Assembly: GCA_002705565.1 (NCBI GenBank)
Contig: PAHJ01000101.1
Span: 1 to 60,686 of the forward strand
DNA from: Geminicoccus sp.
GTDB taxonomy: Bacteria; Pseudomonadota; Alphaproteobacteria; UBA7985
DNA length: 60,686 nucleotides
Direction of reading: 5' to 3'
Shown here: positions 1 to 60,686 of the stretch, in pieces
Layout: every line of letters starts with the position of its first letter
How positions within the stretch are numbered: the first letter of the stretch is position 1
Position numbers and translations under genes: made by a program
The notes under the pieces: model-generated
Databases searched by the model: none
Told to the model about the DNA's origin: nothing
The model's input: only the letters and a program-made list of their open reading frames with translations

Positions 1-245
1 AGAATTCCGCTTTTCTGCATCATTGCAAAATTTTATCCTCCTAAAAGCCGTTATCTCACCATTTATCGAGAATATTACTTCGTATTTTTGGTATTTATAG
101 AGAAATTGTTTCCTATCATCCGAACTAAGGTGAAATTTTCCTGTCATTGTCGCTGATCTTGCAACACCTTGCTTATCTCGGCTGTTTTATTGACTTAAAG
201 ATTTCTTTAATTAAGGAATTGGTTAAGGAAAAGGAACACCACACC
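1..245. promoter_or_regulatory. AT-rich leader upstream of the ArsR-methyltransferase gene
   Basis: This AT-rich stretch precedes the first gene. An imperfect inverted repeat at 201-219 (arms ATTTCTTTA and TTAAGGAAT around one central base, 7 of 9 pairs matching) lies about 27 bases before the ATG at 246. That is a plausible autoregulatory operator for the ArsR-type protein encoded just downstream. A purine-rich stretch at about 225-237 (AAGGAAAAGGAA) looks like the ribosome binding site for that ATG. I could not fold a known SAM or SAH riboswitch in it by eye. The reading frame stays open upstream to a TTG at 147, but that extension does not look like a conserved domain. Confidence 0.4.
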
Positions 246-1202
246 ATGCACGCTATCTTTTCAGCGCTAGGCGAAGAAACCCGCTTGCGCATCTTCTGCT
301 TGTGCAAAGAAGCAGAGCTGACCCTGACCGACCTGTGCCAAGTTCTGGGGCAAAGCCAGCCCCGGGTTTCTCGGCATTTGCGGATCCTGCGGCAGGTTGG
401 TTTGATCGAACGGCACGCCGTGGGGCAGAACATGTTCTTTCGTGCCTTGCGACGGGAACCTCTCGCGCTCGACCTTCTCAAGCTGGTCGAACGGCACGCC
501 GACCGCCAAGGCACGCTGAAAGAAGACGTCCGTCGGATGCAGGCTATGCTCGACATTCGCGCGTCCTATTCCGACAGTCTCGAACGCGATATCACGCGCG
601 CGGACGAGGCTGCGGACTTTCTTTATTCCACCGACGAGTCAGCCTTTGCTTTGCTCAACAGTCTGGCTGAACAGACAGGGACGATCGAACGCTGGCTCGA
701 TATTGGATGTGGCAGCGGTGCCTTGCTCGAAGCGCTGGCCGTGCATTGCGTCGAAGCGGTGGGGGTGGATATCTCCAAGGAGCGGATTGCCGTTGCGCGA
801 ACCCGGCTGAACCGTGCAGGTCACAAGCATTGTTCGGTCCAGTTGGGCGATATGTACGGCGTCCCTTCCCCCGATCAGTCCTTCGACTTTGTCACCCTGC
901 ACCGCGTGCTGATCCACGCTGACGAACCGGCACGCGCGCTTGCAGAAGCCGCGCGACTACTCACCGACCAGGGGACCTTGGCCGTCATCGATTACGCCAG
1001 CCATGCGCAACAAGACTTCGGAGAGCGCTTTGGCCACAAATGGCCAGGGTTTGAGAGGGCGGATCTGCTCACCTGGGCGGAGGCTGCGGATTTAATACTG
1101 GTCGAACAAACCGGTCTGATTGGCGATGGTGTCACCAGCCACGTAATGGTGTTCCACAAGGCCGCCAAAGCCTCGCAGGCGGGAGATCAGAACGTTGCTT
1201 AA
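246..1202 (+). CDS. ArsR-family regulator fused to a SAM-dependent methyltransferase
   Basis: This 318-residue protein has an N-terminal winged helix of ArsR/SmtB type (about residues 1-85, with LGEETRLRIFCLC and the recognition-helix region GQSQPRVSRHLRILRQVGLIE). A class I methyltransferase domain follows, with the SAM-binding motif I near DIGCGSGALLEAL. No metal-binding cysteine pair typical of ArsR or SmtB sensors is evident. This architecture next to metF resembles the SahR-type regulators that control the methionine/SAM cycle in proteobacteria; that link is inferred. The start at 246 is chosen because it has a purine-rich ribosome binding site and begins right at the HTH domain; an upstream TTG at 147 would add 33 residues of poor coding quality. 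The gene overlaps the next by 8 bases, so the two are probably cotranscribed. Confidence 0.85.
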   Translation: MHAIFSALGEETRLRIFCLCKEAELTLTDLCQVLGQSQPRVSRHLRILRQVGLIERHAVGQNMFFRALRREPLALDLLKLVERHADRQGTLKEDVRRMQAMLDIRASYSDSLERDITRADEAADFLYSTDESAFALLNSLAEQTGTIERWLDIGCGSGALLEALAVHCVEAVGVDISKERIAVARTRLNRAGHKHCSVQLGDMYGVPSPDQSFDFVTLHRVLIHADEPARALAEAARLLTDQGTLAVIDYASHAQQDFGERFGHKWPGFERADLLTWAEAADLILVEQTGLIGDGVTSHVMVFHKAAKASQAGDQNVA

Positions 1203-2025
1203 TTTGAGCACTGAATTCTTTCCTCTAACCTCTCCCCTGCCCCTGGAACGCCTAAGCCGGACGTGGCAAAGCCTGAAGGCTGCGGGGGTGTCGGAGTATT
1301 CGCTGACATTTGGCGCTCTGGGCGCAGGTCAGGATAAATCAACGACCTGCTTAAAGTACATGCGCACCTACGACCGCAAGACGACGCCGGTTATGCATCT
1401 GACGTGCCGAGGCCAAACGTGGAAGAGCCTGGAACGGCTGATTACCCGTTGGAAACGCCTGCGAGTGCAGCGGGTTCTTGCCTTGCGCGGTGATGCCTTC
1501 CGCCCGCGCAACGATGGCCCCAATTCATCGGTTGAGTTGGTGGCTTTCCTCACGGAGCACGGCATGAAAACCGCCGTTGCCGCCTACCCGGACGGACACC
1601 CGGATGCCCGCAAAGCAGCCCATGAAATGAGCGAAACGCATTGGCTCTATCGCAAGCTCGAAGCAGGCGCAGATCAGATTGTCACGCAGTTCTCCGCCCG
1701 TATCGACGGGGTCTTGCGACTGCGTGATGCCGTCGAGCGGTTTGGCGAGCCGGTCGAAATGCGGGTTGGCGTGATGCCTGTACCGGATTGGGAGCGGTTC
1801 AAAACGCTGATTGACCGGTGCGGGATCGAACCTGACCCCGGCGAAGCGCTGCTGTTCGATGGCCTACCTGACCATAGTCACCATGCCCTGAGTTTGGGAC
1901 TGGCTTACGCCAACATGCGCGCGCTGCGGGCTGAAGGTTGCACGTCCTTCCACCTCTATGGCCTTAACGACAGTCGCCTCTTGCTACCGCTGATCCGCAG
2001 TCTGCAAAGCCTCGACCGCCCATAG
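1195..2025 (+). CDS. metF: Methylenetetrahydrofolate reductase (MetF-like)
   Basis: The 276-residue product resembles the MetF TIM-barrel flavoprotein, which reduces 5,10-methylene-THF to 5-methyl-THF for methionine synthesis. Visible signatures are the N-terminal EYSLTFGALG segment, MHLTCRGQTWKSLERLI (the usual T/H-L-T-C strand), VLALRGDAFRP (the usual LRGD segment) and a C-terminal region ending GCTSFHLYGLNDSRLLLPLI. It starts on a TTG inside the 3' end of the ArsR-methyltransferase gene (8-base overlap), which suggests translational coupling. Its pairing with an ArsR-methyltransferase regulator supports a role in the methionine cycle. It is divergent and a little short for MetF (usually about 290-300 residues), so another methylene-folate reductase function is possible. 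Confidence 0.75.
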   Translation: MLNLSTEFFPLTSPLPLERLSRTWQSLKAAGVSEYSLTFGALGAGQDKSTTCLKYMRTYDRKTTPVMHLTCRGQTWKSLERLITRWKRLRVQRVLALRGDAFRPRNDGPNSSVELVAFLTEHGMKTAVAAYPDGHPDARKAAHEMSETHWLYRKLEAGADQIVTQFSARIDGVLRLRDAVERFGEPVEMRVGVMPVPDWERFKTLIDRCGIEPDPGEALLFDGLPDHSHHALSLGLAYANMRALRAEGCTSFHLYGLNDSRLLLPLIRSLQSLDRP

Positions 2026-2117
2026 CGTACCACCCACGCCGAGCTGTTGAGGACATCGCGCTTCATTAGACCCGAACGTTTCACCACGCCTCTCAAAGCA
2101 AACCAGGATCCACCATC

Positions 2118-2450
2118 ATGCCCTTAGACGCACCCCGACAGCAGCTGGAAACGTGGGAAGCATTTTTCGCGCTTCTACCCTTTGTCCGGTCCGATCACAG
2201 CACCGGCAAACGTCATTTTTGGACCCAAAACAGTCCTAGCCAACTGGATGCAACCGCCCCCTGTATCGAAGGACAGCACGAGGGATTGCAGCGTGGGTGT
2301 GACTGGGCCGAACAGACCGTTCACGCGCTACGCACAAGTGAAAAGCGCGGGGTTTTGCTGCGCATTCTGCGCGACATGGAGTTTGAAAGCGCTGAAGCGG
2401 TGGGCTTTATCAGCGAGATTGAAGAGTGGCTCGCCCAGAACACCGGCTAG
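2118..2450 (+). CDS. Hypothetical small protein
   Basis: A 110-residue acidic soluble protein that I do not recognise. It contains no signal peptide, membrane segment or cysteine cluster, and it ends in a likely amphipathic helix (EAVGFISEIEEWLAQ). An AGGA-type ribosome binding site lies about 11 bases before the ATG. It sits 92 bases after metF on the same strand and converges with the ATP-grasp gene, from whose stop it is separated by only 21 bases. It may be the last gene of the metF transcript; nothing in the sequence gives a function. Confidence 0.6.
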   Translation: MPLDAPRQQLETWEAFFALLPFVRSDHSTGKRHFWTQNSPSQLDATAPCIEGQHEGLQRGCDWAEQTVHALRTSEKRGVLLRILRDMEFESAEAVGFISEIEEWLAQNTG

Positions 2451-2471
2451 CCCCACCGCTAAAGCCGCTTG

Positions 2472-3632
2472 TTATGGATGCGGTCGGTCCCAGCGGATGT
2501 CCCACGTGGTGGCGGCTTCAAGGCTGCACTTATGCCGCCGGGCGGTGCGTACCAGCTCGCCAAAGGCACGCGCCTGACTCCACAGCGACAGAGCATCATC
2601 TGGCCAGGCGCTGAGACTATGCAGTCGATGCAGTCGAACCAAGGCAGGCAAGCCGCCGACAAGCGCCGTCGCCAGCCGCTCTCCCATCAACTGCTTCGGG
2701 GGGGCCCGAAACCTGGTTTCCTGTCCCGATGAAACCGCCTCGACAAGCCCCTGTGCGACGGGGAAGAAATGCAGGCCGCTGGTGCTGCGCGGGTTGCATT
2801 CGAGCACTTTAAACTGCCCCGAAGCGTCTGAGCGAAAGTCGAAGGATAGCTGCCCCCGGCCCGGCATCGCCCGGGCAACGGCTGCAACGAAAGGCTCAAT
2901 CGCGCGATGGGCGGCCTCGTCGGCGGCCTCAAAGGCAACACCTGCGCCGGTGCCTGTGCCCCTGCGCAATCGCACGATGGGACGGTAGGCTTGCAGGGCC
3001 AGCACGCGACCCTGCTCGACCAATGCTGAACAGCACAGCTCTTCCCCTTTGGCGTAAGCCTGAGCGATCCAGGGTCTGTCTGGTGACGGTGTGATCCGCG
3101 CGCGCTGGTCGGCGGTGGGGCGGACCATTGTATCGGTGCCAAAGCGCGAGAAACAGGGCTTGAACACCCAGTCCTGACCCGGCACACGCTCCACCTGATC
3201 GGCGCTTTCCAACCGGTAATATGCAGGCGCAAAAGCCGGCGCGATCTCGGTTACATGGGCGTTGAAACGAGCTTTGTCATGCAGGGTTATCAGCGCATCG
3301 AGCGACGGTGCGTAGAGCATGTCGCGCCACTGGTGGCCGTTGGGGGATGTTTGTGCGGCATGGGCAAGATGAAACACCTCCTCACAGGTGGGCAGGATCA
3401 GGCCGACATGGTGAGCATCTACGATCTCTGCGATCCGCCGGGCAAAGGCTACAGGCTCTTCCCTGGGCGATGGCAGTGGCTCGAAGCTCTTTTTCTTGCG
3501 GCTGAAACGAGCCAGCGGGGCCTTCAGGCTGTCAGCCAGAACCACAGACCAACCTGCTGCATCAAACAGCCGGCACCAATGAAGCGCGACCGGAGCTCTT
3601 GCGCCGGTGATCAGAACCGACGGTTGGGTCAT
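2472..3632 (-). CDS. ATP-grasp domain protein, last gene of the ketosynthase cluster
   Basis: A 386-residue ATP-grasp enzyme, a family that makes an acyl-phosphate from a carboxylate and couples it to an amine or other nucleophile. Visible are a Rossmann-like N-terminal segment (SVLITGARAPVALHWCRLF), the ATP-binding lysine segment VFKPCFSRFGTDTMV, the WIAQAYAKGEEL strand and the Mg-binding C-terminal signature LECNPRSTSGLHFF. It overlaps the upstream adenylating enzyme by 4 bases (ATGA), which places it in the same transcript as the ketosynthase III gene. Together they suggest that an acyl or hydroxyacyl product is activated and joined to an amino acid or amine. The substrate is unknown, and carbamoyl-phosphate-synthase-like annotation would be only superficial. 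Confidence 0.8.
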   Translation of the reverse strand: MTQPSVLITGARAPVALHWCRLFDAAGWSVVLADSLKAPLARFSRKKKSFEPLPSPREEPVAFARRIAEIVDAHHVGLILPTCEEVFHLAHAAQTSPNGHQWRDMLYAPSLDALITLHDKARFNAHVTEIAPAFAPAYYRLESADQVERVPGQDWVFKPCFSRFGTDTMVRPTADQRARITPSPDRPWIAQAYAKGEELCCSALVEQGRVLALQAYRPIVRLRRGTGTGAGVAFEAADEAAHRAIEPFVAAVARAMPGRGQLSFDFRSDASGQFKVLECNPRSTSGLHFFPVAQGLVEAVSSGQETRFRAPPKQLMGERLATALVGGLPALVRLHRLHSLSAWPDDALSLWSQARAFGELVRTARRHKCSLEAATTWDIRWDRPHP

Positions 3633-4864
3633 GTTCGCAGTCTCTCAACCCGGCGAAGCTTGCGTTCGAAGAGGTCCGAGCGGCTGATCGTTTCCAGCGT
3701 GATAGACGGGCTCAGGCTGCGGCGTTGGAAAGCGGCCTGGAGGCTTTGCATGGCCCGGTGCCGGGTCTCCTCGCGCAGGTCGGCAGGCAAGCGCAGAATA
3801 ATGGTACCATCGACCCTCTGCTGAACACGAAAATCATCAATCTCGGGGTGCGCATCCAAAACCGCGTTGCGGAGAATGTCAGGCGTCACCATCACTGTAT
3901 CGAACCAGAACACGTCATCTTGTCGCCCCACGACCTCGCGCACCACCTGCAAGGGAGAACCGCATGGACACGGTTCGTCTTCCAGATGCAGCAAATCGTT
4001 CATCCGATAGCCGGCCATCAACTGGTATCGGCGCGAGAAGTCGGTGATGATGGGCGTGGCCAGCAGGTTGCTGACCCAGTCGAAGTCAAACTTCACAAAC
4101 TCCTCGGCTAAGTGCAGCGAGCCACGGTTGCATGACACGCCCAAAAGCCCTTCTGTCGCCATATAGATCCGACCCAAGTGCAGACCAAAAGCGTCCTCAA
4201 TGATGGTACGATCCGGCGCCTCCAGCGTTTCTGCAGCGGCATAGAGGCGGGTTGGTGATATTCGCTGACGGTCCGCGTTCTCCGCCAACCAGCGCAGAAT
4301 TTTCGGCGGTGCCACGATGGTTGTTGGATCGAAATCAGTCAGATCATCCGCCCACTGTTCCGGGCCATCCCGCAGGTCATAGAACTGAACCCGCAACCAG
4401 CCCGATTGGTTGCCTGCCTGATACAGCGCTGAGTTTTGCGGCAGGATTACTGCCACGCGTTGCGGCGTTCGCCACACCTCCGGCAGTGCTTTGGCCAGAA
4501 TCACCCCGAGCCACTGATAGCGTTCCTCATCGGTGATCACGTAAAGGCCCCGATTGCCGGACGTACCACTTGAGATACCGCAGGCTACGTCCTCGTGGAC
4601 ATAACCGGTTTCCAGCCCATGCCGGACGTCGTCCGCGGAAAGCCGTTCTTGGTTATAGGCGGCGAAGTCAGCCATCAGATCGGCCTTGTTCATCCGCAGC
4701 GTGTCGGGGTCGTGGTGGGGAAAGCTCTCGATAACATGCTGCCGCCATTGTCCCATCTGCCGTTCCTGATGAGCCAGTAGTGCGGGTCGGGTGCGCAGGC
4801 GCAGGGCCAGCCACCGCGCTCGCACAAAGGCACGAAACACGCGCTGACGGGCGCTAAAGGACAT
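3629..4864 (-). CDS. F390 synthetase-like adenylate-forming enzyme
   Basis: A 411-residue protein of the PaaK / coenzyme-F390-synthetase branch of adenylate-forming enzymes, resembling the group often labelled putative adenylate-forming enzyme. The P-loop-like motif GISSGTSGNRGLYV is clear, followed by the family's MATEGLLGVSC segment and a C-terminal region with a CPCG cysteine pair (DEPCPCGSPLQVV). The start at 4864 (MSFSARQRV) is preferred because it gives an 11-base overlap with the hydrolase gene upstream. A start at 4888 is also possible; the much longer frame back to 5125 only runs antisense-like through the neighbour and is rejected. It presumably activates a carboxylic acid as an acyl-AMP for this cluster's pathway. 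The substrate cannot be told from sequence. Confidence 0.8.
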   Translation of the reverse strand: MSFSARQRVFRAFVRARWLALRLRTRPALLAHQERQMGQWRQHVIESFPHHDPDTLRMNKADLMADFAAYNQERLSADDVRHGLETGYVHEDVACGISSGTSGNRGLYVITDEERYQWLGVILAKALPEVWRTPQRVAVILPQNSALYQAGNQSGWLRVQFYDLRDGPEQWADDLTDFDPTTIVAPPKILRWLAENADRQRISPTRLYAAAETLEAPDRTIIEDAFGLHLGRIYMATEGLLGVSCNRGSLHLAEEFVKFDFDWVSNLLATPIITDFSRRYQLMAGYRMNDLLHLEDEPCPCGSPLQVVREVVGRQDDVFWFDTVMVTPDILRNAVLDAHPEIDDFRVQQRVDGTIILRLPADLREETRHRAMQSLQAAFQRRSLSPSITLETISRSDLFERKLRRVERLRT

Positions 4865-5660
4865 CAAAGGCGCTGGCCTCCGGCTCATGGCACAGAACAA
4901 CCGTCCCGCCCGCTTGCTCGAACCCACGCAGTCGGCGAAGGGCGGCTTCGGCGGCGTTGACATCGCTTGCAATGCGCCGAGGTAGCCCCACGAGCGGCTG
5001 ATCCGAATGCAGGGCTTGAAGCACCCAGTGCGCATCCACGGCGTAGAGCGCATTCGCCGCGTGCAGATACAGCCCAAAGTGCCCCACCGCGTGCCCTTCA
5101 AGCGGCACCACAGACAAGACCCCATCGATCAATGCTCGTCCCGCGCCCAGGCCATGAGGCAAATCGATGGTGGGTAAATCCTCGATGGCATCCAGTCGGG
5201 ACGCGTAATCATCGGGCAGCAGCTCCAGAAACGAGCCGTGCAGCAATGGCCCCCGCCAGCCTGACCGGCCAACGGCCTCAAAAGCATCGCGCGACCCGAC
5301 GAATCGCGCCTGCGTGAAGCTGCGCAGTTCGCTGATGTGGTCGGCGTGAAGATGGCTGACAATAATCGTTTGCACGTCCTCGGGCTTCAGGCCCTTGTCT
5401 GCGAGAACCTGCGAAACTTGCCCCTGAGGCAGCAATTCTGCGCGGAAAATCAGGGTATAGAGCCAGAGCCCAAAGGTCCGTTTGGCGGTTCGACCAAAGC
5501 AACGAGGACCATAGCCGCTGTCCACGAGGGTCACCCCCAACTGCGGATGCTCGAACAGACCATAGCGAACCCGCAGGGTTTCTCGCGTCCACGGACGGCT
5601 GGGATCAAACAGGCGTCCAGGCGCTTTGATGGTTGCGCTGTTGTACAATTCCAGCCTCAA
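4854..5660 (-). CDS. Metallo-beta-lactamase-fold hydrolase
   Basis: A 268-residue MBL-fold enzyme with the zinc motif HLHADH at residues 103-108, preceded by the VTLVDSGYG strand. Further potential metal ligands lie in the segment EGHAVGHFGLYL and in YAVDAHW. The layout resembles the lactonase/thioesterase-like (AHL-lactonase type) branch. In this operon it could cleave a thioester or lactone made by the ketosynthase product; that is inference. It overlaps the epimerase upstream by 4 bases and the adenylating enzyme downstream by 11 bases, so all these proteins are probably made together. No signal peptide is seen, so it should be cytoplasmic. Confidence 0.85.
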   Translation of the reverse strand: MRLELYNSATIKAPGRLFDPSRPWTRETLRVRYGLFEHPQLGVTLVDSGYGPRCFGRTAKRTFGLWLYTLIFRAELLPQGQVSQVLADKGLKPEDVQTIIVSHLHADHISELRSFTQARFVGSRDAFEAVGRSGWRGPLLHGSFLELLPDDYASRLDAIEDLPTIDLPHGLGAGRALIDGVLSVVPLEGHAVGHFGLYLHAANALYAVDAHWVLQALHSDQPLVGLPRRIASDVNAAEAALRRLRGFEQAGGTVVLCHEPEASAFDVL

Positions 5661-6613
5661 AATCGATCCTTTGCAACGCGAAGCACGCCTTCGATCCCCT
5701 CATCCAATGGCACCTGAGCGATCCAACCAAGGTCCTCCGCAGCGCGTTGGGTGTTTAGGGTGAGAGAATAGCCAAAAATGCCTACGCTGTAGCGTGTAAA
5801 GCGCGGCTCTCCCGCCAATCTAAATCCACGATAAGTCACCTCTAGCAACTGTGCCGCGCCCAGCACCAGCGGCAGCGGCACCGAACGCCAGCGCAGAGGC
5901 AGGTTCTGCGCTTTGGCGATGCGCTCCACCAACTCTGTCAGGCGAAGCGGCTCCGGACCTGCAATGTTATAGATGCCATCGGAACCCGGCACGTTGAGTG
6001 ACTGCAGCACCGCACGGCAGACGTCATCAACATGAGTGATGTTGGTCACAGCCCGGCCACCGCGCAGCTTAGGCAACGGTCCCGCCTCTATCGCGCGCTG
6101 CAAGCGGGGCAATAGCGCCGTATCGCCGGGACCGTAAATGGCACGTGGGCGAAGGATGGTACTGGGGAGCGGCGACGCCTGAACCAGCGCCTCCGCCTTG
6201 GCCTTGGTTTCGGCATAGAGGTTGATTGGCCAAGAAGAAACCGCTTGCTCGTGCAGGTCGATTTGGTCCTTGAAGTCGAAATAGAGGGCGGGTGTTGAGA
6301 TATGGACAATCTGCTCGACCCCAGTCCGCTCCGCCCAATGCAGCAGGTTCTCTGTCGCCAACACGTTGTCGCGCTCAAACGCGGCGCGCGGTCCCCAGGG
6401 GGCCGATCGGGCGGCGCAGTGGACGACGGCATCGACGCTTGGCACGGCGGCGAGCGTATCAGAGCTGGCGAGATCGGCAGGAATGAAGGGAAACCCCTCT
6501 GGCGCAGCTTCAGCCCGACGGCCGGTCGCAATGGGCGAAAGGCCATTTTCGGCCAAAACCCGCATGCAGCGCGCCCCAAGAAACCCCGTCGCACCTGTCA
6601 CCAGAACCCGCAT
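5657..6613 (-). CDS. NAD(P)-dependent epimerase/dehydratase-family reductase
   Basis: A 318-residue extended short-chain dehydrogenase with the nucleotide-binding GATGFLG at residues 7-13 and the catalytic YAETK at 133-137, with ILRPRAIYGPGD downstream. The size and layout resemble the 3-beta-hydroxysteroid-dehydrogenase-like group, which also includes OleD-type 2-alkyl-3-ketoacid reductases. Because it lies between a ketosynthase III and an acyl-activating enzyme, reduction of a beta-keto acyl product is the likeliest role (inference). It overlaps the ketosynthase gene by 1 base and the hydrolase gene by 4. Confidence 0.85.
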   Translation of the reverse strand: MRVLVTGATGFLGARCMRVLAENGLSPIATGRRAEAAPEGFPFIPADLASSDTLAAVPSVDAVVHCAARSAPWGPRAAFERDNVLATENLLHWAERTGVEQIVHISTPALYFDFKDQIDLHEQAVSSWPINLYAETKAKAEALVQASPLPSTILRPRAIYGPGDTALLPRLQRAIEAGPLPKLRGGRAVTNITHVDDVCRAVLQSLNVPGSDGIYNIAGPEPLRLTELVERIAKAQNLPLRWRSVPLPLVLGAAQLLEVTYRGFRLAGEPRFTRYSVGIFGYSLTLNTQRAAEDLGWIAQVPLDEGIEGVLRVAKDRF

Positions 6614-7626
6614 TACGCCACCAGCGCCGCGGCACCGAACTGCACCCCCGCTGAGGTGCCTAGCATCAGAACCCGCGCGCCGGGCTGGATCATGCCTCGG
6701 AGCTGTGCCTCTGAGAAGGCCGTGGGGATCGACGCGGCGATCTGGTTTCCGTGACTGCGGGTGATGTCGATATAGCGGTTGGAGCGCACCTGAAACGCTC
6801 GGGCCATATGCATCAAGCCCAAGGGGCTCGCCTGGTGCGGTACAAACAGATCAACGTCCCCCCGGCTCCAGCCCACCCGGTCAAGAAAACGGTCCAAGAA
6901 GTCGGAAAACTGGCTGCGGACCAACTTGAACAAACTGTCGCCGGTCATCTGGAAGTAAGCCTGTTCGAGGAAGTGGCCAGCGTTGTCATGGGGCGAATTG
7001 CGCGTGCCGCCGACAGGCAACTGACAGGCCTCATAGGCAGAGGGGAAGCTCTCAAAGGCGGTTCCCACCAACCCGCGTCCCGGGACCATTTCAACAACCC
7101 ACGCGCCCGCACCGTCGCCAAACAGGCCCGCAACCTCAGGGGCTGCGTGCCACGGAAGCGCGCAAGAAGCCAACTCGCTGCTGACGATCAGCACACGCCG
7201 CGCGCGGCCGCTTTCGAGATAACTCGCTGCGATTTCCAGCGCAGACAGCGCGCTCAGGCAGGTGGTGTTAACATCCAGCACCTGACAGCCACCATCGGGC
7301 AGGCCAAGGCCTTGCTGATAGAGCGGTGCGGTACTGGGAATGAGTTGTTGAGGCACCGCCGAGGCGGCGATGATCAGGTCGAGACTGCTTGCCGAGCAGT
7401 CCGCCCGTTCAAGCGCCACTCGCGCTGCCCGCAAACCCAGCGCCACCTGCGTCTCTGCCCCCAAGCGGTCCGCGATGTACCGTGTTTTGACGCCCGTTGC
7501 AGCGACGAGCGACCCGGCCTTTAAGCGGTGGATCTGTTCCAGCTGCTCTGAGGCCACCTTCGCCCGAGGCAAGGCATGCCCCCACCCGGTTATAGCAGCA
7601 GCCGATTGGTCAAAACTGGCACTCAC
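6613..7626 (-). CDS. 3-oxoacyl-ACP synthase III family protein (ketosynthase)
   Basis: A 337-residue thiolase-fold KASIII-like enzyme with the full catalytic triad: Cys123 (NTTCLSAL), His264 (FVPHQAS) and Asn294 (SHGNQIAASIP). The GDGAGAWVVE segment is also typical. FabH of fatty-acid synthesis condenses acetyl-CoA with malonyl-ACP, but this copy is first in a five-gene set that contains no fatty-acid-synthesis genes. A specialised head-to-head or decarboxylative condensation, as in OleA or secondary metabolism, is therefore more plausible. It starts 131 bases from a divergent acyltransferase gene, which suggests a shared regulatory region. Confidence 0.88.
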   Translation of the reverse strand: MSASFDQSAAAITGWGHALPRAKVASEQLEQIHRLKAGSLVAATGVKTRYIADRLGAETQVALGLRAARVALERADCSASSLDLIIAASAVPQQLIPSTAPLYQQGLGLPDGGCQVLDVNTTCLSALSALEIAASYLESGRARRVLIVSSELASCALPWHAAPEVAGLFGDGAGAWVVEMVPGRGLVGTAFESFPSAYEACQLPVGGTRNSPHDNAGHFLEQAYFQMTGDSLFKLVRSQFSDFLDRFLDRVGWSRGDVDLFVPHQASPLGLMHMARAFQVRSNRYIDITRSHGNQIAASIPTAFSEAQLRGMIQPGARVLMLGTSAGVQFGAAALVA

Positions 7627-7757
7627 GTTTTGCTCCCTTGGAAAAACACGTAAGACACGAGAGGATACATCAAAAGGTGGCCATTGTGACGAAACTTGTC
7701 AATGTCTATTTATGGAATTAAGGTGGTTTCTGTGGATGAATTAGGCCGATTGACACG
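7627..7757. promoter_or_regulatory. Divergent promoter region of the ketosynthase cluster
   Basis: This 131-base AT-richer spacer lies between the ketosynthase III gene (leftward) and the acyltransferase gene (rightward), so it must carry promoters in both directions. I see no clear palindromic operator and no regulator gene beside it. The ATG at 7758 has no obvious ribosome binding site. Confidence 0.5.
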
Positions 7758-8834
7758 ATGAATCAGGCAGCCGAGAACCTAGCCTCCTTGGTCACTGATC
7801 AGGGCGCTTCGGCCCTGGTGCGCAATCTGGAAACGGAGATGCACACCCGGCGCGTTGGGCCGTGGATGGTTCCTGCCAGCCTCAATTCGGGACAGGCGAA
7901 GACGTGCTATATCAACTGCCCCAGCCGCGCCTTCATCGATTACGGAGCCGAGGAGCTCGATCGCCTCACCTCCAACCCGGCTGCGCGTCTGGGCGGTCGA
8001 GCGGTGCTGCGCGGGCTGGCACCCCTGGTTCGGGCAACGGGGCTGGATCGGCAGGTACAGTTAAACAACTGGCTGGTTGCGACCAACATTTTACCCCCCG
8101 CCACCAGCGACGACTGGCTAACAGCTTTGGAGACTGCCGGCGCTGACCACCCGGGCTTTATTCCGGTTGTGCGCTCGGTCAACCGGGCCATGCACCAGCG
8201 ATTGCTGGACGACCTCATCGGCGCGGATCTGACGCCATTTCCTATGCGCAAAGTCTTCATTCGGGACTATGCCCGCGAGCGGCGCTGGACCACCGATGAG
8301 CAGCGCGACGCGCGCTTGCTGGCGCGGGATGATCTGGAACAGCGCAGTGGCACGACCTTTAGCGCTGAGGAATTTGACCGCGCAGCAAATCTTTATGGCC
8401 AGCTCTATCTGGACAAATACTCCACCCTCAACCCGCAGTATTCCGGCCTGTTTCTCCGGTTGGCGCAGGCGTGTCTGGGATTAACGCTGGTGGGGTTGTT
8501 TGATCGTGAAAAGGGCATGGTTGGTGTCATAGGGCGGTATGAACAGCACGACGTTCTGACGGGACCGATCGTTGGCTATGACAGGACTTTGCCGCGTGCA
8601 ACGGGTCTCTATCGGCGTCTTCGTGCCATAAATCATGCAGCCGCTCGCAACGGCCACCGGCTCTATCACATGAGCGCCGGGGCTGAAGGGTTCAAACGCT
8701 TGCGCGGTGGGCGAGCGACCGTTGAATACATGATTGCGGATTTCCGGCACGCATCGCAGGCGCAGCGGCGGGCGGCCCGGATTTTGTCATCACTGACCCA
8801 GCGTGCCGCCCGTCGCCTGCTGACGGACAGCTAA
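7758..8834 (+). CDS. GNAT/FemAB-like acyltransferase, divergent from the ketosynthase cluster
   Basis: A 358-residue protein whose C-terminal half looks like a GNAT-fold acyltransferase of the FemAB/BioF2-like sort. It has a KYSTLNPQYSGLF segment, a GVIGRYEQHDVLTGPIVGYDR core, and LYHMSAGAEGFKRLRGG near the C-terminus. The N-terminal half is less recognisable. It is encoded divergently from the five-gene cluster and is probably part of the same pathway, acylating the product or transferring the acyl chain made by the ketosynthase. It could instead be unrelated to that cluster; family assignment is by pattern only. Confidence 0.55.
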   Translation: MNQAAENLASLVTDQGASALVRNLETEMHTRRVGPWMVPASLNSGQAKTCYINCPSRAFIDYGAEELDRLTSNPAARLGGRAVLRGLAPLVRATGLDRQVQLNNWLVATNILPPATSDDWLTALETAGADHPGFIPVVRSVNRAMHQRLLDDLIGADLTPFPMRKVFIRDYARERRWTTDEQRDARLLARDDLEQRSGTTFSAEEFDRAANLYGQLYLDKYSTLNPQYSGLFLRLAQACLGLTLVGLFDREKGMVGVIGRYEQHDVLTGPIVGYDRTLPRATGLYRRLRAINHAAARNGHRLYHMSAGAEGFKRLRGGRATVEYMIADFRHASQAQRRAARILSSLTQRAARRLLTDS

Positions 8835-8852
8835 AGCGCTTGAAGGAAGGGC

Positions 8853-9560
8853 TCAGACCGACTGCGTCAGCCCCCCGTCCACACGTAAATTCTGACCGGT
8901 GATGTAGCTCGATGCATCGGTTGCCAGAAAGGCGATCGTTTCGGAAAGCTCTCGAACACGCGCGTATCGTCCTGCGGGGATCCGGGCAAGCCGGTCTTCC
9001 TTTTCTGGCAAAGAGTCGATGAAACCGGGCAGGACATTGTTCATCCGTACGCCCTTGGCCGCGTACTGGTCGGCGAACAGCTTGTTATAGCCCGCCAGGC
9101 CGGCACGGAATACGGCTGAGGTCGGAAAATCCGGGTCGGGCTCGAACGCGGCAAAGGTTGAGACATTGACGATGGCCCCCTTCCCCTGCGCCGCCATAAT
9201 GGGCGTAACAAGACGCGTCATACGTGCAACGTTGAGGAAGTAATAATCCATTCCCAGGTGCCAGTCCTCATCGCTAATCGACAGCAGATCACCCTTGGGG
9301 CCGTGTCCAGCGCAGTTGATCACCGCATCAATCCGGCCAAAGCGCGCCATCGTGGCTTCAACGAAGGCCTGAAGGTCACCGACAACAAGGTTTGAACCGG
9401 TGAAGCCAAGCCCACCCAATTCCTTGCCCAGCGCCTCGCCCTTGCCACTGGACGACATAACAGCGACCGCATGACCAATTTCGTTCATCTTGCGAGCAGC
9501 ATCCGCACCAATGCCGCTGCCACCCCCAATAATCATTGCGACGGGTTGAGTACTAGCCAT
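8853..9560 (-). CDS. Short-chain dehydrogenase/reductase (SDR)
   Basis: A 235-residue classical SDR. The cofactor-binding glycine motif is GGGSGIGADAARKM near the N-terminus and the NAG-type segment is VINCAGHGPKG. The usual catalytic YxxxK appears as YNKLF, so the Tyr and Lys are present, but the Ser position is replaced or displaced (VNVSTFAAF). The C-terminus LRVDGGLTQSV is typical of the family. Its ATG overlaps the stop of the FAD oxidoreductase by 1 base (TAATG), so the two are cotranscribed. The substrate is unknown; by context it may reduce or oxidise an intermediate of the FAD enzyme's substrate. Confidence 0.85.
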   Translation of the reverse strand: MASTQPVAMIIGGGSGIGADAARKMNEIGHAVAVMSSSGKGEALGKELGGLGFTGSNLVVGDLQAFVEATMARFGRIDAVINCAGHGPKGDLLSISDEDWHLGMDYYFLNVARMTRLVTPIMAAQGKGAIVNVSTFAAFEPDPDFPTSAVFRAGLAGYNKLFADQYAAKGVRMNNVLPGFIDSLPEKEDRLARIPAGRYARVRELSETIAFLATDASSYITGQNLRVDGGLTQSV

Positions 9561-10783
9561 TAGATTACTGCCTTTTCAAAGAAGGGACGACCGGCTTCAA
9601 TGCGCTCGTAGCCAAAGGGTGAGAGGTCCAGCGAGCGGTATTCACCGTAGACCACAAGTTCAGAGATCCCGCGCCCCATGGCCGGAGATTGCTGGAAGCC
9701 GTGGCCGGAAAAGCCGTTGGAAAAGATGAAGTTCGCCACCTGTGTATGCGGCCCGATGATGGCGTTCTGATCCAGCGTGTTAAAGGCGTAATGCCCGGCC
9801 CATGAATTGATCAGCTTGATCTGCTCAAACTGCGGAATCCGGTTGGCGATCACGGGCCACACCTTCTCTTCCCAAATGCTGTGATCCTGTACGAAATCAT
9901 CGTAATCCACCGCCGGGTCCTCATCCGGGGGACAACCGGCGAGATAGTATTGCCCTTCGGTGCGCATGTGCACGCCCGTAGGATCGATGGTCAGCGGTAA
10001 GTCACGGTCCAGCGGGTGAGCGGCATCAAAAATAAAGGTGTAACGCTTGCGGGGTTCGACGGGGATCTCGATTCCCGCCATACGCGAAGTCCGCACAGCT
10101 CGAGGGCCGGAGGCGTTGATGACGGTACCACAGGCAACGACTTCGCCGGTTGACAGCGTCACGGACTCAACCGCCGTTCCTGCGGCGTTCAACGTCATCG
10201 CAACCACTTCGTTGGTGCAATACTCCGCCCCCTGTTCCCGCGCCGACCGCTTCCACCAGTCAAACAGCGTGGCGCCGTCGAAATAGCCTTCGTCCACCAG
10301 ATTATGGTTGGCGGCGATGATGTCTTCGAGGTTGTAGAAGGGATAAGCGTCGGCGATTTCAGTGCGGCTCATGTGCTTCGTACCTGCGCCAAGCTCGGCT
10401 TGCAGCCTCTGACTTTCCGCAAGGACATCAGCGAAGGCCTGATTATCCGCGAGGTACATGTAGCCAAAGTTCTGAATGCGGGGCTGGGGCACGCGGTCGT
10501 CGTCTGCCCCCATATAGCTCCGGAAATTCTTCACAAACTCCGCACCAAATTGCGAAATCCGCACGTTGATCTCGTTGGTGAACTGCTGACGAATGCAAGA
10601 GTTAGTGTGCGAGGTCGATGTCCACTCATAGGTGGGATCCCGCTCCAATACGAGAATGGAGCCATCGAAGTCAGGATTGCTCTGCGTGAACCAGGCAATG
10701 GACGATCCGTACATCGCACCGCCAACGATCACAACGTCATACGACGACTGCGCTGGTGCTTGAAACTTGCTCACTTCAACCAT
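9560..10783 (-). CDS. FAD-dependent oxidoreductase (DAO/sarcosine-oxidase-like)
   Basis: A 407-residue D-amino-acid-oxidase-superfamily flavoprotein. The dinucleotide-binding motif is VVIVGGAMYGSS (residues 17-28) with the acidic end of beta-2 at LVLERD. The C-terminal FAD segment is FIFSNGFSGHGFQQSPAMG. Such enzymes oxidise secondary or primary amines (sarcosine, dimethylglycine, FOXRED1-like). A GGAGG-type ribosome binding site lies just upstream of the ATG. It is followed immediately by the SDR and sits at the downstream edge of the hpa genes, so oxidation or N-demethylation of an amine that yields a phenylacetate precursor is possible, as inference only. Confidence 0.8.
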   Translation of the reverse strand: MVEVSKFQAPAQSSYDVVIVGGAMYGSSIAWFTQSNPDFDGSILVLERDPTYEWTSTSHTNSCIRQQFTNEINVRISQFGAEFVKNFRSYMGADDDRVPQPRIQNFGYMYLADNQAFADVLAESQRLQAELGAGTKHMSRTEIADAYPFYNLEDIIAANHNLVDEGYFDGATLFDWWKRSAREQGAEYCTNEVVAMTLNAAGTAVESVTLSTGEVVACGTVINASGPRAVRTSRMAGIEIPVEPRKRYTFIFDAAHPLDRDLPLTIDPTGVHMRTEGQYYLAGCPPDEDPAVDYDDFVQDHSIWEEKVWPVIANRIPQFEQIKLINSWAGHYAFNTLDQNAIIGPHTQVANFIFSNGFSGHGFQQSPAMGRGISELVVYGEYRSLDLSPFGYERIEAGRPFFEKAVI

Positions 10784-10937
10784 GGTTTTCCTCCTCGATT
10801 CTTGAACGTGCCTGCACCGGTGCGGATGCGGGTAAAGGTATGGTTAGAACTGTACCCTAACGCTGCTTCGGATTAGCATTCAAAGAGTCCATCCCATCGA
10901 TCAAGGTTTTTGTTGATCCGCTGAAGAGGCACTCTCC
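10784..10937. promoter_or_regulatory. Divergent promoter region, FAD oxidoreductase / PaiB-like
   Basis: This 154-base spacer separates the leftward FAD-oxidoreductase gene from the rightward PaiB-like gene. It has no coding signal and no strong palindrome that I can see. It should contain promoters for both directions. Confidence 0.45.
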
Positions 10938-11567
10938 ATGCATCCGAACCCTGCTTTCCGTCAGGAGCCCCAAGAAAGACACCTCGATTTTGCGGCGCAA
11001 ACCGGCTTTGGCATGCTCTGCGCAACCCCGGCCCCGGATCAAGCACCCCTGCTTGCGCACGTGCCGTTCTTGCTGTCCTCGGATCGCCTGAGTGCTGAGT
11101 TACACCTCGTGCGCGCTAACCCAATCGTCAAAATCAAGACGGATCCGCTGCCCGCTGTTATCGCGATCCAGAGCCCCCACGCCTACATCTCCCCCGACTG
11201 GTACGAAACCGAGCAGCAGGTGCCGACGTGGAACTATGTGGCGGTGCATCTTCGCGGCGCTTTGATCCGGTTGGAGCAGGGCGAAATCCGGAGGGTGGTG
11301 GATGAACTTTCCGACCACTTTGAAAGCCGAATTGCTGGAAAAACCCCTTGGAGCAGCGCGAAACTTCAGGCCGAGGCACTTGAACGCATGCTGATCCAGG
11401 TCGTCCCTTATCGCTTTGAGATCGAAGAGGTGAATGGAACGTGGAAGTTGAACCAGAACAAGCCGGAAGACGCCCGTATGGGCGCGGCGGAGCGGGTTTC
11501 AGGCTCAACAATTGGGCAAGAAACCGCAGCACTCGCCGCGCTAATGCAGGACGATCGACGCGGTTAA
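10938..11567 (+). CDS. PaiB-like FMN-binding split-barrel protein
   Basis: The 209-residue product matches the PaiB family of FMN-binding proteins, annotated as negative transcriptional regulators after Bacillus PaiB. Typical segments are the N-terminal MHPNPAF, HVPFLL, SPHAYISPDWY, VPTWNYVAVHL and the C-terminal WKLNQNK motif. It has no helix-turn-helix, so a role as flavin-binding enzyme or redox partner is as plausible as regulation. It is encoded on the opposite strand between the FAD oxidoreductase and hpaB, and its stop overlaps the hpaB stop (convergent, 4 bases). No hpaC flavin reductase is present in the window, so its position next to hpaB is notable. Confidence 0.85.
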   Translation: MHPNPAFRQEPQERHLDFAAQTGFGMLCATPAPDQAPLLAHVPFLLSSDRLSAELHLVRANPIVKIKTDPLPAVIAIQSPHAYISPDWYETEQQVPTWNYVAVHLRGALIRLEQGEIRRVVDELSDHFESRIAGKTPWSSAKLQAEALERMLIQVVPYRFEIEEVNGTWKLNQNKPEDARMGAAERVSGSTIGQETAALAALMQDDRRG

Positions 11568-13051
11568 GCGCCGATCATTGCGTTGACACGCTCGATCAGT
11601 GGGTCGCTGTCGTAAAGGTCAAAATAGCCCGCATTCATGATCGCAGGCGGGCCAAAGAAGAACCGCTCATACAGCGCCTGCCGGTTGCCAAAACCACTCA
11701 CGCAAACATCGTGTGCCAGCCGGAACAGCGCGACCCGGTCGCGCGCTTCAAGATTGGCGACCTGGAAGTACCGACGCACATCCTCTGACATTTCGTTGCT
11801 GAAATCAGCCTCAGTCGGTGTCGCCATCAGGGAGCTGGAGCCCAGCAGTTGCAGGATCTCGACCATGCGCGGGTACATCTTAGGGAACAGGTTGCGCGAA
11901 GTATCGATCGGGCGGCGCAGCGGTGCGAAGTTACCCCATTCATCCTCATACGCCTGCTCCTCAGCCGAGAACAGCAGTGCACGCACGGTCTCGGTCATCA
12001 TCATGACTTCAGCGATCTGGGTTTTGGTGTGCAGATCCTTATCCCGGCCCGTCGCACGCGCCATCGCCATCATCAGCCCCACCATGAACTCAGCCTTGGC
12101 GAGCTTTCCGCAGGCAACCTGGTGCATCATGTGCGTGACCGCATTAGTCCGGGCAAAGGCCTGGTTGCACAACAGCGGCTCCCGGTACATGAACAGCCGC
12201 TCCCACGGCACCAGCACGTTGTCGAAGATCACAACCGCGTCCATCTCCTCGAACCGCGAAGACAGCGGCGCGTCGAAGTGGCTCTTGCCGTGGTCATAAG
12301 TATCACGCGCGAGCAGTTTCAGACCCGGTGTGGCGATTGGAATGGCAAAGGCAAAAGCGAAGGGGATGTTGTCTTCCGAACCGCGCAGCAGCGTAGAAGG
12401 GAACACCTCGATCTCATCAGCGATAGGACCGAGTGTGGCCAACAGGCGCGCGCCCTTAACCACAATCCCGGCATCGGTTTCCTTGACCACGTGCAGGGCG
12501 ACTTCGTCGTCGTACTTGCCTTCAACGGCAACCGCATGTGACTTCTGCGGATTGACGAGCGTGTGGGTCAGGACCAGATCGTTTTTCCGCGCGTAGTTGT
12601 AGTAATTGATCATGTTGGCGGAGAAATCAGCATTGCCCTGCCCACGTTCCACGCCCTGGTCCAGCCACTGGGCGGCAGAGGCAAAGGACATAAGCGAGGC
12701 GTTCTTATAGTCTGGCGTGCGGCCAAACATGCCATGCGACCAGGTGGCCCATTCGTAGTAGGCCTTTCCGCGTGCCTTCACGTCTTCCTTGCTCGTTGGC
12801 TTCATGAACGACATGCCGCAACGGTCACCGTCTTCGTCCGTGTAGGTCAGCGTATCTTCAAGCTCCGGCTCAGACTGGCGATCGAGAAAACCACCAAGCG
12901 TTGCTGCACCCCGACGGGTCGCGGCGTGCTTGGTTACGTCTTTGATGCGTTCACCGCCGGTCCAGACTTCACGGTCATCCTGCAAGCCGGCGAGGTACTC
13001 GGCGCCGGAGCGAATACCGCGTCCGGCGCGGCCATCGGTTGATTTAAGCAT
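11564..13051 (-). CDS. hpaB: 4-hydroxyphenylacetate 3-monooxygenase, oxygenase component (HpaB-like)
   Basis: A 495-residue protein of the HpaB flavin-dependent monooxygenase family, which ortho-hydroxylates 4-hydroxyphenylacetate to homoprotocatechuate using reduced flavin supplied by HpaC. Family features include RSGAEYLAGL, YYEWATWSHGMFGRTPDY, LTHTLVNPQKS, a DNVLVPWERLF strand and the C-terminal FRLAHDVCVSGFGNRQ segment. The start at 13051 is chosen because it has a strong GGAGG ribosome binding site (13061-13066) and overlaps the upstream MarR gene by 8 bases; the longer frame back to 13237 is rejected. It lies at the end of the hpa gene set. No hpaC partner is seen, so the reductase must be elsewhere or a different flavoprotein. 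Confidence 0.85.
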   Translation of the reverse strand: MLKSTDGRAGRGIRSGAEYLAGLQDDREVWTGGERIKDVTKHAATRRGAATLGGFLDRQSEPELEDTLTYTDEDGDRCGMSFMKPTSKEDVKARGKAYYEWATWSHGMFGRTPDYKNASLMSFASAAQWLDQGVERGQGNADFSANMINYYNYARKNDLVLTHTLVNPQKSHAVAVEGKYDDEVALHVVKETDAGIVVKGARLLATLGPIADEIEVFPSTLLRGSEDNIPFAFAFAIPIATPGLKLLARDTYDHGKSHFDAPLSSRFEEMDAVVIFDNVLVPWERLFMYREPLLCNQAFARTNAVTHMMHQVACGKLAKAEFMVGLMMAMARATGRDKDLHTKTQIAEVMMMTETVRALLFSAEEQAYEDEWGNFAPLRRPIDTSRNLFPKMYPRMVEILQLLGSSSLMATPTEADFSNEMSEDVRRYFQVANLEARDRVALFRLAHDVCVSGFGNRQALYERFFFGPPAIMNAGYFDLYDSDPLIERVNAMIGA

Positions 13052-13532
13052 GAGATTTTTCCTCCTGTGTTTCGGCTGGCGTGCCGAAAGCTGGTCCGTC
13101 TTCGAACTGGCGGAGCAAGTGGGATAGCGTTTGCCAGTCCTGCTCGCTGACGCAGTTGCGGACAGCTTGATGAATATCCTGCAAGCGCGGCGCAATCTGA
13201 CGCTCCAGCTTGCGGCCTTCGGGTGTTGGTTTGGCAAAAACGATGCGGCGATCTTCGACCGATCGCAGCCGCACGATCAGGCCCTTCTTCTCCAGTCGGT
13301 CGAGCACGCCAACCAAGCTGGCTGCCGGCAGGAGCGTGCGACGGGCCAATTCGATGCTGGACAGGCCGTCGTCCTCCCAAAGCGTGCGAAGAACCCGCCA
13401 CTGCTGCTCTGTCAGCCCGTACTCAGAAAACAGCGCGCGATAATGCGGCATCACTCCATCGAGCACGCGGTACAACATCATCGGCAGACTGGCATCAAAC
13501 GGCGCTGTGTCATTGCGGTTGTAATCATTCAT
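13044..13532 (-). CDS. MarR-family transcriptional regulator (second MarR)
   Basis: A 162-residue winged-helix regulator. The MarR core is clear: LTEQQWRVLRTLWEDDGLSSIELARR, the recognition region LLPAASLVGVLDRLEKKGLIVR, and the wing with DRRIVFAKPTPEG. It overlaps hpaB by 8 bases and starts 49 bases after the kinase gene, so it probably controls hpaB and perhaps the upstream genes. A 26-base near-palindrome covers its own start codon (13521-13546), consistent with autorepression. There is no clear ribosome binding site, so leaderless translation is possible. It differs from the HpaR-like MarR at the other end of the island. Confidence 0.88.
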   Translation of the reverse strand: MNDYNRNDTAPFDASLPMMLYRVLDGVMPHYRALFSEYGLTEQQWRVLRTLWEDDGLSSIELARRTLLPAASLVGVLDRLEKKGLIVRLRSVEDRRIVFAKPTPEGRKLERQIAPRLQDIHQAVRNCVSEQDWQTLSHLLRQFEDGPAFGTPAETQEEKSHA

Positions 13533-13546
13533 ATGTGAACGATTAC
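13521..13546. promoter_or_regulatory. Near-palindromic MarR operator over the second marR start codon
   Basis: The arms are GTAATCATTCAT (13521-13532) and GTGAACGATTAC (13535-13546), with a 2-base spacer; 10 of 12 positions pair. It covers the ATG of the MarR gene on the minus strand. This size and symmetry fit a MarR dimer site, which is inference. Confidence 0.6.
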
Positions 13547-13581
13547 AGACTCTGCTGGCATGTGCAAGAATTTAAGATCGG

Positions 13582-14511
13582 CTAAAGCGCAGAAATCAGG
13601 CTTCGTGCCTGCTTCAGATAGCGTTCATTCCTCGCATCTGCGCCTTCTTCCGCCTGTCGGGCGATGATCCAGCCCACATAGGTCACCGATCGCAGTGCCA
13701 TGAACAGATCCAGCGCGCTCATATCCAGCGTGCGTTGACTGTGATAGCCCTCGATCAATGCGGCGCGCAGATCCGTGTAGTCGGGTTCAGCGCGGTTCTT
13801 GATCAACGCTGTGGCAATATCGAACAGTCGAAAGCCGTAACCGCCATCGTCAAAGTCGATGAAATACAGCGCCCCGCCTTCGCCGTGCATGACGTTCTCC
13901 GGCACCAAGTCAGCGTGGATCAGGCCATAATCCTGCGCGCCTTCCTCTGCTTCCAACCAGGTTTGAGCCTGTGTCCGAAAGCGCTCAAGCATAGTGCGAT
14001 CCTGCCGGTTCAAGGTTGGATTTTCCCAGAAGCGATCCCAGAGCGGCGCCTCCCCCAGCAAGCCATCACGGTCCCAGGCCCAGCGCTGAAAACCCGTCGG
14101 CGGTGTCCAGCTGTCAGAAATCTCATGCAGCCGGGCCATTTTCGCGCCGAGCGTGAAAAACAAGCCTAACCGGTCGGGCAGCACCAGCGGCGTTCCGATC
14201 TGCCCCATCGGCTCGGCATCGAGCCAGTCGAGCATGGAGACCTGAACGCCTTCAACGGTTTGCAGCGTGTCCCCATCCAAGGCAGCTTTGGGCGCGGGCA
14301 CGTTCAATCCGCCTTCAGCAAGCGCCGCCATCCACTGTAACTCGCAGCGCAGTTCCTGATCGGTGCGGTAGCCCAAGCGGTGCAGGCGCAGAGCCAGCGA
14401 ACCGCCCCCATGATCAACGCGAAACACCTGATTTTCGCGCGTGGCTATGAGCCTGACCTCAGCGCCTTGCAAGCCCCATCCGGCAAGCGCGCCTTTGATG
14501 ACTGGGTTCAT
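13582..14511 (-). CDS. APH-type phosphotransferase (amino-alcohol or hydroxylysine kinase-like)
   Basis: A 309-residue aminoglycoside-phosphotransferase-fold kinase. The catalytic loop is HADLVPENV (residues 199-207; Asp201, Asn206) and the Mg-binding segment is DFDD (219-222). It belongs with the choline/ethanolamine kinase, homoserine kinase ThrB2 and hydroxylysine kinase (AGPHD1) group. It overlaps the class III aminotransferase by 4 bases. That pairing of kinase plus AGXT2L-like phospholyase is how 5-hydroxylysine and ethanolamine-type compounds are degraded: phosphorylate the hydroxyl, then eliminate phosphate and ammonia. Here, inside an hpa operon, the substrate may be an aromatic amino alcohol. 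Confidence 0.8.
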   Translation of the reverse strand: MNPVIKGALAGWGLQGAEVRLIATRENQVFRVDHGGGSLALRLHRLGYRTDQELRCELQWMAALAEGGLNVPAPKAALDGDTLQTVEGVQVSMLDWLDAEPMGQIGTPLVLPDRLGLFFTLGAKMARLHEISDSWTPPTGFQRWAWDRDGLLGEAPLWDRFWENPTLNRQDRTMLERFRTQAQTWLEAEEGAQDYGLIHADLVPENVMHGEGGALYFIDFDDGGYGFRLFDIATALIKNRAEPDYTDLRAALIEGYHSQRTLDMSALDLFMALRSVTYVGWIIARQAEEGADARNERYLKQARSLISAL

Positions 14512-15803
14512 GCTTCAACCGGCGTTTCAGCCAGCACTGTGTCGAGTGTCTCAATCAGATGATCGACGTTTTCCATGCTGAATGGCATGGGAGGACGGAT
14601 TTTCAGGGTGTTGCGGTGTCGGCCCAGTTTGGACAGCAGCACGCCCCGCGCCCGCATGGCGTTGACCACCCGGTCTGTGTAGGCTGTCGCCGGCGACATG
14701 CTGTCTCGGTCCAGCACCATCTCAGCCCCAAAAACCAGCCCCATACCTCGAACATTGCCGATCACAGGGAAACGTTCCATCAGCGCTGATAGACGCTCGC
14801 GGGCATAGGTTCCGACCTTCAACGCGTTCGCGGTCAGATCCGCCGCCTCGATTTCCTCAAGCACAGCCATGGCCGCCGCACAGCTGACGGGGTTGCCGCC
14901 AAAGGTGTTGAAGTAGCTGAAGCTGTTCCGGAAGATTGCCATGATCTCCGGCCTTGTCACCACGGCCCCAACAGGATGCCCGTTAGCCATAGGTTTGCCC
15001 ATAGTGACGATATCCGGCAGTGCGTCCATTTTCTGATACGCCCAGAAATGCGTGCCCGTGCGCCCGAAACCGCTCTGCACCTCATCACAGATCAGCACGC
15101 CCCCGGCCCGACGGACGACCTCAGCGACGGGCTTGAGCCAGCCGTCAGGCAAGTCGGGGAAGCCTTCGTTGAGGAACATTGGGCAGATCAGCAGCGCGGC
15201 GAACCCCGTACCATCAGCTTCCAGCGCTGCGATTTGCTGTTCCAGCGCGGAGACGAAAAACGCCGCATCCGGGTCCGGATTGCGAACGCTGTCAGGCGCG
15301 GGGATGAAGCGAAAAAATTGCTCCAGGCCAAAGCCCAGCTCGGGAATGTTGCTGCGCGAGAGCTGGCTGACCAGCGCGGTATTGCCGTGATAGGTCGCGT
15401 CGGTGGCGATGATCCCGCGCTTGCCCGTCACCCCCTCGGCCATCCGCAGGGCGATGTCGTTCGCCTCTGACCCGGTGCAGGTCAGCGCTGCCGTTGACAG
15501 GCTTGGGTCCATGGTCCCAGTCAGCCGCTCGATGTAGTCCAGCATGCCTTCGTGCAGATAGCGTGTGTGTGTGTTGAGGGTGCTCGCCTGTTGGTGGATG
15601 GCTTCGACCACGCGAGGGTTGCAGTGACCCACGTGTGGAACGTTGTTGTAGCAGTCCAGATAGCGCCGCCCCTGTGCATCCCACAGCCAAACACCCTCAC
15701 CCCGAACCACGTGAACCGGGTCTTGGTAAAACGTCGACACGTTCGGCCCCAGCAGCCGCGCACGACGCTCGATTAGCGCTTTGGTTGCTGCGTCGTGTTC
15801 CAT
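14508..15803 (-). CDS. Class III PLP enzyme resembling AGXT2L-type O-phospho-amine phospholyase
   Basis: A 431-residue fold-type-I PLP enzyme. The PLP lysine is K270 in [11 protein letters not shown], with Asp240 in [13 protein letters not shown] and GSEAN at 111-115. The N-terminal segment [16 protein letters not shown] and [14 protein letters not shown] closely follow the pattern of the AGXT2L1/AGXT2L2 phospholyases (O-phosphoethanolamine and 5-phosphohydroxylysine phospholyase) rather than a plain omega-transaminase. These enzymes eliminate phosphate and ammonia to give an aldehyde. The start at 15803 is preferred because GGGGA lies 9 bases upstream; an ATG at 15821 would add 6 residues. 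It follows hpaI and overlaps the kinase gene by 4 bases. A conventional aminotransferase role remains possible. Confidence 0.8.
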
Positions 15804-15846
15804 TGTGTTTTGTCCCCGCATGCTCGCATCGATGTCGCCGCGCTGG

Positions 15847-16626
15847 CTAGCCTTTGATCAAAGCCTTACGCTCCCGCGCTAGGGCGCGCATGGCTTGGGT
15901 GTAGACCATGACATCAACGCCCACTGCGACGAAATTCGCTCCAAGATCAGCCCATTTTTCCGCCCCAGCCGCATCGCCGGTCAGGATTCCAGCGGCTTTG
16001 CCCGCCGCTCTGATCCGGACAATCGCGCTTTCGATCGCAGCCTGGACCTCCGGCGCTTCGGAATTGCCCAAGAAGCCCATGTCTGCGGCCAAATCTGAGG
16101 GACCGATGAAGACGCCATCGACGCCCACAACTTGCAGAATCTTATCCAGCTCCTTCATACCAGCCTGACTTTCGACCTGCACCAGCAAGCAGACTTCGTC
16201 ATTGGCCGTGGTCAGATAATCGCTGATGGCGTTAAAATCCGACGCCCGCGCCAGACCTGCACCGACACCACGGTGTCCCTGTGGCGGGTAAAGGCAGTCT
16301 CTAACCAGATTTTTCGCCATCTCAGCGCTATCAACCATAGGCATCAGCAGCGTTTGCACGCCCAGATCAAGCGCCTGCTTTACCATCCATGTCTCGCCGA
16401 CGGGCAAGCGCACCACGGCGTTCCGACCTGCGCCCTGCACGGCGGAAATCTGCGGCAGGATCGAGGGGATGTCATTGGGTGCGTGCTCGCCATCGATCAG
16501 GAACCAATCGAAATCAGCGGTCGCAGCGGCTTCGGCCACGTACGCGTCGGCAAAACCCAGCCACGTCCCCACCTGAACCTCATCGGTACGGAGCGCGGCT
16601 TTGAAAGCATTTACTGGTGCTGGCAT
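15847..16626 (-). CDS. hpaI: 4-hydroxy-2-oxoheptane-1,7-dioate aldolase
   Basis: The 259-residue product is a class II aldolase of the HpcH/HpaI family, which cleaves 4-hydroxy-2-oxoheptanedioate to pyruvate and succinic semialdehyde, the last ring-derived step of homoprotocatechuate breakdown. The catalytic His48 is in LIDGEHAPND, Arg73 in VVRLP, and the metal ligands Glu152 (VQVES) and Asp178 (GPSDLA) are all present, each three residues offset from E. coli HpaI. It follows hpaH by 23 bases in the same direction. Confidence 0.93.
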   Translation of the reverse strand: MPAPVNAFKAALRTDEVQVGTWLGFADAYVAEAAATADFDWFLIDGEHAPNDIPSILPQISAVQGAGRNAVVRLPVGETWMVKQALDLGVQTLLMPMVDSAEMAKNLVRDCLYPPQGHRGVGAGLARASDFNAISDYLTTANDEVCLLVQVESQAGMKELDKILQVVGVDGVFIGPSDLAADMGFLGNSEAPEVQAAIESAIVRIRAAGKAAGILTGDAAGAEKWADLGANFVAVGVDVMVYTQAMRALARERKALIKG

Positions 16627-16649
16627 GGAATGCGTTTCTCCCTAAACGG

Positions 16650-17456
16650 CTAAATAAAACGACAGGATACTGAGCCGAAAGGCCCAAAATCTGCTTGGAT
16701 CTCACAGCCCTTGGGGGCTTGCACAGGCCGGATGAAAGAGCCGCTGAGCACGACATCTCCAGCACTGATCTTATCACCATAGGTCGCCAAGCGGTTGGCC
16801 AGCCATACGATGCCCATGACAGGGTCATCAAGCACCCCGGCCCCAAGGCCCGTTTCCTCGACCTCTCCATCGCGGCTACAAATCGCTCCAACCCAGCGCA
16901 AATCAAAAGCATCGACCGCGTGGCGCTCATCGCCCAGCACGATCCCGGCGTTGGCCGCGTTGTCGCTGATCGTGTCGGTGACTTTGCGGATCGCACCGGT
17001 CGCGGGGTCTTTGGGGATAATGCGGGTGTCGAGGATTTCCAGGCTGGGGCACACGGCCTCAGTGGCAGCGATGACGTCTTCGCGGGTGACGTTCGGGCCA
17101 CTGAGGTCAGCTTTCATGATGAAGCAAATTTCCGCCTCGATGCGCGTGGCAATAAAGCGCGAGGTTGGGACGTCGCCGCCATTGTCGTAGAACATGTCTT
17201 CGAACAGCACGCCGCTATCAGGAATATCGATGTTGAGCGCGTACTGCATCGCCTTCGAGGTCAGCCCAATTTTCCATCCCTTGATCACGCGCCCGGCCTG
17301 CACAAACCGCTGCACCAGCGCCGACTGGATGGCATAGGCGTCTTCAAGGTCGAGGTCAGGGTGATCCTGCGAGATAATCGGAATCTGACTCCGTGTCCGG
17401 TCCGCGTCGAACAGGGCTTGGGCGAAGGTGTCGCGTTGGGTGTCGGTCAGGCTCAT
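16650..17456 (-). CDS. hpaH: 2-oxo-hept-4-ene-1,7-dioate hydratase
   Basis: The 268-residue product belongs to the HpaH/MhpD hydratase group of the FAH-like fold. It hydrates 2-oxohept-4-ene-1,7-dioate to the 4-hydroxy compound. Diagnostic stretches are VIKGWKIGLTSKAMQ, RIEAEICFIM (the acidic metal ligands), CPSLEILDTRI and the C-terminal GDVVLSGSF. It lies between hpaG and hpaI, 26 bases after hpaG, in pathway order. Confidence 0.93.
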   Translation of the reverse strand: MSLTDTQRDTFAQALFDADRTRSQIPIISQDHPDLDLEDAYAIQSALVQRFVQAGRVIKGWKIGLTSKAMQYALNIDIPDSGVLFEDMFYDNGGDVPTSRFIATRIEAEICFIMKADLSGPNVTREDVIAATEAVCPSLEILDTRIIPKDPATGAIRKVTDTISDNAANAGIVLGDERHAVDAFDLRWVGAICSRDGEVEETGLGAGVLDDPVMGIVWLANRLATYGDKISAGDVVLSGSFIRPVQAPKGCEIQADFGPFGSVSCRFI

Positions 17457-17482
17457 AGGGCTTCAGGTTCCGCGTTGATCAG

Positions 17483-18340
17483 CTACAGGCTTTCATCTTC
17501 AATGCCATTGCGCAAGACGCCAATGGTCGGCACTTCCACTTCGACCACATCACCGGGCTTGAGCCACTGCGGCGGATCGAGCCGTGCGCCTGCCCCGGTT
17601 GGCGTGCCAGTAACGATCATGTCGCCCGGATCCAGCGTGGTAAAGGTGGAGATATAGTTAATGATCTTGGTGAACGAGAACACCATGTTCGCCGTGTTGT
17701 CCTGCTGGCGCACCTCGCCGTTCACGCGTGTTTCCAACGAAACACCGTGGATCATTTCCGGGCCCGAAAACGGCATGAGCCAAGGCCCCATAGAGGCTGA
17801 ACGATCCCAGTTTTTTCCCTGGGTCACGTTGAATTTGGCATGACGAACCCAATCGCGAATGGTGCCTTCATTGCACAGGGTCACAGCCGCGATATGGCTA
17901 TAGGCCTCAGCCTCCGGTATCCGACGCCCACCCTTACCGATGACGATGACGATTTCGCCCTCGTAGTCCAACTGCTCGCTTTCCGGCGGACGGACCAGGT
18001 TCTCGTCCGTGCCGTTGAAACCGGAAATAAAGCGAGGGAACAGTGACATGTACGTCGGCGCACCAGAGCCATCTTTATATTCACTGTTCCGGTCCGGGTA
18101 GTTCACGCCGACGCAGATGACTTTTCCGGGCCGGGTGAGCGGGGGCAGCATGCGAACCTCTTCAACCGCATAGTCACGGCGTTCAGAAACGGTCGCAGCC
18201 AGCGCAGCCCACGCCTGATCCTCGGCAACATCACTCAGGTCAAGCCACTCGCCATCGCTTAGATCGCAAATATGACTGTCTCCGACCATCGCGCCAAACT
18301 TAGGCAGGCCTTCTTTGGTCTCAAAGGAAACGTAACGCAT
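17483..18340 (-). CDS. hpaG: Fumarylacetoacetase-family protein (HpaG-like decarboxylase/isomerase)
   Basis: A 285-residue FAH-fold enzyme with metal-binding acidic residues in LDYEGEIVIVIGKG and the typical GKVICVGVNY and MIVTGTPTGAGA motifs. In the homoprotocatechuate pathway HpaG decarboxylates 5-oxo-pent-3-ene-1,2,5-tricarboxylate and isomerises the product. E. coli HpaG carries two FAH domains in tandem, about 430 residues, whereas this is single-domain, as in many non-enteric versions, so only one of those activities may reside here. It sits between hpaD and hpaH. Confidence 0.85.
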   Translation of the reverse strand: MRYVSFETKEGLPKFGAMVGDSHICDLSDGEWLDLSDVAEDQAWAALAATVSERRDYAVEEVRMLPPLTRPGKVICVGVNYPDRNSEYKDGSGAPTYMSLFPRFISGFNGTDENLVRPPESEQLDYEGEIVIVIGKGGRRIPEAEAYSHIAAVTLCNEGTIRDWVRHAKFNVTQGKNWDRSASMGPWLMPFSGPEMIHGVSLETRVNGEVRQQDNTANMVFSFTKIINYISTFTTLDPGDMIVTGTPTGAGARLDPPQWLKPGDVVEVEVPTIGVLRNGIEDESL

Positions 18341-18380
18341 GGTTGTGGCTCCGGTCTGCAGAAGGTTGGCTGGGGTTGGG

Positions 18381-19361
18381 TTAGGGGGCGATAATCGGGG
18401 TGGCGTTCAGGTCGGCTTCGCGCGGGGCGAGGTCTTCAAAGACCATACCATGCTCAAACCACGACCGCGGCGCAGGCGCACCCCAGAGGGTCTGACGCTG
18501 CTTGTCCTTGAGATCCCAGCGGATTGGCTCGTGGTCAGGGTCGATGGTCTGGTAGTCAGAGCAATAGATTTCAGTGCGGTGCCCATCCGGATCGAGGATG
18601 TAGAGGAAGAACGCGTTCGAAATCCCGTGCCGTCCTGGTCCGCGCTCGATGTTGTCAACGTACCCGGTGGTCGCCATGACATCCAACAGGTCGATAATCG
18701 CCAACGGTGTTGGCACCCAAAACGCCGTATGGTGCATGCGCGGGCCCGTACCGTTGGTAAAGGCCACGTCATGAACCCCGCCCTTACGGTGCAACCACGC
18801 TGCCCACAAGCGGCCGGTTTCCTCGTCTTCGGTGTACTCGGTCGTGCGGAAGCCAAAGTCATTATAAAAGGCGACGCTCTGATCAACATTGGGCGAGAAC
18901 AGGTTGAAGTGGTCGATCCTCAGCGGTCGTACGCCGCGATACAGGCTGTACTTCTGGTGCACAGTCTCAAGCCGCTCCATATCGCGGTAGAACTCCACCG
19001 GCACGCCGTGATTGTCCCGAATGCGCAGCGTTCGGCCCTGAAACGGACGATCCACCCACTCGGTCGCCACGTTCAGAGACTCAAAGTAGTCCTTGGCGCG
19101 GTCAAGGTCGGTGTCGTCCCAGACCTTGTAGGAGGTGTACCGGACACAGGGCGTCGCCCCCTTGGTCAGGATCACGCAGTGGTGCCCACGTTCTTCCAGC
19201 GCGCGCAGGAAAATCTGGTTGCTGTCCTCGTGCGTTACCAGCAGGCCCAGCGTATCGACATAGAAATGCCGGCTTGCCGCCAGATCAGTTACGACCAGCT
19301 CGATGTGGCTGAGGCGTACGGTGTTGAAAGGGGGGTATAGGTTAAAAGCAGGAATAGGCAT
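18381..19361 (-). CDS. hpaD: 3,4-dihydroxyphenylacetate 2,3-dioxygenase
   Basis: A 326-residue type I extradiol dioxygenase made of tandem VOC (glyoxalase-fold) modules. It opens the ring of homoprotocatechuate to 5-carboxymethyl-2-hydroxymuconate semialdehyde. The Fe(II)/Mn(II) ligands are visible as His151 (RIDHFNLF), His210 or His211 (MHHTAFW) and Glu264 (RTEIYCSDY). This matches the Brevibacterium-type HPCD enzymes rather than the unrelated E. coli-type LigB-fold HpaD. It ends 5 bases after the hpaE stop is passed, so the two genes are coupled. Confidence 0.95.
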   Translation of the reverse strand: MPIPAFNLYPPFNTVRLSHIELVVTDLAASRHFYVDTLGLLVTHEDSNQIFLRALEERGHHCVILTKGATPCVRYTSYKVWDDTDLDRAKDYFESLNVATEWVDRPFQGRTLRIRDNHGVPVEFYRDMERLETVHQKYSLYRGVRPLRIDHFNLFSPNVDQSVAFYNDFGFRTTEYTEDEETGRLWAAWLHRKGGVHDVAFTNGTGPRMHHTAFWVPTPLAIIDLLDVMATTGYVDNIERGPGRHGISNAFFLYILDPDGHRTEIYCSDYQTIDPDHEPIRWDLKDKQRQTLWGAPAPRSWFEHGMVFEDLAPREADLNATPIIAP

Positions 19362-19366
19362 GGCAC

Positions 19367-20875
19367 TTAAGCTCCCAACTTGGGAATTCGGTGTTGAGAC
19401 GTGGCAAAGGCAATATTCTTGGTTTCCATGTAGAAATCAAAGGACCAGTCGCCGCCATCTCGGCCAATACCAGACGCCTTATTGCCGCCAAAGGGCGAAG
19501 GCAGGTGGCGCAGGTTTTCGGAATTGACCCAGATCATGCCTGCATCAAGTTGATCGGTAAACCGCAGCGCGCGTGTGACATCTGCCGTCCAGACGTAACC
19601 TGACAGTCCATAAGCCACGCCATTGGCGATCTCCAGCGCTTCTTCCTCGGTATCAAACGGGATCGCTGTCAGCACAGGGCCAAAGATTTCTTCCTGGGCG
19701 ATCCGCATGTCTTTGGTGGCGTTGGTGAATAGCGTTGGCCCCACGTAGCAGCCCTTGGTGCCAATTTTCTCCCCGCCCATGGCAATGGTCGCACCTTCTG
19801 CGCGCGCAATATCGAAGTACTCCAGTACCTTTTTCTCGTGTACCGGATGGATCAGCGGGCCAATGGTGGTCGCAGGGTCCAGCGGGTGGCCGACTTTAAT
19901 GCCCTTGGCTTTCTCGATCACCATCTCAACGAAGCGGTCGTGGATGCTGCGCTGGACCAGCAGACGGCTGGAGGATGTGCAGCGCTCGCCATTGAGCGAG
20001 TAGATCATGAACACCGCCGCATCCGCTGCGCGTTCGAGGTCGGCGTCTTCGAAAACCACCACAGGGTTCTTGCCGCCAAGCTCAAAATGAACGCGTTTGA
20101 GCGTATCGGCCGCTTGCTTCATGATCATCGATCCTGTCCGGCTCTCGCCCACAAAGCCGATCGCGCGGATAGCCGGGTGCTCGGTCAGCGCCTTCCCGGC
20201 AACCTCACCCATGCCGTTGACCGTGTTCCACACGCCAGCGGGCAAGCCAGCCTCTTCGGCGATTTCCACCAGCAGTCGCGCGGTCAGCGGGGAGAACTCC
20301 GCAGGCTTGTGGACGACGGTACAGCCGCAGGCCAGCGCTGGGGCAATCTTCCACGTGGACAGCATGAACGGCGTGTTCCACGGGGTGATAATGCCAACGG
20401 GCCCAAGTGGAACGCGGTTGGTGACGTTGAGCTGGTTGTTGCCATAGAGCGAACGCCCGTCGCGCGCGCTCGGTGCCATATCGGCGAAAAAGCGGAAGTT
20501 GTCAGCAGCACGTAGCGCCGCTTTGGACATAAATCGCAGCGACTGTCCGGTATCGAGTGCTTCGAGGAACGCAATCTCTTCCTTGCGCGCGACAATGCCG
20601 TCGGCGATGGCATGCAAAACCCGCTTGCGCTCGGCACCCGAGGTAGCAGCCCAGTCTGCGAAGGCGGACTTGGCAGCCTGACAAGCTGCGTCCACGTCAG
20701 CCTCTGTGCCCTGCGCAACCGTTGCCAGTGGGCTCATATCGACAGGTGACAGACTGTCAAAGGTCCGGCCGTCACTGGCCAGCACGTCTTGGCCACCAAT
20801 GCGGTGATGTATCGGCCCAGCCTGAAACTGTTTAAGATAGCCCCCGACCCGTGCCAGGTTTTCTTCCAACGTCAT
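19367..20875 (-). CDS. hpaE: 5-carboxymethyl-2-hydroxymuconate semialdehyde dehydrogenase
   Basis: A 502-residue aldehyde dehydrogenase. The catalytic Cys299 (NGERCTSSS), general base Glu265 (FELGGKNP) and Asn167 (TPWNTPF) are in place. In context between hpaF and hpaD it oxidises the ring-cleavage semialdehyde to 5-carboxymethyl-2-hydroxymuconate. It is the only aldehyde dehydrogenase in the hpa island. If the kinase/phospholyase pair makes 4-hydroxyphenylacetaldehyde, another dehydrogenase elsewhere, or relaxed specificity of this one, would be needed. Confidence 0.92.
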   Translation of the reverse strand: MTLEENLARVGGYLKQFQAGPIHHRIGGQDVLASDGRTFDSLSPVDMSPLATVAQGTEADVDAACQAAKSAFADWAATSGAERKRVLHAIADGIVARKEEIAFLEALDTGQSLRFMSKAALRAADNFRFFADMAPSARDGRSLYGNNQLNVTNRVPLGPVGIITPWNTPFMLSTWKIAPALACGCTVVHKPAEFSPLTARLLVEIAEEAGLPAGVWNTVNGMGEVAGKALTEHPAIRAIGFVGESRTGSMIMKQAADTLKRVHFELGGKNPVVVFEDADLERAADAAVFMIYSLNGERCTSSSRLLVQRSIHDRFVEMVIEKAKGIKVGHPLDPATTIGPLIHPVHEKKVLEYFDIARAEGATIAMGGEKIGTKGCYVGPTLFTNATKDMRIAQEEIFGPVLTAIPFDTEEEALEIANGVAYGLSGYVWTADVTRALRFTDQLDAGMIWVNSENLRHLPSPFGGNKASGIGRDGGDWSFDFYMETKNIAFATSQHRIPKLGA

Positions 20876-20925
20876 CGCCTTTTGTCTCCCAGAGGGGCGC
20901 CTTTCGCCCGGCTTTGTTGATGGCT

Positions 20926-21309
20926 TCAGCCCTTTAAGCGCGGATGAACGCTGTTGCGTTTCCAGCTCAAATCGGCTCGGTTTTCGAATATTTCCATGGA
21001 TAGCATGAAGTGCGCTCCAGCCAGCCGATCGGCAAAGAAGGCCTCTGCCGCCGCATAGATATGGGCCCCTGCCCGTTGCTGCTCTTCCAGCGTGCGTCCA
21101 GCGCCAATGTACATCTGCATCGCGACAAAGGCGTTATCCGGATGACGATCCGCGACACTCTCATGATCGGCCCGAAACGCTCGCACGCGAATGCCTGCCA
21201 CGGGGAACAGAGCGGATTCTGTGATGGCGTCGCTCAAGTCATGACAGAGCGCCGAGATATCGTGGCTGTCGTCGAGCTGGGGCGAGTATTGAATAGATAA
21301 GTGCGGCAT
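20926..21309 (-). CDS. hpaF: 5-carboxymethyl-2-hydroxymuconate isomerase
   Basis: A 127-residue member of the tautomerase-superfamily CHMI group. The residue after the initiator Met is Pro, the catalytic N-terminal base of the family, and MPHLSIQYSPQL is the classic start. It isomerises 5-carboxymethyl-2-hydroxymuconate. It is the first structural gene of the hpa operon, preceded by a GGAGAG ribosome binding site and a palindromic operator 18 bases upstream. Confidence 0.93.
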   Translation of the reverse strand: MPHLSIQYSPQLDDSHDISALCHDLSDAITESALFPVAGIRVRAFRADHESVADRHPDNAFVAMQMYIGAGRTLEEQQRAGAHIYAAAEAFFADRLAGAHFMLSMEIFENRADLSWKRNSVHPRLKG

Positions 21310-21327
21310 CTTCTCTCTCCACTATAG

Positions 21328-21339
21328 TTAACATGTTAA
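21328..21339. promoter_or_regulatory. Palindromic operator upstream of hpaF
   Basis: A perfect 12-base palindrome, TTAACATGTTAA, lies 18 bases before the hpaF ATG, in the gap between hpaR and hpaF. It would overlap the promoter of the hpa operon and is the likely HpaR site. No second copy was found upstream of hpaB, where a different palindrome is used. Confidence 0.6.
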
Positions 21340-21482
21340 GCACGACTGTCACCAAGGTCAATCGCTCTGTTCCAAATGAGCACTTTGGCCGCAATTGTGC
21401 CGGTGAACGCTCAGCGACGGCATCAGGACGCACGAATATCAGGCTTCAAGGGAGCTTACAAAATGGGGCAAGAAGGGATGGC

Positions 21483-21911
21483 TTAATCCAGCAATTCTTC
21501 GAGCAGGTCGAGAACAGCCTCGATCTTTTCTTTGCCCATGCGCTCTTCCAGTTCCAAAAAAATGGCGACAGATTGCTCTGAGTGGCGGGCAAGAATGGCC
21601 CGCCCCGCCTCAGAAATGGCAACGAGGGTCTTTCGCCGGTCCGCGAGGTCTTCCTTGCGCTGAACCAGACCGTCCGCTTCCATAGTCTTGAGGATGCGCG
21701 ACAGGCTGGGCAGGTGCAGACAAGCTTCTGACGCAATGACAGTCGGCTCGATTTCCCCAGTTTCTTCCAGCACCCGGAGCACCCGCCACTTCTGCTCGGT
21801 CACACCGCTTTCGGCCAACATACCGCGCACAGGTTCCATCACCCGTTCGCGTGCGCGCAGCAGGGCGATGGGCAGAGAACGTTTGGTTTTGCGGTAACCC
21901 GGTGTCGTCAT
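21483..21911 (-). CDS. hpaR: MarR-family regulator HpaR (homoprotocatechuate operon)
   Basis: A 142-residue MarR protein that follows the E. coli HpaR pattern along its length: SLPIALLRARERVM, VTEQKWRVLRVLEE, the recognition region LHLPSLSRILKTMEADGLVQR and the wing with DRRKTLVAISEAG. HpaR represses the hpa genes and is relieved by 4-hydroxyphenylacetate or homoprotocatechuate; that is family knowledge. The start at 21911 is chosen to match family length; a GTG at 21929 would add 6 residues. It is transcribed in the same direction as hpaF, with the palindrome between them. Confidence 0.88.
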   Translation of the reverse strand: MTTPGYRKTKRSLPIALLRARERVMEPVRGMLAESGVTEQKWRVLRVLEETGEIEPTVIASEACLHLPSLSRILKTMEADGLVQRKEDLADRRKTLVAISEAGRAILARHSEQSVAIFLELEERMGKEKIEAVLDLLEELLD

Positions 21912-21946
21912 GGGCAAGATTCTTAGCACTCTATTGGCTGCGGATG

Positions 21947-21991
21947 CAAAAGCAGACCTTGCACCGACAGCTTACGAGGACGCAAGTCTGC
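21947..21991 (-). terminator. Terminator of the sugar ABC operon
   Basis: On the minus strand, the arm GCAGACTTGC (21982-21991) pairs with GCAAGGTCTGC (21952-21962) with one bulge, followed by TTTTGC. It lies 7 bases after the stop of the ABC ATPase gene. It is a likely rho-independent terminator separating the ABC operon from hpaR. Confidence 0.6.
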
Positions 21992-21997
21992 CTATCT

Positions 21998-23089
21998 TTA
22001 CTGACGCAGGGAAAGCGTGGTGTCCTTGTCAAAGACGTGGACCAGCTCGGGCTTGAGTTTCATCGGCACTTTGTCTCCGCCCACAATTTCCGACTGGCCC
22101 TGCACGTTGACCGTGAAGCTCACATCGCCACCTACAGCGCCGTAGAGGTAGGTTTCACCGCCCAACTGCTCTACCGATTGGACCGCGAAGATAAGTTCTG
22201 CTTCGGCTTCACTTCTGGCCAGTTCGAGGTGGTTCGCCCGGACACCCATTTCGATGGTGTCCCCCACTCCCCCGCCGATCTGCTTGGCGTCCAGCTCGAC
22301 GCTGTGATCGCCAACGAGCTTGAGTGTGACCGTATCGGCGGTGCGCTCAGCGATGGTACCATCGAGGAAATTCATCCGTGGCGAGCCGATGAAGCCCGCG
22401 ACAAAGGTGTTGGTGGGGTAGTTATAGAGGTCAAGCGGCGTGCCGTACTGCTCGATGATTCCCGCCCGCATCACAGCGATCTTGTCGGCCATGGTCATGG
22501 CTTCAACCTGATCATGGGTCACGTAAACCATGGTGTTGCCCAGGCGCTTGTGCAGCGCGGCGATTTCCCCACGCATCGCGACGCGCAGTTCGGCATCCAG
22601 ATTGGACAGCGGTTCGTCAAACAGGAAAACCTTAGGCTCTCTCACCACCGTCCGGCCGATAGCGACGCGTTGACGCTGGCCGCCGGAGAGCTGCCCCGGC
22701 TTGCGCTGCATCAACTCTTCGATCTGCAACATACGCGCAGCCTCAGCCACGCGACGCTCGATCTCTTCGCGGGCCATGCGCATGTTTTCCAGCCCAAAGG
22801 ACAAATTCTGCTTCACCGACATATGCGGATAGAGCGCGTAGGACTGGAACACCATAGCCAGCCCTCTTTGGGCTGCAGGAACGTTGCTGACCAGGTCTCC
22901 AGCGATTTTGACATCGCCCGACGTGATGTCTTCCAGACCAGCGATCATGCGCAGCATCGTCGACTTACCGCAGCCTGAGGGACCCACAAAAACGCAGAAT
23001 TCCCCGGATTCAATCAGCAGATTGACCCCATGGACGACTTCCGTATCGCCGTAGGATTTGCGGAGTTCTTTAAGCTCAAGAGTAGCCAT
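21998..23089 (-). CDS. Sugar ABC transporter ATPase (UgpC/MalK type)
   Basis: A 363-residue ATP-binding subunit. The Walker A is GPSGCGKST (36-44), the ABC signature LSGGQ is at 134-138 and the Walker B ends FLFDEP (155-160). A C-terminal TOBE/regulatory domain of about 120 residues follows, as in MalK/UgpC. It energises uptake through the two permeases upstream, 5 bases after the MalG-type stop. It is the last gene of the transporter set and is followed by a terminator. Confidence 0.92.
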   Translation of the reverse strand: MATLELKELRKSYGDTEVVHGVNLLIESGEFCVFVGPSGCGKSTMLRMIAGLEDITSGDVKIAGDLVSNVPAAQRGLAMVFQSYALYPHMSVKQNLSFGLENMRMAREEIERRVAEAARMLQIEELMQRKPGQLSGGQRQRVAIGRTVVREPKVFLFDEPLSNLDAELRVAMRGEIAALHKRLGNTMVYVTHDQVEAMTMADKIAVMRAGIIEQYGTPLDLYNYPTNTFVAGFIGSPRMNFLDGTIAERTADTVTLKLVGDHSVELDAKQIGGGVGDTIEMGVRANHLELARSEAEAELIFAVQSVEQLGGETYLYGAVGGDVSFTVNVQGQSEIVGGDKVPMKLKPELVHVFDKDTTLSLRQ

Positions 23090-23094
23090 ATTCG

Positions 23095-24534
23095 TTATTT
23101 CATCCCCGTATTGGCAATACCGGTCGTGATGTACCTCTGCAGGAAGACAAACACCAAAGTCGTCGGTATCAGGCTCACCACGGTCATGGCGAGACGATAG
23201 TGTTCTGCGGCGAAGAACTCGCCCCGGAATTCAAGCAAGCAGAGCTGGATCGTGTAGGCTTCCTTGGCGGTCGCGATGGCAACCATGGGCACAATCAGAT
23301 CGTTCCAGCGCCAGATCACTGACAAAATGCCCAAGGCCGCAATGGCGGGCATAGCCAGCGGCAGGACGATTTTCCAATAAACTTTCCACTCGCTTGCCGC
23401 GTCCATTCGGGCGGCCTCGATCAATTCTTCGGGAATGGTCAGCATATATTGGCGCAGCAGGAAGACCCCCGCCGGCGTCGCCGCGCCCGGAATAATCACC
23501 CCCCAAATCGACCCTGAAAGGCCTGTCATGGTGATCATTTTAAACACGCCCACCAGCGTCACCGCAGGCGGCACCATCAGGGTTGCCAGGATCATCACAA
23601 AGAACGCCCGCTGACCGCGGAATTTGTACTTTGCCAGTGCAAAGGCAGCCATGGAGTTGATCAGCAGCGTGATCACCGTCGCAATGATCGTCACCAGCAC
23701 CGAATTGGTGTAGCAGCTGGCAAAGTTGACATTGATGTTGTTGGCCTTGCCTTGCAGCGGATCAGAATAGTTGCTCCAGGACGGACGCAGGGAGCGGCGG
23801 GTTTCCATCGTCTCAGTTGGCAGTTTGACGACCTTCGACGGGTCGCCAGACACAGAGCGCGCTGCCGTGGTTGGGTAGAGCGGGTTGATCGTGCTCACCG
23901 CCCATTGCTGAACCTCTCCGGTTTCGGGATGCGGTGCCGTAACCAAGATCTGGGAAATCAGCTTGTTAGCCTTAAACGGCTTGACCCCAAGCCACTCCGA
24001 CAGCAACCGTCGCTCCTCGCTGGTCACCGACGCCAGTACCGCGTCTACGTCAAAATTGGCCTTAGATGCTGTTGGCAGGGTTGAGTACCGCGGCAGCCAG
24101 TCAGGCAGGTTCTTGAATTCCACCAGAGCCCGCGCCAAGCCATCAACCATGCCCAGGTGAGACCGCAGCACGTAGAACTCGTTGCCGCTAAAGCCCGAAA
24201 TGTAAGCTGTCAGGTCGATGTTCTGCCGTTCAGCGTCATCGAGCTCTTTCCAGTTCAGCACCCAATCGGGCAGATCGCTCATGATGAAGATGTCTTTGCC
24301 ATTTACATCATTTACCGTCGCCCGCGCCACACGAACGTAGTCCGTCGGCAGCAGCGAGATGTCTTGCTTGTCCAGTTGGAAAGCGGACTTGAAGGAATTC
24401 AGCAGGATCCACATCACGGGCAGGAAGATCACGAGAAAACCGACAAGCAGATAGCTATAGGAAAGCCAGTCCCCGAGGGTCAGCTGTCCGCCTCTGCCCT
24501 GTTTGCGGCTGAGGAATTGCCAGACTGCAGTCAT
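23095..24534 (-). CDS. Sugar ABC transporter permease, MalG type, with a large extracytoplasmic insertion
   Basis: A 479-residue inner-membrane permease. TM1 is at about residues 28-48 (YLLVGFLVIFLPVMW), the rest of the core starts near 275 (NSVLVTIIATVITLL), and the EAA loop is EAARMDAASEWKVYW. Ordinary MalG-type subunits are near 280 residues; this one has about 190 extra residues (roughly 60-250) between TM1 and the conserved WSNY element, predicted to face the periplasm. Such an insertion usually sits in MalF (the P2 loop, which contacts the binding protein). Here it is in the G-type subunit. It follows the MalF-type gene by 14 bases. Confidence 0.88.
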   Translation of the reverse strand: MTAVWQFLSRKQGRGGQLTLGDWLSYSYLLVGFLVIFLPVMWILLNSFKSAFQLDKQDISLLPTDYVRVARATVNDVNGKDIFIMSDLPDWVLNWKELDDAERQNIDLTAYISGFSGNEFYVLRSHLGMVDGLARALVEFKNLPDWLPRYSTLPTASKANFDVDAVLASVTSEERRLLSEWLGVKPFKANKLISQILVTAPHPETGEVQQWAVSTINPLYPTTAARSVSGDPSKVVKLPTETMETRRSLRPSWSNYSDPLQGKANNINVNFASCYTNSVLVTIIATVITLLINSMAAFALAKYKFRGQRAFFVMILATLMVPPAVTLVGVFKMITMTGLSGSIWGVIIPGAATPAGVFLLRQYMLTIPEELIEAARMDAASEWKVYWKIVLPLAMPAIAALGILSVIWRWNDLIVPMVAIATAKEAYTIQLCLLEFRGEFFAAEHYRLAMTVVSLIPTTLVFVFLQRYITTGIANTGMK

Positions 24535-24548
24535 CGCTCAGCCCTCCT

Positions 24549-25613
24549 TTAAAGCTTGGTCTGACGCGAGGTCAGCCAGAGTTGCAACAGGGAAAGGACC
24601 ATGAGGACGATTGCGATCAACAGCGACGCCATCGCCGCGATCCCGAGACCGTGGGTCGTCGGTTGCCCGCGCAAGCCCGACGTCTCAAAGATGTACGACA
24701 CCACCGAAATCCAGCGCACTTGCATGGCGTAGAGTTCTTCAAAGGCCTGGAATGCTTTGATCATAGACAGGATCGTGACCACCAGCAGCGTCGGCATCAG
24801 CAGCGGCAGGGTTATCCGGCTCAGCATGCGCCAGCCCGGTGTGCCGTCCATTTTCGCGGCCTCATAGAGGTCTTTGGGAATGGCCTGCAGACCGGCAAGC
24901 AAGATTAGCATGTAAAAGCCGAGCTGGGCCCAAGTGTAGACGAAGATCGACCAGAACATCGTCCACGACGGGTCGGAAAGCCACTGTATCGGCTCGTCGA
25001 TCCACCCCCAGTTCATCAGCGTCAGCGAGAGCACGCCAGTCCGCTTCAGGATCAGCGTCCACAGAAAGCCAACCACCACGGGACTGAGCATCACAGGATA
25101 GAAGAAAATCGAACGCCAGAAGGCTCGTCCCCGGATATCGCGGTTGAGGACCAGCGCTGTAATCAGCGCGAACAGGATCATGATCGGCACCTGAAAGATC
25201 ACGAAAATAATGGTATCGGCGACGGCGCGCTGAAACTTATCGTCTTCGCGGTTTTCACCGCCTGTATCGATTTGGACCTCGGAGGTCAGGCGCTTGTAGT
25301 TGTCAGTCCCGGCAAAATCACGCTCGGTGAAATTGATACTCTGCCCTTCAGTGAACGAGAAACCGATGTTGATGAACAGCGGGGCAAATGTGTAGAGACC
25401 GAAAATAGCCAGGTTGGGGATCAGGAACAGATAGGGCAAGAGCCGCGAACCGGTAGCGTTCTGCATCACCTCGATGGGCCAGCCGATGGCACTCATGACC
25501 CGCGAGCCAAAGCCGCCTGTTGGTTTGGTTAGAAAAAAGCCAAGGGCGACGTAGCCAACCAATGCGTAGGGCCATGCGGTGCCTGAAAAGGCGTTTGCCA
25601 ATGCTTCAAACAT
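24549..25613 (-). CDS. Sugar ABC transporter permease, MalF type
   Basis: A 354-residue multi-pass permease. Membrane segments include LLPYLFLIPNLAIFGLYTF and TIIFVIFQVPIMILFALITAL, with the EAA loop YEAAKMDGTPGWRML near the C-terminal third. The start at 25613 is preferred because a GGGAGGGA ribosome binding site lies just upstream; a start at 25637 adds 8 residues. It has a modest periplasmic loop after the second segment (GQSINFTERDFAGTDNY), typical of the family. It follows the binding protein gene by 159 bases that contain a strong hairpin. Confidence 0.88.
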   Translation of the reverse strand: MFEALANAFSGTAWPYALVGYVALGFFLTKPTGGFGSRVMSAIGWPIEVMQNATGSRLLPYLFLIPNLAIFGLYTFAPLFINIGFSFTEGQSINFTERDFAGTDNYKRLTSEVQIDTGGENREDDKFQRAVADTIIFVIFQVPIMILFALITALVLNRDIRGRAFWRSIFFYPVMLSPVVVGFLWTLILKRTGVLSLTLMNWGWIDEPIQWLSDPSWTMFWSIFVYTWAQLGFYMLILLAGLQAIPKDLYEAAKMDGTPGWRMLSRITLPLLMPTLLVVTILSMIKAFQAFEELYAMQVRWISVVSYIFETSGLRGQPTTHGLGIAAMASLLIAIVLMVLSLLQLWLTSRQTKL

Positions 25614-25720
25614 GCTTCCCTCCCTGTGTGCGAACACTCATCGTTGCTGATAATCCAAGCTGTTCGGTTTTGTTTGGTATCGGTTCAGTTTGGTTCTGTA
25701 ACGAACCCAAAAGAAGATAG

Positions 25721-25754
25721 AAAAAAGGGGCAGCGACGCGTGCGTCACTGCCCC
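25721..25754 (-). terminator. Hairpin with U-tract between binding protein and permease genes
   Basis: On the minus strand a strong GC stem (GGGGCAGTGACGC pairing with GCGTCGCTGCCCC) is followed by six T residues (25721-25726). It lies 18 bases beyond the binding-protein stop. Because the permease genes follow on the same strand, it probably acts as a partial terminator giving more binding protein than permease. Confidence 0.7.
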
Positions 25755-25772
25755 TTCGATCATGCTAAAGAA

Positions 25773-27044
25773 TTAGTCAGCAATTTTCGCCGCTACATCA
25801 GCGTCGATAGCAGACAGAGCTTCATCCAGAGAGATGTCGCCGTTGATAGCCTGCGTGATGTAGTCAGGAACAACACCGTAGATCGCAAAGTTCTTAGCGT
25901 AACCCTGGAAGGTGTAAGCCTGCGGGGTTGAGTCTGCTGCTTTACCAGCATTCGCCGCGAACACGGACAGCGCGTCAGCAACCTGAGCGGAAACGCCCTG
26001 GTAGTCTACGCCGGAAGCCTGGAGGCCCTGGTGTGCGGTGATGTTGGAGGTTGCAGAAGCAAACATCTCAGCATTTTCGGTCTGCGCCATGAAGTCAATG
26101 AACGCAGCGGAAGCTTCAGGAACGTCGGTCGTTGCGAACGCAACCAGACCAGCGCCACCCGGCATTGCACCACAGCCACCAGCGCCACAAGGGATCGGCA
26201 CAGCCTTCCACTCGAAGTCGGTGATGTTGTTGGCGTAGTTGCCGATCATCCAGGAACCGGACATGTGCATCGCCACGGAACCATCAAGGAACAGTGGAGC
26301 TGCGTTGCGGTAGGACGTACCGGAACCAGCAGGCCAGCCATCAGCAGGCATCAAGCCTTCTTCATGCCAACCAACGAAGGTTTCAGCGAACGTGCGGAAG
26401 CCATCGTCAACCAGGATTGGAACACCAGCGTCATCGAAGAACTGAGCGCCGTAGGAGAACGCAGGACCAGCCCAACGGTGAGCGGTACGGTCCATAGCCA
26501 TGCCGGATGGGATGCCAAGGGTGCCCTTGACTTCACGCAGAGCGTCCATCCAGTCGTCCCAGGAAGCGCCCTCTTCTGGCATATCAACACCAGCATCGTC
26601 GAACATGGTGACGTTTACGTACGGACCGGTCACAGTCAGCTGGGTCATCCAGCCGTAGATGCCCTGGTCTTCACCACCTGGCGCACGGAACCAAGGCAGG
26701 GTCGCGGAGTAGTTTGCTTCCCAGAAGTCGCCGTCAACGTAAGGCGCGAGGTCCATGTAGTACTTGTTGAAGCCACCAAGGTTGGTGACGCGAGCCACGT
26801 CAGGAGCAGCATCGGTCTGCAGCTGGTTTTCCAGCTGATCGCGCACGATGTCGTAGCCGACGGTAGTTACTTTTACGGTGTGACCGGTCGCAGCGGTAAA
26901 GTCCGCAGCCATACCTTCGATCACTTCACACTCGTTCAGATCCTGGTAGCACAGGAAATCAACTTCATCAGCCAGCGCAGCCTGCGCTACAAAACCAGAA
27001 ACCGCTACACCAGCGAGCGCAGCAAATGTTGTTTGGATTTTCAT
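25773..27044 (-). CDS. Extracellular sugar-binding protein of an ABC transporter
   Basis: A 423-residue periplasmic solute-binding protein of the sugar type (SBP family 1). A signal peptide spans residues 1-25 with cleavage after AALA, giving a mature start DEVDF. Aromatic-rich segments such as WMTQLTVTGPYVNV, and a C-terminus with the SLDEALSAIDADVAAKI pattern, fit the family. The start at 27044 is chosen for its AAGGAGG ribosome binding site; the upstream ATG at 27062 would give an unlikely leader. The substrate is unknown; the UxuA and oxidoreductase neighbours point to a sugar acid or oligosaccharide that contains one. Confidence 0.88.
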   Translation of the reverse strand: MKIQTTFAALAGVAVSGFVAQAALADEVDFLCYQDLNECEVIEGMAADFTAATGHTVKVTTVGYDIVRDQLENQLQTDAAPDVARVTNLGGFNKYYMDLAPYVDGDFWEANYSATLPWFRAPGGEDQGIYGWMTQLTVTGPYVNVTMFDDAGVDMPEEGASWDDWMDALREVKGTLGIPSGMAMDRTAHRWAGPAFSYGAQFFDDAGVPILVDDGFRTFAETFVGWHEEGLMPADGWPAGSGTSYRNAAPLFLDGSVAMHMSGSWMIGNYANNITDFEWKAVPIPCGAGGCGAMPGGAGLVAFATTDVPEASAAFIDFMAQTENAEMFASATSNITAHQGLQASGVDYQGVSAQVADALSVFAANAGKAADSTPQAYTFQGYAKNFAIYGVVPDYITQAINGDISLDEALSAIDADVAAKIAD

Positions 27045-27345
27045 GCCTTTCCTCCTTAGCAATCATCCCTCTTGGACGAAGACTCTCCCACGTCCTCAAT
27101 AACTCGTAAGGACCAAGGCTTGTTTCAGCCATGTCCTAGAGTTGCGCGCAGTAAACCTGAGAACGGCTGATATTAGAAGGTCTGAAAACACCAATTTCGA
27201 AATCTTTACTCAATATTCCGCTTCTCTTTGGTCTTCATCTGGAAAATTTCCCTCGGATACTTACGATTTTAGAAAGCGCTTGCATTTAAAATGGGGATTT
27301 TCGCTCAAAATCGGAAATAGTCCCAAAAACTTTGACATTCTTCAG
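27045..27345. promoter_or_regulatory. AT-rich promoter region of the transporter operon with palindromes
   Basis: This 301-base gap between uxuA and the binding-protein gene is clearly less GC-rich than its surroundings and shows no gene. It holds short palindromes with a central CG or AT: AAGCGCTT at 27274-27281, ATTTCGAAAT at 27194-27203 and GGAAAATTTCC at 27241-27251. The first two resemble LacI-family operator cores, a guess; no regulator gene is nearby. It probably carries the promoter for the binding protein. Confidence 0.4.
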
Positions 27346-28593
27346 TCACGCTGATTCGGCACCCAAATCACTTTTTCGACCCTGAAGTCCCCACTTGGGA
27401 TGGTCCAGAGCTGTCCAAATACCGCGCAATTCAGCGAGGCCCTTCAACCGGCCAATTGACGGGTAACCGGGCTGAGTTTTCCGCCCCTGATCATCGAGGA
27501 TATCCTGCCCGTGATCGGGACGCAGTGGGATCGACCAGTCGGCGCGACCCTGCCCCCGTCGCCGCTGCTCCTCTGCATGCACCGCGGCGAGCAGTGCGAC
27601 CATGTCTGTGTTTCCGGCCAAGTGCTCGTCCTCGTAGAACGAGCAGAACAGCTCCTTACCGCTTGTCGAGACATTGCGCAGGTGCAGGAAGTGAACGCGG
27701 TCACCCAACCGCTGCATCATGCCCGGCAGGTCATTGTCCGCCCTGACACCCAGTGATCCACTGCACAGGGTGACACCATTGGCAGTTGAGTCGACGGCAT
27801 CCAGCAGCGTCCGATAGTCGGCTTCGGTCGAGACGACCCGCGGCAGCCCCAGCAGCGGAAACGGCGGGTCATCCGGATGACAGCATAGGCGCAGACCCAG
27901 TCTTTCTGCAGTGGGGATAACGGCATCAAGGAAATCGATGAAATGCGCTCTCAGCTGGTTTGCGGAAATATCGCCGTAAAGCGCCAGCAAATCCCGCACA
28001 TCATCCAAGCTCAACGTCTGCGCTGCGCCAGGCAGGCCAAAGGTCACGGTCCGGGCCAACTGCTGCTTCGCTGCTTTATCCATTCCTGCGAAACGCTCCG
28101 TAGCGGCGTCTTGGATACCGGGTTCAAAGCTGTCTGCTGCGCCCTTTCGAGCGAGAATGAACAAGTCGTAAGCCGCAAAATCGATGGCATCGAAGGCCAT
28201 GGCTGTTGCACCGGTCGGCATGCGCCGCGCTAGGTCTGTGCGCGTCCAGTCGAGAATGGGCATGAAGTTGTAGCAAACCACCGCAATCCCGGCTTCTGCC
28301 AAGGCTTCGAGACTTGTTTTGTAGGCTTCAATATGCTCGCGCCAAGGCCCCTTTTGCTGCTTGATCGCCTCTGAAACCGGCAAGCTTTCCACCACGTCCC
28401 AGGCCAGCGATGAAGGGCTACCGTCCGAAAACGCTGCAATTTCCGCCTGACGCTGCTGAATTTCGGCCAAGGCCCACACCTCGCCCGGTGCACGGTGATG
28501 GAGTGCCGACACCACACCCTCGACCCCGGCCTGTCGCATATCATCGATGGAAACAAGATCCGCAGGCCCGAACCAGCGCCACGTTTGCTTCAT
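27346..28593 (-). CDS. uxuA: Mannonate dehydratase
   Basis: A 415-residue UxuA enzyme, which dehydrates D-mannonate to 2-keto-3-deoxygluconate. The N-terminal MKQTWRWFGPADLV and GVEGVVSALHH match the family, as do VVCYNFMPILDWTRTD and the metal-binding CCHPDDPPFPLLGLPR segment. It follows the first of three Gfo/Idh/MocA genes with a 4-base overlap and precedes the transporter, so uptake and breakdown of a hexuronate-type substrate is implied. The companion genes uxuB, uxaC, kdgK and kdgA are not in the window. Confidence 0.92.
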   Translation of the reverse strand: MKQTWRWFGPADLVSIDDMRQAGVEGVVSALHHRAPGEVWALAEIQQRQAEIAAFSDGSPSSLAWDVVESLPVSEAIKQQKGPWREHIEAYKTSLEALAEAGIAVVCYNFMPILDWTRTDLARRMPTGATAMAFDAIDFAAYDLFILARKGAADSFEPGIQDAATERFAGMDKAAKQQLARTVTFGLPGAAQTLSLDDVRDLLALYGDISANQLRAHFIDFLDAVIPTAERLGLRLCCHPDDPPFPLLGLPRVVSTEADYRTLLDAVDSTANGVTLCSGSLGVRADNDLPGMMQRLGDRVHFLHLRNVSTSGKELFCSFYEDEHLAGNTDMVALLAAVHAEEQRRRGQGRADWSIPLRPDHGQDILDDQGRKTQPGYPSIGRLKGLAELRGIWTALDHPKWGLQGRKSDLGAESA

Positions 28594-29672
28594 GCTGCCG
28601 TTCCTCCTGCCTGCGGCGTCCAGTCGTCGTACAGGGGACCGCCGGTTAAAGGCAGGTCGATAACCTCTCCTGACCGGGCCGCCTGGTAAATGGCCGTGAC
28701 CAGTTCCAGCGACCGGCGACCATCGGCGAAGGTGACCGCGCTATTGCGCTTGCCTTCGACAGCGTCGCCAAAGGCCTCCAGAAAGCCGTCAAAGCCTTGC
28801 TTGACCGCTGGCACGGACTGTAAAACCCGGTCGAGCTGGTCTTGGGTGGTGGAACCCCGCGCGCTGAAGGTCCATTCGTCGCTGGCTGGAGCGTAGGGTC
28901 GCAGGCCGCTTTCCGCCGTCAGTCCTTGGAACACGAACCGATAACGACTGGTATCGTGGTGTGCACCCAGCGTCACCGAAGACGTGGCCAGGGCGCCGCT
29001 CTCCATCTGCAGGGAAATAGCGGCGCAGTCTTCCGTCTCGATCGGGTTCACGCGGGTGTCTAGAAAAGCACTCAAGCGCGTGACCGGGCCGAACACGGCG
29101 CACAGGAAATCATGGGCGTGGATGGCATGACCCAATATGGCGCCGCCCTGCTCCCCCTTCCAGGTGCCTCTCCAGGGGTTGTCATAATAGGTTGCGTCGC
29201 GGTTCCAGTGGGTTTCGATGCTGGCAACCAGCGGTTTTCCGGCCAGCCCAGCGTTGATCAACGCCTGAAGCTTCGCCATACCCGCGCCAAAGCGATACTG
29301 AAACACAGGGCTGAACATCTTCCCGCTGGCATCAATCGCTGACGCCAGCTGATCCGCCTCTGCCAGGCTGCCGACCATGGGTTTCTCGCATACCACGTGC
29401 TTCCCGGCCCGCAAGGCCTGTACGGAAATTGGAAGGTGCAGGAAGGGCGGCAAACAAACATCGACAATGTCGACACTGGGATCACCCAGGACTTCATCCA
29501 CCGATGCTGACGTCGCAATGCCGGATCCGGCCACGACTTCAAGCGCGCGGGCTTCGTCGCGGTCACACACCACGGCAACTTCGAAGCGATCTGAAAGGTT
29601 CTGATAAGCCGAAAAGTGCTCCCGCCCGATCCCAGCGCCAATAATGGCAACCCGTTTGCGAAGCACACTCAT
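28590..29672 (-). CDS. Gfo/Idh/MocA-family oxidoreductase (1)
   Basis: A 360-residue NAD(P)-dependent sugar oxidoreductase. The nucleotide-binding segment is VAIIGAGIGREHF and the catalytic lysine is in CEKPM. The start at 29672 is chosen because it overlaps the next gene's stop by 1 base; the frame continues upstream for 54 residues without family similarity. It overlaps uxuA by 4 bases. With the two neighbouring paralogs it probably oxidises or reduces the sugar or its lactone so that it can enter the mannonate route (inference). Confidence 0.88.
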   Translation of the reverse strand: MSVLRKRVAIIGAGIGREHFSAYQNLSDRFEVAVVCDRDEARALEVVAGSGIATSASVDEVLGDPSVDIVDVCLPPFLHLPISVQALRAGKHVVCEKPMVGSLAEADQLASAIDASGKMFSPVFQYRFGAGMAKLQALINAGLAGKPLVASIETHWNRDATYYDNPWRGTWKGEQGGAILGHAIHAHDFLCAVFGPVTRLSAFLDTRVNPIETEDCAAISLQMESGALATSSVTLGAHHDTSRYRFVFQGLTAESGLRPYAPASDEWTFSARGSTTQDQLDRVLQSVPAVKQGFDGFLEAFGDAVEGKRNSAVTFADGRRSLELVTAIYQAARSGEVIDLPLTGGPLYDDWTPQAGGTAA

Positions 29673-30688
29673 CAGGCGCGCCCCGCATCGGCCATGGCCT
29701 GGGCTTGCAAAGCCAGTTCGCACACCTTGAAGCAGTGCGCCTGCGGCATGGCGGTTTCGGTGCGGTCGCGGATGTCGTTGGCGAGGTTCTGGAAATACGG
29801 ATAACCGGCGTCCGAACAGTCGATTTTCTCGCACCGCGAACCGTTGACCAGATAAAGGTGGTCACGGCCATCGTCGCGCGCGATATCGACGTACTTGCGC
29901 AGTTCAATCGTCCCTTCGGTGCCCAAAATTGTCAGCCGGCCATCGCCCCAGGTCGGCAATGCGTCGGGGGTGTACCAGTCCACGCGGATATAACCGTGCC
30001 CCTGATCCGAGCGCAGCACGATCTCCCCAAAATCCTGCAGACCCGGGTCGTCCGGATTGGCGAAGTTACCCGCACTCGCGTGCGCTACAACGGCGTCTGT
30101 GGAACCGGTGAAATACAGGAACTGGTCGATTTGGTGAGAGGCAATGTCGGTCAGCACACCGCCATACTGCGACGGGTCCCAGAACCACCAAGGCCGGGTT
30201 TCGCGGTTCAGGCGGTGTGGGCCAAGGCCGACGGTTTGAACCACCCTGCCGACCGCACCCGCCTGCACCAGTTCTGCTGCCTTGGTCACAGACGCCACCT
30301 CAAACCGCTCAGAGAAGTCCACCGACCAGATCCGCCCCGTCCGCGCGACGGTGTCTTTGATCGCGGCAAGTTGCTCGGCGGTGGTGCACCCGGGTTTGTC
30401 AGTCATAACGTCCTTGCCGTGCTCCATCGCTTCAATGGCCAGTGCGGCCCGATCCGAAGGAATGGCCGCGATCAGGACCAGATCGATGCTGGGGTCGTCG
30501 AGCAACTGCTGTCGGTTCTCAACCCGCCTGGCATCGGGAAAGCGCGCACTGAAACCGGCCAGAGTGCCGGGCTCGCCATCGGTCCAATACCCCACCAACT
30601 CGGCTCCCACCTTCTGCATGGACGCGATCTGTCCGTAGATGTGGCGGTGATCAAGACCGATTGCGGCAACGCGAAGAGAATGGTTCAT
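29672..30688 (-). CDS. Gfo/Idh/MocA-family oxidoreductase (2)
   Basis: A 338-residue member of the same family. The nucleotide-binding start is VAAIGLDHRHIYG, less canonical than GxGxxG, and the catalytic motif appears as DKPG rather than EKP. The central segment WWFWDPSQYGGVLTDIASHQIDQ is characteristic. The substitution of Glu by Asp in the EKP motif occurs in some family members. It lies between the other two paralogs on the same strand, 40 bases after the third. Confidence 0.88.
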   Translation of the reverse strand: MNHSLRVAAIGLDHRHIYGQIASMQKVGAELVGYWTDGEPGTLAGFSARFPDARRVENRQQLLDDPSIDLVLIAAIPSDRAALAIEAMEHGKDVMTDKPGCTTAEQLAAIKDTVARTGRIWSVDFSERFEVASVTKAAELVQAGAVGRVVQTVGLGPHRLNRETRPWWFWDPSQYGGVLTDIASHQIDQFLYFTGSTDAVVAHASAGNFANPDDPGLQDFGEIVLRSDQGHGYIRVDWYTPDALPTWGDGRLTILGTEGTIELRKYVDIARDDGRDHLYLVNGSRCEKIDCSDAGYPYFQNLANDIRDRTETAMPQAHCFKVCELALQAQAMADAGRA

Positions 30689-30728
30689 AGGGGCTTAAAT
30701 CCTTGGTGAGAGGGTCAACTTAGGCGTT

Positions 30729-31787
30729 TCACAGCGCGGCAACATCGAGCGCCCGTTCCTGCTTCGAGGAGGCGATCAGCGCTTCGATCAGCCGATGCAC
30801 ACGCAGGGCTTCTCGGCCGGTGACACGCGGGGGACGCTTGTCCAGCACAGCGTGGGCAAAGTCTTCGACGACGGATTGGTGCCAGGCATGGGTAAAGGCC
30901 ATAGGATCAGCGCCGCCGCCGGTTGTTCCCTGCTCGCCAAAGCGCTCTTCAGTGCCATCGCGCCATTCGAGCACCAACTGCCCTGCACCCAGCTGCGCGA
31001 CACCCTTTTCACCGTGTACAATGATAAATTCAGCGTCGCCCGGATACTGGGCGGTCGAAGCCTGCAAGGAGCCAACCGCACCGCTGGCAAACGTAAGGCC
31101 TGCGGTGACAAAGTCTTCGGCCTCCATGTCATGAAACCGGGTCTTGCGGGCCATGGCTTGCACCCGGACCACATCGCCCACCAGCGCTCCCATCAGATCG
31201 AGCGTATGGATCGCCTGCGAGATCAGCACTCCACCGCCATCACGGGCGTATGTCCCCCGCCCCGGTTCGTCGTAGTAGCTTTGTTCCCGCCACCACGGCA
31301 CCGTGACTTCGACCAACCCCAGTTCGCCCAGAGCCCCCTCAGCCAACCGTTTGCGCAGCATCTCGGAAACGGACCGAAACCGGTGTTGAAAGACGATACC
31401 CAAGGGGTTTCCAGCACGTTCGCAGGTTTCGACCAAAGCCGTCGCCGCCGCGAGATCGCGCTCAACGGGCTTTTCCATCAGGATGGGCAGTCCCGCGCTG
31501 CAAAGGGCTTCAACGATCGCCTGGCGGGCATTTGGTGGGGTGAGCAGGATCGCGAAATCAAGGCCGTCATCGGTCAATAACTCGTGCAGTTTGGCATAGG
31601 CTTTCACCCCGTGAACCCCATCTTCAGCCGCCCCGGCGGCAAAGCGCTCGGCCTTGTCTGGCGTCGTAGCCAAAACCCCGCGCAACTGCACCAGCGGCGC
31701 AAGATCGCGCACCGCCCTCAAATGGGTCTGCGCCACCATCCCGAGGCCGATCAGAGCAACATTAAGGGGTTTTTCCGCTTGGCTCAT
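30729..31787 (-). CDS. Gfo/Idh/MocA-family oxidoreductase (3)
   Basis: A 352-residue member of the family with VALIGLGMVAQTHL at the N-terminus and the catalytic MEKPVERD motif. The start at 31787 is chosen because a GGAGGAGG ribosome binding site lies just upstream; the frame reading back to 31955 would overlap the dnaE start region and is rejected. It is the first gene of the sugar-acid transcript and diverges from dnaE. Three paralogs in tandem suggest successive redox steps or substrates of different stereochemistry. Confidence 0.88.
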   Translation of the reverse strand: MSQAEKPLNVALIGLGMVAQTHLRAVRDLAPLVQLRGVLATTPDKAERFAAGAAEDGVHGVKAYAKLHELLTDDGLDFAILLTPPNARQAIVEALCSAGLPILMEKPVERDLAAATALVETCERAGNPLGIVFQHRFRSVSEMLRKRLAEGALGELGLVEVTVPWWREQSYYDEPGRGTYARDGGGVLISQAIHTLDLMGALVGDVVRVQAMARKTRFHDMEAEDFVTAGLTFASGAVGSLQASTAQYPGDAEFIIVHGEKGVAQLGAGQLVLEWRDGTEERFGEQGTTGGGADPMAFTHAWHQSVVEDFAHAVLDKRPPRVTGREALRVHRLIEALIASSKQERALDVAAL

Positions 31788-31933
31788 TCGATGCTTGCCT
31801 CCTCCATCCATGCTCAGGAATGAAACCCCAAGACCCAAGCCACTGTCTATGACAATTTGCCCATGCAGCTTCGGATTGTCTCGCGTGGATGGATTATTCT
31901 TGAAGCAACTAAGGGTTCGCATAAGCTCGCTGC
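31788..31933. promoter_or_regulatory. Divergent promoter region, oxidoreductase operon / dnaE
   Basis: This 146-base region separates the leftward Gfo/Idh/MocA gene from rightward dnaE. Besides the ribosome binding site at about 31799-31805 I see no palindrome or hairpin. Confidence 0.45.
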
Positions 31934-34900
31934 ATGAGCATCGATTCGACCCCACCGTTTATTCATTTGCGCGTCAAATCCGCCTATTCGTTGGCTGAAG
32001 GCGCCATACGGGTAAACGACCTCGTCAAGCTTTCTGCCGGGCTGGACATGCCTGCTGTGGCCCTGACCGACCGCGGCAACCTGTTCGGTGCGCTGGAATT
32101 TGCGGTGACGGCGTCCAAAGCGGGCCTACAACCGGTCATCGGGGCTGTTTTGGGTATCGTGCGCGGGAAGGATCAGCATGGCGCGGAGCGAGCTGACCCC
32201 GATCATCTGCTGCTGCTTGCGCAGGATCAAACCGGCTACGAAAACCTCATGAGTCTGATCTCTGAAGGGTATTTGAAAGGCGATGGAGCCGACCCGGCGG
32301 TGCCTTTTGAGGCCCTAAAGGGACGCAGCGATGGATTGATCGCTTTGGACGGCGCCAAGGGGTCTCCGCTCGGACGACACTTGCTGGACGGTTCGAGCCT
32401 GATCGAAACCCACATTCAGGCCATGAAAGGCCTGTTCAACGGTCGGCTCTATCTGGAAATTCAACGCCATGGTCAGAGCCATGAACGCGCGCTGGAGGCG
32501 AGGCTTCTGCCTGCCGCACAGGCCCACAACCTACCGCTGGTCGCCACCAACGACGCCCACTTCGCTGCCGCAGATCAATTCGATGCCCACGACGTCCTCT
32601 CTTGCATCGCTCAAGGCGTTACCCTCGCCCACCGCGACCGCCGCCGCCTGACCCCGGAGCACTTCTTCAAGACCAGTCAGGACATGGCGCGCCTGTTTGC
32701 TGATTTGCCCGAAGCGATCGACAATACTTGGCGCATTGCCCAGCGCTGCGCCGTTATGCCCCGCCTGCACGACCCCATCCTGCCCGCCTATGACGATGGC
32801 TCGGGTGAGAATGAAGGCCAGATGCTGGCGCGCATGGCGGCAGAGGGTTTGCAAGAACGCCTGAACGCCCTCGAACCCAGCCCCGACACCGCGCTACAGC
32901 AGACCTACCGCGACCGCCTGGATTTCGAGCTCAACGTCATCGAGCAAATGGGCTTTCCCGGCTACTTCCTGATCGTTGCTGACTTCATTCAATGGGCCAA
33001 GGAACAAGGCATTCCCGTGGGTCCAGGCCGGGGCTCCGGTGCTGGGTCGCTGGTGGCGTATTCCCTGACCATCACTGACCTCGACCCCATCCCCTTCAAC
33101 CTCCTGTTCGAGCGCTTTCTAAACCCTGAGCGTGTCTCAATGCCGGATTTCGATATCGATTTCTGCCAGGATCGTCGCGATGAGGTGATCGCCTACGTGC
33201 GTGACAAGTACGGTTCGGACCGGGTCGCGCAGATCATCACCTTTGGCAAGCTGCAAGCACGCGCGGTCGTGCGTGACGTGGGACGGGTGTTGGGCATTCC
33301 CTATGGCCAAACCGACCGAATTTCCAAGCTGATCCCGAACAATCCCGCCAACCCGACCAGCTTGGGTGAAGCCATCGACGGGGATGAGCAGTTGCAGAAA
33401 ATGCGACGCACAGAGGAATCGGTCGCCAAGCTGTTTGACGTTGGGCTGCAACTCGAAGGCCTGTACCGCAACGCCTCGACCCATGCCGCTGGCGTCGTCA
33501 TCGGCGACCGCGATCTGACCAAGCTGGTCCCGCTCTATAAAGACCCACGCTCAGAGATGCCCGCGACACAATTCAACATGAAGTGGGTCGAGCCAGCGGG
33601 TCTGGTGAAGTTTGACTTTCTGGGTCTGAAAACCCTAACCGTGATCGCAGAAGCCGAGCGCCTGATTCGGCGCTTTAAGCCCGACTTTGACATCACCCGT
33701 ATCCCGCTCGACGATACGCCAGTTTTTGAGATGCTCAGCCGGGCGGAGTCCGTTGGTATCTTCCAGCTGGAATCCACGGGCATGCGGGACGTCCTGCGCA
33801 AGCTGCGGCCTGACAGGTTCGAAGACATCATCGCTGTTGTCGCGCTGTATCGTCCCGGCCCGATGGAAAACATTCCAACCTATATTTCACGGAAACACGG
33901 TGAGGACAGAGTGGTGTATCTGCACCCGCTGCTCGAACCCATCGTGCAGGAAACCTACGGCATCATGATCTATCAGGAGCAGGTCATGCAGGCGGCCCAA
34001 GCGCTCGCCGGGTATAGCCTGGGCGGCGCAGATCTTTTGCGCCGGGCCATGGGTAAAAAGCTCAAGGCAGAGATGGACAAGCAGAAGGCGCTGTTCGTCG
34101 AAGGTGCGGCCAAGAACGCGATTTCCGAGAAAAAAGCGCTGGAGATCTTCACGCAGATCGAGGCCTTTGCCGGTTACGGATTCAACAAATCTCACGCTGC
34201 CGCCTATGCGCTGGTCTCCTACCAAACCGCCTATCTAAAAGCCCACTTCCCCGAAGAATTCCTTTGCGCCTCGATGATCCTCGACGCGGGCAACACCGAC
34301 AAGCTGGCGATTTTCAAAGGGGATCTGGAGCGTATGGGCGTGCCCCTGCTGCCCCCAGACATCAACGCCTCACAAGCGACCTTTGATGTCGAAATTGACG
34401 TTGAGAGCGGCAAAAAAGCAGTTCGCTACGCGCTCAATGCCATCAAAAACGTCGGGGGCTCGGCTATGGATAACCTGGTCGCGAGCCGGGCCAGCGGCGG
34501 AGCGTTCAAGAACCTCGAAGACTTCGCCACCCGGGTTGATACCCGCGCTGCGGGCAAGCGGATTTTAGAGAACCTGATCGCAGCCGGAGCCTTCGACACC
34601 ATCGACCCCAACCGCGGACAGTTGTTCATCAACGTGGAACGCCTCAACCGCTTTGGTATCGCGGTGACCGAGGAGCGGAATTCGTCACAGTCCTCGCTTT
34701 TTGGCGGGGCAGGCAACGACAGCGGCAGCAATGGGGCCGTGACCTTGCAGATGCTGACGGCGGACGATTGGCCATTGCAGGAAAAACTCTCGCGCGAGTT
34801 CGACGCCATTGGCTTTTATCTGACGGCACACCCGGTGGACGCCTACGCCGACGCCCTGGCTAAACTACGGGTTCAGACCATCGGCGATCTGCTCAAGAAT

Positions 34901-35398
34901 GGCATCAACGGCGGACGGGCCAAGCTGGCCGGCGTCGTATCGTCAAAGAACGAACGCCGCTCCGCCAACGGCAACCGCTTCGCCTGGATCAGCATCTCAG
35001 ATCCTACGGGAACGGTTGAATTTGTCTGCTTTTCTGAAATGCTCATGGCCAATCGGGAACATCTTGAGGTGGGAACGACCATCTACGTCGAATGCGACAG
35101 GGGCAAGGGCGCTGAAGCCGGCGACTTGCGGCTATCAGCGGCTAAGATCGAGCAACTGGACGCCATGGTTGCTAACGGGTCGGTGGGCCTGAAGCTATTT
35201 TTGTCCGCACCTGACAGCCTGTCTCCGGTCTCTGAACTGATCGAAGGCTGCACAGGGGGGAATGACCGCGTGCATATCGTCATCGAACTGGACGAAGACC
35301 GCGAGGCGGAGGTCGTGTTGGAAAAGCGCTACCGTCTGACCGGTCCCGTGCGCGCGGCGATCAAATCGGTTCCCGGCGTTGAAGCGGTGGATTTTTAG
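31934..35398 (+). CDS. dnaE: DNA polymerase III alpha subunit
   Basis: A 1154-residue replicative polymerase of the DnaE1 type. In order: an N-terminal PHP domain (HLRVKSAYSLAEGA), the palm with catalytic aspartates in PDFDIDF (about residues 403-409), the fingers and beta-clamp-interacting regions, a helix-hairpin-helix region around GGSAMDNL, and an OB fold near residues 1000-1050 (AKLAGVVSSKNERRSANG). The second His of the PHP HxH-type start is Lys, so PHP exonuclease activity is probably lost, as in E. coli. It is close to the 1160 residues of E. coli DnaE and appears intact. It ends 7 bases before the converging VIT gene. Confidence 0.95.
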   Translation: MSIDSTPPFIHLRVKSAYSLAEGAIRVNDLVKLSAGLDMPAVALTDRGNLFGALEFAVTASKAGLQPVIGAVLGIVRGKDQHGAERADPDHLLLLAQDQTGYENLMSLISEGYLKGDGADPAVPFEALKGRSDGLIALDGAKGSPLGRHLLDGSSLIETHIQAMKGLFNGRLYLEIQRHGQSHERALEARLLPAAQAHNLPLVATNDAHFAAADQFDAHDVLSCIAQGVTLAHRDRRRLTPEHFFKTSQDMARLFADLPEAIDNTWRIAQRCAVMPRLHDPILPAYDDGSGENEGQMLARMAAEGLQERLNALEPSPDTALQQTYRDRLDFELNVIEQMGFPGYFLIVADFIQWAKEQGIPVGPGRGSGAGSLVAYSLTITDLDPIPFNLLFERFLNPERVSMPDFDIDFCQDRRDEVIAYVRDKYGSDRVAQIITFGKLQARAVVRDVGRVLGIPYGQTDRISKLIPNNPANPTSLGEAIDGDEQLQKMRRTEESVAKLFDVGLQLEGLYRNASTHAAGVVIGDRDLTKLVPLYKDPRSEMPATQFNMKWVEPAGLVKFDFLGLKTLTVIAEAERLIRRFKPDFDITRIPLDDTPVFEMLSRAESVGIFQLESTGMRDVLRKLRPDRFEDIIAVVALYRPGPMENIPTYISRKHGEDRVVYLHPLLEPIVQETYGIMIYQEQVMQAAQALAGYSLGGADLLRRAMGKKLKAEMDKQKALFVEGAAKNAISEKKALEIFTQIEAFAGYGFNKSHAAAYALVSYQTAYLKAHFPEEFLCASMILDAGNTDKLAIFKGDLERMGVPLLPPDINASQATFDVEIDVESGKKAVRYALNAIKNVGGSAMDNLVASRASGGAFKNLEDFATRVDTRAAGKRILENLIAAGAFDTIDPNRGQLFINVERLNRFGIAVTEERNSSQSSLFGGAGNDSGSNGAVTLQMLTADDWPLQEKLSREFDAIGFYLTAHPVDAYADALAKLRVQTIGDLLKNGINGGRAKLAGVVSSKNERRSANGNRFAWISISDPTGTVEFVCFSEMLMANREHLEVGTTIYVECDRGKGAEAGDLRLSAAKIEQLDAMVANGSVGLKLFLSAPDSLSPVSELIEGCTGGNDRVHIVIELDEDREAEVVLEKRYRLTGPVRAAIKSVPGVEAVDF

Positions 35399-35405
35399 GC
35401 AGCCC

Positions 35406-36182
35406 TTAGCCCAGCCAGACCCCCACACCAAAGGCGATCAGCGCCGCAATCAGCCCGACGCCAAAGACCTCACCCATAGCCCGCACCCGCGCCTCCCGCG
35501 TGACAACCGAGCGCGCAAAACCCAGCGCCAGCAGGGCTGCGACGGTCGCCGTTGAAGCCATGATAAAGAGCATGTTGGCCGAGACATCCCGGCCCCAGAA
35601 CGCCAGATAGGGCAATAACGGGATGACGCCAAAGACCAGAAAGCTGAGGAAGGTCACCATGCCATCCCGGGCCGGGGTCGCCTCGCTCATATCTTCCATT
35701 TCCAGCTCGTGCCGCATCATCCAGTCGGCCCACAGGCCCGGGTAGCGCCGGTAAATGTCAGCAACGGTTTTCGCGTCTTCCGGGCTGAGGCCGCTGTCTT
35801 CGAGCAAATGGATGGTTTCTTCGTATTCCTGCTCAGGGTTGTGCTCGATTTCATGGACTTCGACCGCACGCTCCCGGTTCCAGCGGGCTTGCTCAGAGCG
35901 AGTGGAGAGGAAGTCACCCAGCCCCATCGACACACCATCAGCCAGCAGGTTAGCCAGGCCAAAGAGCAAGACCAGCGTGATGGCGTACACTTCACCATTG
36001 CCACTGTTCCCCAGCAACGCCGCGCCAGAAAACCCAGATACCACGGCAAACGTGGTGATAATGCCATCCAGCCCGCCGTAGACGATTTCCTTGAGGTTGT
36101 CGGCAAAGGGACTGCGCCCGTGCTCATGGGCCAGGTGCTTGGCCATGGCTTGAGACGTCAGTTTGTTGGGGCTGTCGGTCAT
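35406..36182 (-). CDS. VIT1/CCC1-family iron/manganese transporter
   Basis: A 258-residue inner-membrane protein. The N-terminal DNLKEIVYGGLDGIITTFAVV and GLANLLADGVSMGLGDFLSTRSE motifs are signatures of the VIT/CCC1 family, which exports Fe(II) or Mn(II). A soluble acidic, His-containing cytoplasmic stretch (about residues 90-165) is the metal-binding domain. Membrane segments include the C-terminal VFGVGLIAALIAFGVGVWL. It is convergent with dnaE; functional linkage is not implied. Confidence 0.92.
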   Translation of the reverse strand: MTDSPNKLTSQAMAKHLAHEHGRSPFADNLKEIVYGGLDGIITTFAVVSGFSGAALLGNSGNGEVYAITLVLLFGLANLLADGVSMGLGDFLSTRSEQARWNRERAVEVHEIEHNPEQEYEETIHLLEDSGLSPEDAKTVADIYRRYPGLWADWMMRHELEMEDMSEATPARDGMVTFLSFLVFGVIPLLPYLAFWGRDVSANMLFIMASTATVAALLALGFARSVVTREARVRAMGEVFGVGLIAALIAFGVGVWLG

Positions 36183-36258
36183 CGGTCTGATCGCTGCGCT
36201 GCCTGAATTTGCAGCCGACCTTAACCCAAGTTGGGCCTTGGGACCATTGAAGGCCCAA

Positions 36259-36292
36259 GAAAAAAGGCCGGGGCATGTTTGCTCCGGCCTTT
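36259..36292 (-). terminator. Rho-independent terminator after the cadherin-like gene
   Basis: On the minus strand a stem AAAGGCCGGAGCA / TGCCCCGGCCTTT with a short AACA loop is followed by a T run. It lies about 35 bases after the stop of the 783-residue protein gene. It would end the surface-protein transcript. Confidence 0.85.
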
Positions 36293-36326
36293 GAAGGGCT
36301 ATCCCTAAAGCTTGGCGATCAAGCTG

Positions 36327-38678
36327 TTAGGCTATGTCCTGGTCAACAACCACGACCTCGAACGCTCCCGAAGTCGTTGTGGATCCATCGGAGGCCGTCA
36401 CAGCGATATCGACAACCATGGATGCCGTAATGCTATTCGTTGCCGCACCGCCGTGAGCTTCGTCTGACTCTGGTCCGTAGTAAACCAAAGACGCAACCTC
36501 ACTTACGGTCAGGGCCGTCGCCGAACTGCCTGCTGGAATTGTGACAGTCGCACCGTTCACGCCGCCCAGCTCATAGGTCAGCACGCCCGCCGTTGTCGCA
36601 GATGTTCCCGCAGCAGAGGGAGCATTGACCGTAAAGGTCAAGGATGCACCTTCCGGATCTTCAAACGCATCCGATATTTCATCACCGACATCGAGGTCTT
36701 CGTCAGAGTCCACACTCATCACACCAGACGGCGTGGTGTACTCTGGCGCTTCATCAACGTCTGTAACACTGACCTGAACCGTAGTCTGCGCGGTGGCGCT
36801 ATCCTCATCTGTGACAGTGACCGTCAGCTGAATAGTTTCCCGGGTTTCAAAGTCCAACTCCGCACTGGCGGTCAATGAAATCACGCCCGCCGTCGAGATC
36901 TCGAAATTGCTCGTAGACGCGTTGGATGACAGCGCATAGGTCACGGTACCCGGCGCCAATGGCGCGTCCTCACCGTTGTCAAAGGTCAGCGAAAATACGC
37001 CGGTGCTCGTTGCCGTCTCAGGCACTTCAACGCTCAAGCTGCCCTCGGTTGTGTTCGCCGACGTACCGGCACCGGCGGTTGATGCTGCGGAGAAAGACGG
37101 GTCTTCGTCGCCAATGTTGGTGACAGACACCACGATCTGAGCCGTATCCGTGTTACCTTCAACATCAGTCAACAGAATGTCGACTTCGTAGTCGTTCGAC
37201 GTATCAGCGTCCTCAGCGTTTTCAAAGTCCGGTGTAGACTTGAAGCTGAGTTGTCCGGAGTCTGGATCAATGGTGAAGAGATCATCATCCGCACCACCAT
37301 TGAGGCTAAACGTCACGTCATTTGAGCCGTCTGCATTGGTTGCGACTGCGGTCAGGGCAACAGTTGTGCCTTCGTCAACCGACGTTGAGGCCGCCGTCAG
37401 GGTCAGCCCGGCCGCGACATCATCAACATCAACTTCCACCGCCTGCTTTGCCGTCTTGCCGCCGTCATCGGTCGCAATCAAATTAAAGCGGTAGGTGTTG
37501 TCTTTGTTAGAATCCAGCGGGTCTTCAAAATCCGGTGCGGACTTGAAAGACAGGTCACCGTTCGCCGCATCCACGCTAAACAAGGAAGCATCTGTGCCGG
37601 TGACGCTGTACGTCAGAGTGTCAGGTGTTTCATTGTCGGTTGCCGGGTTCACAACAGCTGAGATGGCGGTTGTGTTTTCGTCGATCGAGTAGCTGTCGGT
37701 GGCTGCAATGGTTGGTGCATCGTTGCCGTCATTGATCTGGATGCTGACCGTGCCGGATGCCGCCGAAGAGTCACCGTTGCTGTCAACCAGATCGAAGGTA
37801 AAGGTGTTTGTCGTCGCGGCGCTTTCGCCTGCACCGTTGTCATCGTCCGCCGTAAACACCAGCGTCGCCGCTTCCGCAGCGGTGATGGTTGCAGCCCCTG
37901 CGAGAGAGACAACACCGCCCGCGCCTGAGGTGTAGCTCAGTGTGCCATTGGCTGGCAGCGAGTTGATCACGACCTCATCAAGGGAATCGTTGCTGTCCGG
38001 ATCGTTGTAGCTGGCAACAATCAAAGCCCCAAGATTGCTTGCTTCAGCGCCTTCTTCCACAGCAATGGTTGGAACAGCATCGATCGTTGGTGCATCGTCG
38101 TCTGCGCCCAACACGGTGATCGACACGTTCGATGGTGTGCTGTCGTAGGTTTCGCCATCCGTGCTCATCGCAATGGTGAAGGTCTCAACACCGTCGAAAT
38201 CCGCATCGGGTACGTAGTTCAGGTCGCCAAAGTCGTCTGAATCAATGATCTGATCCAGCGCCACGGCAACGCCCGCCAATTCCAGTGAACCGTTTGACGG
38301 CAGGGAAATGACTTGCAGGCTGTCAACGGCAGAGCCGTCTGATACGACAAAATCGCTGCCAACAAAATCCAGCCCAGCGAGCGAATCTTCGGCCACTTGC
38401 CTGCTGATATCAGTACCCTGGGGACCGACCTGAGGCGCCGGCGCAGGTGTGGTCGACCCACCGCCGCTGCCCGCACCACCTGATGAAATGGACCCATAAC
38501 CAAAAAGCCCGGAGTTGCCGAGCAATCCGGTGCCGTAGCCATACCCGCTGAACAGCGAGGATGAGGAAGAACCAGACAGCACGGAACCGCCGTAGCCGCT
38601 GCCTCCGCTGGAAGCCGACGAGCCAAGTGTGGTGATGGATGAACCGCCGAAGAGCGATACCTTGGTACTTAATGCCAT
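36327..38678 (-). CDS. Large cadherin-like repeat protein
   Basis: A 783-residue acidic protein. The first 75 residues are Gly/Ser-rich low complexity, without a classical signal peptide. Then come Ig/cadherin-like repeats with the recurrent pattern of a D-E motif opening (VDEGT, IDENT, VEEGA), F-x-x-D-P/D-F-E-N (SAPDFEDP, STPDFENA, AELDFETR) and T/S-V-x-V-x-D. A C-terminal repeat ends DIAVTASDGSTTTSGAFEVVVVDQDIA. Calcium-binding acidic loops suggest an extracellular adhesin or matrix protein. With no signal peptide, export by a type I secretion system (C-terminal signal) is possible but unproven. A good AAGGAGG ribosome binding site precedes the start. It is 95 bases downstream of the larger surface gene and probably in the same operon. 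Confidence 0.75.
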   Translation of the reverse strand: MALSTKVSLFGGSSITTLGSSASSGGSGYGGSVLSGSSSSSLFSGYGYGTGLLGNSGLFGYGSISSGGAGSGGGSTTPAPAPQVGPQGTDISRQVAEDSLAGLDFVGSDFVVSDGSAVDSLQVISLPSNGSLELAGVAVALDQIIDSDDFGDLNYVPDADFDGVETFTIAMSTDGETYDSTPSNVSITVLGADDDAPTIDAVPTIAVEEGAEASNLGALIVASYNDPDSNDSLDEVVINSLPANGTLSYTSGAGGVVSLAGAATITAAEAATLVFTADDDNGAGESAATTNTFTFDLVDSNGDSSAASGTVSIQINDGNDAPTIAATDSYSIDENTTAISAVVNPATDNETPDTLTYSVTGTDASLFSVDAANGDLSFKSAPDFEDPLDSNKDNTYRFNLIATDDGGKTAKQAVEVDVDDVAAGLTLTAASTSVDEGTTVALTAVATNADGSNDVTFSLNGGADDDLFTIDPDSGQLSFKSTPDFENAEDADTSNDYEVDILLTDVEGNTDTAQIVVSVTNIGDEDPSFSAASTAGAGTSANTTEGSLSVEVPETATSTGVFSLTFDNGEDAPLAPGTVTYALSSNASTSNFEISTAGVISLTASAELDFETRETIQLTVTVTDEDSATAQTTVQVSVTDVDEAPEYTTPSGVMSVDSDEDLDVGDEISDAFEDPEGASLTFTVNAPSAAGTSATTAGVLTYELGGVNGATVTIPAGSSATALTVSEVASLVYYGPESDEAHGGAATNSITASMVVDIAVTASDGSTTTSGAFEVVVVDQDIA

Positions 38679-38702
38679 TTATTGTTCCTCCTTAGGAGCG
38701 AA

Positions 38703-38732
38703 GGTGGAAGGCGGCTCCATTAGCCTTCCACC
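38703..38732 (-). repeat. Perfect 10-base inverted repeat between the two surface-protein genes
   Basis: The arms GGTGGAAGGC (38703-38712) and GCCTTCCACC (38723-38732) pair perfectly around a 10-base loop, with no U-tract on the minus strand. Lying between two cotranscribed genes, it may be an RNA-stabilising or partial-attenuation hairpin. A short T run on the plus strand lies just after it, but no plus-strand gene needs terminating there. Confidence 0.6.
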
Positions 38733-38773
38733 CATTATTTTTCTTCTATCTGCTGGGATTGCTCGCCCGCTGA

Positions 38774-41700
38774 TCAGGCGACCAAGTCACCTTCAGAGAG
38801 GTTGAACTGCACGTAATCCATGCCATCGGTTACAAGACCGATTGCGCTGGAGTTAGCGCTGATCACCTGAGCGGCTGTCATCGCAGAGCCAGCAAAGTTG
38901 AGCGCACCGACAGGCATCAATGCATCGGTCATATCGACCAACGTATCGCCGTCAGAGAGCTCGCCGTCACCGTCGTAATCGTAGATAAAGCCACGCTGTA
39001 CCGCGCCCGCGTTCATGCCAAAGACGATCAGAGCGCCTTGGGTTGAACCAGCGATGTTGACCCCGTTTGCGTCTACAGCAGAAGCATCCGTCAAGATCGT
39101 CGAGACATCGTCTTCGAAGTCGATATTGATGCCAGTCGCCTGACCGAAGGATGCCACGTTTGCTACCGTGATCGGGGAAACAGCGACGTTTGCATTAGCC
39201 AGCGCGCCAAGATCCTCGAGCTCGTCAATGCTGACGGTGTCGTGGTCGTCGTTGTTCGCGCGGGCGACGTGCAGGGTAACATCGTCTACCTGTGCCGAAC
39301 CGATCACCAGCTGGACGCTGTCATCACCACCGCCGAGGTAAACGTCCACCTCTTCAGCAGCCTGAGCCAGATTGGTGGTGGCCAGAACGTTCACGCCCGT
39401 TGCGCCCGTGATCGGGGCGCTGGACGACAGCACTTGCAGCATGGTCAGGGTGCCGGTTGCCAGCGTCCCTGCGGTTACGGAAACCGAGTACTCGGATTCA
39501 CCAATCACCAGATCAACCACGTCATCGCCCGGCGTCATCTGGATTTCCAGATCATCATCGCTGACGAAGCCGTCCAGCAGACGCACGCCCGTAGTGCCGG
39601 ACGGTGCTGCTGCCGTGAAGGGCGAGAAGGCTGAGGTTTGGTCGATCGCAATGGCCACACCCGGGTTGGATACCGAGAGATCACCGCGCAGGACAACCGA
39701 ACCATCTTCCGACAGATCCGACAGGTCCACTGCACGCAGCGTGCTCTTGTCGGCGCCAGAACCGTTGAACTGCAGGTGCGCTTCACCGTCACCGCCAGGG
39801 GCATCAATGTCGATGTACTCAACGTGGTCGATGTCACGGCCAAAGCCAATGGTATCGATCTCGTCGCCATTCAGGTTGATGTTCAGGGAGTCTTCTTCGT
39901 CTCCACCGCCATCAAACTTGAACTCACCGTCTTCGATGTCGCTGTCGAGGATCAGATCCACGTCATCATCGTTGTCGCCACCACGAATGCGCAGCATGTC
40001 GTCGTAGGTTGCGAAGATGTTGGAGTCACCGTCCAGGCCCGGCGTGGTGAAGTTGTCACCCGCCAGATCGATCAGCGTGATCTTCGGGTTCTCACGCGTG
40101 TCAATCATGACATCGCCTTCGATTTCCAGAGGACCGTAAGCCACAATCTCGCGAACGTCTTCGTCGTTCACACCGTCAAGGGTCAGGCTGTAGTTGTAGT
40201 TACCGCCGTCAAGACCAATCCGCGAAACCGCTTCGGTCACCAGATCGCCGGTCGAGAAGTCGTAGGTAAACTGACCCGTGAAGACCAGCGTAGACTGGGT
40301 GTCGCCCATTACCTTGTCGATGCCACCCAGATCGGCAAAATCGATGGTCAGGTCGCGGTTGTTCATGTCGAACATGGCGATATCGGTAACGGTAACGTCC
40401 AGGCCGAGATCTGCATTCGCGTTAACCAGGCGAACCTCGTTGTTGCCTTCGCCGCGCAGGTGCTCGATGTCGCCGCTGGCCGTGCTATCCAGCACACCAC
40501 CGTTTAACTCCAGGTCAACGTCTTCCATCAGGACCAGCGTTTCGAAGCCGGATACGTCTTCAAAGCCGTTCACCCAGGTTGGATCCAGATGGTAAACCGC
40601 GTTGGCCTCAGAGAAGTAAACGGTGTCGTCACCGCTCAGGCCGTCCATCACGAAGGAGTTGGCCAGGTGCGCCGCTTCAGGCACTTCCAGCTCATCATTG
40701 TCATTGGTTGCCAGATCGCTGTCAGAGATGCGAACCCCGGTTAGCGTGGAGAAACCAGCGCCTTCGGAGTCAAAATCAGCGTTGACGCTGTTCCCACCGC
40801 CACCAGAGCCGCCGCCGGAGCCTGCGGTCACTAGGATGTTGTAGGTTTCAGTATCGGTCTCAACCGTGCCGTCTGCGTTGGTCGAAGATGCTGTGACGGA
40901 GATTGAGTAGCTGCCAGCAGCCACGTTGTTACCGACAACAACCAGACCGGTGTTGCTGTCGATGCCAATGCCATTGGGGTTGTTGGAAATCTCGTAGCTG
41001 ATGGTATCGCCATCGGGATCTGTCGCCCGGAACAGCTTGGTTTCACCCTGAGGGATGGTAAACGTCGCACCGTCAGTTTCGTTCAGCTCTAGCGAACCAC
41101 TGCCGCCATTACCGCCGTTTCCGCTGCCTTCAACGATATCCAGCGCGAGGTTGACGGTCTCAACATTGCCCGCCGCGTCGGTGAACGTCATGGCCGGGCC
41201 AGCAAACTCGCCCGTGTTCAGCTCAGAAGACGCGATGCCTTCGATGGTGACGTTGATCGAGCGGTAGGTGTCTTCTGTACCGTCAACGAGCCCAGAGCCG
41301 GAGCGTTCCGTGGTGACCGTAGCGCCATCAGCGAACACCGAAGCAATGGTCGCAGCACCGCCGACAGCCGCCTCGACTGCGGCCTGAAGGTCGCTTTCGT
41401 CAATGCCGTCTTGGTCGGTGATTGCGTACGTCACAGAGGACGACTCACCCTTGCTGATCTCGTTATCGATAATATCCAACTGCGCTGCGGAATTGGATCC
41501 GTCGCCATCGTCATCATCGCTCAGTCGGTTACGGATGGCATTGGCAGCGAGGAAGATCGCGCCCGCGCCAAGACCAACGGCTGCAACCGTTCCAATCGTG
41601 CCAAGACCGAACAGGCCCGGACCGCCGGTAATCGTGCCCAGCAGGCCACCCGACGAAGCAGCGCTTTCGGTATCATCGAAAATAACGCCCGTGGACGTTG

Positions 41701-42160
41701 CGCCGAGGTTGGTGGTGCCCATTGGCGCGGATGGCGCCGGTAAGCCCATCGGAGCCGGCGCGCTGCCGATCATCGCACCCGAAGCCACGTTGCCACCGCT
41801 AATGCCGGATGCAACGGTCGGGCTCAGGTAAAGAACGCCAGCGCCATCGATGAAGAAGTTATTGGAGGTGACCAGCAGCGACTGCTGGTTAGCAAGCTGG
41901 ACCAAAACCGAACCATTGGACAACTGGACGTATGAAACAACGTCCGCTGGTGCTGGTCCAAAACCGGCCGGAACACCAACCTGTGCGCCTGCTTCACCGG
42001 CTACCAGTGCTGCACCCGCAGCGACCAGAGCACTTGTGGTCAGAAGAGCACCAGCGCGACCGCGCAGGCTCTTCTTCGCAGCAGCAGAAGAACGCGTCAT
42101 CGGTTCAAAAGAGGTATCGCGGCTAGCGGCACCTGCATCATGCTGACTGTCGAACATCAT
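38774..42160 (-). CDS. Large acidic exported surface protein
   Basis: A 1128-residue protein (1131 if counted from 42169). The N-terminus carries a long, charged leader (RSSAAAKKSLRGR) followed by a hydrophobic stretch LLTTSALVAAGAALVAG and a GEAGAQ cleavage-like site, a Sec signal with an extended N-region. A Gly/Pro-rich segment, a hydrophobic stretch around GTIGTVAAVGLGAGAIFLAAN and a dense acidic remainder with many DDD and DGD loops follow, with cadherin-like segments near residues 330-440. The C-terminus is a long beta-rich region. It looks like an S-layer-like or adhesin protein. I do not recognise a named family. The GGAG element spaces better to the ATG at 42160 than to the one at 42169. 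Confidence 0.7.
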   Translation of the reverse strand: MMFDSQHDAGAASRDTSFEPMTRSSAAAKKSLRGRAGALLTTSALVAAGAALVAGEAGAQVGVPAGFGPAPADVVSYVQLSNGSVLVQLANQQSLLVTSNNFFIDGAGVLYLSPTVASGISGGNVASGAMIGSAPAPMGLPAPSAPMGTTNLGATSTGVIFDDTESAASSGGLLGTITGGPGLFGLGTIGTVAAVGLGAGAIFLAANAIRNRLSDDDDGDGSNSAAQLDIIDNEISKGESSSVTYAITDQDGIDESDLQAAVEAAVGGAATIASVFADGATVTTERSGSGLVDGTEDTYRSINVTIEGIASSELNTGEFAGPAMTFTDAAGNVETVNLALDIVEGSGNGGNGGSGSLELNETDGATFTIPQGETKLFRATDPDGDTISYEISNNPNGIGIDSNTGLVVVGNNVAAGSYSISVTASSTNADGTVETDTETYNILVTAGSGGGSGGGGNSVNADFDSEGAGFSTLTGVRISDSDLATNDNDELEVPEAAHLANSFVMDGLSGDDTVYFSEANAVYHLDPTWVNGFEDVSGFETLVLMEDVDLELNGGVLDSTASGDIEHLRGEGNNEVRLVNANADLGLDVTVTDIAMFDMNNRDLTIDFADLGGIDKVMGDTQSTLVFTGQFTYDFSTGDLVTEAVSRIGLDGGNYNYSLTLDGVNDEDVREIVAYGPLEIEGDVMIDTRENPKITLIDLAGDNFTTPGLDGDSNIFATYDDMLRIRGGDNDDDVDLILDSDIEDGEFKFDGGGDEEDSLNINLNGDEIDTIGFGRDIDHVEYIDIDAPGGDGEAHLQFNGSGADKSTLRAVDLSDLSEDGSVVLRGDLSVSNPGVAIAIDQTSAFSPFTAAAPSGTTGVRLLDGFVSDDDLEIQMTPGDDVVDLVIGESEYSVSVTAGTLATGTLTMLQVLSSSAPITGATGVNVLATTNLAQAAEEVDVYLGGGDDSVQLVIGSAQVDDVTLHVARANNDDHDTVSIDELEDLGALANANVAVSPITVANVASFGQATGINIDFEDDVSTILTDASAVDANGVNIAGSTQGALIVFGMNAGAVQRGFIYDYDGDGELSDGDTLVDMTDALMPVGALNFAGSAMTAAQVISANSSAIGLVTDGMDYVQFNLSEGDLVA

Positions 42161-42169
42161 ATTCGTCAT

Positions 42170-42490
42170 CTCCGTTTATCGTGGCCCCTTCCGGCATAAC
42201 GGCCGGTCGGAAGTCGTTTCGCGCGTCGAGGCACACGCCAACGACATTCAAACTGATCAAGTTCAGCAGTGTCTATGCACTGCAAATCTTGGCAAAAATT
42301 AATTCGTTTCTAGGCATACGAAGCTAAGTTCCCCATATGCTCGCGTAATGCCCACTTAAATTAGGTCGGTAGCACTAGGCGATGAGCGCACTCAAGCTCT
42401 TTAACCGTGGCTAAAACAAGACTTGGGGAAAAGTCGACACGAATCGAACGCAGGTGTGGATTAATTGCCACTAGGCATAGGTTTTTCCGC
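42170..42490. promoter_or_regulatory. Promoter region of the surface-protein operon
   Basis: This 321-base gap precedes the acidic surface-protein gene and follows the SDR gene. There is no open coding region. It is less GC-rich than its flanks, and a weak CtrA-like TTAA-N7-TAAA element lies at 42401-42415 (one mismatch). I see no terminator-type hairpin for the SDR. Confidence 0.4.
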
Positions 42491-43270
42491 CTATTGAGCG
42501 GTCCAGCCACCATCCACAACAAGGTTTGTACCGGTCACAAGGTCGGATAATGCCGAATCGGCAAGAAACATGAGGGCACCGTCGAGGTCGCCGACCTTAC
42601 CGATCGGTTGTTCTGCCGTGGAAAGCGGCATTCTCTGGGTGACGTAGTCTACAAATGCCTGATTTTCCATCAAAGGACGGGTCAAAGGTGTTTCGATATA
42701 GGTGGGACAGATCGAGTTGACGCGGATGCCATCGGAAGCGAGATCCAATGCCATGGCCTTGGTCAAACCTTCCAAAGCGTGCTTGGTCGCGCTGTAAACG
42801 GCACGACCAGGCAAGGCTACTGTTCCGAGCATCGAACTTATGTGGATGATACTACGTTTTAAGCCGGTATTTCCTTTCGCTGTCATGGCGCGAACAGCGG
42901 CTTGCGTAGCGAAGAAGCCTGCCTTCAAGTTTAGCCGCATAACGGCGTCAAAGTCGTCAACTGTAACGTCCTGAAAGGCCGCCGGGCGGGTTGCCCCCGC
43001 GTTGTTTATGAAGACATCGGGGACATGCTTTGCCATCAGCTGACCCAGCTGCTCCGAGGCGTCCGGTGAGACCAGATCGACCACGCCAAAATCAAAGCTC
43101 AGGCCATCATTTTCTAGATCATATTTAAGTGCAGTAAGCTCATCAACACTGCGTGCCAATCCAACCACTGAAGCACCAGCCTGCGCCAAAACCCGGCTCG
43201 CCCGCGCACCTATGCCTTTGCTGGCGCCGGTGATGACCACAGTTCGCCCCGTCAAATCCCCGTAGCTCAT
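42491..43270 (-). CDS. Short-chain dehydrogenase/reductase (SDR)
   Basis: A 259-residue classical SDR. The cofactor motif is ITGASKGIGARASRVL, the NAG motif is INNAGATRPAAF, the catalytic Ser is in IIHISSMLG, and the YSATK motif is Tyr-Ser-Ala-Thr-Lys. The C-terminus LVVDGGWTAQ is typical. Its substrate is unknown. It is 11 bases from the peptidoglycan-binding protein gene on the same strand, so it is probably cotranscribed with it. Confidence 0.88.
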   Translation of the reverse strand: MSYGDLTGRTVVITGASKGIGARASRVLAQAGASVVGLARSVDELTALKYDLENDGLSFDFGVVDLVSPDASEQLGQLMAKHVPDVFINNAGATRPAAFQDVTVDDFDAVMRLNLKAGFFATQAAVRAMTAKGNTGLKRSIIHISSMLGTVALPGRAVYSATKHALEGLTKAMALDLASDGIRVNSICPTYIETPLTRPLMENQAFVDYVTQRMPLSTAEQPIGKVGDLDGALMFLADSALSDLVTGTNLVVDGGWTAQ

Positions 43271-43281
43271 GCGCTGACGCC

Positions 43282-45828
43282 CTAGTAAATCGAGTTGTTT
43301 ATGATGATCGTTTCATTGCTGGGTGGCTGAGGGGCGTAGTTGGATTCACCCCCGTTGCCGTACAGCGGTCCAGAGACCCCACCTGTGCCCTGATTGGTGG
43401 GCTGTTGCTGGATATAAATGGTCGGTAAATCTGTATAAGCAGACGGCTGCTGCTGAGAGGCTGGGACGGCAAAGGGGTTGTTGGGTACCGTGGTTTGAAT
43501 GGTCCGCGAAGAGATCACACGCGGCTGGTCAATTCCATTGCCCTCCGCGCCCAGCCCACTGCCGCTGTTCAGGTAATAGGCCCCGCCATCCATCGCCAAG
43601 ATTGGGTCGATGTCATCAGGAATGAAACGATACAGAGCATCGCTAATAGGACGTAGAATCGGCTGCGGTGGCAAAGCGCCAGAAACCGGCCCCACCGCCT
43701 CTTCGACGATAACGCCCTCAAGGCCGCCAGTGCTCACAACCACCCCGTCTACACCTCCAATGGCAACGGGTGACAGGGCGTCCACACCACTCCCCGCTGA
43801 CACGCCCGTGGTGATGCGGCCTAAATTGGTTTCACTGGATGCCCGTTCGGCAGCGTCGGCAACCAGCGGATCTTCCTGCTCACTGGGACGATCAAGCGGC
43901 AGCGGAGGCAGGCCGGGCCCGATCGCTTCCGACAAAGACCGAGGCGTGCTTTCCCCGTCCGTTGACAGATCGTCGTTCAGATCCGCATCCAACCCGCCTG
44001 CTGCCAGCGCCAGAACCGAAGCCGGAATGTCGCCGCTTCCGTCATTGACAGGTTCGCCAGCGGTCAAAGTCTCAACAGCATCTCGCCGATCAAAGCCAAC
44101 AGCGTTGAATGCAGCCGCGATGATGGGCTCTAACTGATTGTTTCGGTCATCTCCGAGCAGAACCCGTATCACGGGCAAAGTGGTCTGCAAGGCCAGAGAC
44201 TCCAGTGAGCATTGATCCCGAAGACCCAGCGCATCCACCAACGTCAGAGCCACAGGCAGACCCTCCTGGACACCGCTGCGAATGATATTTCTTGTCTCCA
44301 AGGAACGCCGGGTTACGGAGGTGACCATCAACTCCATAAACGCCTGACCAGTCACCGGTTCGCCGGAGGAAACGAATAATTCACGCGCGGGACCGAGTGC
44401 TGTGCGATCAAAGCGATATTTGCCATCGCTGAACACGTCGAAACCCGTTTGCCCCGTCCGGTTTCTCCGGAGAATGATAACGGGTTTAGAGCCGGCGACG
44501 ACATAATCATGCACAGCAAAGGCCAAGGGGCGTTCTTCTTGCGCCCAGTCGCAGCGGGCGTTCAGTGACGGTGAAACCGTCATAATTTCAGGATTACCGC
44601 CCAAAATAGTGGTCCGCGTACGCTCCTCAGACTGCAACACCACCAAACGGCCACCAAAGGCGTTCAACGTCGCCACAGCAGCATCAAAGCTGGCGTCATC
44701 GCCATCGTGGAACAAAACCAACGTGGGTCCGTCAGCGAGCACCTCAAGGCTGTAGATCTGATAGGGCAGATCACCTGCACCGACGAAGGTGCGAAGACAT
44801 GTTCCAACGGGCAGCATGCCCCGGTTTCGGATCAGGTCCTGATCCTTCGCCGAGCTTGGCGCGTGGCAGATGCTGGGCGCCACGAACGATGACACTGTGG
44901 TGTTGTCCAAGGGGTCGCGGACCACTTCTGTCGCGACTTCAGTCGTCGGCTCTGGCGAATTATCGACGATGGTTGTTGTGGTGGTGGTCTGGCTAACCAA
45001 GATGGGTTCCTGACCGAGCGTGCCTGCACGTGCAGCTTCTTTGACCAAATCGACGATTTGGTCGTCGGTCAGCGCCGTGTTTTCGGTTGTCACAGCAACG
45101 GTCGAGGTCGCACGGGAAATGGTGCCGCCTTCACCATTATCGGTCGAAGATAGCGTCGGCGTAGACGCCGCCGATGTTATCGATGGCTCGACCGCTTCGG
45201 CGGGATCCGCTGCACCACCACTGCTCTGTACGGCGTTCGTCAGCGCCTGGTGCGTTCGGGTCGACGCGGGCAACTCGATGGTGTTTTGTGTTGGCGCGAG
45301 CTCGAGGACCGGGGCTGCGGCAGGAGAGGCAAGTTTGAGCGCTTCCAGCGTATCCGAAATGCTTTTTTCTTCTGACTGCTCTGGTGTGGCGGGTGCGGCT
45401 TCGGGGACCGCCTGCGCAGCCGTCACTTCCGCTGCACCTGTCGTGTCGAACATGCGTTCCAGCGCCGCTTCAGTCAGACTGTTCATGGTCTCCGGGGTCA
45501 ACAAGCCATTACTAACCAGCGCATTCTGCACTTGGAACGACTTGAGCGCATCACGGGTCTGGCGGTCATAGCGCCCGTCCACGGCACGCGATCCTGGCAG
45601 CGCACCGACCGTAGCGAGTAGCGCCTGCAGAACACAAATCTGATTAATACCAACAAACGTAGGCAACGCCGCAGCAGCGGCAGCACGATCGTATTCAGAT
45701 GCCAGCGGAACCTGCGCGCACGTCGACGTGACTGCGAGATCAGCGCGCGCTGTACCAGAGAAAGAAACCAGTACGGCTCCCGTCATGACGACGGCAGCTG
45801 ACACCCCGCATTTCATGAGACGCCGCAT
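43282..45828 (-). CDS. Exported peptidoglycan-binding-domain protein
   Basis: An 848-residue exported protein. The start at 45828 gives a Sec-type signal (MRRLMKCGVSAAVVMTGAVL, cleavage near ARA) and has a GGGAGG ribosome binding site; the frame back to 45897 is discarded. A peptidoglycan-binding-1-like region follows (about residues 65-125: DGRYDRQTRDALKSFQVQNAL and LVSNGLLTPETMNSL), then a Thr/Ser/Glu-rich linker, a central unrecognised domain with CHAPSSAKDQDLIRNRGMLP and FVGAGDLPYQIYSLEVL, and a Gly/Asn/Gln-rich tail. Several cysteines in the central domain could form disulphides. The mid-part function is unknown. It diverges from the next exported protein. Confidence 0.75.
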   Translation of the reverse strand: MRRLMKCGVSAAVVMTGAVLVSFSGTARADLAVTSTCAQVPLASEYDRAAAAAALPTFVGINQICVLQALLATVGALPGSRAVDGRYDRQTRDALKSFQVQNALVSNGLLTPETMNSLTEAALERMFDTTGAAEVTAAQAVPEAAPATPEQSEEKSISDTLEALKLASPAAAPVLELAPTQNTIELPASTRTHQALTNAVQSSGGAADPAEAVEPSITSAASTPTLSSTDNGEGGTISRATSTVAVTTENTALTDDQIVDLVKEAARAGTLGQEPILVSQTTTTTTIVDNSPEPTTEVATEVVRDPLDNTTVSSFVAPSICHAPSSAKDQDLIRNRGMLPVGTCLRTFVGAGDLPYQIYSLEVLADGPTLVLFHDGDDASFDAAVATLNAFGGRLVVLQSEERTRTTILGGNPEIMTVSPSLNARCDWAQEERPLAFAVHDYVVAGSKPVIILRRNRTGQTGFDVFSDGKYRFDRTALGPARELFVSSGEPVTGQAFMELMVTSVTRRSLETRNIIRSGVQEGLPVALTLVDALGLRDQCSLESLALQTTLPVIRVLLGDDRNNQLEPIIAAAFNAVGFDRRDAVETLTAGEPVNDGSGDIPASVLALAAGGLDADLNDDLSTDGESTPRSLSEAIGPGLPPLPLDRPSEQEDPLVADAAERASSETNLGRITTGVSAGSGVDALSPVAIGGVDGVVVSTGGLEGVIVEEAVGPVSGALPPQPILRPISDALYRFIPDDIDPILAMDGGAYYLNSGSGLGAEGNGIDQPRVISSRTIQTTVPNNPFAVPASQQQPSAYTDLPTIYIQQQPTNQGTGGVSGPLYGNGGESNYAPQPPSNETIIINNSIY

Positions 45829-46122
45829 ATATCCTCCCAGATCACTGACTAAAACCAACAGTGTTCCATCACATAAATCATTGCACTTTATGAGCAATCA
45901 GCTTTCACAATGCGAGCCGACACTATCGTTTTGCCAATCACGTCTGGCGGAAATGTGGTTTGACTGGCATAAACCGTCGCATAATTGACGCAGATCATGG
46001 CATGAAAGACGCATAGTGCATTTTCGTTTTCATGGCTCGATCATTGATGAACCGCTTCCGATTGTTTCCACGCCCCGTATTTTCGCGCGTGATTTCAGAG
46101 GTTTGATAGGAAATTTAACCCT
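45829..46122. promoter_or_regulatory. Divergent intergenic region between two exported-protein genes
   Basis: This 294-base region separates the leftward peptidoglycan-binding protein gene and the rightward exported protein gene. It shows no coding region and no strong inverted repeat. Promoters for both directions should lie here. Confidence 0.45.
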
Positions 46123-47391
46123 ATGCACCTGTTTCCAGGACTGAAACCGCCGTTCAGGTGGATGATTCTTATAAGTTTTGGAGTCTTTGCACTGTTTTCA
46201 GCGGCAAAAGGGTTCGCGCAGGCCGATTCTCCGATCATGGAACCCATTTCTGAGGCAGAATTTGAACGGATTTTTGGGAGTCATGGCGAAGGTCCATTGC
46301 TCGCCAGCGAGGTTGGTCCGGAGGCCGCAGCAGCGGCCTGGAAACGACGCAAGCTGAGTGCGCCCTTTCAAGACAAAAGCATCGACGTTCTTCCCGAAAT
46401 TCGCCCCCGCGCCCCCCTGAAACAACGAGACGTCCTGCCCAAGGCTTTTAGCACGCGGGCCCTTCCGGCCCTGCCAACCCCGACGCTCGTCTTGGCAGGA
46501 TATGACAATCAACCAGACCTCAGCGAACGGGGCTGTGCCGTTCGAGAGCACGACCAGCATAACCTCGCTTACCGCTGCAATGCCCCAATCGCGCTCAACA
46601 TCCCCGGCGGCGACGCCCCCTCTGCGCGCTTTGTGAAGGAGATGGAAGCAGAAACCGGGTTTGAAGCAGGGTACGATTTTTGGCCCGGTGATAAGGACGC
46701 CGTGACGGGCGACCGCCTGCTCACCTCGCGCGATATCGTCACCGGCATGCGCTTCACGATGCGCTATCTGAACGCCCGAGGATTCACCATCGCCAAGGCC
46801 CCCTGTTCGTCCCGCAAGACGTGGCGCTGGTCCTATGTCTGCATGCACGACGACAAATGGGCCGCTCTGAGCATGCGCGAACGGTGCGAGTTTGTGCTTG
46901 ATGGACTGCTCACGGTTGAAGGTGGCAAAACCCAAAAATGGTTCTTCGCCCCGCTTCCGAGCCCTGATACCGATAAAGGCGCGCTAATCTCCTACGGCCT
47001 GACCACCAATCCAGGCGACCTGCAAGACGCAGCGTCCCTGTGTACCGAGGTTGAGGCTCAGGAAAGGGTCGAGGCAATGACGAAGAAATTGCTCCAGCAA
47101 GCTCCCAAAAAGCTGGGCCTGAAACTAACGTCCTTGGCCAATACCGACGGAGCCAACCTGACACTTGGTGCACAAATCAAGGGGCGCGAAATCATCGTTG
47201 CGCGGCTCACAAGCAAGACGCCGGACGCCCTATCTAGCCAGCTGGAGACACTTTCGGAGATCTGGCGTGGGCTTGGCGGCTCCCAAGTGTGCCAGGAATC
47301 TGATTGCGCCCGGGTCATCACCGTCGCCCTGCCCCCCCTTCCTGATTACCGTCCCGAGGACCATCCAAAGCACTCAGACAGCGACCTCTAG
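46123..47391 (+). CDS. Hypothetical exported protein
   Basis: A 422-residue protein I do not recognise. It has an N-terminal signal-like segment (ILISFGVFALFSAAKGFAQA), so it should be periplasmic or outer-surface. A central region holds four to six cysteines (RGCAVREHDQHNLAYRC, APCSSRKTWRWSYVC, RERCEFVLD), which could form disulphide bonds. The C-terminus ends with CQESDCARVITVALPPLPDY. AGGA lies about 11 bases before the ATG. It diverges from the peptidoglycan-binding-protein gene, so an envelope role is plausible but unproven. Confidence 0.65.
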   Translation: MHLFPGLKPPFRWMILISFGVFALFSAAKGFAQADSPIMEPISEAEFERIFGSHGEGPLLASEVGPEAAAAAWKRRKLSAPFQDKSIDVLPEIRPRAPLKQRDVLPKAFSTRALPALPTPTLVLAGYDNQPDLSERGCAVREHDQHNLAYRCNAPIALNIPGGDAPSARFVKEMEAETGFEAGYDFWPGDKDAVTGDRLLTSRDIVTGMRFTMRYLNARGFTIAKAPCSSRKTWRWSYVCMHDDKWAALSMRERCEFVLDGLLTVEGGKTQKWFFAPLPSPDTDKGALISYGLTTNPGDLQDAASLCTEVEAQERVEAMTKKLLQQAPKKLGLKLTSLANTDGANLTLGAQIKGREIIVARLTSKTPDALSSQLETLSEIWRGLGGSQVCQESDCARVITVALPPLPDYRPEDHPKHSDSDL

Positions 47392-47525
47392 CAGCGATTT
47401 ATCGAAAAGGGAGAGTTTAGCTCTTGACCTGAGGGGGCCCTGTATTGATGTAAGCAATGACGGCGTGCTCGGGCCAAGCCCAGTCCTGTTTCGAGCTTTT
47501 CTTGTTCACCGAAATGGGGGTATCC

Positions 47526-47957
47526 ATGCTGCCTGCGTTTTTGCCCAGTGGTCTGCTTCCCCACGGTGTGCATCATTGCGACGTGGCAGCGTTTGAGACA
47601 GCTTTTGTGTGGTCTGCGCAACGCCGACAGGTTTATTCACAAATGGCCGCGGGGTTAGGCGTTCTATACGACTCTGGATACAGGCTGCTCATTATTGGTG
47701 GAGATTTCATTTCCACCGCAGAGCATCCATCTGAATTCAAGCTGCTTTACGATAGTGATTGCCTACCAATCGAAACCTTGGATGCACGCCTAAGTTATTT
47801 TGACCGCAATTCACGCCTAATTTCGCGGAATCAGTGGGGTGGACATTTTTTTCCGGCCTCGTTTAGAGCAAAAGGGTCCGGAGCGACGTGGCTGCACTAC
47901 TTGTCATCAGACGCACCTGACGGCCAGCGTGGTCTGGTTGCTCTCGGTCTCATGTGA
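47526..47957 (+). CDS. Nucleotidyltransferase-like (DUF6932-type) protein, degenerate
   Basis: A 143-residue protein from the ATG at 47526. Its layout (MLPAFLPSGLLPHGVHHC, then F-E-T-A-F-x-W-S-x-x-R-R, then IIGGDFISTAEHPSEFKLLYD) follows the pattern I associate with the DUF6932 family of small nucleotidyltransferase-like proteins, in which a G-S-F-x-T/D-x-D motif is expected. Here the motif is GGDF and no clear DxD pair remains, so catalytic activity is doubtful. It overlaps or abuts the next gene, the layout expected of a toxin-antitoxin pair; this is a guess. Confidence 0.4.
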   Translation: MLPAFLPSGLLPHGVHHCDVAAFETAFVWSAQRRQVYSQMAAGLGVLYDSGYRLLIIGGDFISTAEHPSEFKLLYDSDCLPIETLDARLSYFDRNSRLISRNQWGGHFFPASFRAKGSGATWLHYLSSDAPDGQRGLVALGLM

Positions 47958-47992
47958 TCCCCTGCAATTCGCAGGCAGTGAAGGGGAAAAGG

Positions 47993-48250
47993 ATGATCTA
48001 TCCTGTGGAACAACTCCCGCGGTTGGTCGAACAGATAACAACACTGGAAAACGGGCTGACGTCTTTCAGGCAGCAGAATAGTCCCATCGATCCGAATTAT
48101 CAGAAGGAGAGCGAGGCCTTGATCGCTGAGATCGTCCGCCTCGAAGACCTTCTGTGCGATTGCGTAGAATCCCATGGCGGCCCGACCTCTGAGGTCTGGT
48201 CCAAGGACATTCGTGCCATTTACGCTCGCCGAACAGGGTGGCAGGGCTAG
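47993..48250 (+). CDS. Small helical protein, partner of the upstream gene
   Basis: An 85-residue protein starting at the ATG at 47993, which has an AAGGGGAAAAGG ribosome binding site; a GTG at 47954 would add 13 residues and give a 4-base overlap with the upstream stop. It is rich in Glu, Leu, Ile and Arg with a probable coiled-coil or helical hairpin (VEQITTLENGLTSF, SEALIAEIVRLEDLLCDCV). I do not recognise a family. It is 35 bases after the upstream gene on the same strand. Confidence 0.5.
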   Translation: MIYPVEQLPRLVEQITTLENGLTSFRQQNSPIDPNYQKESEALIAEIVRLEDLLCDCVESHGGPTSEVWSKDIRAIYARRTGWQG

Positions 48251-48324
48251 GTTACCCTGGGAGCCCTTCGGAACCCAGGCATTTGCCATCACCCCATTCA
48301 AAGGGCACGTCGCGCAACCGTTCC

Positions 48325-49101
48325 TTAGCGCGTTAGCCGATCCACCGCCGCCCAGAGCGTCACGGCGGCGCTGGCCAGCCCTAAAATCGCCGGTCCTTCG
48401 TCCAGCGCAGCATCCCAAGATCCACCGATCCACTGCCGATTGCTTGCCTGTCGACTGGCCTTGCGCAGCTCGAAAGCATCACCTTCAAAACCGCGCCCCA
48501 GAATCAGGAATTTTGGCGGGCGATCTACGTCGTCGAAATCGCCGGCGACGAGGATATGTGAGACCTCGGCGCTGTCGCGGTCAATGAACTTGGCGACGCT
48601 CCGCCGTATTTTGGTCAGGGATGCGCGCTCGGGGCAATCCGCCAGGTTGGGGCTGCCGTCCTGACACGGCCAAACCGGTCCCATGGTCTCAGACCGCTGG
48701 CGGGACAGCGCGTTTGACGCCAGATCAGAACTGGTCGCAACGCCGACGTTGGTTGCCAGAACTTTTTGCAGCAAATTGACCGGCATGAAGGTGTAGCAAT
48801 CGCCGAGCTGCTTGAAGCAAACCTCCGAGCCCTGATAGTTGGTGAAAAACTCAAGTTTCTCCACCTCGCCCGACTTGCGCTTGAAGAAGACGTGTTCGTC
48901 ACGGAAGTAGGCGAGGATGGGCGGATCAATCCCTTGAGCCAAGCCGCCAAAGCCAGCAACCGACCACGTCCGCATTTCCACTCGGTCTACCTGCGTGCTC
49001 GAAAGCCCGCGATTGTGCTGGTTCGATGACCGGTCAGGTTTACTGCACGCGGTTAAGCCACCAAACACGACTGTCAGCATCATAAAAAGGCCCATACGCA
49101 T
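48325..49101 (-). CDS. Predicted lipoprotein, unknown function
   Basis: A 258-residue lipoprotein: the lipobox LTAC is at 16-19, so the mature protein starts at Cys19. Two more cysteine clusters follow (VCFKQLGDCYTF, PVWPCQDG). The C-terminus carries a hydrophobic segment (GPAILGLASAAVTLWAAV), unusual for a lipoprotein, which suggests a second membrane contact. A GGGAGA ribosome binding site precedes the ATG. I do not recognise the family. Confidence 0.7.
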   Translation of the reverse strand: MRMGLFMMLTVVFGGLTACSKPDRSSNQHNRGLSSTQVDRVEMRTWSVAGFGGLAQGIDPPILAYFRDEHVFFKRKSGEVEKLEFFTNYQGSEVCFKQLGDCYTFMPVNLLQKVLATNVGVATSSDLASNALSRQRSETMGPVWPCQDGSPNLADCPERASLTKIRRSVAKFIDRDSAEVSHILVAGDFDDVDRPPKFLILGRGFEGDAFELRKASRQASNRQWIGGSWDAALDEGPAILGLASAAVTLWAAVDRLTR

Positions 49102-49408
49102 GTTCTGCTCTCCCTTGTTTTCGCATAATGCTCAATCATGGGAGAGTTTTAACGCGTGTGCAGCGGGTGAATCCACGGCCTTAGCGCGGCGAGCTTGTGA
49201 TTCCTTGGGGTAACTTTTTGACGGCCCAGGTCCACGGGCTCATGAATCTTATCAATTTGCGCGGATTTGGAAGGTTCAAAATGGCAAGTTTTCGAGCTCC
49301 AGCGATACGGAGCATCGGACAAGCGGGTTATCACATGCCGTTGCGGCCCGCCGGAACCTGCCTCGGTGCGCGCAAGCATGCTGATCGCGATGTTGAGGAG
49401 GCTGCGGC
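49102..49408. other. Intergenic region, no convincing gene
   Basis: This 307-base stretch lies between the lipoprotein gene and the DapC-like aminotransferase. Short frames on both strands (up to 76 residues) have no recognisable domain and no convincing ribosome binding site. No tRNA cloverleaf or hairpin was seen. It probably carries the lipoprotein promoter. Confidence 0.4.
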
Positions 49409-50644
49409 CTAAGGTCGATTGTCACTGGCGAGGATGTCCCGCGAGCGCAAAAGGGCCTCTCTGGTGGTTTCTTCAGGATAGATCAAGGCAAAGCGAACGA
49501 ACCCCTGCCCCGGCAGCGAACCATCCGGCATAGCGCGTGAGAGAATGGAACCAGGTAGCGTACGAACGGCCTGTTCCTGCCAAAGCCGACGCGCAACGGC
49601 GTCACCATCACCGCTGGAAACCGGCTGCCACAGGACAAAACCAGCTTCGGGCGCGCGAAACCCGGGTAGCTCGCCGAAGATGTCGTGCGCGATTTGATTG
49701 ATGGCCGCGTAGCGAGCTCGAAACTTCTCAACATGCGTTTCGTCGCGCCAAAGCCGGATTGAGGCCTCTTGCAGAGCGACGGGCGTTTGCGCACCGCCAT
49801 AGGCGCGCAGGTAGTAAAGATCTTCCAGCCGGTCTGCATCGCCTGCGATAAACCCCGACCGAAGACCCGGCAGGCCAGAGCGCTTGGACAGCGAATTGAC
49901 CACCCAAACATTGTCAAGCGATCCGCCCATATCCCGACAAATGTCCATGGCCCCCAGGGGTTTAGTGTCAAAATACAGCTCGCTGTAACACTCATCGGAG
50001 AGGAAGGTAAAATCGTGCTCCCGCGCCCGCAGAATTGCGGCTTTCATGAACGCTGCGGACAGCAGCGTACCGGTGGGATTGCCCGGATTGGTAGCAATGA
50101 CCAGCGCCACGCGCTCCCAGTCATCCTCAGGAACCACCGATAGATCCGGCGCAAAATCGGTTGCAGCCGTGCAAGGGGCATAGATGACCTCGGCCCCGGA
50201 GGTTAGCGCTGCGCCGATGTAGACGTGATAGAGCGGATTGGGCAGCACCACGATCGGCCGCAGGTGCCCCCGGCCTGCGCGCTCCAGACGGTCTTCCTTG
50301 CGCAAAACAGCCGTCAGGATGCACGAAAAGAGTCCTTCCTTGGTGCCAAATACCGGGTGAACCTGCGCGTCGGTATCGAGCATCCCATCAGGCAGGCTGT
50401 ACCGCCACCGCAGCCAGTCCGCCATCGCCTCTCGCAAGGCTGGACCAGTATTCACAGGGGGATACTTGCCCCAGCTCGTGGGATCAGCAGCGGCTAGGGC
50501 CTCTGTCACCGTTTCGTAGGCCCCAAATTTTGGCTCCCCCACGGATAAATTCAGCTGTTCCAAGGGGCTTTGGCACTCACCCAACACCCCGGCGACCTTT
50601 CGATACGTGTAGTCGCGCAGCTGCTCTAGTCGTGTTCGGGTCAT
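49409..50644 (-). CDS. Class I/II aminotransferase (succinyldiaminopimelate aminotransferase-like)
   Basis: A 411-residue fold-type-I PLP enzyme. The PLP lysine is in VVNSLSKRSGLPGLRSGF. The segments LNLSVGEPKFGAYE, KYPPVNTGPALREAM, NPGNPTGTLL and the C-terminal FVRFALIYPEE match the DapC group, which transaminates N-succinyl-2-amino-6-ketopimelate in lysine/diaminopimelate synthesis. It overlaps the aminopeptidase gene by 4 bases. DapD or DapE, which often sit with DapC, are not in this window, so a different keto-acid substrate is possible. Confidence 0.8.
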   Translation of the reverse strand: MTRTRLEQLRDYTYRKVAGVLGECQSPLEQLNLSVGEPKFGAYETVTEALAAADPTSWGKYPPVNTGPALREAMADWLRWRYSLPDGMLDTDAQVHPVFGTKEGLFSCILTAVLRKEDRLERAGRGHLRPIVVLPNPLYHVYIGAALTSGAEVIYAPCTAATDFAPDLSVVPEDDWERVALVIATNPGNPTGTLLSAAFMKAAILRAREHDFTFLSDECYSELYFDTKPLGAMDICRDMGGSLDNVWVVNSLSKRSGLPGLRSGFIAGDADRLEDLYYLRAYGGAQTPVALQEASIRLWRDETHVEKFRARYAAINQIAHDIFGELPGFRAPEAGFVLWQPVSSGDGDAVARRLWQEQAVRTLPGSILSRAMPDGSLPGQGFVRFALIYPEETTREALLRSRDILASDNRP

Positions 50645-52413
50645 GCGAGCGTTCTCGTCGTTTGTTGGAGATAGGCGAGGTCTTCGCCGTCCAGGTCCGG
50701 ACCGACTTCAGCCAGTACCCGGGCGTGGTAAGCGTCTATCTGAGCAATTTCAACATCTGAGAGCATGGAAACCTCAATCAGGGTCTGATCGTAGGGGACA
50801 AGAGTCAGGGTTTCAAAGGCCATAAAACCATCCTCCCGCTCGATCACCAGTTCGACGTTTTCAATCCGAACTCCACTTTCGCCTTCGCGGTAAATGCCCG
50901 GTTCGTTGGTCACGATCATTCCCACGACCAAAGGCGCGTCGTCCTGACGCTTGGATATCCGCTGTGGTCCCTCATGAACGCCTAAATAAGCGCCGATGCC
51001 GTGGCCGGTGCCATGATCAAAATCAATGCCTTCCGCCCACATATACTGCCGCGCCAAAACATCGAGCTGACTGCCGCGCGTGCCTTTGGGGAACACCGCA
51101 CGTTCAAGCGCCAAGTGGCCTTGCAGCGTCAAGGTATAGTCCCGGCGCTGGCGAGCGGTTGCCTCGCCACCCACCGCCCAGACGCGGGTGATATCTGTGG
51201 TCCCGTTGAGATACTGGCCGCCACTGTCCACAAGCAGCATGCCCCCAGGCGCCAGCGCGGCATTGGTGTCTTCGTTGGCTGAATAATGCCCCATCGCCGC
51301 GTTGCCGCGATACCCGGCAATGGTTCCAAAACTTGCACCGTTCATCCGCACCGCATCGGGGTTTTCCTCGCGAAGAGCAAGGATCTTATCAATGACGGAG
51401 AGTTCACTTTCTTGTTTGATATCAGAATGTTGGCTCAACCACCGGGCAAATCGTATCACTGCCCTGGCATCACGCCGTTGAGCATCCCTTGCGCCCTGCT
51501 GTTCCACCAGATTCTTGATTGCTCGGGGCAAAATAATAGGATCAACATTGGCCCGTACTTCGATACCCACTCCTTCGAGCGCATGGGCGATTGCGGCATT
51601 ACAGGTGCCAAAATCCAGCCCCACAGGTCCGCTCATTGCTGCGAGCCGACCTAGCATCTCGTCAGGGTGATAGACGGCAACTCGGTTATCCAACGTTCGG
51701 TGCATGGCCTCGGATACGCGTTCAGGCGCGATGTACCAATCAACAGCACCATCGGCGTGAAGGGTGGCAAACGAGCGGGCAACCGGTAACCCGGCGATGT
51801 CGTCAGCCCGTGTGTTGAGCAACCAGGCGATCGACTCAGACTGATTGAGCACCTGTGCTTTCAGCCCGTTTGTGGTCAGCGCCGCCGCTAGGTCCGCCCT
51901 CTTGCTAGCACTGCTTTTTCCGGCAAACTCCACGGCATGTGGCACGGCCGTGGTCGCCGGAGGAAGGGGTTGGTTGGTCCAGGTCGCGTCAACCGGATTG
52001 ACCGAGACGGGTTTGAGCTTGGCGCCCATGGACTTAAGCGCCGATGTCCAGCCTTCGACGCTGCGGATGGTCTGCATGGCGGGGTCAAAGCCGACCACAT
52101 CACCGGCGTGTAAATAGTCGCTCACGCAGGTTGTTGGCGCATCGGTGTTCGAGTTTCGGATGGTCCACTCACGCTCATCAACCTCGGTCTTGATCGCAAT
52201 CAAATACCTGGCATCGGTCCATATAATCGCCTGATCGAGGGTCACAACGATGAAGCCCGCGGAGCCTTTGAACCCACTCAACGCCGTAATACGGCGCTCG
52301 GAGCTGGGCGAATACTCACCCATATGGGCATCGTCCATGGGAACCAAGAAGGCGTTGAGCCCTTGGCGGCGGAGTTCTTTGCGAAAGTCTGCGAGAGAGA
52401 TAGCTGTCTTCAT
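50641..52413 (-). CDS. Xaa-Pro aminopeptidase (M24B, aminopeptidase P family)
   Basis: A 590-residue M24-family metallopeptidase of the larger aminopeptidase-P type, with two N-terminal creatinase-like domains before the catalytic pita-bread domain. Metal ligands are seen as Asp in LLVDSGGQYLNGTTDIT, His in DHGTGHGIGAYLGVHEGP and Glu in NEPGIYREGESGVRIENVE. It removes N-terminal residues before proline. The gene is followed by the aminotransferase with a 4-base overlap, so the two are probably cotranscribed, although no functional link is evident. Confidence 0.9.
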   Translation of the reverse strand: MKTAISLADFRKELRRQGLNAFLVPMDDAHMGEYSPSSERRITALSGFKGSAGFIVVTLDQAIIWTDARYLIAIKTEVDEREWTIRNSNTDAPTTCVSDYLHAGDVVGFDPAMQTIRSVEGWTSALKSMGAKLKPVSVNPVDATWTNQPLPPATTAVPHAVEFAGKSSASKRADLAAALTTNGLKAQVLNQSESIAWLLNTRADDIAGLPVARSFATLHADGAVDWYIAPERVSEAMHRTLDNRVAVYHPDEMLGRLAAMSGPVGLDFGTCNAAIAHALEGVGIEVRANVDPIILPRAIKNLVEQQGARDAQRRDARAVIRFARWLSQHSDIKQESELSVIDKILALREENPDAVRMNGASFGTIAGYRGNAAMGHYSANEDTNAALAPGGMLLVDSGGQYLNGTTDITRVWAVGGEATARQRRDYTLTLQGHLALERAVFPKGTRGSQLDVLARQYMWAEGIDFDHGTGHGIGAYLGVHEGPQRISKRQDDAPLVVGMIVTNEPGIYREGESGVRIENVELVIEREDGFMAFETLTLVPYDQTLIEVSMLSDVEIAQIDAYHARVLAEVGPDLDGEDLAYLQQTTRTLA

Positions 52414-52573
52414 GAGGCGAGGTTAAACAAGACTGAGCCACAGGGGAAGACGTTCTAACGTGCACCGCACCCGATCAATCTGCCCGACTGGTTGGCCCCT
52501 TGCCGTGTTGCTCTTGGCCCCCTGTTGAGGTCTCTCTTTCTACCTGCACGAAGCGGGGCAACCGAGCGGCCAC

Positions 52574-52605
52574 AAAAAAGGGCGCACGGACCAGCCGCGC
52601 GCCCT
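52574..52605 (-). terminator. Rho-independent terminator after the acyl-CoA ligase gene
   Basis: On the minus strand a GC-rich stem (AGGGCGCGCGG / CCGTGCGCCCT, one mismatch) with a five-base loop is followed by TTTTTT. It begins about 23 bases after the ligase stop. Confidence 0.85.
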
Positions 52606-52627
52606 GCTATATTTCGAAAACCCTAGT

Positions 52628-54256
52628 CTAACGCAGTTCGCGACGCAGGATTTTGCCAACCGCGGACTTGGGCAATTCGTCGATAAATTCAACCGTGCGC
52701 GGGCACTTGTAACCGGCAAGATTTTCCTTCGCGAAGGCCTTGATGGCCTCTTCGCTCACCGAAGCGCCGGGATCCAGGACCACACACGCCTTGACCGTCT
52801 CGTTGCCGTCATCACCCTTGACGCCAATAACCCCAACCTCAAGCACGCCGTCCATACCAGAGAGCACGTCCTCGACCTCATTCGGGTACACGTTGAAGCC
52901 AGAAACCAGGATCAAATCCTTGATCCGGTCAACGATGCGGTAGTAGCCGTCATCTTGAATCACCGCGACATCGCCGGTCTTGAAGAACCCGTCTTCGGTC
53001 ATCACCTCAGCCGTTGCGTCAGGGCGGTTCCAGTAGCCACGCATGACCTGCGGACCGCGGGCTTGCAGCTCGCCAGCCTCTTCGACACCCGCTTCGGCGC
53101 CGTCTTCCTTGATGATGCGGACATCCGTATGAGGCACCGGAATACCGACCGTGCCAAGCTGAATGGCCGTGATCGGGTTAGCGGTCAAAACCGGGGAGGT
53201 TTCGGACAATCCGTAACCTTCGGTAATCGGTGAACCTGTGACTTCCTGCCACCGCTCAGCGGTTGCCTTGGGCAGAGCCATACCGCCCGAGGTCGAGAAC
53301 TTCAGATTGGAGAAGTCCAGCTTGCGGAACTCTTCATCGCCTAGCAGATTGTTGAACAGGGTGTGAATGCCCACAAAGATGGTGAAGGGCGTGGCTTTCA
53401 AGGCCGTGACAAAGGTCTTGTTGTTGCGCGGATCTGCGATCAGCAGCGTGTGCGCGCCCACAGCAAAGGGCAGCAGAATGTGCGCATACAACGGCATGAT
53501 GTGGTACATCGGCAAGCAACCCACCATGGTCTCGCCCCCGTACTCAAAAGCACCAGGGCTCATCGCGAGGTTTTGCAGCGCGTTGGAGATGATATTGGCC
53601 TGAGTCAGCATGACCCCTTTAGGCGCCCCTGTCGTCCCGCCCGTGTATTGCAGCAGGGCGAGTTGGTCCGACGCACGTTCGTGGTTTGGCGTGGGCAGGT
53701 TGCGGCCCTGCTTCATCGCATCGCGGAACTCAACCGCGCCCGTTGGCAGGTCGTTGAGCGCAGGCGCACCGGAACGGCTCAGCACAAAATCGATCAGCCA
53801 CTTTTTCGGCGTTGGATGGCAATCGGTCCGCCCCACAGCAACCCGATGCTGAACCTGCGTGCCTTGCAGCGTTTCATCGGTAAAGGTTGCGCTGCGATAA
53901 GCCACAATCGCCTTTGCACCACTATCTTCCAGCACCACGCGGATTTCGCGAGCGGTGTAAAGCGGGTTCGCGGGAACAGGGACAAATCCAGCTTTCCAAA
54001 TCGACAGAAAAGTCACTGGCGACATCATCAGGTTGGGCATCTGCACCAGGACCCTGTCGCCCGGCTCCATACCCGGCAGGTTCGCCAGGTAACTGGAGAA
54101 ATCATCAACCATGCTGGCAAACTGGCGGTAGTTGAAGGTCTGCGTGATCGAGGTATAGGCAGGTTTACTGCCGTAGGTCGCCACCGCGTCTTCAAGCATA
54201 TCGAGGATATGGGTATAACCCTTTGGGTTAAGGTCCGCTGGTATGGTGTTAGACAT
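52628..54256 (-). CDS. Long-chain fatty-acid-CoA ligase (FadD-type)
   Basis: A 542-residue AMP-binding ligase. The ATP/AMP motif LQYTGGTTGAPKGVMLTQ is clear, as are VEYG-type GYGLSETSPVLTANP (A5) and the hinge region DRIKDLILVSGFNVYPNEVE (A8) with the C-terminal catalytic lysine in PKSAVGKILRRELR. It activates fatty acids to acyl-CoA. A GGGAGGAG ribosome binding site precedes the start. It is flanked by a terminator and a divergent alpha-2-macroglobulin gene, so it is a single-gene transcript. Confidence 0.9.
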   Translation of the reverse strand: MSNTIPADLNPKGYTHILDMLEDAVATYGSKPAYTSITQTFNYRQFASMVDDFSSYLANLPGMEPGDRVLVQMPNLMMSPVTFLSIWKAGFVPVPANPLYTAREIRVVLEDSGAKAIVAYRSATFTDETLQGTQVQHRVAVGRTDCHPTPKKWLIDFVLSRSGAPALNDLPTGAVEFRDAMKQGRNLPTPNHERASDQLALLQYTGGTTGAPKGVMLTQANIISNALQNLAMSPGAFEYGGETMVGCLPMYHIMPLYAHILLPFAVGAHTLLIADPRNNKTFVTALKATPFTIFVGIHTLFNNLLGDEEFRKLDFSNLKFSTSGGMALPKATAERWQEVTGSPITEGYGLSETSPVLTANPITAIQLGTVGIPVPHTDVRIIKEDGAEAGVEEAGELQARGPQVMRGYWNRPDATAEVMTEDGFFKTGDVAVIQDDGYYRIVDRIKDLILVSGFNVYPNEVEDVLSGMDGVLEVGVIGVKGDDGNETVKACVVLDPGASVSEEAIKAFAKENLAGYKCPRTVEFIDELPKSAVGKILRRELR

Positions 54257-54543
54257 GGCAAGTTCTCCTCCCGCCGCTTTGTTGTGGAGTGCTCCTCCAA
54301 GCGTTTGAAGCGGAACTTAGGCGTTTGCTTTGAGCCGTGCAACGCAAGACCCAGAATCAAGGACAATTTGATTGCCTTCAGGTATGGCAATAGCCTGCTT
54401 CTCCTCCCAAGCAGCAGAGTTTTGCTCCATCGCGTCCGGGAAACTGGACAGATTCGCCCTGTTTGCGCCTCAATTCGAGAACAAACTCTCGTTCATTACC
54501 TTTTCTTCATTTTCTGACCCCTTTTGTTCATGGAGCCTTTCAC
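54257..54543. promoter_or_regulatory. Divergent intergenic region between the acyl-CoA ligase and alpha-2-macroglobulin genes
   Basis: This 287-base gap separates the leftward ligase and the rightward alpha-2-macroglobulin gene. I see no further gene or strong palindrome. Both promoters should lie here, with a GGAG ribosome binding site about 8 bases before the ATG at 54544. Confidence 0.4.
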
Positions 54544-57500
54544 ATGTTCCCCATTGCTCGTCAGCTTTCAGCATTCGCTTTCTTTCTGACTGCATTATTC
54601 GCAAGTGCGACCACCACCAACCTTGCGAACGCCCAACGCCTTCTGCCCAATCAGGATCTTGAAACAGCCCTCAGTCAGGTTCAGGGAAAATACGGTTTTG
54701 CGGAGTTGGCGGGCGCATCGAACGTAATCGGGGACGACGCCTATGGCCTGTTCTTCAGTCCGCCTAGCCACAGCAGGGAATGGGATATGCAGGCGCAGAA
54801 TTACCGTCTGCTCCTTGCACTGACGCAGGAAGAAGAAGGGCGCGATATCGCCACTGTGCTTGCAGCCGCAGCAGCGCTCAACGGGGGGCGTGAAGACCAC
54901 GCCGAAGCGCTGGCACAGCAAGCGCTGACCCTCATCGAAGACGAGACCACACGCTCCATCGCCATCCACATTCTCGACGTCGTCAACGACAAAATCAACG
55001 GCGACTACCCCTATACGGCACGAGATCGGATCTGGACCCTGAGCCGACAGGTCGGCGTGTTTGGCCCCTACGCGTCCTCCACCAGTCAGGATGGCGAATA
55101 CGCCCGGTTGTGTGCTGATTTTTCATATCCTGTTCAGGCCTCGCACCGGGTTGACTACCGCGACCTGGTAACCGTGACGCCGGCACCACCGATCCAGCGG
55201 TTTGTCGTATTCGATGGCGGCTACCGGCTGTGTGTGGTGGGCGCAACTTTCGAGACGGCTTACGAAATCACCTTGGGCGAAGGCCTGCTCAGCAAGCGCG
55301 GCTTCCGGCAGCGGGAAAGCGTGACATTCAACGTGACAACACCGGGTCGGAAGGCTGAAGTTCACCTGCCAAGCCGAGGTTACACCCTGCCCGCCAACGG
55401 CTCGCAGATGGTCCCGATCGAGACGGTTAACATCGAAAGCCTCGTGGTTGGGCTCTATCACCTCGATGAGCGCAATATTGGCCAGATGCTGCGTGAGGGG
55501 ACATTGGTCCAAAACGCGTACGATATCGGCCGCTATGACGGCGATTACCGGTACATGGAAGGTGGCACCAGTGCCTTCAGCAATGACGTCAGACCGGTCT
55601 TCGAAGGCACGCTCTCCGTCGATATGCTCAAGCACCAAAGGCGCCGCGACGGCATATCCATTGCGGACATGCTCGATGGTCCGGCGGAGCGGGGTTTGTA
55701 TTTGCTGACCGTGAAGCGCACCGAAAACAGCAGCATCGATCAGGTCAAGTGGATCATGATGAGCGATCTGGCGCTGACGACGGTGGACACACCCGAGGGG
55801 CTATTCATCAACGCCATCGATACGCGATCAGGCCTCCCGCTGTTTGAAGGCGTGGATGTCCAGCTTGTGACACGTGGCAACCGGGTCATGGCACCCATCG
55901 ACAGCGAAAGTGCCACCACAGCTTTCTTCGCCGCCGCCCAATTAAACGGCAAGAACGCCGACGCGCCAGCCTACCTCTATGCGAGCCACCCAGAGCTGGG
56001 CGATGCCTTCCTCGCCTTGGGTCGTGCCCCCATTGAAATCGAAACGCAGCCGGGCCTCTCAACGCTGAAAACCGATGCCCTTGAATTGTGGGCCAAAGCC
56101 GATCGCGGCCAGTATCGAGAGGGCGAGGTCGCCCGTGTTGCTGGCCTGTTGCGGCAAACACAGAGCAATGATCTCGATGTCCTGTTGCCCAAAACCCTGC
56201 TGGCCCGCTTCATTAATCCTCAAGGTGAGGTTGTCGATCAATTCGACATCGATTTAAGCAATGGCCTGGGCTTCGAGACCGAAGTTACCCTACCCTTTGG
56301 CGCGCGTCAGGGACGGTGGTCCCTGGATTTGACCCTTGGTCGCGGCATGCCAGTACTCAAATCAGTTGGACTGCGCGTTGCTGACTTTGTGCCGCCCTCT
56401 GTCGAAATCGACATTGCCCCAGTCGAGACGCTGGCCCTGGACGGCTCGGATCAGGTGGCGGTTCAAGTGGATTATTTGTACGGCGCGCCCGCGCTAAACC
56501 TGAATGTTTCCCTGTCAGGCATGTTGCAACCGGTATCGCGCCTTGAAGGGTTCAACGTTGGTCTGGAACAAGAAGAATTCGTCTACTCCCGGCCCTTTGA
56601 CCTGATACAAAGTACCGATAGCGACGGCACAGCGGACTTCACAATTCCAGCCTTCACACTGCCCGATCAAACTGCGCTGGCGAAGGTCACCATTGATGCT
56701 GTCGTCACCGATGCCGCAGGTCGCAAAGAGCGGACCAGCGCCACCGCCAGCATCGCCCGTGACACCACCCTGATCGGCGTAAAACCTGCGTTCGATGTCA
56801 CTACCCCCGTGGCCGAAGGCAGCGAAGTAGCCTTTACCCTCGCAGCACTGACCGGCGAGGGAACACTGCTAAGTTCTGAGGCAGTCTGGACGCTGTACCA
56901 GGAGAATTATGACTATAACTGGTACTTTGATGGCGGACGCTGGAACTATGAGAGCAGTTATATTGACCTGCCCGTTGCTGAAGGAACGCTAACTCTGGAC
57001 GGTGAAACAGCGCTGTCGGTTGAGGTTGATTGGGGCGCTTATCGGCTTGAGGTCGTCAGCGGCACCGGCGAAGCCGCTACTTCTGTCCGGTTTAATGCGG
57101 GCTGGCGCGCTCTGCCTCAGATCGATCGCGCTCCTGGTCGCCTCGGCGTAGCCATCAGCAGCGACCGACCAAGCCCCGGTGACACAGTCGATATGGTCAT
57201 TGATACGCCCCATGCCGGCGCGGGTCTGGCTTATCTGGTGGGATCAGAAACCAAAGTCATTGATCTAGGTCAACTTGCAGCCGGCTCGAACAGTCTGAGC
57301 ATCACGGTTCCCTCCACGTGGGGCGATGTCGAAGGCTTGTGGGTGCTCCCTATTGTCTACAGCAATGGTGCCATTGGTGCTGATCGTCTGCCAAGCCGCG
57401 CCGTTGGTGCACATTTTATCGGCTTCGACCAAAAAACGGTCCTGCTCGACGTGGTTGCGGAAACGCAGGACGAGGTGCGTTCGCGGAGTGCGTTGTCCAT

Positions 57501-59835
57501 CCCCGTTTCCATTGGCCCCTTGAACGATGGCGAAAGCGGTTTTGCGCTGGCTTGGCTGGTTGATGATGGCGTGCTGAGCATGACCGGTTATCAGGCCCCC
57601 AATCCCGCCGCACATTTCCTCAGCGCCTATGCCCTGCCCGCCGACCTGCGCGACACCTTTGCCGCGCTGATCGCGTCCGAAGGCATCAATGCCGCGCCCC
57701 TGAAACAGGGTTTTGACGGCATGTTTATGACGGCCATGCGGGCATCGATGGCGGATGAGGAAGCCTTTTCGCTGGCCCAGGGCCTGACGACGCGCATCAA
57801 GGAGACGCTCGCGCTCAGCTCGTCCGTTGTCGCGCTGTCCCCCAATGGGACGGCCGACCTTTCCTTTGATCTGCCCGATTTTGTCGGTCGCGGGCGGCTG
57901 ATGACTATGGCTTGGACCGACCAGGGACGGCTTGGCGCGTCGAGTGAAACTCTGGTGGTGCGCGACCCGGTCGTCGCTGATCTCTTTTTGCCCCGGTTCC
58001 TAGCCCCCGGCGACCAGGTCGACGTGAAGCTGCTGCTCAGCAATACTCAAGACAGCGACCTCAGCGCCACCGTTACGATGACCATGGATGAAGGTCTAAG
58101 CCTGATCGAAGGCGCCAAGCAGATGATCTTTGACCTGAGCGCAAAAGGACAGCAGACCATCCCACTCCGCTTTGGTGCCAACAATCAGACCGGACCAACC
58201 CAGGTCACCATCGAGGTGGCCTTGGCAAACGAAAGCCTGACCCGAACCTTCCCGATTGAGGTCCGGGCCGCCGCGCCACGGGATGTGTTCCGGGACTCCT
58301 TCATTGTCGAAGCAGGGGAAGGTTTTGTCTTGGACCCGGTTTTGTTGGCTGATCTCGACCACAGTGGCATCCGCATGAGCGTGGCATCGGTCAACAGCAT
58401 CAATGCCGATTTCCTTGCCCGCAGCCTAGCGGACTACCCGTATCGTTGCTCCGAACAGACAACATCCCGCGCCATGGGTTTGCTGCTGGGACAGAACCTT
58501 GGATACACCGAGGAATGGGTTGATATGGCGCTGAACCAGGCCATCGTCAGTTTGCAGAACCGGCGTGGTTCAAGCGGTCTGGTCAGCCTGTGGTCATCCT
58601 ATGGGTCGGGCGATATGTTCCTACACGCCTACGCCAGTGACTTCCTTTCAATGGCCGAGGAGCGCGGCGTCGAGAACGTCACTGAACTGCGCAAAGCCTT
58701 TGTGCAGAGCCTCGCCCGCAACCTAGAGCGGGCGGAAGATCCCTACTACAACACCCAGGTGAGTTTGGGGACCAAGGCCTACAGCCTCGCGGTTATGGCC
58801 CGAGCCGGTCAGGCCAATATTGCCGCGCAACGCCTGCTTTTTGACACCCTGATCAAGACACCGGGCGAAACGCTGGCCAAAGCGGCCCTCGCCGTTGCGG
58901 CCGACGCTGTGGGCGATCAGTCAGACCGGGATGCCTTGCTCGAAGACTTGAACACCATTCCCGTCGCCAGCGAACGGGGCACGATTGTCGATTTTGGCAC
59001 CGGCTTCCGGGATCAACTCGCAGCGCTGGCCCTGCTGGCTGAATCGGATTTGATCGGCGATGGGGCGGGCCAAACTCTTCTCAGCAAGCGCCTGCCAACC
59101 CTGACCGCCGCCCTGGCAGATCAAACGCTGACCACGCAGGAAGAGGCCTGGGCGCTGCGTCTGGCCGAACATCTGGGTCAGGGCAGCGTGGCCTTTATCG
59201 CTCAGGATGGCACAGCGCAGACCGAAGCGACGACCCAAGCCCTTGACGTCAACGACTTCGACGGTGCTCAGGCGATCACCAATACTGGCGAAGACCCGCT
59301 GCTGGTCTCGATCTGGCAAGCGGGCGCTCCGCAGGACACCTCGGTTGTCATTGCGGACGGTGTGACCATCCATCGCTTTGTCCGCGATCTGGATACCTTG
59401 TTGCCAGTTGATGAGCCGGCACCAGGTCAGCGCATGCTGGTCAGTCTGGTCGGCACGGCCTTCGCTGATGAAAATCTGGATTACGTGATCGCGGACCTGC
59501 TGCCGGCGGGGTACGAAGTCGAGCAAACGGGTCTGCCAGCTTCTGTGATGATTGTCGGCGGCCAGGTGGGACAATGCCCTTCTGGCAAGGCCTCGCTGGC
59601 GCCGGCTGTCTGCACGTTGGGCGATGATATGGGCTTCCAACAATCCGGCACAGAATACGCCGAGGCGCGCGCTGACCGCGTCCTGTTCGGGTTCCAAACC
59701 GGCAAGGGGCAATTTGCGCACCACTATGTGGTTCGCCGGACCCAGGGTGGTCTCGTGACCCAGCCCGGCGCCTACATCGAAGCCATGTACGCGCCGGACA
59801 TTCGCGCGCGCTCTGCGGCGCGTCAGCTGCGCTGA
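54544..59835 (+). CDS. Bacterial alpha-2-macroglobulin
   Basis: A 1763-residue periplasmic alpha-2-macroglobulin, a suicide protease trap. The start at 54544 gives a signal peptide (MFPIARQLSAFAFFLTALFA, cleavage near ANAQ) and has a GGAG ribosome binding site; an earlier start at 54463 adds a poor leader. MG-type beta-sandwich domains fill the first two-thirds. The thioester motif is CSEQ at residues 1302-1305 in YPYRCSEQTTSR, followed by the alpha-helical TED region. There is no lipobox, unlike E. coli YfhM, so the protein should be soluble in the periplasm. It is 14 bases before pbpC, as in E. coli, where both guard against proteases after cell-wall breach. Confidence 0.92.
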   Translation: MFPIARQLSAFAFFLTALFASATTTNLANAQRLLPNQDLETALSQVQGKYGFAELAGASNVIGDDAYGLFFSPPSHSREWDMQAQNYRLLLALTQEEEGRDIATVLAAAAALNGGREDHAEALAQQALTLIEDETTRSIAIHILDVVNDKINGDYPYTARDRIWTLSRQVGVFGPYASSTSQDGEYARLCADFSYPVQASHRVDYRDLVTVTPAPPIQRFVVFDGGYRLCVVGATFETAYEITLGEGLLSKRGFRQRESVTFNVTTPGRKAEVHLPSRGYTLPANGSQMVPIETVNIESLVVGLYHLDERNIGQMLREGTLVQNAYDIGRYDGDYRYMEGGTSAFSNDVRPVFEGTLSVDMLKHQRRRDGISIADMLDGPAERGLYLLTVKRTENSSIDQVKWIMMSDLALTTVDTPEGLFINAIDTRSGLPLFEGVDVQLVTRGNRVMAPIDSESATTAFFAAAQLNGKNADAPAYLYASHPELGDAFLALGRAPIEIETQPGLSTLKTDALELWAKADRGQYREGEVARVAGLLRQTQSNDLDVLLPKTLLARFINPQGEVVDQFDIDLSNGLGFETEVTLPFGARQGRWSLDLTLGRGMPVLKSVGLRVADFVPPSVEIDIAPVETLALDGSDQVAVQVDYLYGAPALNLNVSLSGMLQPVSRLEGFNVGLEQEEFVYSRPFDLIQSTDSDGTADFTIPAFTLPDQTALAKVTIDAVVTDAAGRKERTSATASIARDTTLIGVKPAFDVTTPVAEGSEVAFTLAALTGEGTLLSSEAVWTLYQENYDYNWYFDGGRWNYESSYIDLPVAEGTLTLDGETALSVEVDWGAYRLEVVSGTGEAATSVRFNAGWRALPQIDRAPGRLGVAISSDRPSPGDTVDMVIDTPHAGAGLAYLVGSETKVIDLGQLAAGSNSLSITVPSTWGDVEGLWVLPIVYSNGAIGADRLPSRAVGAHFIGFDQKTVLLDVVAETQDEVRSRSALSIPVSIGPLNDGESGFALAWLVDDGVLSMTGYQAPNPAAHFLSAYALPADLRDTFAALIASEGINAAPLKQGFDGMFMTAMRASMADEEAFSLAQGLTTRIKETLALSSSVVALSPNGTADLSFDLPDFVGRGRLMTMAWTDQGRLGASSETLVVRDPVVADLFLPRFLAPGDQVDVKLLLSNTQDSDLSATVTMTMDEGLSLIEGAKQMIFDLSAKGQQTIPLRFGANNQTGPTQVTIEVALANESLTRTFPIEVRAAAPRDVFRDSFIVEAGEGFVLDPVLLADLDHSGIRMSVASVNSINADFLARSLADYPYRCSEQTTSRAMGLLLGQNLGYTEEWVDMALNQAIVSLQNRRGSSGLVSLWSSYGSGDMFLHAYASDFLSMAEERGVENVTELRKAFVQSLARNLERAEDPYYNTQVSLGTKAYSLAVMARAGQANIAAQRLLFDTLIKTPGETLAKAALAVAADAVGDQSDRDALLEDLNTIPVASERGTIVDFGTGFRDQLAALALLAESDLIGDGAGQTLLSKRLPTLTAALADQTLTTQEEAWALRLAEHLGQGSVAFIAQDGTAQTEATTQALDVNDFDGAQAITNTGEDPLLVSIWQAGAPQDTSVVIADGVTIHRFVRDLDTLLPVDEPAPGQRMLVSLVGTAFADENLDYVIADLLPAGYEVEQTGLPASVMIVGGQVGQCPSGKASLAPAVCTLGDDMGFQQSGTEYAEARADRVLFGFQTGKGQFAHHYVVRRTQGGLVTQPGAYIEAMYAPDIRARSAARQLR

Positions 59836-59849
59836 GCAACGGGAGACCG

Positions 59850-60686
59850 GTGGTTTTGCGTTCCCTGGGCCGGTTCTTTCAGTGGTCGCCGCTGTGGATC
59901 ACGCTGCTGATCCTCGGCGCGATCGTCATTGCTGACCGGGCCTTCCCCCCTCCCATTGCACGCGCCATGGATCTGAGCCCAACCATGCTCGATGCCGAGG
60001 GGCGCTTGCTGCGTGCGGGGATATCGGAGCGCGGCTATTGGCGTCTCGCGACGGAATTGGAGGACGTTGACAGCCACTACGTTCAGGCGCTGCTCGCCTT
60101 TGAGGACCAGCGCTTCTTCACGCACCATGGCGTCGATTATCGCGGCATGGTGCGGGCGGTTGTCACGTCGGTGTTGGCGGGACGGCTGGTCTCGGGCGGG
60201 TCCACACTGAGCATGCAGACCGCCCGCTTGCTCGAACCCCGGCCCCATCGGACCGTTGGGGCCAAGTTCATGGAAATCTTCCGTGCCTGGCAGTTGGAGC
60301 GACGTTACAGCAAAGCCGAAATCCTTGATTTCTACCTCACCACAGCACCATTTGGCGGCAATATCGAAGGCGTAGGCGCTGCGGCCTGGCGCTATTTTGG
60401 CAAGAAGCCGGCTAATCTGACGTGGGCGGAAAGCGCCCTGCTCGTCGCCCTGCCGCAAAGCCCCGTCCGCCGTCGCCCCGATCGCTTCCCTGAAAACGCA
60501 GAAGCGGCCCGGAACCGGGTTCTCGACGTCCTGGTGAAGCGCAGGGTGATCACGCAAACCCAGGCCGACCGCGGCAAGCGTGAACCGGTGCCAGATGCCC
60601 GCCGGGACATGCCTTTCTACGCACCAACCCTGGCCGAACGCCTCTGGGCGCAGGGTCCGGGTCTGTCGGTTAGGACAACCATCGAC
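59850..60686 (+). CDS. pbpC: Penicillin-binding protein 1C, partial (window ends)
   Basis: The open frame runs off the window end, giving the first 279 residues of a class A PBP. A membrane anchor (about 16-30, LWITLLILGAIVI) is followed by the GT51 glycosyltransferase domain, with the catalytic Glu85 in AFEDQRFFTHHGVD and GGSTLSMQTARL next, then RAWQLERRYSKAEIL. The order alpha-2-macroglobulin-pbpC matches E. coli yfhM-pbpC. The start is the GTG at 59850 with GGGAG 4 bases upstream; a TTG at 59856 has better spacing. Confidence 0.88.
   Translation, partial: MVLRSLGRFFQWSPLWITLLILGAIVIADRAFPPPIARAMDLSPTMLDAEGRLLRAGISERGYWRLATELEDVDSHYVQALLAFEDQRFFTHHGVDYRGMVRAVVTSVLAGRLVSGGSTLSMQTARLLEPRPHRTVGAKFMEIFRAWQLERRYSKAEILDFYLTTAPFGGNIEGVGAAAWRYFGKKPANLTWAESALLVALPQSPVRRRPDRFPENAEAARNRVLDVLVKRRVITQTQADRGKREPVPDARRDMPFYAPTLAERLWAQGPGLSVRTTID

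Follow-up and report, generated by a model that had tools for sequence, protein, structure and literature searches.

A conserved four-enzyme cassette with exchangeable accessory genes that looks like an undescribed machine for a lipid-like molecule

Gene layout of the locus

We analysed a 60,686-nucleotide stretch of a Geminicoccus sp. genome (contig PAHJ01000101.1, assembly GCA_002705565.1; hereafter the window), in which five overlapping minus-strand genes lie back to back with one divergent gene on the plus strand. Core gene 1 encodes a ketosynthase III (KS) of an MxnB/CorB-like clade (7626-6613, 337 aa; Pfam matches PF08541/PF08545), with a GTG start and GGGAG upstream. It is followed by an extended SDR, an OleD/3-beta-HSD-like reductase (core gene 2; 6613-5657, 318 aa, PF01370), an MBL-fold hydrolase resembling N-acylhomoserine lactonases and pyridoxolactonases (core gene 3; 5660-4854, 268 aa, TTG start, PF00753), an F390 synthetase-related, PaaK-type adenylate-forming enzyme (core gene 4, the adenylase; 4864-3629, 411 aa), and an ATP-grasp ligase, a distant MysC relative that we count as a head-group module (3632-2472, 386 aa). 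For the adenylase, a longer reading frame reaches position 5125 and enters the MBL gene; homologues favour a start near 4864. The junctions of the five genes overlap by 1, 4, 11 and 4 bases, from which we infer that they may be co-translated.

The plus-strand gene, also assigned to the modules, encodes a tandem-GNAT transferase with a FemX/MprF fold (7758-8834, 358 aa). The 131 bases between it and the KS gene (7627-7757) are, judged from sequence, the presumed control region, and the same divergent KS/GNAT layout was found in relatives L063-L065. A FabG-like SDR ends 18 bases from the acyltransferase gene. Coordinates, overlaps and intact motifs given in a first-pass annotation of this DNA were all borne out by the open reading frames and by alignments of relatives. 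Its remark that fatty-acid-synthesis genes are absent nearby was a fair one, the genome's own FabH sitting on another contig; no ACP gene was seen in the cluster.

Conservation of the core and exchange of modules

The KS-SDR-MBL-adenylase core recurred, nearly always in the same order, in 84 loci with a complete core and flanks, which were retrieved through the adenylase alone and, being picked as its best matches, are mostly Alphaproteobacteria. Core loci span Pseudomonadota, Bacillota and Fusobacteriota isolates. Among the carriers are Alphaproteobacteria of sea and soil, with roseobacters and many nitrogen-fixing Mesorhizobium, as well as Paenibacillus, Streptococcus and Fusobacterium; about 1 in 8 complete E. 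coli genomes (672/5426) also carries the core. In genome samples, MBL and SDR genes were adjacent to all 15 adenylase matches above 300 bits, and both were missing alongside all 26 matches at or below 142 bits. In the reverse test, plasmid matches to the KS at E <1e-35 lay within cassette-bearing records in 12 of 12 cases. The adenylase patterns found no relative in viral contigs. The co-occurrence elsewhere that the first-pass annotation had predicted thus held strongly. Its treatment of the five genes as one fixed set did not: the conserved core comprises four genes, and the ATP-grasp is one of several interchangeable modules.

Besides the ATP-grasp, the module types were a DUF3419 protein (which we take to be BtaA-type), a glycosyltransferase (family-28-like), a sulfotransferase, and a fatty-acid hydroxylase plus desaturase accompanied by a PAP2 phosphatase; a Rieske oxygenase was also among the module enzymes. 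Modules were mutually exclusive, no two occurring at one of the 84 loci, and module state changed 16 times on the adenylase tree. The GNAT gene was never found without an ATP-grasp or DUF3419 gene (68/68 loci), both of which are able to bring in an amine. In independent supported pairs, the GNAT and the amine module never changed in opposite directions, in an underpowered comparison (median p 0.125). What is new here is the behaviour of the accessory genes as exchangeable modules for head groups, with each lineage seeming to fix a different head. Judging from the module enzymes, the product would be lipid-like.

Affinities of the encoded enzymes

The catalytic residues Cys123, His264 and Asn294 of the KS were kept in 52 of 52 aligned relatives. 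Against PDB sequences, the family profile scored 315 bits with MxnB, 304 with CorB, 265 with FabH, 176 with PqsD and 120 with OleA. In the tree, a branch with support 99/90 united 21 cassette KS with MxnB/CorB as sisters, not nested, and the family stood apart from the FabH of its own genome and of about 20 other genomes. FabH positions F87, R151, N247 and S276 are substituted as in MxnB/CorB, and the window KS has W32, R36, R151, R249 and N247 of FabH all replaced; it scored 171 bits with the housekeeping FabH model TIGR00747 (cut-off 292). The annotation had named clustering with housekeeping FabH as a result that would sink a pathway reading; we rejected that identity, given the separate clade, the replaced CoA/ACP-binding residues and the score below the cut-off. 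Where OleA and PpyS carry a catalytic glutamate, the window KS has Ile96, and all 52 relatives have Ile or Leu. An AF2 model (pLDDT 94.9) aligned by VIA-align with MxnB (Z 44.5), FabH (43.3) and PqsD (42.6), MxnB and FabH being so nearly tied that the fold by itself cannot tell them apart.

The best NCBIfam match of the SDR was OleD (158 bits, cut-off 580). Its G7/G13, S106, Y133 and K137 are invariant (S106/Y133/K137 in 20/20 relatives), and the YAETK motif is present. The MBL enzyme has a full dimetal ligand set, HLHADH included (H103, H105, D107, H108, H190, D209 and H258, in 20/20 relatives). Its best PDB profile match was an AHL lactonase (96 bits), followed by 4-pyridoxolactonase (80) and PqsE-type thioesterase (about 31), and with the named lactonase model AttM it scored 53.7 bits, below the cut-off of 390. 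The adenylase lies at the border of family TIGR02304 (251.0 bits, cut-off 251.9); its best PDB profile match was phenylacetate-CoA ligase, and a Pfam search gave no match to PF00501 (AMP-binding). The SSGTSG P-loop is present, GTSG, TEG and R314 were found in 18/18 relatives, and the C-terminal Lys402 in all 17 rows long enough to include it.

In the ATP-grasp, K158, E278, N280 and R282 are invariant across relatives and the ECNPR motif is present. It scored 250 bits with NCBIfam PRK06849 (cut-off 406), with which an open reading frame of the Nostoc HK-01 mys-type cluster scored 560. Because the window protein (P0005) aligns with this Nostoc protein at only 25% identity, the substrate of the latter is not transferable. 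No dehydroquinate-synthase-like (mysA/mysB-type) neighbour was found near it, and with the score below the cut-off we rejected membership of MysC. The GNAT transferase fell just under the PF13480 cut-off (21.0 bits against 22); a sequence search of the PDB gave nothing useful, and we took a weak match to a 12-kDa photosystem protein as chance. Its AF2 model (pLDDT 95.8) aligned best with FemX (Z 16.1; rmsd 3.7, 267 aligned), Sbb17 (15.9) and MprF (14.7), so the predicted fold is that of transferases loading amino acids on lipids or peptides.

Proposed pathway and known systems

We propose that the four core enzymes assemble an acyl scaffold and that the remaining genes supply it with a head group, a proposal for which we consider the balance to be even. 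In the presumed order of steps, the PaaK/F390-type enzyme would adenylate a free acid and pass on the activated acyl group, and the KS would join two acyl units in an MxnB/CorB-like head-to-head condensation, giving a branched beta-keto product. The SDR would reduce the keto to a hydroxyl group or may act by oxidative decarboxylation, as related 3-beta-HSD enzymes are known to do, and the MBL enzyme would open a lactone or thioester, releasing the scaffold either as an acid or as a hydroxy compound. The MysC-related ATP-grasp of the window could then use ATP to couple an amino acid to this scaffold, and the amine so introduced could be capped with an acyl or aminoacyl group by the FemX/MprF-fold transferase. 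For this genome, our best guess at the head group is an amino acid together with another acyl or aminoacyl unit. The annotation had likewise envisaged a two-chain condensation, with the ATP-grasp and acyltransferase acting on an amine, and in spirit this is supported. Without an OleA-type glutamate, the joining of two chains requires a nucleophile that is already activated, which in MxnB is a beta-ketoacyl chain; no gene of the cluster is an obvious source of one.

The strongest competitor, which we consider unlikely though worth serious attention, has the KS as a specialised FabH that extends one acyl group with malonyl-ACP; the SDR would reduce the 3-keto group, the MBL enzyme would act as thioesterase, the adenylase would activate the resulting 3-hydroxy acid again, and the head-group modules would act as before, yielding a 3-hydroxyacyl conjugate, for instance a lipoamino acid. 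The retained Cys-His-Asn triad fits, as no OleA glutamate would be needed, and so does the FabH score of the family profile. A malonyl-dependent KS is kept as a candidate because the fold is about as near to FabH as to MxnB and because MxnB/CorB fall inside the FabH clade in a broader published tree (PMC4578411). Against it stand the 99/90 grouping with MxnB/CorB, apart from all sampled FabH, and the loss of two CoA/ACP-binding residues of FabH (R151, R249) and two of its active-site residues (N247, S276), of which R151, N247 and S276 are altered as in MxnB/CorB.

An Ole-like route, in which the KS, SDR, adenylase and hydrolase would turn two fatty acids into a beta-lactone or an alkene in the manner of OleA/OleD/OleC/OleB, appears improbable. 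The OleD match of the SDR favours it, an adenylase could lactonise, and the MBL enzyme is lactonase-like. However, the KS is distant from OleA, the adenylase lies outside the OleC family (TIGR02304, without PF00501), and glycosyl-, sulfo- and amine-installing modules would be senseless on an alkene. We conclude that the cassette is not an Ole pathway because the KS is without the OleA glutamate (E117, supplied by the partner subunit) and OleB and OleC are absent, and the SDR scores below the OleD cut-off. The close Ole parallel drawn in the annotation is not supported: the SDR is the one protein here with a likeness to an Ole enzyme.

We hold as equally doubtful a PQS-like route to a small aromatic or alkyl signal, with the adenylase as acid-CoA ligase (the PqsA role), the KS as PqsD, the MBL enzyme as PqsE thioesterase and the SDR for tailoring. 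PaaK-type ligases often activate aryl acids, three enzyme roles match, PqsE structures were among the MBL matches, and the KS fold is near PqsD. Yet the MBL enzyme is far nearer to lactonases, the KS profile scores PqsD well below MxnB, and several module enzymes are lipid enzymes. Finally, a neighbourhood by chance, or a housekeeping operon of fatty-acid genes without joint function, is favoured by nothing but the commonness of each protein family and has negligible probability: gene order conserved across phyla and the all-or-none neighbourhoods refute it.

Altogether, the four-enzyme cassette looks like an undescribed machine for a lipid-like molecule. The annotation is partly supported: a conserved, apparently uncharacterised acyl-metabolite pathway is borne out, since the co-occurrence and the KS tree both went against the refuting outcomes that it had named, and the Ole parallel and fixed five-gene set do not stand. 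Although the core is widespread, annotations label its adenylase just 'F390 synthetase-related' and the ATP-grasp model 'hypothetical protein'. Our literature searches (cassette, F390 synthetase with partners, E. coli locus), which covered subscription journals little, returned no paper on it. Should the modules work as proposed, a single core product would explain dozens of odd loci, and the head-group enzymes would make it directly accessible to mass spectrometry. More speculatively, and with the weight of probability against it, the cassette may found a new class of bacterial lipids, with a two-chain head-to-head scaffold in place of a glycerol or sphingoid backbone and interchangeable polar heads. 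Its heads would then be an amino acid, a homoserine-type ether, a sugar or a sulfate by lineage, as in glycerolipids and sphingolipids.

Among known systems, TIGR02304 ('F390 synthetase-related protein'), on whose border the adenylase lies, is an uncharacterised family that is not known to make coenzyme F390; annotated relatives occupy the same cassette. The MBL enzyme shares the HxHxDH plus His, Asp, His ligand set of AHL-lactonase-like enzymes. Bacterial ceramide synthesis includes an N-acyltransferase and an SDR (PMC11087976); in a comparison of gene content prompted by the GNAT and SDR, no Spt-type PLP enzyme was found in the cassette of the window or its relatives. MysC, the mycosporine-glycine synthetase and nearest characterised ATP-grasp relative, adds glycine to 4-deoxygadusol (PMC10510106); it shares the PRK06849 model and the joining of an amino acid to a carbonyl/enol core, but has mysA/mysB partners where the cassette enzyme has lipid-type ones. 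FemX and MprF share the tandem GNAT fold, whereas the cassette GNAT has neither a membrane domain nor a useful PDB sequence match, and its candidate donor is an aminoacyl-tRNA or acyl thioester. The Ole pathway has the same KS, OleD-like SDR, adenylase and hydrolase roles, and differs in KS clade, glutamate, adenylase family, head-group modules and its alpha/beta-hydrolase in place of the MBL enzyme. The closest likeness is to MxnB/CorB, the chain-joining KASIII enzymes that join two acyl chains in myxopyronin and corallopyronin (PMC5724707, PMC4578411): these share the clade, the best profile and structure match, the replaced FabH positions and the absent OleA/PpyS glutamate, although identity to the cassette KS is about 32%. 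The substrates of MxnB/CorB are polyketide chains bound to the carriers of large PKS clusters, and the products are alpha-pyrones, whereas the cassette has no PKS or ACP and partners its KS instead with an SDR, an MBL enzyme and an adenylase.

Gene families and ketosynthase clade

On re-reading, the positions that the first-pass annotation had given for five minus-strand genes and a divergent sixth proved exact, as did the overlaps of 1, 4, 11 and 4 bases between the five, and all motifs cited there were intact. The core genes encode a KASIII ketosynthase (KS, 6613-7626; Pfam PF08541/PF08545), an extended SDR (5657-6613; PF01370) with OleD as best NCBIfam match (158 bits vs a cut-off of 580), an MBL-fold protein (4854-5660; PF00753), and an adenylase (3629-4864) without a Pfam match that scores 251.0 bits against TIGR02304, 'F390 synthetase-related' (cut-off 251.9). 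The fifth gene encodes an ATP-grasp protein (2472-3632; NCBIfam PRK06849, 250 bits vs 406), and the divergent plus-strand gene a GNAT protein (7758-8834; PF13480, 21.0 bits vs 22). Adjoining the cassette on the minus strand (8853-13237) are genes for an SDR, a DAO-type FAD oxidoreductase and an HpaB-type hydroxylase. An ArsR-type regulator fused to a SAM methyltransferase overlaps a methylenetetrahydrofolate-reductase-like gene at 147-2025, likely a methionine-cycle pair, and a DNA polymerase III alpha subunit and a large bacterial alpha-2-macroglobulin (31934-35398 and 54463-59835) are ordinary.

The KS family profile scored MxnB at 315 bits, CorB at 304, any FabH at 265 or less, PqsD at 176 and OleA at 120. 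In a maximum-likelihood tree of 53 KASIII proteins the cassette KS and MxnB/CorB were joined at 99/90, and the FabH of the window's genome and of ∼20 others fell outside this group; the possibility, raised in the first-pass annotation, that the KS clusters with housekeeping FabH is therefore not borne out. A third, longer KASIII-like protein (L003, G000:C138:1693-4962) is also encoded in the window's genome. In E. coli FabH numbering, F87 (Ile/Leu or Val), R151 (mostly Pro), N247 (Ser) and S276 (Ile/Val) are exchanged in the KS family much as in MxnB/CorB, and R249 is lost. In OleA and PpyS the residue used at the F87 position is a Glu (PMC4578411), which is present in the OleA of locus L160; the KS family has Ile or Leu there in 52/52. 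MxnB likewise lacks the Glu (Val94), and the proposed explanation is a nucleophile chain with two carbonyls flanking the reacting carbon (PMC4578411). Given these MxnB/CorB-like residues and the missing Glu, the KS resembles enzymes known to join chains, a resemblance that does not extend to the mechanism of OleA.

The strongest competing reading is a one-chain route in which malonyl serves for the extension. The predicted KS fold (pLDDT 94.9) matched MxnB best (Z 44.5) with FabH close (Z 43.3), and a wider published tree placed MxnB/CorB within a broad FabH clade (PMC4578411), so that two-chain condensation is indicated, not proven; with the clade and residues described, we consider the one-chain version improbable, if worth keeping in mind. 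The Ole pathway, to which the order of enzyme roles had been likened (OleA-OleD-OleC-OleB), can draw on the sub-threshold OleD match of the SDR; the missing Glu speaks against it, and it is unlikely.

Distribution of the core

All five other genomes in the window's genus contain the adenylase, against 0 of five sampled genomes from other families of the same order. When ∼85,000 species genomes were scanned with an alignment of 18 adenylase sequences, at least 587 relatives emerged; the 80 best of them, with 15 plasmid loci, were analyzed, gene order being assigned by profile HMMs. A complete core with sufficient flank was found in 84 of 96 loci, and the order KS-SDR-MBL-adenylase was nearly universal among these; the KS comes last in Fusobacterium and Streptococcus, and the adenylase is divergent in Caulobacterales/Sphingomonadales. 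To counter bias from picking nearest relatives, neighbors were also checked at genome-sample adenylase loci. MBL and SDR genes were both adjacent at 15/15 loci scoring at least 300 bits to the adenylase family profile (window included), and both absent at 26/26 loci scoring 142 bits or less. In the reverse direction, plasmid KS matches at E < 1e-35 all lay in cassette-bearing records (12/12), adjoining the adenylase or, in Pseudomonas sp. Leaf58, within ∼10 kb of it. The core genes thus recur together elsewhere, as the pathway idea of the first-pass annotation required, and chance assembly of neighboring genes is excluded.

Matches at 1e-40 occurred in only 5 of 385 genomes of the class (two of the window's genus, two others without cassette neighbors), and this patchiness suggests that the cassette spread horizontally. 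Phylum labels for L089 (Flavobacteriaceae), L131 (Acidobacteriota) and L139 (Eremiobacterota) come from MAGs and may reflect binning errors; occurrence in Bacillota and Fusobacteriota is based on isolates. A seven-gene form on the E. coli KE48 plasmid (L051:7119-14000) comprises the core, a PAP2 phosphatase, a fatty-acid hydroxylase and a desaturase. It sits between narI and purU; of 5426 complete E. coli genomes, 672 have this form, and in nearly every case the chromosome carries it. On Pseudomonas megaplasmids (L208, L052) hypothetical genes interrupt the cassette, whose genes are scattered across ∼13 kb in Leaf58 (L052); in P. amygdali (L208:9777-13365) only adenylase and ATP-grasp were found within the stretch read.

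Exchangeable modules

Clustering of flanking ORFs and comparison with Pfam showed that the companions of the core vary. Among the 84 complete loci, ATP-grasp was found in 58, a family-28-like glycosyltransferase in nine, DUF3419 (which we take to be a BtaA-type aminocarboxypropyl transferase) in seven, a sulfotransferase in three, and a fatty-acid hydroxylase with desaturase in two, the E. coli form adding the PAP2 phosphatase. Five loci had none of these five candidate head-group modules, and none of the 84 had two together. Since module state changes at least 16 times on the adenylase tree, modules have been swapped repeatedly around a constant core. A Rieske oxygenase, with 4-beta-methylsterol monooxygenase as best match, lies beside 60 of the 84 loci and is absent there in the window's genus, the window's genome having Rieske proteins only on other contigs.

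GNAT occurred in 68 loci, 64 with ATP-grasp and four with DUF3419, a restriction that fits GNAT capping an amine brought in by its partner enzyme; five loci had an amine module without GNAT. An independent-pair test of GNAT against amine module went in the same direction without exception, on too few pairs for significance. Two Deinococcus plasmids (L206:8992-11240, L207:7775-10032) carry an overlapping ATP-grasp and GNAT pair with no core nearby. The window's GNAT has a predicted fold (pLDDT 95.8) of the tandem-GNAT type, and its best structure matches are FemX (Z 16.1, rmsd 3.7, 267 aligned), Sbb17 (15.9) and MprF (14.7). These enzymes load amino acids onto peptides or lipids, Sbb17 being an aminoacyl-tRNA-dependent synthase, and the donor of the window's GNAT may be an aminoacyl-tRNA or an acyl thioester.

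Candidate pathway and known systems

The gene set, its conservation, the KS clade, the folds and the pattern of modules are established here, and the chemistry of every step is judged from protein family. On that basis the adenylase would activate an acid, the KS would join chains, the SDR would reduce and the MBL enzyme would open a lactone or thioester, followed in this genome by putative amino-acid ligation (ATP-grasp) and N-capping (GNAT). For the ligation, the relevant comparison is an ORF in a Nostoc HK-01 locus (L210:4668-8185); it scores 560 bits to PRK06849 and is MysC, the enzyme that joins glycine to 4-deoxygadusol (PMC10510106). This ORF adjoins dehydroquinate-synthase-like and O-methyltransferase genes, and the model, named 'hypothetical protein' by NCBIfam, covers a MysC-type mycosporine ligase, so its name could be improved. 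The window's ATP-grasp matches the same model but is only distantly related (25% across 312 residues), and that it joins an amino acid to a keto or acid group is therefore no more than a reasonable guess.

The component families are already known, and their combination was not described in any paper found in the open-access literature; that the cassette founds a new lipid class is less likely than not but has a real chance. OleA differs from the cassette KS in its Glu at the F87 position, whereas MxnB and CorB have in common with it both their clade and the changes at F87, R151, N247 and S276. Chain-joining KASIII pathways are the known systems among which we place the cassette.
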